From: an uncultured bacterium
GTDB lineage: Bacteria; Chloroflexota; Anaerolineae; J036; Brachytrichaceae
Reading direction: 5' to 3'
DNA length: 33,597 bases
Assembly: GCA_903921365.1 (NCBI GenBank)
Contig: CAIXPS010000434.1
Coordinates: 1-33,597, forward strand
Shown here: positions 1-33,597 of the stretch, in pieces
Layout of the letters: the number at the start of each line of letters is the position of its first letter
How positions within the stretch are numbered: position 1 is the first letter of the stretch
Position numbers and translations under genes: made by a program
The notes under the pieces: model-generated
The model's database searches: none
The model's input: only the letters and a program-made list of their open reading frames with translations
Told to the model about the DNA's origin: nothing

Positions 1-80
1 CCCTCGGTCTGCCAGCCATGGCCGAAACTCGGTTTGCTGTTACAGACGTCATTTACTCCAAATCCAGACATCCACGTGTC

Positions 81-746
81 TCAGCGAGGTGCTTCATCAA
101 CCAAACCCAGCTCCTGGCATCGCATCACGATGGGTTGCGCGCCGCCGCACATCTCCAACTTCATCGCAATGTTACGCATATGCACGTTGAAAGTTTTGTA
201 GCACATGCTCAGCAGAACTGCGGCTTCCTTGCGCGAATATTCATGTGCACAGGCCAACGCATTCACCACCTCCAGCTCAGTCGCAGTCAGTCGTGGGGCG
301 CTGAAGCTGTCGCGGTAAATAATCTCCCTGGCCGCAGGACACACAACCAGGCTGCCCTCATTAACGGCACGGATGCTGTCAACCATATCGGCAAGGCGAA
401 TCGTGTCCCATATCAAGTAACAGTCGATGCCCCATCGTATCAGCGAGGTGATCGTGGTGTACACACGACTATCCGATATCACGACAAAACGGGCAAAAGG
501 GAAATCGCGTCGCCATTAATCTAACAACATTGTTGGGAGTGTCAAAACGCCCCGGAAGGACATACTCAACAGAAGTGTCCTGATATCTCGACTGCCAGCA
601 TCACTGGGAAGATCATCAATGCTGGAAGAGGTAAACACGACATCCATGTCTAGCTGAGTCAAAAGCGCCGAGCATATCAAATCACGGTTTAGTGCACATG
701 GCTCAACCAGACCGAGTTTAATGCGACCAGATTCGCTTCCTGCCAT
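81..746 (-). pseudogene. NarL/FixJ-type response regulator, interrupted by an in-frame stop
   Basis: Two open segments in the same frame (746-516 and 482-81) are separated by a single TAA codon at 518-516. Read through, they give about 221 residues, the usual length of a NarL-family regulator. The first part resembles the start of a receiver domain (LGLVEPCALNRDLICSALL). The middle (FARFVVISDS, then AVNEGSLVVCPAAREI) continues that receiver fold. The end is a LuxR-type helix-turn-helix (LTATELEVVNALACAHEYSRKEAAVLL, quoted here as two adjoining helices). The stretch where the phosphoacceptor Asp normally lies reads TLLLSMSFRG, so that Asp seems replaced by Ser, and the acidic pair near the N-terminus is EP. 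The ATG at 746 has a GGAAGG about 10 nt upstream. A restart at the GTG at 482 could give a DNA-binding half alone. Either a true nonsense mutation or a sequencing error is possible. No partner histidine kinase is nearby. Confidence 0.72.
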
Positions 747-828
747 TGATCATCAGCCTTCCGCGTTATGCCTCAAACCCATGTATATACCGCATGGGTT
801 GTTCACCAGTTCACGCGCAACTCTACGA

Positions 829-1140
829 CTATCGGGCAATCCTGACTTCGTAGAACATCAACCGCGGTCCGCGTTGAGCACTATCGGTTTCCGCTACCCG
901 TGTCGCCAGCAATAACTGGTCTCCATGCGCGATATTAGCCTGGCGGTACAGCGGTGTAATGCGCCGGTTCAGCACATCCATGATTGACGCCGCCATTTCC
1001 TGATCATCAAACAACCCGTGAGCGCCATGGTCTACGGTTTTGCGCACCTGCTCGATACTGACTTGCCTCAGGGTGATCGCTGCCGGCATCGGCAGGTTTG
1101 ACAAACGCCCATCCAGTGAATCGGTCAGATATACCTTCAT
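829..1140 (-). CDS. small DUF1874 / STIV B116-like protein
   Basis: This is a 103-residue protein. Its pattern, MKVYLTDSL at the N-terminus, a middle ITLRQVSIEQVRKTV, a helix ending in IMDVLNRRI, then GDQLLLATRV and a terminal FYEVRI strand, matches my recollection of the DUF1874 (STIV B116-like) fold. That family includes viral and bacterial ring nucleases (AcrIII-1, Crn2) that cleave cyclic tetra-adenylate. In those enzymes a Gly-His pair precedes the central helix; here the equivalent position reads LFDDQEM, so the catalytic His is absent. Ring nuclease activity is therefore unlikely and the role is unknown. The ATG has a GAGG about 7 nt upstream. It lies just upstream of the broken regulator on the same strand, 82 bp away. 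The family assignment is from memory of the pattern and is moderate. Confidence 0.55.
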   Translation of the reverse strand: MKVYLTDSLDGRLSNLPMPAAITLRQVSIEQVRKTVDHGAHGLFDDQEMAASIMDVLNRRITPLYRQANIAHGDQLLLATRVAETDSAQRGPRLMFYEVRIAR

Positions 1141-1223
1141 CGTCTCGCCTCATGTCACTTTCTCATAAACACACTGCTTAGCTCACAACTGGTATGACTG
1201 TATCGCCGACCCAGATGGAAAAG

Positions 1224-1255
1224 TCCCCAATTTCTCCCCGATTTGTCCCCAGATC
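1224..1255. promoter_or_regulatory. three TCCCC boxes phased at 11 bp
   Basis: In the 229-bp divergent region between the DUF1874-like gene (minus) and the methyltransferase gene (plus), the pentamer TCCCC occurs at 1224, 1235 and 1246. The first two copies are followed by AATTT or GATTT. The exact 11-bp spacing, about one helical turn, is typical of a protein-binding operator. No regulator can be assigned. The rest of this intergenic region shows nothing else I can support. Confidence 0.35.
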
Positions 1256-1369
1256 ATTCACTGGTTGAAAAACGTCATGACAATACCCCGGTTGGTGTTG
1301 TATCATTTTGCGAATACTCTGGTGGGTTGTAATGATGAGAAGGGATTCCTGGAAGGTTAAGGATGCGAA

Positions 1370-2023
1370 GTGACTGACAATACACGCGCAGGGGCGGCGA
1401 TCTACTTACCACTGACACTCCGATTCTATGACTTGGTTGTTCATGGTCTCTCCAACGCATACGCATGGCGCTGTCCGGAGCGCGAATTTATCACGCTATA
1501 TGACCAGAATGTGTCGGCCAATCACCTCGACGTTGGCTGCGGCACCGGATATTTACTCGATCACTGTCGGTTTCCCGTGGCCGCACCACAAGTGACACTG
1601 GCAGACCTGAATCCTAATTCGTTAAAGTGGACATCGCGGCGCATCCTGCGCTATCACCCTAAAAGTTATGTGGCTGAAATTCTTAAGCCGCTGCCCATGA
1701 CTGAGCAATTCAACTCCATTGGGCTGAACTATGTGCTGCACTGCGTCCCGGGGAATCTGAAGGTCAAAGGCGTGGCATTTGACTACCTGAAGGACCGATT
1801 GCGTCCGGGTGGCATGCTATTTGGCTCTACCATCCCTAACATCGGCGTCAATCACAATCTCGCTGCGCGGACGCTCATGTCCATCTACGGCTGGATCGGT
1901 GCATTCAACAACAAGGAAGACAGTGTTGCTGATCTGACCTCCGAATTGAGCCGTCGCTTTACACAGGTCAAGGTCTGGACGATCGGCAGCGTCGCGTTAT
2001 TCACTGCCTGCGACAGCGCCTAA
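1370..2023 (+). CDS. class I SAM-dependent methyltransferase
   Basis: This 217-residue protein has the SAM-binding motif I LDVGCGTGYLLD near residue 55. It is followed by an acidic loop after the second strand (TLADLNPNSLKW), a post-motif segment LNYVLHCVPG, and the common RLRPGGMLFGST strand and turn. This is the methyltransferase type 11/12 Rossmann fold, cytoplasmic, with an unknown small-molecule substrate. The start is a GTG preceded by AAGGTTAAGG; no in-frame ATG occurs until well inside the SAM-binding domain. Its 3' end overlaps by 27 bp the end of the converging TPR gene. It stands alone on the plus strand, so context gives no hint of the substrate. Confidence 0.8.
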   Translation: MTDNTRAGAAIYLPLTLRFYDLVVHGLSNAYAWRCPEREFITLYDQNVSANHLDVGCGTGYLLDHCRFPVAAPQVTLADLNPNSLKWTSRRILRYHPKSYVAEILKPLPMTEQFNSIGLNYVLHCVPGNLKVKGVAFDYLKDRLRPGGMLFGSTIPNIGVNHNLAARTLMSIYGWIGAFNNKEDSVADLTSELSRRFTQVKVWTIGSVALFTACDSA

Positions 2024-2581
2024 TTGATCGCGCACCCACTGGCTCACTTCCTGTGCGCGCACGTCACCAATGCGGGTGAATCCGTTGTAGCTCTGGTTGG
2101 CATAGTCCAGTGCGGCTGAGCGATCTTTCTCAACAAGCGCCACCTTGGCAAGCCCAGACAACGCGCGCGCCGCATACGGAATTGAGCTGATATTGGTGGA
2201 GAGTTCATATCCTCGTCTGAGGTTGTCCCTGGCCGCCGCGATATTCCCAGCCATAAGCTGCCCTTCGCCATAGGATATCCAGCCAAACGCGGTTCCCCAG
2301 ACATTCGGCATGGCGGCTACATCCGTTACACTCTCCTTCAAATAAGGCCAAGCTTTATCATACTCGCGCAGATGTGCCAGCGCCAACCCGCACAAAGCGG
2401 TCGAGTACGATTGCATGTCGATCACCCCAATGCGCTGGCTTTGCGCGATACCGTCAAATGCCACCTGGTAAGCAGTATTTGCATCCCCTTGAGCCAGCCA
2501 CACGATTCCGGCAACCGCTTTTAGCCAGGATTCCGACTCAGGGTGATTATTTGCTATGGCGTAGGCCAAGCCTTCGTTCAA
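1997..2581 (-). pseudogene. TPR-repeat protein, C-terminal remnant
   Basis: About 194 residues form a run of helix pairs typical of tetratricopeptide repeats (for example ALCGLALAHLREYDKAWPYL and GEGQLMAGNIAAARDNLRRG, with conserved small/large/Ala positions). Such arrays form the C-terminal part of large ATP-binding LuxR/MalT-like or adenylate-cyclase-like regulators. The only starts are weak (TTG at 2581). The reading frame stays open about 12 codons further upstream in plausible coding sequence before a TAG at 2620-2618. I take this as the tail of a larger gene whose 5' part was lost. Directly upstream lies a transposase remnant, which fits loss by insertion and deletion. It could still be expressed as a stand-alone TPR protein. 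Confidence 0.6.
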
Positions 2582-2684
2582 TATCGTATGTGCTTTTAGT
2601 GACGCTCGTCTCGTCGCCTAGTCCACATCCATCGACTACGGTCCGGAATGTGTCAAGGGTTTTGAGACAAACTCGGCAAAGAGA

Positions 2685-2861
2685 TTAGGGAACATCGACG
2701 CTATCTGGTGAGATGGCCTCTTGGACGCGGCAGGGCGGATTGATCCAAACTGCCGTAGGCAAAGGTTGCGGACTGGGAGATCCATGAACAAAGCGATCTT
2801 GGTGAGCGGCATAAGCGATATCCAGTGTGCGTTGGCTCGCAGTCCCAAACCCGCCGCCTTC
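2685..2861 (-). mobile_element. IS3-like transposase (integrase) C-terminal remnant
   Basis: The minus-strand frame from 2840 reads SQRTLDIAYAAHQDRFVHG and then PLPTAVWINPP. I recognise this as the tail of IS3-type integrase-core transposases, which end in a pattern like AYxAHPERFVxG...PPxLPTxVWINPP. It is bounded upstream by a TAG at 2864-2862 and continues to a TAA at 2687-2685. Only about 35 residues are recognisable; the DDE core and the other end of the element are gone. It lies exactly between two truncated genes (yhcG and the TPR gene), so it probably marks the insertion that broke them. No terminal repeats could be identified by eye. Confidence 0.55.
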
Positions 2862-2889
2862 CTACACTAAACTACCGAGGGAATTTGTC

Positions 2890-3636
2890 TCATCCATTGT
2901 GGCACAGAAGGTAGTTGTAAAAGACAAGGTCAATGTAGTAATGCGAGGTTTCGGAACTGACTCGGAACTGTCTGCCAACAAAGGAAAACCCCTTGCCTAA
3001 TTCGAGCAGAAACAGTTGCAGCTTCGAGATGATGCGCGCTTCCAGCTTGCTTTCGTGCTCGACAGGAGATTCCTGCAACCCCAGAAATTCCAGCACATAA
3101 GGGTCTTTGATGAAGGACTCGGGGGCATCAGGCAGAACCACTCCTAATGGTGTGTCATCCGGTTTGATGTCTGGAGCTTTCAAGAGCCGCTCATAATAGA
3201 GTGTGGTGATGTTGCGATCCAGTTGCCGCGTGCTCCACGCCTGTTCGGCGGCCTCCTGAACATAATAATCGCGGGCGGCAGGGTTTTCCACGCGCATGAT
3301 TAGTCGATAATGCGTCCATGTCAATTCTCTACGCAGTGCGTAGAGTTTTCCCGTGCTGGGAAAAGCCAGAAAAAACCGCCTGAAATTCCAGAGGTTTGAG
3401 GCAGACAATCCTGTGCCGAATTCATCACCCAGTTGCCTGGATAGCGCGCGTATGATAAGGCTTCCGTACTCGGCTCTTTCTTTGCCTGCCTGCTCCTCTT
3501 GCACGATACGCTGGCCGATCTGCCAATATGCTTCGACCATCAGAAAATTGGCGTTTGAATAGGCTTTTTGTCGCGCAGAACGAAGGATATTGCGGACATC
3601 GTCAAAAAATGTGCGACTGGTTATGTCATTGCCCAT
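2890..3636 (-). pseudogene. yhcG: YhcG / DUF1016 PDDEXK nuclease-domain protein, 3'-truncated
   Basis: 248 residues. The N-terminal DUF1016 helical domain is clear (residues about 8-150: MVEAYWQIGQRIVQEEQ, ASNLWNFRRFFLAFP, LTWTHYRLIMRVENP). The PDDEXK nuclease domain then begins (SFIKDPYVLEFL, LLELGKGFSFVGRQ, SSETSHYYIDLVFYNYLL). Family members continue with a strand carrying the catalytic Lys (pattern VLIDLK) and run to about 340-380 residues. Here the homology stops right after FYNYLL and the frame ends in CHNG and a stop, so the second half of the active site is missing. Such proteins are often encoded beside type I restriction-modification genes, as here. ATG start at 3636. A short palindromic repeat lies inside the coding sequence (3327-3345). 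Confidence 0.8.
3327..3345. repeat. CTCTAC/GTAGAG palindrome, copy 1 (inside yhcG)
   Basis: A perfect inverted repeat with 9-bp arms, CTCTACGCA, G, TGCGTAGAG, followed on the plus strand by TTTTCC and preceded by AATT. It encodes the LYALRREL segment of the YhcG remnant, so it is in frame within a gene. Two relatives lie within the next 530 bp. Confidence 0.65.
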
Positions 3637-3697
3637 GCGCTACCTCACAAGAAAGCCACAATTTATGTTGATCCATAGGTACCAGTACATCCCAATT

Positions 3698-3716
3698 CTC
3701 TACACAGTGTGTAGAG
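3698..3716. repeat. CTCTAC/GTAGAG palindrome, copy 2
   Basis: A perfect inverted repeat CTCTACACA, G, TGTGTAGAG, again preceded by AATT and followed by TTTTCC. Compared with copy 1 it has a G-to-A change in one arm and the matching C-to-T change in the other, so pairing is kept. It lies just upstream of the yhcG start. Confidence 0.65.
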
Positions 3717-3751
3717 TTTTCCATAACGACACAGCTCCACTGACATAATTC

Positions 3752-3853
3752 TTGGCATTGATCGCTGCATCCAGCCTTGTGGTTTCTGCCTGTGCCGGTA
3801 TAACGTGGCGGTGAGTTGCGCCATCTTCTCCTCAAACATCTCGCCGTTATCCT
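3752..3853 (-). pseudogene. hsdM 3'-end fragment, degenerate copy
   Basis: About 100 bp here match the 3' part of the hsdM gene at about 5887-5989 with only a few substitutions and one missing base (CCTGTGCCGG here against CCTGCTGCCGG there), which shifts the frame. On the minus strand it encodes the equivalent of [20 protein letters not shown], then goes out of frame. It is a non-functional duplicate of the hsdM tail, evidence of recombination between two related loci. Confidence 0.8.
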
Positions 3854-3872
3854 CTCTACGCGTTGAGTAGCG
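3854..3872. repeat. CTCTAC/GTAGAG palindrome, copy 3 (imperfect)
   Basis: CTCTACGCG, TTG, AGTAGCG followed by TTTTCCGTGC is an imperfect version of copies 1 and 2 with the same downstream TTTTCC. It abuts exactly the edge of the hsdM tail fragment, so it may mark a recombination point. Confidence 0.45.
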
Positions 3873-3937
3873 TTTTCCGTGCTATTAGTGAACATTTCCG
3901 TGCTTTTAAATCGCGTTTCTGCGCGTTTAGCGCGCGT

Positions 3938-4544
3938 TTATGTTGGTTTCTTACAGTAGCTTACACTCCGCCCCCGAGTCCCTTTACGAACAAGCAACCC
4001 GGCAGCGACCAGTTCGTCTAGCAATCGATAGGCCATATGCACACTAATACGGCACATATCAGCCGTCTCGTTGCGCGTGATGCACTCATTTTTCTCGATG
4101 TATTGCAACACCATTTGTCTGCGCTGCAATGGCTCAAAACCCCTCTGGCGCACATAAGCCGCTTTGGCGCCAAGCGCCCGGTATGCCGCTGCCGACAGAT
4201 GCCATGTGCGAGCGCGTGTCTGACCACGCACTTCTACCAGGCCTGCTTCCACCAGACGCTGGAGCGCAGCGCGCGTATCCACCTCGGACTTTTGTGTGAG
4301 ACGGGCAGCATCCCTGGTAACCACATCACGTTCATGCCACAGCGAATTGAGAATGAGCAACTCGTCAAGCCCGAGCTTACTCCCGTTTTTCGTCTCGGTG
4401 ACCAACAACCGCACGAAGTCGAGATTTGCCTCGCCGCCGGGGATGACTACCGTCACACCTGTGTTTTCGCTGCGGTCATACGACGGCGCCGGGCGGCCAT
4501 TGCGTAGTTGTTCATAAAAATGGTGTCGATGCCGCGCGCGGTCC
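3938..4544 (-). pseudogene. AlbA_2 / RecG-like ATP-binding protein, C-terminal fragment
   Basis: The minus-strand frame encodes YEQLRNGRPAPSYDRS, then VVIPGGEANLDFVRLLV, GLDELLILNSLWHERDVVT, and two winged-helix-like segments (LTQKSEVDTRAALQRLVEAG and ITRNETADMCRISVHMAYRL). This is the C-terminal half of the divergent AlbA_2 (Schlafen-like) / COG2865 proteins once annotated as RecG-like helicases. The preceding family signature GIDTIF is present, but in the neighbouring frame (as TARGIDTIF). A missing base in the T5 run at 4520-4516 explains the shift. The AlbA_2 and ATPase domains are absent. Upstream the sequence switches to an hsdM-like tail. No credible start exists. Often found in phage defence or regulatory contexts. 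Confidence 0.7.
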
Positions 4545-4602
4545 TCTACAGCCTCCGAATCCACGTAACGTTCCGATGTCAGCACATGGCCTTTGGCGGT
4601 GA
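4541..4602 (-). pseudogene. second hsdM-like tail fragment, fused to the AlbA_2 remnant
   Basis: Immediately after the fic stop, the minus strand encodes KGHVLTSERYVDSEAVED. The hsdM gene further on encodes [18 protein letters not shown] at the corresponding place. Nucleotide similarity is clearly lower than for the 3752-3853 fragment, so the two may come from different hsdM copies. The match ends at GTAGAGGAC, where the AlbA_2-derived sequence begins; family logic predicts a similar GTAGAG string in that gene (V-E codons before R-T-A-R-G-I-D), suggesting joining at microhomology. Confidence 0.6.
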
Positions 4603-5763
4603 TCACGGCTCCATTTCCCCATTCAGGATTGACAGGTAACGGTCGTATACAAACACGCGGTTGCGACGTTGACTCGTCAGTTCGCGCGCGATGCCCAGGT
4701 TCGTCAGTGTCTGCATGCTTTTGGTCGCGGTTGGAAACGAAACTTCCGCGCGCCGGCAAATCTCGTTGACCGTGACGATCGGCCGTTCACACAGTGCATC
4801 AAAAACGCGCAGGAGAGCTGTGCCGGAGCGCCCCAGTCCTTTAATGCGCCTGGAGTCCTCTTGGAAAATAGCCGTCAACCGCTGGGTGATTCGCACAGCA
4901 CCCGATGCCGTCTGATCCACACCCTCCAAAAAAAAATCGAGCCACGCCTCCCATTCACCACTCGCGCGCACAACGTCAAGCAATCGGTAATACTCGGAGC
5001 GATGCTGCTTGAAGTACAAGCTCAGATAGAGTAAGGGCCGCGAGAGTGCACCGCTATGGTGCAGAATCAATGCAATCAATAACCGTCCAACGCGGCCATT
5101 GCCATCCAGAAATGGGTGAATCGTCTCAAACTGTACATGCGCCAGGGCGGCTTTCAACAGTGCAGGATAGGGAGCATCCATGTCGTGAATGAAACGTTCC
5201 AGGGATGCCATGCAATCTTCGACGCGGGCCGGGGGCGGGGGCACAAAGTGGGCATTCCCGGGGCGAGTGCCACCGATCCAGTTTTGCGAGCGCCGAAACT
5301 CGCCGGGTTGCTTCTCGCTTCCCCGTCCGCGCGAGAGTAGCTTCCCATGTACCTCTCGAATCAGCCGGTTGGACAATGGAAAGCCTTCACGCAGGCGCGC
5401 CATGCCATGGTCAAGCGCAGCAACATAATTGGAAACCTCAATGACATCGTCAAATGGCACGCCGGGGACCTCTTCAAGTTCAAATAGTAGCAAATCAGAG
5501 AGCGAGGATTGAGTGCCTTCGATTTGAGAGGAGAGCACCGCTTCTCGGCGCACGTACGTGTAAAGGAACAGATCTGGATCCGGCAATAGTGCGGAGATAC
5601 TATCCAGCCTGCCCACAGCAAGGGTCGCCCGTTCCAGCAAGAGTTGGCGCGACTGATCAAGCACGAGCGGCGGGTTGGGCGGCAGGTGATGAGGCACAAA
5701 TGCGGAGACCTGTTCCCCGCTTACGCTGGAGACCTCATATTGTCCTGAGATTCCTCTTTCCAT
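4603..5763 (-). CDS. Fic-domain protein with C-terminal winged helix
   Basis: About 386 residues, apparently intact. An N-terminal helical segment carries an inhibitory-type motif SSQIEGT (about 78-84, Glu82). The Fic core has the full active-site motif HPFLDGNGRVGR (about 216-227) with the catalytic His216. A C-terminal winged-helix domain follows (about 315-380, TVNEICRRAEVSFPTATKSM). Fic enzymes transfer AMP or a related nucleotide moiety to protein hydroxyls; the Glu motif keeps them off until relieved. The start is either the TTG at 5775 or the ATG at 5763; I prefer the ATG. Three copies of an operator-like 10-mer lie just upstream, which with the winged helix suggests autoregulation. 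It sits between hsdM and the AlbA_2 fragment, a common place for accessory genes in type I restriction loci. Confidence 0.88.
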   Translation of the reverse strand: MERGISGQYEVSSVSGEQVSAFVPHHLPPNPPLVLDQSRQLLLERATLAVGRLDSISALLPDPDLFLYTYVRREAVLSSQIEGTQSSLSDLLLFELEEVPGVPFDDVIEVSNYVAALDHGMARLREGFPLSNRLIREVHGKLLSRGRGSEKQPGEFRRSQNWIGGTRPGNAHFVPPPPARVEDCMASLERFIHDMDAPYPALLKAALAHVQFETIHPFLDGNGRVGRLLIALILHHSGALSRPLLYLSLYFKQHRSEYYRLLDVVRASGEWEAWLDFFLEGVDQTASGAVRITQRLTAIFQEDSRRIKGLGRSGTALLRVFDALCERPIVTVNEICRRAEVSFPTATKSMQTLTNLGIARELTSQRRNRVFVYDRYLSILNGEMEP

Positions 5764-5793
5764 ATCTACATCCAACTTCCATATTAAGCGATG

Positions 5794-5844
5794 CTTTAAT
5801 AAGAAAACGCCTTATTAAAGTAAACCGGCTTTTCCTTTAATAAG
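5794..5844 (-). promoter_or_regulatory. triple CTTTAATAAG operator upstream of fic
   Basis: The 10-mer CTTTAATAAG occurs at 5794-5803 and 5835-5844, and in inverted orientation (CTTATTAAAG) at 5811-5820. The first and third-listed copies form a perfect inverted repeat around a 7-bp spacer (AAAACGC). They lie within 83 bp between the hsdM stop and the fic start. The AT-rich palindrome stands out from its surroundings and is a good candidate for a binding site of the Fic winged helix or another regulator. Confidence 0.55.
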
Positions 5845-5858
5845 AAATTATGTAACGA

Positions 5859-7007
<1,149 letters not shown>

Positions 7008-7029
7008 AGGATGGTTAGCATAGCAAGGC

Positions 7030-7596
7030 CTAGGTATCTGACGGCCCCATCTGCCAGCCCGTCACCGTCGCCCACTCTTCGGCGGCAAGATAGATCAGGT
7101 CGACGGCGGGATCCTTCACGTAGGGATAATCATCCGTGTTGCGCAGAAACTCGGCTAACCGGCGCTTGAGTTCGGCATACGCCGCAGCCGTGGCGGGGTG
7201 CAAGCGCAGGTAGTCGCGGAAGAGCAGCGGATAGCGCTGATTGGCTCGCCCAGGTGTCCGCATGTGGGTATTCGTCCGGCGATGTCCGGGGGGTGGGCGG
7301 AAGAAATACTTTTCCCACTCGGCGTCTGCCGTCGGCGCTCCTGGCGGGCAGTGATCGCTCCAGTTGCCCTCGGCCAACGTATAGCCGATGCTGTTCATTG
7401 CGGCGACAACGGTGTTGTCCAACACCGCAACGGTAATCTGCACATCAATGATGTCTTTTGCAGGCAGGTTCGGCACGGAGGTCGAACCGATGTGGTCGAT
7501 GCGCAACACGAGCGGGCCGAGCGCCGCGCGCACGTTGGTCGCGATCTTCGTGAACTCCACCGGCCAGTCGGGGTTATACGGGACGATTTCAATCAT
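7030..7596 (-). CDS. GrpB-family (UPF0157) nucleotidyltransferase-like protein
   Basis: About 188 residues. The N-terminus [12 protein letters not shown] and the motif [20 protein letters not shown] are diagnostic of the GrpB/UPF0157 family, which has a nucleotidyltransferase fold with GS...D.D motif (HIGSTS, then DIIDVQ). Later conserved parts are present ([28 protein letters not shown]). Substrate is unknown; some members are fused to CoaE. I choose the ATG at 7596; a GTG three codons upstream is possible. It follows the defence remnants head to tail with hsdM but is separated by 22 bp and shares no obvious function. It is transcribed divergently from the DUF2690 gene. Confidence 0.85.
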
Positions 7597-7610
7597 GTGG
7601 TTCACTCATC

Positions 7611-7620
7611 AGTATAATAC
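7611..7620. promoter_or_regulatory. overlapping divergent -10 boxes
   Basis: The plus strand carries TATAAT at 7613-7618, upstream of the DUF2690 gene. The same bases read on the minus strand give TATACT, about 15 nt before the GrpB ATG. The two promoters would share one melting region. No convincing -35 boxes are seen. Confidence 0.35.
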
Positions 7621-7669
7621 GGGGCACTCATTTCGAGTTCTCAGTCGATTGTCAGGAGGTACATTAGAT

Positions 7670-8140
7670 ATGAATCGGTTCTTTCGATCTGTGTCCGTTC
7701 TGTGCGCTGCAATCGTCACCATACTCACGATCTTCCCCGTCAACGCCGCCGCGACCGCTAACACGACCACGGCGCACTGGCACGGCTGTTATGGCGCAAC
7801 TTGTCGCGGCAAGGACCCGCAAGTGATGGGCTGCGCAACAGATGCTGTCACACTGGCGGTTCGCCCGTACCCTGGAACGGCCAGCGCCGGTTACAACCAG
7901 GATGTCGAACTTCGCTATTCGGCGGCATGCAATGCGCGCTGGGCGCGTGTGACCAGCCGGCTTGCAGCGGGTCAGATCGTCTACACTACCGCTTATATTG
8001 CCTTTCATCCGTTGACGCGCGTCACTCGTTATGGCGCCCGCGTCGTGTGGAGCCGCATGTGGTCCGGCCTGGCGCAAGGGTGCGGCGTCTCCGTATGGAC
8101 GGGCGACCCAACCTATAAACCTGCGAATTGCGCTCCTTAA
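7670..8140 (+). CDS. secreted DUF2690-family protein
   Basis: 156 residues. A Sec signal peptide is evident (MNRFFRSVSVLCAAIVTILT, then FPVNAAATA as likely cleavage region). The mature part starts HWHGCYGATCRGKDPQVMGC and continues with VELRYSAACNARWARV, the pattern of the DUF2690 (YjfA-like) family. These are small extracytoplasmic proteins with conserved cysteines, here six or so in the mature part, probably disulfide-bonded; function unknown. The ATG at 7670 has an excellent AGGAGG at 7654-7659, so longer upstream frames are rejected. The GH43-like gene starts 3 bp after its stop, so the two are likely co-transcribed. Confidence 0.82.
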   Translation: MNRFFRSVSVLCAAIVTILTIFPVNAAATANTTTAHWHGCYGATCRGKDPQVMGCATDAVTLAVRPYPGTASAGYNQDVELRYSAACNARWARVTSRLAAGQIVYTTAYIAFHPLTRVTRYGARVVWSRMWSGLAQGCGVSVWTGDPTYKPANCAP

Positions 8141-8143
8141 CCT

Positions 8144-9094
8144 ATGCCAATACCGCCCGCACCGCTCTTCCGCGACCCGATCTACGACGGCGCCGCCGAT
8201 CCAACCCTCATCTACAACCGCCATGAGAAATCGTGGTGGATCGTCTACACCAACCGGCGCGCCAACGTCGAGGGGCCAGGGTTGGCGTGGGTGCACGGCA
8301 CCGACATCGGCATCGCCAGTTCGCGCGACGGCGGCGCCACATGGCTGTACCGCGGCATCCTCGAAGGGCTGGCTTATGAGCCTGGCCGCAACTCCTACTG
8401 GGCGCCCGAAGTGCTTTGGCACGACGGCGTCTATCACATGTACGTGAGCTATGTGCCTGGCGTGCCGCACAACTGGTCGGGCCCACGATACATCCTGCAC
8501 TACACCAGCCCCAACCTGTGGCAGTGGACGTTCCAGTCGCGCCTACCGCTCTCGTCCGACCGCGTGATCGATGCATGCGTGTTTCGCCTGCCCAACGGTG
8601 TGTGGCGCATGTGGTATAAGGACGAGGCTGACCGGTCGCACAGCTACACCGCCGACAGCGACGACCTGTGCCATTGGCGTGTGCGTGGCACAGTCATCAG
8701 CGACCGACCGCACGAGGGACCCAACGTGTTTGCGTGGCGCGGGTCGATCTGGATGATCACCGACACATGGCGCGGCTTCGGCGTATACCGTTCCAGCGAC
8801 GCCGAACACTGGGAGCAGCAGGACAACATCCTCGCGGTGGGCGGCAAGCGCCGCGACGATGGCGTGATGGGCAACCATGCCGATGTGCACGTCACTCAGG
8901 ACGGCGCGCGCGCCTATATCTTCTACTTTACGCACCCCGGTCGAGTGACCAGTCGTCAGACGCCCGATGACGAGACGATGCCATACGAGGATCGTCGCAC
9001 TTCGCTGCAGGTCGCGGAACTCGACGTGATTGATGGGCGGCTGGTATGCGACAGGGATAAACCGTTTGACCTCGATCTTGGTTCCATTGAATAA
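8144..9094 (+). CDS. GH43-like five-bladed beta-propeller glycoside hydrolase
   Basis: 316 residues without signal peptide. Successive blades begin with the features of clan GH-F/GH-J enzymes: DGAADPTLIYN with the general-base Asp (about residue 19), SYWAPEVLWHDGVYHMYVSY with the WAPE motif, VIDACVFRLPNGVWRMWYK with an Asp in the usual transition-state position, and HEGPNVFAWRGSIWMITD with the likely acid Glu. GH43 enzymes act on arabinose-, xylose- or galactose-containing side chains. Exact specificity cannot be told. It is followed by an esterase gene 10 bp downstream, consistent with joint removal of decorated side chains or intracellular processing of oligosaccharides. Confidence 0.75.
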   Translation: MPIPPAPLFRDPIYDGAADPTLIYNRHEKSWWIVYTNRRANVEGPGLAWVHGTDIGIASSRDGGATWLYRGILEGLAYEPGRNSYWAPEVLWHDGVYHMYVSYVPGVPHNWSGPRYILHYTSPNLWQWTFQSRLPLSSDRVIDACVFRLPNGVWRMWYKDEADRSHSYTADSDDLCHWRVRGTVISDRPHEGPNVFAWRGSIWMITDTWRGFGVYRSSDAEHWEQQDNILAVGGKRRDDGVMGNHADVHVTQDGARAYIFYFTHPGRVTSRQTPDDETMPYEDRRTSLQVAELDVIDGRLVCDRDKPFDLDLGSIE

Positions 9095-9104
9095 GGCACA
9101 ACTA

Positions 9105-10031
9105 ATGCAGACCATGAAAGCCACAACATGTTCGCCGCAGAGCGCGGCATACGTTCGGAAATTGCGCGAATCGCCCGCATTTGGCGCGACAGGCTTCGAT
9201 TTCGCCGGGCTGCGCGAGGGCATGGCGACGCGGCGCGAGCCGGTCGACGCGTCCATCCGCTGCGCCCGTGTCGATATCAACGGCATGCCGGGCGAATGGG
9301 TGATCGCGCCCGGCGCGGATATCAACATCCGCTTGCTGTACCTGCACGGCGGCGGTTTCATCTCGGGTTCAAGCGAGTTCTATCTCGCGTTAGCCGGGCG
9401 CATCTCGGCCGCGGCGCGTTGCGCTGTTCTGCTGCCAGACTATCGGTTGGCGCCCGAACACCCCTTCCCGGCCGGGGTGGATGACAGTATCCGGGCGTAT
9501 GAGTGGCTGCGCATTACTGGTCCAACCGGGCCCGCGCGCGCCAGAGCCATTTTCATTGCAGGCGACTCAGCCGGCGGCGGGCTTACATTGGCTACCTTGC
9601 TGGCACTGCGAGATCGTGGGCAACCCTTGCCCCTCGCCGCCATCGCGTTGTCGCCCTTCGCCGACCTGACGCTGACCGGCGAGTCGATCCGATCCGAGGG
9701 CGCACTCGACCCGATCATGCACCCCGGTTGCCTGCCCGACTTTGTTAAGCTCTACGTCACCGATGCTGATGTGCGTCACCCGCTCGCGTCACCCGTCTTT
9801 GGTGATTACAGCGGCATTCCGCCGCTGCTCATCCAGGTTGGCGAGCACGAGATCATCCGCGATGACAGCTTCCAGACCGCGGCGAAAGCGCGCGCCGATG
9901 GGGTAGACGTGCAGTTGGAAGTCTGGCCGGGCATGTTCCACGTGTTCCAGTCGCACGAGCCCCTGCTCCCCGAGGGCGTGGAAGCGGTCGAACACATCGC
10001 CAGCTTCATGCGGTCATGCATGGCGGAGTGA
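9105..10031 (+). CDS. HSL-type alpha/beta hydrolase (esterase)
   Basis: 308 residues. The oxyanion motif HGGGF is at about 81-85, the nucleophile elbow GDSAGG at about 153-158 (Ser155), and the catalytic His in GMFHVF at about 279. The acidic residue lies in the GEHEIIRDDS segment (about 247-255). This is the hormone-sensitive-lipase family of carboxylesterases, cytoplasmic, typically acting on short acyl esters such as acetylated sugars. ATG at 9105 with AAGG about 8 nt upstream; earlier in-frame codons overlap the preceding gene and are not homologous. It probably forms an operon with the GH43-like and DUF2690 genes. Its stop is 8 bp from the end of the convergent enolase-family gene. Confidence 0.85.
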   Translation: MQTMKATTCSPQSAAYVRKLRESPAFGATGFDFAGLREGMATRREPVDASIRCARVDINGMPGEWVIAPGADINIRLLYLHGGGFISGSSEFYLALAGRISAAARCAVLLPDYRLAPEHPFPAGVDDSIRAYEWLRITGPTGPARARAIFIAGDSAGGGLTLATLLALRDRGQPLPLAAIALSPFADLTLTGESIRSEGALDPIMHPGCLPDFVKLYVTDADVRHPLASPVFGDYSGIPPLLIQVGEHEIIRDDSFQTAAKARADGVDVQLEVWPGMFHVFQSHEPLLPEGVEAVEHIASFMRSCMAE

Positions 10032-10039
10032 GGTTGTAT

Positions 10040-11155
10040 TCATTCGCGTGACACACGAAATCGCTGCAATCGCTCTTCGTCCCAGTCGATCCCGAAACCG
10101 GGGGCGTCGGTCAGATGCCACATCCCGTTTTCGATGACCGGCTGTGTCGCGCGGAGTTGCCAGAAACCGACTGTATCGGCCTCCATCGGCGATTCCTCGG
10201 TCATCCACCCGCCCAGCGCGCCCAGTAACGGCGCGTGAATGTCTGGAAAGTAGTGCGGAAAGATGGGGATGCGGTGTTCAAGCGCGCGGCTGACGCCCTG
10301 GATATACCCCGTAACGCCCAACTGGTGAGTTGCATCGGGGCGCAGGATGTCGATCCCTGCGCTCAATTGCTGCACCGCATCCGGCGACGACAACACCTCG
10401 CCAAACGCGATGGGAATATTTGTGCTGCGCGCCATCTCCAGCGCCTGCTGCCACTCGACACCCGGCAACGGGTCTTCGAGAAATGCAGGCGAATAGCGTT
10501 CAACGCTGCGCCATGCGGCCACCGCCTGTTTTGGGGTGTCAAAGACGGCGTTTGCGTCCAGCCCGATCAGCGCTTTCTCACCCGCAACCTCGCGCAATGC
10601 GGCCACGCGTTGAACGTCGAGGGCTTTGTCTGCGCCAAACGGCATCTTGAAGCGGGTGTATCCGGCCTTAACCAGCGCCTTGGCCTCAGCGCGCAGGACA
10701 CTGAGTTGATCACCCTGCCGGTAATAACCCATGATCGCGGCGCACGGGATGTGCTGCTGCCGTCCGCCCAGAAGGCGCCATAGCGGAACGCCGAGGACGC
10801 GCGTCATCACATCCCACAATGCGATATCGACGACAGCCAGCGCGCGCGCGAACAACCCGGTATCGCCGACCATGCGCGTCGAGTCACGCGCTGCCTGCCA
10901 AATCGCGCGGATTTCGCCGATGGAGCGGCCTGTTGTGAACGGCGTGATCTGGCGATCTACAACGGTTTCGATGTTCGCGCCGCGCGTCAGCCCGAAGCCC
11001 GTGCCGGTATGCCCGCCGGCCGTGGCGCGGACGAAGACAAACTCGCGCGAGGTGATTAATGAGCCGATGGCGTAGATCGGCTGCGCCAATGGAACCGAAA
11101 CGCGAAACGCTTCGACGGAATCGATGGGCGTGGACAGCAGGGAGGGATTGTTCAT
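10040..11155 (-). CDS. mandelate racemase / muconate lactonizing-type dehydratase (enolase superfamily)
   Basis: 371 residues from the ATG at 11155. The capping domain (VEAFRVSVPLAQPIYAIG) precedes a modified TIM barrel with metal ligands at Asp200 (GLDAN), Glu227 (FLEDP) and Glu253 (FGEVL). A base Lys170 is in RFKMPFG, and a candidate His301 or His307 is in the PHYFPDIHAPLL strand. Family members dehydrate or epimerise acid sugars via enolate intermediates. The start overlaps the preceding gene's stop as ATGA, so the two are translationally coupled; the longer GTG start is unlikely. It is the last gene of the long minus-strand array, where it could dehydrate sugar acids derived from the glycans. 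Confidence 0.85.
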   Translation of the reverse strand: MNNPSLLSTPIDSVEAFRVSVPLAQPIYAIGSLITSREFVFVRATAGGHTGTGFGLTRGANIETVVDRQITPFTTGRSIGEIRAIWQAARDSTRMVGDTGLFARALAVVDIALWDVMTRVLGVPLWRLLGGRQQHIPCAAIMGYYRQGDQLSVLRAEAKALVKAGYTRFKMPFGADKALDVQRVAALREVAGEKALIGLDANAVFDTPKQAVAAWRSVERYSPAFLEDPLPGVEWQQALEMARSTNIPIAFGEVLSSPDAVQQLSAGIDILRPDATHQLGVTGYIQGVSRALEHRIPIFPHYFPDIHAPLLGALGGWMTEESPMEADTVGFWQLRATQPVIENGMWHLTDAPGFGIDWDEERLQRFRVSRE

Positions 11156-13161
11156 TCGAATTGCCCGGTTTCCCACACAACGGGATCCTTGTATCGCTCC
11201 AACAGCAGTTCAATCACAGTCGCGTGCGACCAGTTGTAATCAGGGAAACCGATGCGATCACGCGCATTCCAGCCTTCGCCTGTGGCGGAGGCGTAGTTCT
11301 CGTGAAACCACGGCGTCCGCTGCAGCATCGCCAGCAAACGATCGGCCGTCAACTCGGCTTCGGCGTGATAACCGGTTTTCCAGAGCGTCTGGATCATCCA
11401 ATACACCACATGCGGCCAGATGCGACCACGCCAGTACCCTTCGGGGTCATATTGCGGATGGTCATAAGACACGCTGGGAAAGGGCAATGGGCGGAAGAAC
11501 TCATCCGGATTGAGCATATGGCCTTCGACAATCCGCTGCACTTCAGATGGAGGCAACGGCACGCCGGCCCATAGTGGCAGGAACATATTCGGGTTCTTCA
11601 CACCGCTGAACTTCTCATGGGTTCCTTCTCGCACATCGAAGAACATTGCATCGTCCGGGAAGTACATGGTGTCGACGATGAGTTGGGCGAGATGAGCCGC
11701 CTTTGCGCGCCACTGCGCTGCCTCTTTGCTCAGCCCCAGCACCTCGGCCATATTGGCGAGACAACGCATTTCGACAACGAAGAACGCATTGAGATCAGGT
11801 GATTCGATACCCGCTACTGGCTCATTCCCCTGCGGCCGGTGATACACGGGATCAAAGCGCGGGTCATTGTCGCCGATTTGCCCCGCGTTGTAGAACTGCG
11901 CCAGTCCGCGGGATGAACTGTGATACTTGAACCAGAAATTGCAGTAGCCGGCCAGACCGGGATAGACTTGCGATATCCACGCGCTATCACCACTGCGCTG
12001 GTAGGTCGACCACGCCGCCCAGCTCATAATCGGCGCCTGCCCCTCGCCGGCGCGGTGAGTGTCGCACAATGTGCCGGGTAATCCGCCGCGTGGGCTTGCA
12101 TTGTCCACAAAGCATTGGATCGCCTCCTGGCATAGCATGGGATCGAACTCGCGCGCGCCGATGCAACTAAAGGAGGTATCCCAGAAGAACGCGATTGCCA
12201 GCAAATCCTTGGTGGTCCAGGGTATCCGGCGGTCTCCGCAATATCCCCCTTCCCCCTGGATGAACAAGCTATTGAGTCCCAGGATCGCATGTGCATACAT
12301 GCGCTCAGCCGTGGCATTGCCGGCATACCGGGCTGGTAGCGCTGAAGCATGGCGCAATAGGCCGCGAATTCGACGCGTTTCCTGCGCGATGGACCCGGCT
12401 TCTGATGTCCTGGTCACGCAAGCATGGTGCGCCGCGCGCGCGCGCCCGCGATTCAGACCAAAACCCATGGAGACTGTAATCTGTGAAACGCCTCCGGCAT
12501 CCAACTCGATCGAACGATCGGCGAGATCGCTTAAGCAGACCAGTTCCAGCGATGTCTGGGGCGCCCCGGCGACGAAATTCCTGACCCACTCCACATTCCG
12601 CCCATGCTCCATGTGTTGAAACAGGGTTGACCAAGAACCCGTTGGCTCGCCGTCAATGCTGACAATATACCCGGTTCCTTCGGCGAAAAAACTGCCGGCC
12701 GCGCCAAGCGGGAATGCTTCTGTCCAGTTCGGCGACTCGCTTTTGCCGGGGAAATCAAATGCCAGATTCAACCGGCGCGGTCGATCCGCCAGATTTCGCA
12801 CTTCGAACTGCACTGCCAGCGCGTTACGGGACGGCCATGCCGCAGCCCCCTTCAACTCAAGATCGCTCCCTCGGTCGACTTCAATTACCTGGTCAGGCCG
12901 ATACACGCGCAAGGCCAGCGCCAGAGGCAACTCATGACCGCCCTCGTGGATATGCCATGTCAACAGACTGCCCGTGATCTCCGTGCCTCCCCAACCGACC
13001 AGCGCTTCGAGTCGCTGCAAGCCTATGGCCTGTGGATTAGTCCAGGTGAGCGCCAGGTATGAATGCCTGTCGCTCCAACCCGCCGAAGGGTGCGTGTAAG
13101 GAACGAGGTTATCGAGATCGACTGTATCTGCCCAGGACAATGTGGGCGTGTCAAGATGCAT
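11152..13161 (-). CDS. GH63/GH37-like (alpha/alpha)6 glucosidase
   Basis: 669 residues. An N-terminal beta-sandwich (about 1-260) precedes an (alpha/alpha)6 barrel with the hallmarks of trehalase/GH63 enzymes: IPWTTKDLLAIAFFWDTSF, IGDNDPRFDP with the likely acid Asp, ESPDLNAFFVVEM, GYWRGRIWPHVVYWMIQTL and WFHENYASATGEGW with the likely base Glu, ending DYNWSHATVIELLLERY. Such enzymes invert alpha-glucosidic or alpha-mannosidic linkages, for instance in glucosyl- or mannosylglycerate. No signal peptide, so probably intracellular. ATG at 13161 with GGAGG about 7 nt upstream. Its end is coupled by ATGA to the enolase-family gene. Confidence 0.8.
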   Translation of the reverse strand: MHLDTPTLSWADTVDLDNLVPYTHPSAGWSDRHSYLALTWTNPQAIGLQRLEALVGWGGTEITGSLLTWHIHEGGHELPLALALRVYRPDQVIEVDRGSDLELKGAAAWPSRNALAVQFEVRNLADRPRRLNLAFDFPGKSESPNWTEAFPLGAAGSFFAEGTGYIVSIDGEPTGSWSTLFQHMEHGRNVEWVRNFVAGAPQTSLELVCLSDLADRSIELDAGGVSQITVSMGFGLNRGRARAAHHACVTRTSEAGSIAQETRRIRGLLRHASALPARYAGNATAERMYAHAILGLNSLFIQGEGGYCGDRRIPWTTKDLLAIAFFWDTSFSCIGAREFDPMLCQEAIQCFVDNASPRGGLPGTLCDTHRAGEGQAPIMSWAAWSTYQRSGDSAWISQVYPGLAGYCNFWFKYHSSSRGLAQFYNAGQIGDNDPRFDPVYHRPQGNEPVAGIESPDLNAFFVVEMRCLANMAEVLGLSKEAAQWRAKAAHLAQLIVDTMYFPDDAMFFDVREGTHEKFSGVKNPNMFLPLWAGVPLPPSEVQRIVEGHMLNPDEFFRPLPFPSVSYDHPQYDPEGYWRGRIWPHVVYWMIQTLWKTGYHAEAELTADRLLAMLQRTPWFHENYASATGEGWNARDRIGFPDYNWSHATVIELLLERYKDPVVWETGQFE

Positions 13162-13188
13162 AGTTGCCTCCGGTAGGATTCTGATCAG

Positions 13189-14208
13189 CTACGCCGCGCC
13201 AAGTTCGCGCGCCAGCGCCTGTATCTCTTCCCAGGTGCGCTCAGGCAGTTGGACACCGTGTTCAAGCCGGTATGCGCGGGTTTTGCGCTCGGGGTCGCCT
13301 GGCATCAACACGGCATCGACGCCCGGTTTCGGGGGCGCGGCCCTGATGGCGCCATAAAGGCGTTCCACCTGATCCGTAAACTGGTCGGGCGATGTAAAGG
13401 CTTCGATCTTCAGCGCCATCATGAGTGTGCCATTGCCGCCGTCGAAGTCGGGGAGCGCCGATGGACCCGTCCCGGACAGGGCGCCGCCGATGAGTTCGCA
13501 CATCAAACTGAGGCCATATCCTTTGTGCAGCCCGAAAGGCAACAGCGCGCCGCCATTGAAGTAGTCGTTCGGGTCGGTGGCGGCGTTGCCCTCCTTGTTA
13601 ATAATCAGCCCCGGCGCCACTTCGGCGCCCTTATCACGCGCGACCATCAACTTGCCTTCAGCCACGCCGGATGTGGCAAAGTCAAGCAGAATCGGGTTCT
13701 CGCCGGGGGCGCGCGGAACCGAATAGGCCATCGGATTGGTGCCCATCATGCGGGTGCGCCCGCCAAACGGGGCGACGCCCGGTCCGACGTTGGCCATGGC
13801 GATGCCGACGCAGCCGGCCCGCGCAATCATGTCGGTGTATTCGCCCAGCCGGCCTAAATGGTTGCCATGCGCAATGGTGACTGCGCCGACGCCATGCTGT
13901 TCCGCAAGCGCAGCTGCTGTGCGCGCAGCCAGTTGCGCAGCCGGCTGGCCCCATCCATACAGCCCATCGACGATCGACATCGCGCCAAAGTGACGCGCAA
14001 CGATAGCGCGCACTGCGGGCTTGATGCGGCCCTCGCGCACCCAGTTGATGTATGGCATCAACCGCAGGACGCCGTGCGAATCGTGACCCAGCAGGTTCGA
14101 CTCGACCAACGAATGGACGACCAATTGCGCGAGATCAGCAGGCGTGCCGGCGCGTTCCAGAATGGCGCAACCGACCTGTTCGAGTTGTTCGGGTGTAAAG
14201 GTTAACAT
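13189..14208 (-). CDS. malate/L-lactate dehydrogenase-like (LDH2/MDH2) oxidoreductase
   Basis: 339 residues. The family pattern is complete: SLVESNLLGHDSHGVLRL with the catalytic-region His, GWGQPAAQLAARTA, VTIAHGNHLGRLGEYTD, VGPGVAPFGGRTRMMGTNP and LPFGLHKGYGLSLMCELIGG. These NAD(P)-dependent enzymes reduce or oxidise 2-keto/2-hydroxy acids (YlbC, YiaK, ComC relatives) and have a fold unlike classical LDH. The start is the ATG at 14208 (MLTFTPEQLEQVG), which matches the family start; the long upstream frame overlaps the epimerase gene and is spurious. It sits 46 bp after the epimerase gene and 27 bp before the GH63-like gene, consistent with catabolism of sugar acids. Confidence 0.88.
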   Translation of the reverse strand: MLTFTPEQLEQVGCAILERAGTPADLAQLVVHSLVESNLLGHDSHGVLRLMPYINWVREGRIKPAVRAIVARHFGAMSIVDGLYGWGQPAAQLAARTAAALAEQHGVGAVTIAHGNHLGRLGEYTDMIARAGCVGIAMANVGPGVAPFGGRTRMMGTNPMAYSVPRAPGENPILLDFATSGVAEGKLMVARDKGAEVAPGLIINKEGNAATDPNDYFNGGALLPFGLHKGYGLSLMCELIGGALSGTGPSALPDFDGGNGTLMMALKIEAFTSPDQFTDQVERLYGAIRAAPPKPGVDAVLMPGDPERKTRAYRLEHGVQLPERTWEEIQALARELGAA

Positions 14209-14254
14209 CTTGATTTGGTTGAGTGCTGAAAGGTTGGAGTGAATACAATACGGT

Positions 14255-15238
14255 TCAGGACAAAATCCTGTTGACGTCGATCTTGCCGGCGCTGATTGCA
14301 TTGCGGAATATATCGATGGTCTGGCGCGCGCCGTCTTCCAGCGGCGTCCAGTGCAGAGGGCCAATCGCGCTTTCAAGCGGCGCCCCGTCGACATGCGGCG
14401 GCGTGGCCAGCGGCACGGGGTTATAGGTGATTCTCCCGGCCATCTCAGGCGCAACAGCATTGATGACTTGCACCGTGGCCTCAATTGACGATTCGAAACC
14501 GCCGAGGTTGTACACCGTCGCGCCATCAACGGCCGCGCGCGCCGCCTGGATAAACGCGCGCGCGGTGTCATCGGCATATTGAAACACGATCGAGCCGCCG
14601 TACGAGATGTGATACGACCGCCCCGCTGCAGCTGCCAGCATGGCCTTTGTCGGCGTGGACGACATGCCTTGATCTCGCCCCGGGCCATAGATTACGTAGG
14701 GGCGTATGCCGATGCTGCGCACGCCCGACTCCAGCCAGTAGATGCGCGCCGTGCCTTCGTTCGCCTGTTTAAAAACGCCGTACAGGTTGAGCGGGAACAG
14801 CGGGGAGTCGTGGCGCAACACACCACCGGGGTACAGGTCCATGCCGCCATATACGCCGACGGAGCTTGCGTAAGCCAGCCCTTGAATCTGTGATTTGTGC
14901 TGGCGGACCGTTTCGAGCACCACGGTTGTGCCGACGACGTTGACCTTTGCGCCGAGGGTGGGATTGGCGCGCACGAACGGCACCTGCAGCGCCGCCAGGT
15001 GGATGATGTGTGTGATGCCGTTTTCGGCAACGGCGTGGTCAAAGGCTTCCGCATCGGTAATATCGCCTTGAATGAAGTTGACCTTCGCCAGTGCCTCATC
15101 GCTCATGATCAGCCGCAACCGGTGCGGCTCGCCGGGCAGGTCGTAAGTCCACACCGGTGCGCCTTCGTCAATCAGGCGCTTAACCGTCCACGCGCCGATG
15201 CAACCCAGCGCACCGGTCACCAGATATCGTTCAGCCAT
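14255..15238 (-). CDS. NAD-dependent epimerase/dehydratase (extended SDR)
   Basis: 327 residues from the ATG at 15238, which has GGAGG about 8 nt upstream. The Rossmann motif is TGALGCIGAW (about 8-17), followed by HLAALQVPFV, the Ser of YASSVGVYGG and the YGVFK catalytic Tyr-Lys pair, then RPYVIYGPGRDQGM. Extended SDRs act on nucleotide sugars or oxidise free sugars such as uronates. Its place beside an LDH2-type enzyme and an enolase-family dehydratase suggests sugar oxidation rather than cell-wall synthesis, but this is inference. Confidence 0.82.
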   Translation of the reverse strand: MAERYLVTGALGCIGAWTVKRLIDEGAPVWTYDLPGEPHRLRLIMSDEALAKVNFIQGDITDAEAFDHAVAENGITHIIHLAALQVPFVRANPTLGAKVNVVGTTVVLETVRQHKSQIQGLAYASSVGVYGGMDLYPGGVLRHDSPLFPLNLYGVFKQANEGTARIYWLESGVRSIGIRPYVIYGPGRDQGMSSTPTKAMLAAAAGRSYHISYGGSIVFQYADDTARAFIQAARAAVDGATVYNLGGFESSIEATVQVINAVAPEMAGRITYNPVPLATPPHVDGAPLESAIGPLHWTPLEDGARQTIDIFRNAISAGKIDVNRILS

Positions 15239-15264
15239 TTTTATTCCTCCGCTCAAGATGTTGT

Positions 15265-17793
15265 CTATTTGGTCGCAGACCATGTCGCGGTTGTCGTGCC
15301 AATACATTGCGGAACACTCAGCACATCGAATGAGGTCATGGAAATGCTTCCCACGGCATTCGCGGCCGAGGTAAATGTCCCGGTGATGACATACCGGAGC
15401 GTCGCGCCAGTTCCGTCTATCGTGAACGAGTTCCCATTCAGATTTAAGGCAGGATAGATCTGCTGGTCGAGGTCATACACGCAACCCACATTGTTGAAGC
15501 TGAAAATGAACCGGTCCACCCGGTTCTGGGAAACGGTTATTCCAATGGCGCGGTTTTGCGACGTCGTCCCGCCCCATATACCGTCGTAGGGGAGTGCAAA
15601 ACTCACGGCCTGAACGTTGCTCCAACCGCTTGACTCACTGGAATTGCTGGCCATAACGCGATAGTAATACGTCCCGGCAGGTTTGTTCTGTGTCGACCAT
15701 GATTGATCTGTCCCGATGTGCGCCGTAAAGATATTTGTAAAAGTGGGTGACTGACTTTCCTGTAATATGTAAATCTCGGCAAGGGGCGTCGCATTCCACG
15801 ACACTGTATACGTGCCATTGGCATGCGGATCATCAACTGGATTGAGGACAGGCGCGTCTGGTATCGGCGGATAGTGGCTGAGAACGAACGGGACGTAAAC
15901 ATGCGCGCGATTCACGAAAACTGTCAGGCTTGACGTATTCGATGCGGGTTGGAGGTCAACCGCAGCAGCACTGACAGTGACACCATTTACGGCCGATATC
16001 GCGGGACCTGGTCGCACCATCAGCGAGATCGTCATCATATTTCCAGCGCTCAACGTGCCAAGCGTGCAGGTGACGACGTTGTTGTTTTTACTGCATCCTG
16101 TCGATCCGGCGCCATTTATCGATATAGCCTGGAGGGATAGGCTGGCGCCCACAGGCAGCGTGTCGGTAAACCATACCCCCGTCGCATCAACGGGCCCTGC
16201 GTTGCTGATGACGATGGTATAGGTCAATGGCTGCGCAACCATTGCGGGCAACGGAGCCGCCTGTTGCGCGATGGAAAGATCGGCCACAGGAAGCACAGCA
16301 ACCGATGTCGTCGTAATGACAGCGCCAAGGGTGTTCGAAACCGTCAACGTCGCCGTGTACAAACCCGGCATAGCATAGGTGTGGCTGACGACAAGGTCAG
16401 TTGCGGTGATGCCATCGCCGAAGTCCCATGTTGCGGTGACAGGCCATGTCACGCTTGTCACAGTTGGCGTGAAATATACGGACTCTTGCATCAACGCCGG
16501 GCTGGAGACCGCCACCGCTAGATCCACCCCTGTGAGGTTACCGCTGGCATAGACCGTTCGGGTGACGTTCAACCCGCACACAGCCATAGACACGATATAC
16601 GAACCTATTGATGAATAGGTGTGTGTGACGACCTTACTCGCGAGCACAGCAGCGCCGTCGCCAAAGCCCCACATTTTCGTGAATTGATCCGTATTCCCCG
16701 CTGTTGTGCCAGTGAAAGCAAACGATGCGTTGATCAAAGCCACCGTGGATTGGGCGTCGATGCTGCCTGATGCGGGGATGTACTGCAACCCAATATCATC
16801 GATGTACAGATTGTTGCCGAAGTCGCTGATCCCCAGCAACCCTATGCGTATGTTGTTCTGGCCGGAATGACCCGGTAGATCCACCGTATGCAGCGACCAG
16901 TGGTTTGGCGCGACGCCGTCGTAGCGGGAGAATGACGCGCCAGCGATATCCACATACGTGCTACCGCCGTCCGCCGAAAGCTGCACCTGCAGCCGGTCGG
17001 CTTGCGCGTTCGCACCGGGCGAGTCAGAATCGTGATACATCCAGAACGTCAACCGCGGCGTGTAATCCGCTGGGAAGTTCAGCGCGCGCGTTGCCAGCCG
17101 GGCAGAATCCCCGCTGGTTGCGAAGTATGCGTTCAAGCTTGCGACGGCCGCTCCATCATAAGCAGGCGCGCCTGGATACCCCAGCGTCCCTGAAATACCG
17201 AGGCTCCAAATAGCAGTGGTTCCAGTGACGACTTTGATCGACCAGTCTGGAGGTGGGAATGTCGGCGTGTATATACCGGCGCCCCCCTCGAATCCCTCTA
17301 CAGGCGCTGCAATGACGGTGACGGGTTGTGCGATCACCGGACTGGAGATAATCGCCGTATTCGTCACCGGCCATTGGCAAGTGGTTACGGTGACCGGCAC
17401 GGTGATCACTGCGAACATCCCAGGCAATATCGCGCCGTTCCAACTCACGGACGTGCCTGTGTAGACAATGCTTCCTTGCGTGGCAGTCAGTCCCTGCGGC
17501 AGCAATGCCAGATCGAGCGGCAACGGGTCGATAACCGATACGCCAAAGGCTTTGTCAACCCCACTGTTGCTGACGATGAGGGTATAGGTGATTACGTCAC
17601 CGGGAGCAAAGAGAGTGCTGACCAGAACCTTACTCGATGTGCTCAGCGTGATGCCACTCGTCGAGGCTGGCGCAGCGACAACTCGATCGCCGCGCGAAGC
17701 CGGCACAGCCGCTAGCGGCGTTGAACTTGTCAACGCATACGAGACGATGAGACTCATGGCGGCCAGACCGATCAATGGAACGATGCTTCGCAT
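15265..17793 (-). CDS. secreted multidomain surface protein with DUF11, PKD and FN3-like domains
   Basis: 842 residues. The N-terminus MRSIVPLIGLAAMSLIVSYA is a signal peptide or membrane anchor. Domains in rough order: DUF11 repeat (50-165; DVITYTLIVSNSGVDKAFGV), a MAM/jelly-roll-like domain (185-360; LTFWMYHDSDSPG, WSLHTVDLPG), two PKD domains (365-520; MWGFGDGAAVL, ATWDFGDGITATDLVVSHTY), a second DUF11 (525-650; LTYTIVISNAGPVDATGVWF), an FN3-like domain (665-740) and a C-terminal beta domain (745-842). No catalytic motif is seen; it is probably an adhesion or glycan-contact protein. ATG at 17793 has AAGG at a good distance; the TTG upstream is less likely. It lies inside the glycan array, 11 bp after GH35, but has no sorting signal that I recognise. 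Confidence 0.8.
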   Translation of the reverse strand: MRSIVPLIGLAAMSLIVSYALTSSTPLAAVPASRGDRVVAAPASTSGITLSTSSKVLVSTLFAPGDVITYTLIVSNSGVDKAFGVSVIDPLPLDLALLPQGLTATQGSIVYTGTSVSWNGAILPGMFAVITVPVTVTTCQWPVTNTAIISSPVIAQPVTVIAAPVEGFEGGAGIYTPTFPPPDWSIKVVTGTTAIWSLGISGTLGYPGAPAYDGAAVASLNAYFATSGDSARLATRALNFPADYTPRLTFWMYHDSDSPGANAQADRLQVQLSADGGSTYVDIAGASFSRYDGVAPNHWSLHTVDLPGHSGQNNIRIGLLGISDFGNNLYIDDIGLQYIPASGSIDAQSTVALINASFAFTGTTAGNTDQFTKMWGFGDGAAVLASKVVTHTYSSIGSYIVSMAVCGLNVTRTVYASGNLTGVDLAVAVSSPALMQESVYFTPTVTSVTWPVTATWDFGDGITATDLVVSHTYAMPGLYTATLTVSNTLGAVITTTSVAVLPVADLSIAQQAAPLPAMVAQPLTYTIVISNAGPVDATGVWFTDTLPVGASLSLQAISINGAGSTGCSKNNNVVTCTLGTLSAGNMMTISLMVRPGPAISAVNGVTVSAAAVDLQPASNTSSLTVFVNRAHVYVPFVLSHYPPIPDAPVLNPVDDPHANGTYTVSWNATPLAEIYILQESQSPTFTNIFTAHIGTDQSWSTQNKPAGTYYYRVMASNSSESSGWSNVQAVSFALPYDGIWGGTTSQNRAIGITVSQNRVDRFIFSFNNVGCVYDLDQQIYPALNLNGNSFTIDGTGATLRYVITGTFTSAANAVGSISMTSFDVLSVPQCIGTTTATWSATK

Positions 17794-17804
17794 GGAACTG
17801 CCTT

Positions 17805-19568
17805 TCAACCCAACAGTGCCTTATCCAGGAACTCGACCCCGTGAGTATTCTTAGATAGTTCCCCTTGCTTCCCAAGTTCGAGCACGATCAGCTCATTCCG
17901 TCCGCGCTGCAGCTTGGGCGCCGGCACGTACAGCGTGTGCTGCGGCCCTTTCTCCTCCCAGTGCCAGCCAAGGTTAAACCCGTTGATCCATGCCAGTCCG
18001 CGCGTCCAGCCGGGCAGCGCGAGCCAGGTATCCGCCGGATCATCGACCTCGAAGAAGCCACGGTGAAACGCTGGCCCGTCCACTGCGCCACCATAGCACA
18101 GCCTGCTCAGGTTGGTGAGCGGCAGCGGGTAAATCGTCCAGTCATACAGGAACTGGTTCGCCAGTCGCACACCCTCGGTGATGCCTTTGCGGTCGTGCAA
18201 CTGCGGGCCGTAGTTCACGCGCCCCATGCACTCGACCAGGATGTCGATCTGATGTGCGCCCGGCCCGAACGCGAGCGGCAGAGATCGAGCCTCTACAGGC
18301 ATGTTGCGGTCGATCAAGCCCTGATAGACGCCATCGACAAATATTTGTGCGCGGTCATGCGCGTCCTGCAACACGAGCGGCTGTTGCTCGTGCGGCCCCT
18401 GTAGCATCGCACGATACAGGATCAGCCCGGTGTTTTGCCCAAGCGTCTCCATGGGGACGGGCGCGGGGCGATGCACCGGACGCGCCAGCCGACCGAGGTT
18501 GGCGAGCAATGGCGCGCTCTCCAATAGCTCCACCTTGCCATAGGCGCGCTTAAGCACAGGCGGAAACGACGGCAGCGCGGGAACGGCTTCGTACTTTGCG
18601 ATCACCTCGCGACAGACGTAGTATTTCGGCGTCGGGTCGCCGGCTTCATCGAGCAACGCATCGTAATCGTAACTGGTGACGTCAGGCTGGTACTCCGTCG
18701 CGGTGTGGTTCGCGCCGGACATGAAGCCAAAGTTTGTTCCGCCATGGAACATATAGAAGTTGACCGACGCGCCGGCAGCGAGCATCGTGTCGAGGTCGCG
18801 CGCCACATCATCAACGGGACGGGTATGGTGATGTTCGCCCCAGTGATCAAACCAGCCGCACCAGAACTCGCCGCACATCAACGGCCCATTGGGCTGGTAT
18901 TCGCGCAACTTGGCAAACGCCTCGGTCGGGTGATTGTCGAAGTTGACGACCTTGAAGATGTCGGGCAGCGTGCCGCCCTGCAACATGCTGTCGGTCGGGC
19001 CGTCGGAGGTGAACAACAGGCAGTCAATCCCGCGTTTGCCCATGCCATCGGCCAGATGGCGCAGGTAGGTCTTGTCGTCGCCATAGCTGCCGTACTCGTT
19101 CTCGACCTGCATCGCCACAATCGGCCCGCCGCGCGCCGCCTGCAAGGGTTCGAGCCGCGGCAACAGTGCATCGAAGAAACGATCCACTGCTTTCAGATAT
19201 GGGGCATACGAGCAACGCAACTGCATCATGGGGTCGCGCAATAGCCATGCAGGCAGCCCGCCCAGTTCCCACTCGGAGCAGATGTACGGGCCGGGGCGGA
19301 CGATGGCGTTCAGCCCAAGCTCCGCGGCGATTTCGAGGTAGCGCGCGAGGTCGAGTTGGCCGGTAAAGTCGAACTGTCCTGGGCGAGGCTCGTGCAGGTT
19401 CCACGCCACGTAGGTCTCGACCGTGTTCAATCCCATCGCCTTGAGTTTGGTCAGGCGGTCGCGCCAATAGGTTGGCATGATGCGGAAATAGTGCATCGCG
19501 CCGGCCAGAATCCGCGCCGGGACGCCGTTCTGGATGAAGTGATCGCCGAGGATGGTTATTGGTTGCAT
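17805..19568 (-). CDS. GH35 beta-galactosidase
   Basis: 587 residues. The TIM barrel starts at once (LAGAMHYFRIMPTYWRDRL) and carries the GH35 signature GGPIVAMQVENEYGSYGDD with acid/base Glu158. The nucleophile Glu234 is in MCGEFWCGWFDHWG. NFYMFHGGTNFGFMSGAN is also typical. The C-terminal jelly-roll domains end in LAWINGFNLGWHWEEKGPQ. GH35 enzymes release terminal beta-galactose with retention. There is no signal peptide, so it acts on imported oligosaccharides in the cytoplasm. Length is normal for the family. ATG at 19568. A 117-bp gap separates it from the GH36 gene; it shows no promoter or terminator I can support. Confidence 0.93.
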   Translation of the reverse strand: MQPITILGDHFIQNGVPARILAGAMHYFRIMPTYWRDRLTKLKAMGLNTVETYVAWNLHEPRPGQFDFTGQLDLARYLEIAAELGLNAIVRPGPYICSEWELGGLPAWLLRDPMMQLRCSYAPYLKAVDRFFDALLPRLEPLQAARGGPIVAMQVENEYGSYGDDKTYLRHLADGMGKRGIDCLLFTSDGPTDSMLQGGTLPDIFKVVNFDNHPTEAFAKLREYQPNGPLMCGEFWCGWFDHWGEHHHTRPVDDVARDLDTMLAAGASVNFYMFHGGTNFGFMSGANHTATEYQPDVTSYDYDALLDEAGDPTPKYYVCREVIAKYEAVPALPSFPPVLKRAYGKVELLESAPLLANLGRLARPVHRPAPVPMETLGQNTGLILYRAMLQGPHEQQPLVLQDAHDRAQIFVDGVYQGLIDRNMPVEARSLPLAFGPGAHQIDILVECMGRVNYGPQLHDRKGITEGVRLANQFLYDWTIYPLPLTNLSRLCYGGAVDGPAFHRGFFEVDDPADTWLALPGWTRGLAWINGFNLGWHWEEKGPQHTLYVPAPKLQRGRNELIVLELGKQGELSKNTHGVEFLDKALLG

Positions 19569-19685
19569 GGGATTGTCATTCGAGCAGTAGCCTGATGGCT
19601 TATAAGGAACTGTTTGTTCATCACGGGCCGATTATCCATCGCTGCGCTATTGGATGCAACACGCAGGCGCGTGATGACGCCGCTC

Positions 19686-21899
19686 TCACGCTACCGGCTT
19701 CACCACAACCACCGTCGCAGCAGAATTGCGCGTCCCGTTCGCAGCAGGGATGCCGGCATCGAAACCCGTCGTCATCAGTTCCGCGCCGGAAACCACAACA
19801 GGCGCGGCGTCGACGATCAACGCGCGTTGCACGAGGTACGACCCGGTGGGATTGAGGTCGCGCAGCATCCAGCGGGGCGCGCCCGATGTCACGCCCAGAC
19901 GATAGACGAACACAAGGCTGGTCGATTCAGTGGGCGACTGCAATTGCATCGCAACCCAGCCAGTGCGGTGGGTCAATGGTTCGGGCGGGGTCAGCAGATG
20001 CGCGATCGAACCGGTGATGAACTCGCGCCACTGCTTGTAGAACGCGATGTGCTCGCGCACTAAGGCTTGCACCGCTGCTGGCAAGCCAGCCAGGTCGCCG
20101 CTGAATCCCAGCATGCCAGGCATGGCGGCCAGGAGCGCGTAGGCCGGATCGACTGTTTCGGAGGGTTCCCACAAGGCGCCCTGTGGTGTGAGAATCGTGG
20201 CGGGGGAATCGGCGACGGATAAGCCATAACGCGGGAGAGCCTGACCGGCCGAACGGAGCACTGCCCAACGGGTGAGTCGGCCCGGTGGCAGGCGCAGCCA
20301 CGCGCCCTGCGCAATGCGGATGACGTCGGTGGGGTTGACCGTGTCGCTCAGGAAGTGGCCGTCCACGTGCGTCAGCGTCGCGAGGTCGCCGCGCATCGCG
20401 CCGCTGGAGCAGCCCTCGAAGAACGCGCGCGGATAGGTTGCGCGAATATCATCGAGCATGCAGTGCCAGGCGGATGTGTAGTCGGCCAGTTCGGCGCAGG
20501 CGCTTGCCGTGTCGGCATCGAGCGTGAAGTTAAAGTCGAGTTTCATCCACGCCAGATCGTAGGTCTCGACGAGGCGCGCGATCTCACTGCGCAGGTACTG
20601 ATACGCCGCGGGTTGCAGCAGGTCAATGCGCGCCGAGACGCCAGTGGAGATGAACCATTCCGGGTGTTCCGTTCGAATCGGCGCCTCTGGGCCGAAGCGT
20701 TCGGGCTCCATCCAGATGCCAAAGCCCAACCCCGCTGCGCGCACTTCGGCGGCGAAGTCGCGCATGCGGCCGCAGAACGCGGCCTCGGTTTTCTCGCGCC
20801 AGTCGCCGGCCTGCGCAAACCAGTTTGGGCCGCCCGCGCCATACCAGCCGGCATCGATGACAAACACCTCGCAACCCGTTTCACGGGCGGCCGCGAGTTG
20901 GGCGCGCAGGCGCGAGAGTTCAAGGATGTCGAACTGCTCGAACCAGGTGTTGTACACAATCGGGGCAAATGGCTTCGCGCCCGTGAAGTGATGCGCCAGC
21001 AGGTACCGGTGCAATGCGGGCGCGCCGAGGTGCGGCTCGCCCTGCGGCAGCGGTTGGAACAGTATCTCGGGCAGTGCAAACGTCTCACCGGGTTGCAGGA
21101 CACGCTGCAGGTTCTCATCGGCCAGGCCGAGTTCGATGACTGGACACGGCATCTCGCCGCCTTCGGCCACCGGGTTGACCCGGATCGTCCAGTTGCCGCG
21201 CGGGAGAATGTGAACGGCCAGCCCGTGATCGGCGTGAAGCGGGCGCAACACCAGATACGGGGTTGCGTCCTCCGTCGTGCGTCCCCAGGCGTGCCGCAGC
21301 GTCAGCCCCTGAACTAAAGGTTGCCATGCGCCCTGGTTCTCGTGGCTCCAGCGGCTGCGCTGGGTGTAGCACTCATACTGGCCGCGCGACAACGCCAACC
21401 GCGCCAGACAACGCGAGAGCGTCACGGGAGATGACGCGGTGTTCTCAATTGTGTCGCGCCGGCTGATAATTCCAGTTGTGGCATTGGAATGGGGCAGACG
21501 CGGGGATGTGTCCCTACCGTCGTCGGATTGGGGCAGACGCAAGGCCGTGCCCCTACCGTTGTTGGGTTGGGGCAGACGCAAGGCCGTGCCCCTACCGTCG
21601 TCGGCCTGCCAGGTGGTTGTGAGGCGTAGCCCGCTCGCGCCGATGCGCCACCGGCAGGTCAGCGCGGCCGGCGCTTCGTCGATTGACTCCAGCACAAGGT
21701 CTGCGCCTTCGTAGCGCCGCCCATCCGCCTGAATCAGCGCCACACCGAGCGTCCGGGGCTGCGACCCTGCATCCGTCAAGTCGGTAGTTGTGACGCCGCA
21801 CATGCGCGTGAACCACACACGCCCATCCTGGCGCACATACTGCGTGCTCGCGCGGGGCTTGTCAACTAACATCGTTGTCGTTGTCGCTGTAGCGGTCAT
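19686..21899 (-). CDS. GH36 alpha-galactosidase with an in-frame repeat insertion
   Basis: About 737 residues. The GH36 barrel has FVIDAGWYGAGGPNW, GFGIWMEPERFGPEAP, the nucleophile Asp455 in WMKLDFN and the acid/base Asp519 in HFLSDTVNPTD. It hydrolyses alpha-galactosides such as raffinose-type or galactomannan side chains, in the cytoplasm. I place the start at the ATG at 21899, since GAGG lies 6 nt before it; the ATG at 21905 would overlap that site. Within the N-terminal beta-supersandwich, residues about 100-138 are three 13-residue repeats (DDGRGTALRLPQ) encoded by a 39-bp tandem DNA repeat, apparently an insertion in a surface loop between two normal strands (TTTWQAD and GIISRRD). The active site is not touched. 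Confidence 0.9.
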   Translation of the reverse strand: MTATATTTTMLVDKPRASTQYVRQDGRVWFTRMCGVTTTDLTDAGSQPRTLGVALIQADGRRYEGADLVLESIDEAPAALTCRWRIGASGLRLTTTWQADDGRGTALRLPQPNNGRGTALRLPQSDDGRDTSPRLPHSNATTGIISRRDTIENTASSPVTLSRCLARLALSRGQYECYTQRSRWSHENQGAWQPLVQGLTLRHAWGRTTEDATPYLVLRPLHADHGLAVHILPRGNWTIRVNPVAEGGEMPCPVIELGLADENLQRVLQPGETFALPEILFQPLPQGEPHLGAPALHRYLLAHHFTGAKPFAPIVYNTWFEQFDILELSRLRAQLAAARETGCEVFVIDAGWYGAGGPNWFAQAGDWREKTEAAFCGRMRDFAAEVRAAGLGFGIWMEPERFGPEAPIRTEHPEWFISTGVSARIDLLQPAAYQYLRSEIARLVETYDLAWMKLDFNFTLDADTASACAELADYTSAWHCMLDDIRATYPRAFFEGCSSGAMRGDLATLTHVDGHFLSDTVNPTDVIRIAQGAWLRLPPGRLTRWAVLRSAGQALPRYGLSVADSPATILTPQGALWEPSETVDPAYALLAAMPGMLGFSGDLAGLPAAVQALVREHIAFYKQWREFITGSIAHLLTPPEPLTHRTGWVAMQLQSPTESTSLVFVYRLGVTSGAPRWMLRDLNPTGSYLVQRALIVDAAPVVVSGAELMTTGFDAGIPAANGTRNSAATVVVVKPVA
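21491..21607. repeat. 39-bp tandem repeat, three units, in frame within GH36
   Basis: GGGGCAGACG recurs at 21491, 21530 and 21569, exactly 39 bp apart, each unit continuing to a CCCTACCGT string. The second and third units are nearly identical and the first has diverged. A GGGGCA and TGCCCC pair in each unit makes it partly palindromic. It resembles dispersed intergenic repeats of the GTAGGGGCACGGC type. Confidence 0.8.
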
Positions 21900-21941
21900 G
21901 TTCATCCTCACTTAATTTCACCCAGTCTCACTCAATGTTTG

Positions 21942-21960
21942 CCGGCAGTTGCACTGCCGG
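21942..21960. other. GC hairpin between URO-D and GH36 genes
   Basis: CCGGCAGT, TGC, ACTGCCGG is a perfect 8-bp stem with a 3-nt loop in the 74-bp gap. No T-run follows on the minus strand, so it is more likely an mRNA-processing or stabilising hairpin than a full terminator. Confidence 0.35.
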
Positions 21961-21973
21961 TGTGAATAACGGG

Positions 21974-23128
21974 TCATTTTGAGAAGGCGGGCACATCCCA
22001 GCCCCAGTTCATCCGTTTTGCGTATTCCGTCGCGATTGGCCGCAGCGCCTGGCATAGCGCCTCCGGCTCATCGCCGGGGGCGACCGTGATCACCGGCACG
22101 ACGATCACATCCGGCGCCATCAGATCCATAACCTCGCGGTACCAGTCCACCGGCGATCTGCCCCCGTCAAAGAACAGGTAGATGAACGCCCGCCGGCGCA
22201 ACGATTTCTTGAACTTTGGCAAATCGGCGTGGCTGTAAGTATCAGAAAGGTCGAGGCTGCGCGGTGAGAGCGGGTGCGCCACATATGCGGCGTGACATGG
22301 GTTCGGGCCGCAGTTATGCAAGCCTCCTGCGCCAAATTCCGCGAAGATGCGGGCATGATACGGCGCGGAGAACTTGGCGTAGATGTCGGGGCCGAATCCC
22401 GCCGACACGTCGTCGCTCACATGCCCCTTGCAGCCTTCCGGGAACCACACGTCCTCGTAATCCGTAGTCGTGATGTTGGCCTCGCCGCCGGCCGCCGCGA
22501 TGCCGGCGCGAATCGTCGCCGCATACAGCGTCTGGATTTTACCGAGCAGCGTGTGCAGTGCATCCGGTTGCTCGTAGAACGCCAGCATCAACTCGGTCAT
22601 GCCAAGCAGGTCGGCGGCCACGTTGACGCCGCCGGCTGCATCAAGCAGCGACACGGGGATAAGACCCTCACCCGCTTCGGCAAACAGGCGGATTCGACGC
22701 AACCCCTCGGGCAACCAACCGTCGCGCGCAGGATCAGGGGACTGCAGAAGCGCAACCTGTTCGGGCAGATTTTCGAGCGCCAGGACGCGATTACGAATAC
22801 CGGGCGTTTGATCGGTGCTATCACCCCAGTAGTACTCTGCGCCGAAGGCACTGGCGAGGCACGAACATCCCACGTCCGGGCGCATTGCCGGGATGCAGTC
22901 GCTGGAAGGGGCGCGCGCCCACGTCGCCAACGCGTTCGCGAGCGCGGCGCTCAATTGCTTGTCGCCATCCTGAAACTGCTCGCGCAGGCTATACGATGAA
23001 GGCACGGACACCCGCGCGTCGACCGGGATGCGCTCAAGGCGTTCACCCGCGAATAAGCGGCGATAAACATCCTTGCGGCGCGCGAGTTCGTCGCTAACCC
23101 AGTGCGAATGAGTGATTGGAAGCGCCAT
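21974..23128 (-). CDS. uroporphyrinogen decarboxylase-like (URO-D superfamily) protein
   Basis: 384 residues with the URO-D/MtaA-type TIM barrel. SLLDAAGGVNVAADLLGMTELMLAFYEQPD, split over two helices, is a typical central part. YEDVWFPEGCKG and GGLHNCGPNPCHAAY follow, the latter matching the HxCG zinc-site region of corrinoid methyltransferases. SLDLSDTYSHADLPKFKK and APDVIVVPVIT end the barrel. The tetrapyrrole decarboxylase is unlikely because the context is glycan breakdown; proteins of this COG0407-like group often transfer methyl groups. Here it might remove methyl ethers from sugars, but no corrinoid protein gene is in the window. ATG at 23128 with no strong Shine-Dalgarno; 17 bp after the sialidase-like gene. 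Confidence 0.75.
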   Translation of the reverse strand: MALPITHSHWVSDELARRKDVYRRLFAGERLERIPVDARVSVPSSYSLREQFQDGDKQLSAALANALATWARAPSSDCIPAMRPDVGCSCLASAFGAEYYWGDSTDQTPGIRNRVLALENLPEQVALLQSPDPARDGWLPEGLRRIRLFAEAGEGLIPVSLLDAAGGVNVAADLLGMTELMLAFYEQPDALHTLLGKIQTLYAATIRAGIAAAGGEANITTTDYEDVWFPEGCKGHVSDDVSAGFGPDIYAKFSAPYHARIFAEFGAGGLHNCGPNPCHAAYVAHPLSPRSLDLSDTYSHADLPKFKKSLRRRAFIYLFFDGGRSPVDWYREVMDLMAPDVIVVPVITVAPGDEPEALCQALRPIATEYAKRMNWGWDVPAFSK

Positions 23129-23145
23129 GGTGGTTCAAGATGTTT

Positions 23146-24315
23146 TCAGGATGTCAGACTTCTCCGAGAAGTCTGACATCTCATCACCCATACGCTCTTC
23201 GACTCATCCAGGTCGTCATCCGGGATTGGATTCCAGCCATAACCAACCCGGTCATAGATCACGAGCAGCGTGCATTCGTCCAGAGCCATGAGTTCGGTGT
23301 AGCACGACGAGTAGCCGGTTATACCAGCCTTGCGCATGTTCTCCGCCGTTCCCCACGCCGTGCGCGAATCCGGCGTGATGCGGTCGCGCGGTGCGCAAGC
23401 GGCGTTATGCGCTGCGATGATATCAATCTCCTGCCAGGCGGCCCCGACACGGTCGGTGTTAAACCACACGCTGATGCCCGGACGTCCGCCCGACAGCGCC
23501 ACGATGCCGTCATGCAATACGGCCAGGCTCGGCTCGACCGACCCGGGGCCTGCGATGTTGGTGGGCTTCGTCCAAGTGCGCCCATCGTCAGCGCTGAACG
23601 TCTGTCCATACGAGACGAACGATGCCAGCCGGAACACGCACATCAGGCGGCCATCCGCCAGCCGGCACAGCGCTGATTCGCACGGCCCTTCCCCGCCGGC
23701 TAGATCGCACTCGGGGCCGGCGATGATCGCGCGCACCTGCCAGCGATACCCATCGGCCGATTCAGCCAGCACGAGCGAATAGCGCGAGTCGCCCTCGAAT
23801 GTCCCGTACAGCGTGCCGAGATAGATGCCATCAATGCTGCGCGCCACTTGCCCGTTGAACACAAATCCCGTAATGCCAGCATCGGGCAGCGGCGACTTGG
23901 TGGGCTTCGACCAACCGCTCACCTCAACGCCGGAAGCGCGCATGTCCAGCACCCCTTGTGGCGACAAGACATTGCACGGCGCGCCGATGGCGTGCGACGC
24001 GCGCTCACGCAGGTAATAGGGCAGGATCACAACGCTGCCATCCGATTGAATCAGGTGAGCCAACCCGCCATCGCCGATCACGCGAGCTTCTTCCCATGTA
24101 AGACCACTATCGCGCGAGCGAGACAGGTAGTTCACTGAGTTCGAAGCGTGGATATCCGCATACGCCGACATCACCGCCCATAGCACGCCGTTGGGTTGAC
24201 GGATCAGTGAGGGGAACCAACAGAACCAGCGGCTGCGCTTGACAAGGACCGGCTCCGAGACCGTCACATCCAGACCGTCTATCGACACAACCGAGTGTGT
24301 TTTCCATTCTGGCAT
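23146..24315 (-). CDS. sialidase-like (BNR/Asp-box) beta-propeller protein
   Basis: 389 residues from the ATG at 24315, 7 nt after the stop of the decarboxylase gene. Asp boxes are seen at about 67-74 (SRDSGLTW) and 241-248 (SADDGRTW), with a degenerate one at 186-192 (SADGYRW). This is the six-bladed propeller of exo-sialidases and of other BNR proteins. The catalytic arginine triad cannot be assigned by eye, so activity on sialic acid is unproven. No signal peptide. The last residues (CQTSRRSLTS) and the stop region are encoded by a dispersed palindromic repeat, so the native C-terminus was replaced or extended. Confidence 0.75.
   Translation of the reverse strand: MPEWKTHSVVSIDGLDVTVSEPVLVKRSRWFCWFPSLIRQPNGVLWAVMSAYADIHASNSVNYLSRSRDSGLTWEEARVIGDGGLAHLIQSDGSVVILPYYLRERASHAIGAPCNVLSPQGVLDMRASGVEVSGWSKPTKSPLPDAGITGFVFNGQVARSIDGIYLGTLYGTFEGDSRYSLVLAESADGYRWQVRAIIAGPECDLAGGEGPCESALCRLADGRLMCVFRLASFVSYGQTFSADDGRTWTKPTNIAGPGSVEPSLAVLHDGIVALSGGRPGISVWFNTDRVGAAWQEIDIIAAHNAACAPRDRITPDSRTAWGTAENMRKAGITGYSSCYTELMALDECTLLVIYDRVGYGWNPIPDDDLDESKSVWVMRCQTSRRSLTS
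23150..23180. repeat. GATGTC...GACATC palindrome, copy 1
   Basis: A perfect inverted repeat, arms GATGTCAGACTTCTC and its complement, with one central base. It overlaps the 3' end of the sialidase-like gene. The same core recurs at 28401-28443. Confidence 0.9.
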
Positions 24316-24322
24316 GGTGTGT

Positions 24323-25318
24323 TTACGAATGTGGAATGACGCACGCAGGCCCGCCCACGCCGCTTTCAATAACATCGGTCACGCCTTCAATCTGGCGCAC
24401 GGCCTGTTTTACCTGTTTGACCGCATGCGCTTCGCAGATACAGTGAACGTTCGGCCCGGCATCGATCGTGAAGGCTACCGGCACACCGCTGTCGCGCAGA
24501 TCGCGCACGGCGTCGATCACGCTGAGCGTGGCGGGCACCCAGTAAATCACCGACGGCTGCGAGGTCATGATGACGCTGTGCATCATCAGCGCATCCTGCT
24601 CGATCACCTCGGCCAGCAGGGGAAAATCACAATTGGCGATGGCCTGTTCGCACAGGCTGAGCCGGCGCGGCGCATCGGCCAGGCGGGCCGCCTGAAAGGG
24701 CGAGCTGTCGGCCAGCGCATGTCCCTCGGTCGAGCCGACCGTTTTGTGCCGGCTTGCCACGATGGCGATGACGTCCATGAGCGGCCAGTGCGACTGTGTG
24801 GCAATACTGGTTGCATAGCCATCATGCCAGGCTACGAACCCGCCGGGGACGCTGCGGCAAGCCGAGCCGCTGCCCAGGCGCGCCAGGCTGGATAGTTCGG
24901 GCTCGCTCTTTTTCAGGCCGAGTGCGGCACACGCGGCGATAGTGAGCGCGGCAAATCCAGACGCCGACGACGCGATGCCCACTCCCATCGGGAATGTGTT
25001 GTTGGACATCACGCGCGCCTTCGATCGGCATTCGGACAAGCCGCGTCGCTCGCCGCAATCAATATCGGCGATGCGGTCAAGATGGTGCACCACGCGCTCA
25101 TACGCCTGCGCATTAACTTTGTGGCCGTCAATGGACACTTCATCGCGGGTAAGCAGCGGATCAAACTCCACCGTCGTCGTCGTGCGCAAGTCGCCAAGAT
25201 TGAACGAAAGCGAGTCATTGGAAGGCAGTCGTAACGACTGATCACGATTGCCCCAGTACTTGATCAGGGCAATATTTGGGAAAGCAATGGCTGTTGCCTT
25301 TCGCGTTTGCGTATTCAT
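24323..25318 (-). CDS. mvaD: mevalonate diphosphate (or monophosphate) decarboxylase
   Basis: 331 residues. It has the GHMP-kinase-like fold with AFPNIALIKYWGNRD (Lys20), the phosphate-binding PMGVGIASSASGFAAL (about 110-125), RLGSGSACRSVPGGFVAW with the substrate Arg155, and FTIDAGPNVH with the catalytic Asp286. The classical enzyme makes isopentenyl diphosphate from mevalonate 5-diphosphate using ATP. In Chloroflexota such as Roseiflexus a homologue instead decarboxylates mevalonate 5-phosphate, with isopentenyl phosphate kinase completing the path; I cannot tell which applies. ATG at 25318 with AGGTG close upstream. It is the first gene of the glycan array, an unexpected partner, and no other isoprenoid gene is in the window. 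Confidence 0.9.
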   Translation of the reverse strand: MNTQTRKATAIAFPNIALIKYWGNRDQSLRLPSNDSLSFNLGDLRTTTTVEFDPLLTRDEVSIDGHKVNAQAYERVVHHLDRIADIDCGERRGLSECRSKARVMSNNTFPMGVGIASSASGFAALTIAACAALGLKKSEPELSSLARLGSGSACRSVPGGFVAWHDGYATSIATQSHWPLMDVIAIVASRHKTVGSTEGHALADSSPFQAARLADAPRRLSLCEQAIANCDFPLLAEVIEQDALMMHSVIMTSQPSVIYWVPATLSVIDAVRDLRDSGVPVAFTIDAGPNVHCICEAHAVKQVKQAVRQIEGVTDVIESGVGGPACVIPHS

Positions 25319-25575
25319 AGGTCACCTGTCTTCATTGCCGTAACCCTGCATCAAAGCCGCTTCACATCATCATTCACGAAATTCACGAACGAATGGCGAA
25401 CAGATAGCGAACGGATCACGAGCTTACGACATTTCTCACGTCTCTAATGAGAGTGTACCACTGGCTGTATTTGGCGTGACGCGCGCGACGACGATGACGA
25501 CGAGAGTTGCGCGCAGTCTGGCATACAATCGCCATTGTAAAAATATTCACACTCAATGGAAGGCAGACAACACAG
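25319..25575. promoter_or_regulatory. divergent intergenic region mvaD / hyuA
   Basis: The 257 bp between these divergent genes must hold promoters for both the long minus-strand array and hyuA. A TACAAT at 25524-25529 is a candidate -10 for hyuA. CGAAC-type pentamers recur (25376-25412: ACGAAATTC, ACGAACGAA, GCGAACAG, GCGAACGG), which may be operator half-sites. No small ORF or RNA is convincing. Confidence 0.3.
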
Positions 25576-27651
25576 ATGGCAATTCTGCTCGGTATCGACA
25601 CAGGCGGAACATATACAGACGCAGTCCTATACGATGACAGCCCGTTGGCATCACACAACGGAGTTATCCAGTCGGCTAAGGCGCTCACCACTAAATACGA
25701 TCTATCCGAAGGGATACGCAACGCGATCAACGCGGTGCTGCTTGAGGCCATGGTCGATGGCGCGCCAGATATCCGGCTGGTATCGCTTTCGACCACGCTG
25801 GCAACCAACGCAATCGTCGAAGGGCACGGCACGCCGATCTGCCTGCTGCTGCTGGGCTATCCGGGCGATGCGCTCGATCTGGCCGGATTGCGTCAGGCAG
25901 TTGGCGCCGATCCGGTGGTATTCATTGACGGCGGCCACACCGTCAATGGCGATGAACAGATGCCGCTCGATATCGAATCGGTGCGGCGCGCCATCGAAAC
26001 CCACGCGCCAAACGTCACGGCGTTCGCGGTTTCTGGATATTTCGCGGTGCGCAACCCGGCTCACGAGTTGGCCGTAAGCGATCTGGTGCGCAAGATGACC
26101 AACCTGCCGGTCACGTGCGGGCACGAACTGACATCGAACCTGGATGCGCCGCGCCGCGCGCTCACGACCGTCATCAATGCGCGGCTGATCCCGCTGCTGC
26201 AACAGTTAATCCTGGCCGTGCGCGGTATCCTCGCCGAGAAAAGCATCCACGCCACGCTGATGGTAGTGCAGGGCGACGGGTCGCTGATGGACGCCGATAT
26301 GGCGCTGCGCCAGCCGGTGCAGACGATCCTGTCGGGGCCGGCAGCCAGCGTGGTCGGCGCGCGCCACTTGTCCGGTGAGGACAACGTGCTGGTGGTGGAT
26401 ATGGGCGGCACGACCAGCGACGTGGCGTTGCTCAAGGATGGCCGGCCTGTATTGAACATGGAGGGCGCAACCGTGGGCGGCTGGCGCACGATGGTCGAGG
26501 CAGTGGCTGTGCACACTTTCGGACTGGGCGGCGACAGCGAAGTGCGGTTGACCGAGAGCGGCGGCGTCGTGGTCGGGCCGCGCCGGATGGCGCCCCTCAG
26601 CCTGCTGGCGCACCAGCACCCCGGCGCACTCGACAGCCTGCGCCGTCAACTCGACGACAAAAAGATCGGCCCGGATGCCGGGTTGTTCGCGCTGCGCCAG
26701 CGTCCGATTGAGGCAAGCGCCAGCCTCTCGGCGGAGCAATGGCGCATCTGGGAGATGCTTGCGAACGGCCCCACCGCGCTGGCTGAAATAATTAACGAGC
26801 CGCGCCAGGCATACTTCCGGCGCCTGGCGTTGTTGCAACTGGTGGATCGTGGCGCGGTGGTGCTTGCCGGATTCACCCCCAGCGACGCGGCGCACGTGTT
26901 AGGACATCAAAACGACTGGAACGTTGAGGCCGCCCAGATCGGCGCTGAACTGTGGGCGCGGCGATTTAACGCTATTGCACATACCGGGCAGGAAGCGGAC
27001 GAGGACGCACAGGCATTCTGCAAGCGGGTTGTGCGGCAGGTAGTGGTGCAATCGGGCAGGGCGCTGGTAACGGCTGCGCTGGCCGAAGCGCACGGCGTGG
27101 CGCTAGACGCGCGCGATCCCGCGCAACAGCTGTTTGTCGACCATCCACTCGACGGGCTGGATTATCCCGACAGCGTGCTCGACGTCAGCCTGACCCTGCG
27201 CCGTCCGATCGTGGCAATCGGCGCGCCTGTGGCGACGTATTATCCGACGGTGGCTGAGCGCCTGCACACGCGACTGTGCATCCCGCCGCACGCGGGCATG
27301 GCAAACGCAGTGGGCGCGGTGGCGGGCGGCGTGATGCAGACGGTTCATGTGCAGATCAAGCTGCTTGAGGACGAATCGGGGTTTCGCGTGCACCTGCCGA
27401 CCGGCATCCACGACTTCAGCACGCTCGACGGGGCAGGCGACTTTGCAGTCGAGCAGGCGGGCAAGCTGGTTGAGGCGCTGGCGCGCGAGGCCGGGGCGAG
27501 CGATGCCCAGGTGCAGACGCAACGGCTTGACCACATCGCGCGCATCCCCAAGGAAGACGACGCCTACGAAGATATGTATATCGACAGCACTGTGATCGCG
27601 ACGGCGTTTGGCAGGCCAAGGCTGGCGGAGAGATTGGGGATTGGAGATTAG
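25576..27651 (+). CDS. hydantoinase/oxoprolinase family protein, HyuA-like
   Basis: 691 residues. The N-terminal MAILLGIDTGGTYTDAVLYD is the phosphate-binding start of the HyuA/acetone-carboxylase ASKHA fold. STTLATNAIVEGHG, LTSNLDAPRRALTTVINARL, TILSGPAASVVGARHL, VVDMGGTTSDVALLKDG and THTFGLGGDSEV-like VHTFGLGGDSEVRL follow in the family order. Members hydrolyse cyclic amides such as 5-oxoproline or hydantoins with ATP, usually with a HyuB partner. No hyuB is next to it, and the C-terminal third seems divergent. ATG at 25576, with GGAAGG about 12 nt upstream; earlier codons lack homology. It stands divergent to the glycan array. Confidence 0.85.
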   Translation: MAILLGIDTGGTYTDAVLYDDSPLASHNGVIQSAKALTTKYDLSEGIRNAINAVLLEAMVDGAPDIRLVSLSTTLATNAIVEGHGTPICLLLLGYPGDALDLAGLRQAVGADPVVFIDGGHTVNGDEQMPLDIESVRRAIETHAPNVTAFAVSGYFAVRNPAHELAVSDLVRKMTNLPVTCGHELTSNLDAPRRALTTVINARLIPLLQQLILAVRGILAEKSIHATLMVVQGDGSLMDADMALRQPVQTILSGPAASVVGARHLSGEDNVLVVDMGGTTSDVALLKDGRPVLNMEGATVGGWRTMVEAVAVHTFGLGGDSEVRLTESGGVVVGPRRMAPLSLLAHQHPGALDSLRRQLDDKKIGPDAGLFALRQRPIEASASLSAEQWRIWEMLANGPTALAEIINEPRQAYFRRLALLQLVDRGAVVLAGFTPSDAAHVLGHQNDWNVEAAQIGAELWARRFNAIAHTGQEADEDAQAFCKRVVRQVVVQSGRALVTAALAEAHGVALDARDPAQQLFVDHPLDGLDYPDSVLDVSLTLRRPIVAIGAPVATYYPTVAERLHTRLCIPPHAGMANAVGAVAGGVMQTVHVQIKLLEDESGFRVHLPTGIHDFSTLDGAGDFAVEQAGKLVEALAREAGASDAQVQTQRLDHIARIPKEDDAYEDMYIDSTVIATAFGRPRLAERLGIGD

Positions 27652-27655
27652 AGAT

Positions 27656-27689
27656 TCCCCGGAGATGTCTCGCGAGACATCTCCGGGGA
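27656..27689. repeat. GATGTC...GACATC palindrome, variant between hyuA and vapB
   Basis: A perfect 17+17 bp palindrome, left arm TCCCCGGAGATGTCTCG. Its AGATGTC/GACATCT portion is shared with the 23150 and 28401 palindromes, while the centre and outer parts differ. It ends 26 bp before the vapB start. Confidence 0.85.
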
Positions 27690-27715
27690 TGTGGTTATAT
27701 GGTAAACTTGCTTAC

Positions 27716-27976
27716 ATGAAAGCCACAATCGAGATCCCGGATGAGCTATATCGCGAAGCCAAGATTGCTGCTGCGACTCAAGGTGTCAAGATTAAGGACA
27801 TGGTTGCCGAGGGTCTACGGATGGTGCTGCATGCGGAAAACGCCCCTGTGCAACGCAAACGCATCAAGTTTCCGTTGATTGCCTGCGGTGCGCCCGGGAC
27901 ATTGCAGATACCAGACGATGCCGCTGCACAATTAGATGCCTTGGAGGACCTAGAGCGTCATGCGTTATCTGTGTGA
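27716..27976 (+). CDS. vapB: VapB-type antitoxin
   Basis: 86 residues. MKATIEIPDELYREAKIAAA followed by GVKIKDMVAEGLRMVL is a ribbon-helix-helix DNA-binding domain. The C-terminal tail, rich in charged and Pro residues, would wrap the toxin. It neutralises the PIN toxin encoded next and represses the operon. ATG at 27716; there is no clear Shine-Dalgarno and GGTAAACT lies just upstream, so a leaderless mRNA is possible. Its 3' end overlaps the toxin gene by 17 bp. The pair is visibly less GC-rich than its neighbours. Confidence 0.82.
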   Translation: MKATIEIPDELYREAKIAAATQGVKIKDMVAEGLRMVLHAENAPVQRKRIKFPLIACGAPGTLQIPDDAAAQLDALEDLERHALSV

Positions 27977-28388
27977 CAGCAATGTCTTCGTCGCACTTGT
28001 TTCATCCGGGCATGTTCATCACATCGCGGCAACAAAGTGGTTTGATGGTTTGGATGAAGGCGATACAGCAGAATTCTGCCGCATGACACAATCATCGTTT
28101 CTGCGCTTACTGACAACGGATAAGATCATGCGTCCGTTTACCTTGACGAACTCGCAAGCCAGAGACGTGTTACGCACTACATTTACTGACATCCGTATCA
28201 GCTTCTGTGATGAACCCGACAGGCTCGAAGACCGCTGGTTTAGAAATGCTGCGGCGAACAGAGCGTCACCCAATCTATGGATGGATGCCTATCTGGCCGC
28301 TTTTGCTGAGATTGCCGGGATGCCGTTTGTGACCTTCGACAAGGCTTTTCGCCAATTTTCTTCGCTTAATCTGGTCGTGTTGGATTAA
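27960..28388 (+). CDS. vapC: VapC-type PIN-domain toxin
   Basis: 142 residues. The PIN-domain acidic residues are Asp6 (LCDSNVFVAL), Asp109 (LWMDAYLAAFA) and Asp127 (FVTFDKAF). The second position, usually Glu in an xTxxE segment, reads RMTQSSFLRLL here; many VapC relatives of this SSFLRLL type share that feature. PIN toxins are Mg-dependent ribonucleases that cut tRNA or rRNA. ATG at 27960 overlaps vapB, with GGAGG at 27942-27946. It ends 12 bp before a large palindrome that also terminates the convergent gene. Confidence 0.85.
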   Translation: MRYLCDSNVFVALVSSGHVHHIAATKWFDGLDEGDTAEFCRMTQSSFLRLLTTDKIMRPFTLTNSQARDVLRTTFTDIRISFCDEPDRLEDRWFRNAAANRASPNLWMDAYLAAFAEIAGMPFVTFDKAFRQFSSLNLVVLD

Positions 28389-28390
28389 TG

Positions 28391-28443
28391 CCGAAAAAAC
28401 GTCGCAGATGTCAGACTTCTCCGAGAAGTCTGACATCTGCGAC
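28391..28443 (-). terminator. palindrome acting as intrinsic terminator for the DUF362 gene
   Basis: A perfect palindrome with 21-bp arms (GTCGCAGATGTCAGACTTCT and one more base per arm, single central base) spans 28401-28443. On the minus strand it starts 3 bp after the DUF362 stop and is followed by GTTTTTTCGG, the structure of a rho-independent terminator. It also follows vapC on the plus strand, without a T-run there. Its core is identical to the 23150-23180 repeat. Confidence 0.8.
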
Positions 28444-28446
28444 ACG

Positions 28447-29556
28447 CTAATAGGACGGCTTGAACTTCCTCATCACATCGCTGATGGCGGGCCCGACGAC
28501 GTCGATGTCGGCCAGGCGGTTGGTGCCGAGCCCGATGCTGGCGGCAATCGCGAAGTGATTCTCGCCGTGAACAAATGGCTCTTTCATCGCCGGTGTAGTC
28601 GCGTCGTAGCCCATCAACGCCGTGCCGACTGTGTCGGTGGCAAGCGGGTCGGCGCCTGCCAGCAGCAGACCGGGCTCCAGCGCCGCGACGCCGTTGATCC
28701 ATGGCCCCTCGCCGCCTTCACTCGACTTGATGCCGTCGATGAGCGCGAAGTTGATTGGGCGGGCGCGGTTCAGGTCGACGATGATGTGCGGGACGCGCGA
28801 CCCGGTTTCATTGGCCGGGCCGTGAAAGCCTGAGCGATAGTTGTCCTGTTCGCTCTGTCGGTAGAACCGCAGCGGGGCAATGCCGAACAGGTTCTTCATT
28901 GACAGCGTGATGCCGGCGACGTTGTGCGTCTTCATCTTGGGCACCGACATGAAGGTATCTACTTCCTGCAGGATGTGGTTCAAGTTGAAGGTCTTGTACA
29001 GGAAGGCCCCGTTGCCGACAGGGACTTGCGCAAAGTCATTGTGCGGCCAGGTGTTATTCAGGTCGACCAGGGTTGCGCCGAGAGATTCGGCGATGGTGTC
29101 ATAGCCCCATGTGTGCCAACTGGCATCTTCGTACACGGACTCGACGATATACAGCTTCTTTGCGCCGGCTTCAAGCACGAACTGGCCGAGTGCGCGCACC
29201 ACTTCCGGGTGCGTGACGTAGCTCTCGATGGCCGACACGCCTGGGAGTGGACGGTTGGACACACCGCCGGTCAAGTTCACCTTGATCGCCACGGTGCTGT
29301 TGGTGCTGACAATGCCCTTCAACCCGCCAGTCGCGTCGAGCAACGCGCGCACCTGTTTGCGGATCGTGACGGGGTCATAATCGTGGGCTGTGGCGACGGC
29401 GACAATGGGGCGCGTCGCGGGGGCGGGGACCGTTGTGGGCGACTGTGATAGTTGAGATTGGCAGGCGGTTGCGACTGTGGCGACGGCGGCAGCGCTCATT
29501 ACGCCGAGAAATTCACGGCGTGTATAGTGATGTTGCTTGCGGCATGGATGTTGCAT
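28447..29556 (-). CDS. DUF362 protein, Tat-exported lipoprotein
   Basis: 369 residues. The N-terminus has the twin-arginine motif TRREFLGVMS followed by AAAVATVATAC, whose ATAC looks like a lipobox, so it is probably exported folded and anchored at Cys32. The rest is the DUF362 domain (VAIKVNLTGGVSNRPLPG, FVLEAGAKKLYIVE, VPKMKTHNVAGITLSMKNLFG, ADPLATDTVGTALMGYD). Function in the family is unclear; some members carry ferredoxin clusters, which this one lacks. ATG at 29556 has GGAGGT about 9 nt upstream, next to a GTACGTACGTAC run. It has its own terminator, so it is a single-gene unit. Confidence 0.88.
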   Translation of the reverse strand: MQHPCRKQHHYTRREFLGVMSAAAVATVATACQSQLSQSPTTVPAPATRPIVAVATAHDYDPVTIRKQVRALLDATGGLKGIVSTNSTVAIKVNLTGGVSNRPLPGVSAIESYVTHPEVVRALGQFVLEAGAKKLYIVESVYEDASWHTWGYDTIAESLGATLVDLNNTWPHNDFAQVPVGNGAFLYKTFNLNHILQEVDTFMSVPKMKTHNVAGITLSMKNLFGIAPLRFYRQSEQDNYRSGFHGPANETGSRVPHIIVDLNRARPINFALIDGIKSSEGGEGPWINGVAALEPGLLLAGADPLATDTVGTALMGYDATTPAMKEPFVHGENHFAIAASIGLGTNRLADIDVVGPAISDVMRKFKPSY

Positions 29557-29695
29557 CGTTCTCGTACCTCCGTACGTACGTACTTACTGACTAGAAGTGT
29601 AGTCCTTTTCGCGATAACATGGTTTTTGGCACAACACCCTTGAGTTTGATACCCGCCACTTGACCTTGTTACCCGCAGATAGCTCCGCAAGCTTA

Positions 29696-30001
29696 TCATC
29701 CGGTCCGTTTTTCGATCATTTCCTGTACTTCTTTTGCCCCCTTGGTATAGAACTTCTCTTCGTCCGGGGCAAGCTCGTGAAGCAATCTCAGAAACTCACC
29801 CGCGTGGACACGTTCCTCATCCGCAATGTCCTTGAGCACATCGATGGCGAGTTTATTGTCTGTTGATTCGGCAAGCTGCATGTACATCTGTGTCGCTTCG
29901 TATTCTGCAGCCACCATAAAACGAATTGACCTGACGAGTTCTTCTTGTGTGAGCTTTCGGTTGTTTGCTAATCCTGAAAAAGGTGATCCGAATTCTGGCA
30001 T
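29696..30001 (-). CDS. ferritin-like demi-ferritin (encapsulin-cargo type)
   Basis: 101 residues. LTQEELVRSIRFMVAAEYEA and IADEERVHAGEFLRLLHEL form the two-helix half of a ferritin bundle with likely iron ligands Glu33, Glu63 and His66 (ExxH). It closely follows the pattern of the ferritin-like domain that is fused to, or packaged in, encapsulins in Pyrococcus and thermophilic bacteria; dimers assemble to a full four-helix site that oxidises iron. No encapsulin gene is in the window and no clear cargo-loading peptide is seen at the C-terminus (MIEKRTG). ATG with AAGGAG about 8 nt upstream. Confidence 0.82.
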   Translation of the reverse strand: MPEFGSPFSGLANNRKLTQEELVRSIRFMVAAEYEATQMYMQLAESTDNKLAIDVLKDIADEERVHAGEFLRLLHELAPDEEKFYTKGAKEVQEMIEKRTG

Positions 30002-30178
30002 GTGATTACTCCTTGTAGTTCAATGCGCACGATTTACCGCATCCGGCTGATGACCAGATATAGCATATACCCATCTGCCAGTATACAGAAAGCTGCAATT
30101 GCACTGCAGCACCGCGTGCCTTGGGTTATAGTAGGCGTCAGGTCGTTCAACGCGTATTCTAGTGAGGTGTAACCCGTC

Positions 30179-30718
30179 ATGTTTCTGGTGAAAGGGATTC
30201 TGCATTTGCTCCTGCACATTGTTGCCCTCCCTTTTCGCCGGCTCTTTGCGCTGATCAAGTACCTCGTCATTACCCCGATCGTGCTCATTATGGTGTTGGC
30301 GCTTCTTATCTTTGGCTGCGCTGTTGTCGTCGTGCCGGGCATCGGGTCGTCGATTAAGCTGCCGGGCTTCGTCACCGATATTTCCACGCAGGCACAGCGC
30401 CTTGTCGGCGGTGGACCGCAGGTCATGCAAGTGATGCAGGTGACATGCGCTGTGCGCGGGAAAGGGATCGTTGTGCAATGGTCGATCAATAGCGGTGATG
30501 AGGTGAAGTGGTACAAGGTGATGCGCAAAGGGGTGCAGGATATGGCGTGGCAACGTATCGCGCTGGCGCAGGCTGGAAAAAGCGCGGCCGGGTTATACGA
30601 ATATACCGATAGCGCCCTGCAGCATGGTGCAACCTACCAGTACGGCGTCATCGCCGTCAGACCCGACAACAGCGAGGGTGATCTGGTTGTCAGCCCGGTG
30701 CAAGTGGTGGCGCCATGA
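30179..30718 (+). CDS. membrane-anchored protein of unknown function with FN3-like domain
   Basis: 179 residues. A hydrophobic N-terminal third (ILHLLLHIVALPF and ITPIVLIMVLALLIFGCAVV) gives one or two membrane segments. The C-terminal part (about 85-179) looks like a fibronectin-type fold: VVQWSINSGDEVKWYKVMR, YEYTDSALQHGATYQYGVIAV. Probably displayed outside the membrane. I do not recognise a family. ATG at 30179 with GAGGTG about 10 nt upstream. It converges with ybaK with 7 bp between ends. Confidence 0.7.
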   Translation: MFLVKGILHLLLHIVALPFRRLFALIKYLVITPIVLIMVLALLIFGCAVVVVPGIGSSIKLPGFVTDISTQAQRLVGGGPQVMQVMQVTCAVRGKGIVVQWSINSGDEVKWYKVMRKGVQDMAWQRIALAQAGKSAAGLYEYTDSALQHGATYQYGVIAVRPDNSEGDLVVSPVQVVAP

Positions 30719-30725
30719 CGCACTA

Positions 30726-31190
30726 TCACTCGATAAGATCGGCCACGACCGCGTTAGTCGCGCGGATCAGGTCGGCCGGGGCGATGAGGATTTGCAGCCC
30801 ACGCTGGCCGGCGCTGATGCTGACGCGCGCATGCTGGTGAATAGTCGCATCGATAAAGATCGGATACTCGCGCCTGCCGCCCAGCGGCGAGCAACCGCCC
30901 TTGAGAAAGCCGGTCAGGCGCAACAGCTCGCTCACGTCGACCATCTCGGCGCGTTTGTCGCCGATGGTGTTGGCCAGTTTGCGCAGGCTGAGGGAGCTCG
31001 GCCCCGGAACGATAGCCATCACCACCCCCTTTCGGTCGCCGCGCGCCACCAGCGTCTTCCACACCTCAGATGGGGGTAGACCCATCTTCTGCGCGCCTTC
31101 CTCTGCCGTGAACTCGGTCGCCTCGAAACTGCGCATCTCAAACAGCACGCCGAGTTTATCGAGTATCTCAATCGCTCTCGTCTTTTTCAT
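30726..31190 (-). CDS. ybaK: YbaK/EbsC aminoacyl-tRNA deacylase
   Basis: 154 residues from the ATG at 31190. MKKTRAIEILDKLGV, MGLPPSEVWKTLVARGD, VVMAIVPGPSSLSLRKLA, LTGFLKGGCSPLGGRREYPIFID and SAGQRGLQILIAPADL cover the complete YbaK/prolyl-tRNA-editing domain. It clears mischarged tRNAs such as Cys-tRNA(Pro), in trans. GTG codons just upstream are less likely starts. Divergent from coaE by 47 bp. Confidence 0.9.
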   Translation of the reverse strand: MKKTRAIEILDKLGVLFEMRSFEATEFTAEEGAQKMGLPPSEVWKTLVARGDRKGVVMAIVPGPSSLSLRKLANTIGDKRAEMVDVSELLRLTGFLKGGCSPLGGRREYPIFIDATIHQHARVSISAGQRGLQILIAPADLIRATNAVVADLIE

Positions 31191-31237
31191 CCGTGTCACA
31201 TATTCTATCCTGCCAGAACAGTGGCACAATTACAGGT

Positions 31238-31873
31238 ATGCCACCCCGCATTCTGATTGGACTGACTGGCAACATTGCCACCGGCAAGAGCACTGTGGCG
31301 CATGCGTTGCGCGATCTGGGCGCAACCGTCATTGATGCCGACCAGGCGGCGCGCGTGGTCGTCGCCAAGGGCCGGCCTGCGCTTGGTGCGATCGTCAAGT
31401 CTTTTGGCGCCGCGATACTGCAAGCCGATGGCGAATTGAACCGCGCCGCGCTTGGCAAGGTGGTGTTCAACGACGCGGCCAGGCTGTATCAGTTAGAGGC
31501 AATTGTGCACCCTGCTGTGCGGGTCGAGATGGAACGGCAACTCGCCGTTCTCCCTGCGGACAGCGTGGCGGTTATCGAAGTGATCAAGCTGTTTGAAAGC
31601 GGCTGGGCCGACCGCTGTGACGAGGTGTGGGTCACACACTGCAGGCCGGAGGAACAGGTGGCGCGCCTGATAGGTTCGCGCGGGATGAGCGAGGCGGATG
31701 CGCGCGTGCGTGTGGCCGCACAGAATCCGCAGGCCGACAAACTCGCCCGCGCTGATGTGGTGATCGATACTTCTGGCACGCATGAAGAGACGCAGACGCG
31801 GGTGGCGAGGGAGTGGAAAAGGATAGGAGAGGGGTCAGGGATCGCGGGGCAGGGGTCAGAAGGTGGAAGGTGA
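31238..31873 (+). CDS. coaE: dephospho-CoA kinase
   Basis: 211 residues. The P-loop GNIATGKS (about 11-18) follows ILIGLT. VIDADQAARVV, LEAIVHPAVR, VIEVIKLFESG and the LID-type ARLIGSRGMSEADARVRVAAQ match CoaE, which phosphorylates dephospho-CoA in the last step of CoA synthesis. ATG at 31238, with only GG nearby, and CACAAT a short distance upstream. The last about 20 residues (GEGSGIAGQGSEGGR) are low-complexity and arise from a GGGGTCAG-rich stretch, probably a non-native tail. Confidence 0.92.
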   Translation: MPPRILIGLTGNIATGKSTVAHALRDLGATVIDADQAARVVVAKGRPALGAIVKSFGAAILQADGELNRAALGKVVFNDAARLYQLEAIVHPAVRVEMERQLAVLPADSVAVIEVIKLFESGWADRCDEVWVTHCRPEEQVARLIGSRGMSEADARVRVAAQNPQADKLARADVVIDTSGTHEETQTRVAREWKRIGEGSGIAGQGSEGGR

Positions 31874-31877
31874 GATG

Positions 31878-31894
31878 CTACAATCGGGCCTACA
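31878..31894 (+). promoter_or_regulatory. TACAAT -10 box before the CPBP protease gene
   Basis: TACAAT lies at about 31879-31884, some 11 bp before the ATG at 31895. Initiation 6-7 nt after it would leave almost no leader, and no Shine-Dalgarno is present, which suggests a leaderless or very short-leader mRNA. Confidence 0.35.
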
Positions 31895-33079
31895 ATGGAC
31901 TCGCTGTCACAACCAGAAAAGGCGCCGCTCAGCCATGGGCCGCCGTTGGAATGGATCGACTGGTCGATCCGCCTGCTGGCTTGCGCGGTTGCGATCGCGG
32001 CGCTGACATCGCAACTCATCACCCGCGCGCCGAACAATGAAGGCGCGCTGTCTCTGGTAATCCTGGCGGGGCTGATCGTAATCTACCTGTTGGGGAGCAT
32101 CGAGCCGGTGGCGCGGCGCCTGTATGCGTGGGCGCAAAGCAACCCGGTCGGGATGGCGTTTCCGCCGCTGCTGCTGCTGATCCCGTATGTCGTGTTTGGC
32201 AGGCGCTCCGCGCAGTTTGACGTTTCGGACGTGCTGGTCGCAGTCATACTTCTCTTTCTGCCGGTGGCGCTGACGTTGATGAATACGCCGCGCCTGAAGT
32301 GGGGAGACATAGGGCTCGGACTGGTCTCCGTCGCCATGCCGCTGGTCGCCCCAATTCTACGCAACGAGTCCATCACAGCGACGGATGGGCTGCTGCGCGC
32401 CGGCGCATTCGCGCTCCCTGTGCTGCTGCTGGCCTTGACCACGCGCCAACAAAAGGAGCGGCTGAACTTTCACTTCCTATGCGCGGTGCTTGCGCTGTGG
32501 TACAGCATCGAGTTCAAAGCCTTCCCCAGCTTCAACCTCCCCGGCCAGCCCACCGAAATGTCGTACTTCCAACTGGCGGCAATCTGCACGTTCCTGTATG
32601 TGCTCGCCATCGCGGGCCGATTCGGGGCGCTGGGGCTGTCGTTCAAGCCGTCGCCGCGCGGGTTGAGCATCGTGGCATCCAATCTGGCGATTTTTGCGCT
32701 CATCGCGGTGCCGGTGGGGTTGATCAGTGGTTTCATCAAACCAGGGCTGACGCCGGCGAGCCTGGGTGAAGCACTGACGCGCGCCTTCGTCCTATACCTG
32801 ACCATCGCACTGCCGGAGGAAATCCTGTTCCGTGGCGCATTGCTCAGTTACCTGAATGACGCACTGCGCTGGCCGCAGGCACAAACCATCGCGCTGTCTG
32901 CGTTAGTGTTTGGGGCATCACACTTGAACAACTCGCCCAACCCGGGCTGGTACTTCGTGCTGGCGACGGTCGCCGGGGTGTTTTACGCGCGCACCTATCT
33001 CGCCACGAAGAACGTCGCCGCAGCGGCCACACTGCACGCGGCTGTCGATTGGTTATGGGCGCTGGTGTTTGCGGGCTAG
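31895..33079 (+). CDS. CPBP intramembrane metalloprotease
   Basis: 394 residues with about ten hydrophobic segments. The conserved motifs are EEILFRG (about 308-314), FGASHLNN with His343, and HAAVDWLW with His381, giving the Glu-Glu/His/His metal site of the CPBP (CAAX protease, Abi) family (PF02517). The N-terminal 290 residues hold extra membrane helices. Members process prenylated or bacteriocin-related peptides, or act in immunity; role here unknown. ATG at 31895; starts 21 bp after coaE. The next gene starts 33 bp later. Confidence 0.88.
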   Translation: MDSLSQPEKAPLSHGPPLEWIDWSIRLLACAVAIAALTSQLITRAPNNEGALSLVILAGLIVIYLLGSIEPVARRLYAWAQSNPVGMAFPPLLLLIPYVVFGRRSAQFDVSDVLVAVILLFLPVALTLMNTPRLKWGDIGLGLVSVAMPLVAPILRNESITATDGLLRAGAFALPVLLLALTTRQQKERLNFHFLCAVLALWYSIEFKAFPSFNLPGQPTEMSYFQLAAICTFLYVLAIAGRFGALGLSFKPSPRGLSIVASNLAIFALIAVPVGLISGFIKPGLTPASLGEALTRAFVLYLTIALPEEILFRGALLSYLNDALRWPQAQTIALSALVFGASHLNNSPNPGWYFVLATVAGVFYARTYLATKNVAAAATLHAAVDWLWALVFAG

Positions 33080-33112
33080 CATCATTTACAATACCCCACC
33101 ATACCCAATTCT

Positions 33113-33597
33113 ATGTACCCCAAAACAGCGATTATCATCGGCGCAGGCCCGGCTGGACTGACAGCGGCTTACGAACTGCTCCAGCACACCGACATCAAGC
33201 CCATAATCCTTGAAGCCTCCGACCAACTCGGTGGATTGTCGCGCACGGTGAACTACAAAGGCAACCGCATCGATATCGGCGGGCATCGCTTCTTTTCGAA
33301 GTCGGATCGCGTGATGGACTGGTGGTTGAACATGATGCCCATGCAGGCGATGGGGGACGCACAGGATGCGGCGACGATCACCTATCGGCAGCAGAACCGC
33401 ACCGTGGCGCAGCCCGGCGCGACCGCAGGGCCCGACCCGGAGAAGACCGATCTGGTGATGCTGGTGCGACAACGGTTGTCGCGCATCCTGTACCGGCGCA
33501 AGTTTTTCTCGTACCCGGTCAGCTTGAGCATCGACACGATCACCAAGCTGGGCTTTGTATCGATCGGGCGGATCGGCGTGAGCTACATTCTGGCGCG
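33113..33597 (+). CDS. NAD(P)/FAD-dependent oxidoreductase, 5' part (cut by window end)
   Basis: 161 residues are visible and the frame runs off the window. [20 protein letters not shown] holds the dinucleotide-binding GxGxxG at about 10-15. [16 protein letters not shown] follows with the ribose-binding Glu, then [16 protein letters not shown], a pattern typical of amine-oxidase/protoporphyrinogen-oxidase and UDP-galactopyranose-mutase-like enzymes in polysaccharide gene sets. Start ATG at 33113; TTACAATACC about 26 bp upstream is a candidate -10. Specificity cannot be settled without the C-terminus. Confidence 0.8.

Follow-up and report, generated by a model that had tools for sequence, protein, structure and literature searches.

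Cytoplasmic enzymes of the alpha- and beta-galactosidase families GH36 and GH35 are found in one run of genes in loci for intracellular galactoside use. In SAR202 Chloroflexota, expansions of the enolase superfamily are reported together with non-phosphorylative sugar use (PMC10444878), and in Route III pathways the cleaving enzymes are hydrolases of the FAH superfamily, with clusters of this type described together with ABC transporters and regulators (PMC6336799). The locus analysed here lies in a window of 33,597 bp (the whole stretch of DNA that was studied) from an uncultured bacterium of the Chloroflexota. It is a real and conserved locus of a familiar kind, whose arrangement is unusual and new; pathways of this type have been described before in the Chloroflexota. 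Compared with the GH36/GH35 galactoside loci, its run contains no galK, galT or transporter gene but oxidative enzymes and a predicted secreted protein with PKD and DUF11 domains instead. With the SAR202 pathways it shares many enolase paralogs and NAD-dependent dehydrogenases, for which kinase-free oxidation and dehydration of sugars has been proposed (PMC10444878); the difference is that here the dehydrogenase candidate is an extended GalE-like SDR, linked to GH36 and GH35, that the genome has 32 rather than 80 enolase paralogs, and that a galactokinase is also present. The Route III clusters for L-fucose, L-rhamnose and pentoses (PMC6336799), which bring together dehydrogenases, a sugar-acid dehydratase, an ABC importer and a regulator, are similar too, and relatives of the SDR adjoin FAH hydrolases, whereas the window locus is without an adjoining FAH hydrolase, importer or regulator and has an LDH2-family enzyme and glycosidases. 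We read it as an accessory Chloroflexota glycan-use locus, in which imported oligosaccharides would be trimmed and a released sugar or acid would be oxidised and dehydrated by an SDR, enolase and LDH2 route, a reading that we regard as an even call.

Layout and conservation of the locus

Ten ORFs on the minus strand make up one run, transcribed from 25318 to 10040. The first encodes an MvaD-family diphospho/phosphomevalonate decarboxylase (MVD; 24323..25318; TIGR01240, 239.7 bits against a cut-off of 171), and it is followed by genes for a BNR-repeat sialidase-like beta-propeller protein (23146..24315; PF13088, BNR_2, 5e-13), a URO-D-superfamily protein with an HxCG motif (21974..23128; PF01208, 5e-7), a GH36-family glycosidase (19686..21911; PF02065, Melibiase, 5e-33) and a GH35 beta-galactosidase (17805..19568; PF01301, Glyco_hydro_35, 1e-121), the last two predicted to be cytoplasmic. 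Then come a surface protein, predicted to be secreted, that has PKD and DUF11 domains (15265..17793; PF01345 and PF18911), an extended SDR proposed to be a sugar or sugar-acid dehydrogenase (14255..15238; PF01370, Epimerase, 1e-31), an LDH2/MDH2-family 2-hydroxyacid/2-oxoacid dehydrogenase (13189..14208; PF02615, Ldh_2, 1e-103), a GH63/MGH1-like (alpha,alpha)6-barrel glycosidase (11152..13161; PF22422, MGH1-like, 8e-46) and an MR-subgroup enolase-superfamily protein, a proposed acid-sugar dehydratase (10040..11155; PF13378, MR_MLE_C, 2e-35). The starts at 14208 (LDH2), 15238 (SDR) and 24315 (BNR) were set from domain starts and neighbouring stops. Successive gaps in the order of transcription are 7, 17, 62, 117, 11, 26, 46 and 27 bp, and the last junction, between the GH63-like and enolase-family genes, is a 4-bp ATGA overlap. 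An earlier note on this DNA had described ten same-strand genes with small gaps, in agreement with the maximum of 117 bp and the single ATGA pair, and each of the classes that it had named (GH36, GH35, GH63-like, sialidase-like, SDR, LDH2 and enolase) was confirmed by Pfam. Co-transcription of the run, as predicted from this layout, is plausible; promoter and terminator scans, which placed no terminator-like site in the gaps, returned fewer sites than shuffled sequence does and were uninformative.

Two plus-strand genes, absent from the earlier note, adjoin the array at 8144-10031 and are conserved with the locus: a GH43-like beta-propeller glycosidase candidate (8144..9094; PF04616, 31.3 bits, just below the cut-off of 32.2) and an acetylesterase-like alpha/beta-hydrolase (9030..10031; PF07859, 4e-58), which is convergent with the array. 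Elsewhere in the window, the stretch 2890-7007 holds, close together, genes for a YhcG-type nuclease (its C-terminal domain matched only in part), for a Fic protein and for a short methylase of the HsdM-like kind, the nuclease and the methylase looking truncated; a hydantoinase/oxoprolinase-family protein of 714 aa is encoded at 25507-27651, divergent from the array; and two small overlapping ORFs at 27608-28388 look, by eye, like a PIN-type toxin gene with that of an antitoxin.

In a sister species of the same genus, nine of the ten array genes (all except MVD) lie within about 20 kb in two blocks, with 62–87% protein identity. One of its contigs carries on one strand the genes for PKD, SDR, LDH2, the GH63-like protein, a DUF4432/aldose-epimerase-like protein and the enolase, next to which are the esterase, the GH43-like protein and GrpB, and then GH36, URO-D and BNR. 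A second contig has GH35 and then a weakly GH43-like gene, and 141 identical bases overlap the start of the first contig. The kept order is GH35-[GH43-like]-PKD-SDR-LDH2-GH63-like-[DUF4432]-enolase, together with BNR-URO-D-GH36; the two bracketed genes, also of carbohydrate type, are insertions. The BNR protein is 80% identical between the two species, the esterase 71% and the GH43-like protein 91%, so that both plus-strand flanking genes are kept with the nine array genes at 62–91% identity overall. With nine of its genes conserved in the sister species, and with the GH43-like and esterase genes travelling along, this is a genuine glycan locus, and the array order, both blocks being conserved, is more than chance. 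The synteny in relatives to which the earlier note had looked is thus partly found: the nine genes are kept together, but MVD does not adjoin them and the arrangement has changed. Likewise, its term "glycan array" fits a conserved glycan locus, although three of the ten genes (MVD, URO-D-like and PKD/DUF11) are not obvious glycan genes. MVD is the first gene of the run but probably does not belong to the glycan set, since in the sister species BNR is not preceded by it. The MvaD-family protein (24323-25318) scores above the diphosphomevalonate decarboxylase cut-off and falls far short of the one for phosphomevalonate decarboxylase. Neither GH35 nor the GH63-like protein had a match in G007-G009, which belong to the same genus, and this makes the locus accessory; a broader search for the GH63-like protein turned it up only in this genome and in that of one sister species.

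The two blocks of the sister species are separated and differently oriented. This favours another explanation, in which the locus consists of two units, BNR-URO-D-GH36 and GH35 to enolase, and the SDR-LDH2-enolase trio acts on a substrate other than that of the galactosidases, such as a uronate, anhydro-sugar acid or aldonate that enters the cell in that form. That GH35 stays together with SDR, LDH2 and enolase in the two species speaks against it, and we consider it rather unlikely, with further evidence on both sides in the neighbours of the SDR family and in the enolase-family protein described below.

Glycosidases, import and the URO-D-like protein

The GH35 protein has its Glyco_hydro_35 domain and both catalytic Glu residues aligned with the solved beta-galactosidase 4mad (6e-211). 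The GH36 protein, with AgaB as nearest solved relative (7e-29), has the Melibiase domain and both the nucleophile and the acid/base Asp aligned with the solved 4fnq; it matches both a beta-L-arabinopyranosidase model and alpha-galactosidases, and so the sugar that it releases need not be galactose. The GH63-like protein matches YgjK at 8e-16. The BNR protein has zero sequence relatives in the PDB at 0.01, and a search for solved sequence relatives of the URO-D-like protein found none, therefore no substrate can be read from either. As judged by hydropathy only, the hydrolases do not begin with a strongly hydrophobic stretch, in line with the claim that they lack signal peptides, whereas the PKD/DUF11 protein, whose gene keeps its place in the sister species, does. 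The N-termini of the hydrolases are consistent with a need for oligosaccharide import, and a scan of window proteins showed no transporter among those covered.

In the URO-D-like protein, the His, Cys and Gly of the HxCG motif are kept in closer relatives, and the motif is possibly a zinc site of the corrinoid-methyltransferase type. Corrinoid O-demethylases belong to the same superfamily (PMC10418091), and the locus might handle O-methylated galactosides, with the URO-D-like protein helping in demethylation by methyl transfer of the corrinoid type. Relatives at 35–37% identity adjoin MttB-family methyltransferases and corrinoid/B12-binding proteins, and a relative with 72% identity has an MttB-family gene on the same contig, which fits such a role as does the conserved motif. 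No partner corrinoid protein or methyltransferase was seen in the locus or the sister locus, though, and the gene may have come from a corrinoid cluster and changed its role, so that we regard demethylation as very improbable. The window gene probably derives from a cluster of the MttB/corrinoid type. The 72% identical protein is encoded at L136:7517-8641, in a methyltransferase-type cluster from a different family, and this match suggests gene transfer between lineages. A literature search on URO-D proteins in glycan clusters found nothing on point.

The SDR, LDH2 and enolase-family proteins

The SDR has an NAD-type Rossmann fold, and Y153 and K157 (YxxxK) and G9, G12 and G15 (GxxGxxG) are invariant in an alignment of 44 family members that are 47–85% identical to the window protein. 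It is without a characterised close relative. Its predicted structure (pLDDT 94.8) fits UDP-sugar epimerases and L-threonine 3-dehydrogenases equally in a structure search (Z about 34); uronate dehydrogenase was not among the structure matches listed for the model, which excludes nothing. As the fold and the best sequence matches are those of NDP-sugar epimerases/dehydratases, and the genome has a galactokinase, the SDR could be a GalE-like NDP-sugar epimerase, with galactose going through the Leloir pathway and with LDH2 and the enolase as unrelated passengers. Against this, it scores 68 bits on the GalE model TIGR01179 (cut-off 262), the L-threonine dehydrogenases, whose substrate is a small free molecule, fit equally well, and the neighbours of the family are sugar-acid enzymes. 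Moreover, where the solved NDP-sugar enzyme that matches best has its RDF motif, the SDR has VFQ, a mild argument against NDP-sugar substrates. We therefore hold the epimerase explanation to be improbable. The D-erythronate dehydrogenase (DenD) model NF043036 gave 58 bits (cut-off 325), and nothing on point was found in the literature on that enzyme.

The family was sampled in 80 loci, in which genes within 5.5 kb (near) were compared with those in the outer flanks (far). FAH hydrolases occur near in 27 loci and far in 2 (p about 1e-4), LDH2 in 15 and 3 (p 0.04), sugar ABC permeases in 18 and 3 (p 0.01), GntR regulators in 19 and 3 (p 0.009) and FGGY kinases in 9 and 0 (p 0.01), and since these binomial p-values ignore genome kinship and several families were tested, only the FAH association is convincing by itself. 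The enolase (14 near, 13 far) and D-2-hydroxyacid dehydrogenase (23 near, 11 far) are not enriched in these 80 loci. It is thus supported that relatives of the SDR tend to adjoin FAH, LDH2 and sugar ABC genes, as in non-phosphorylative sugar-acid pathways. Most of the 80 loci have no galactosidase nearby, in favour of a separate substrate for the oxidative enzymes; in one locus (L012), however, GH36 is directly upstream of SDR-LDH2, which goes against that explanation. A Herpetosiphonaceae cluster (L031) contains GntR, SBP, a GH36-like gene, two permeases, a chaperonin-like gene, D-2-hydroxyacid dehydrogenase, SDR and LDH2. Among the sampled loci, SDR, LDH2 and an enolase of the window type occur together only in this genus.

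The Ldh_2 domain spans the whole LDH2 protein (PF02615, 347 bits, positions 2-333 of 333), with 1vbi as nearest solved relative (5e-55). Known enzymes of this family act at C2 of 2-hydroxy, 2-oxo or 2-imino acids, and the window protein may accordingly handle a product such as lactate or glycerate, or an aldonate. Its orthologs in other genera (53–55%) do not adjoin this SDR.

The enolase-family protein is also without a characterised close relative. Its best match in the PDB is the 3,6-anhydro-L-galactonate cycloisomerase 5xd7 (4.5e-34), a weak match of 121 bits with many acid-sugar enzymes close behind; this gives some weight to the idea that the trio acts on a substrate of its own, such as an anhydro-sugar acid. 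The metal ligands D, E and E at the ends of barrel strands 3-5 line up across the window protein and every ortholog, and the His-Asp dyad (strands 7 and 6) is conserved in the orthologs, the His being likely the base from what is known of the family. Of the KxK motif of the mandelate racemase type (strand 2), the first Lys is kept and the second, present in 5xd7, is Pro in the window protein and all aligned orthologs. Some acid-sugar dehydratases also do without the second lysine, and so only a racemase-type site is excluded. Orthologs at 48–58% identity adjoin ABC permeases in several genomes (including L121, L123 and L126), not this SDR. In four loci (L121, L122, L123 and L124) enolase relatives adjoin a gene for a bifunctional ATP-sulfurylase/APS-kinase, with a luciferase-like monooxygenase also nearby in L122 and L124; these neighbours are a possible hint of sulfonated sugars.

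The proposed route and its meaning

In the reading that we prefer, that of an accessory glycan-use locus, oligosaccharides would enter through a transporter encoded elsewhere and be shortened inside the cell by GH36 and GH35, acting on end residues of the galactose type, by the GH63-like enzyme and probably by the BNR and GH43-like proteins, while the esterase may take off acyl groups. The extended SDR would oxidise one released sugar, or its acid, with NAD, the enolase-family enzyme would dehydrate the aldonate, and LDH2 would oxidise or reduce a 2-hydroxy or 2-oxo acid of the SDR-enolase route. Cleavage to pyruvate would fall to an FAH hydrolase or to DHDPS-type or KDPG aldolases elsewhere in the genome. 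That the three oxidative enzymes work in one pathway, the order of their steps and the identity of the sugar are what we infer. The locus is without a lactonase, KDG kinase or aldolase, and from the De Ley-Doudoroff set it holds only a candidate dehydrogenase and dehydratase, the lactonase-, aldolase- and FAH-family genes being on other contigs. Single-family searches of the genome counted 32 MR/MLE-family genes, a galactokinase above its cut-off, two FAH genes, one of them adjoining an enolase on contig C65, six DHDPS-family and three KDPG-aldolase-family genes and three strong SMP-30-type matches; other enolases are paired with DHDPS-family enzymes on C14 and C16. A complete route could therefore be assembled from genes in trans.

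The earlier note had proposed that the last genes of the array convert galactose or a related sugar to a keto-deoxy acid without phosphorylation. Galactose as the substrate and a complete route were not borne out: the locus lacks lactonase, aldolase and kinase, the fold of the SDR is tied between two enzyme types, the enolase is without the second MR lysine, and enolases are not enriched near the SDR family; a kinase-free galactose route is also not forced, because the genome has a galactokinase. The proposal may be called reasonable but unproven.

The SDR family is a more interesting object than the galactose proposal. We tentatively suggest, with somewhat more doubt than confidence, that it founds an uncharacterised class of dehydrogenases that oxidise free sugars or sugar acids with NAD and share the fold of GalE and threonine dehydrogenase. 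Such enzymes would be found across the Chloroflexota and marine Gammaproteobacteria, would feed non-phosphorylative routes of the FAH or aldolase type, and would here be coupled to galactosidases. If our reading is true, the locus would connect galactosidases inside the cell with a Chloroflexota route that oxidises sugar and needs no kinase, and knowing the substrate of the widespread SDR family would make many unannotated sugar clusters of this phylum easier to interpret.
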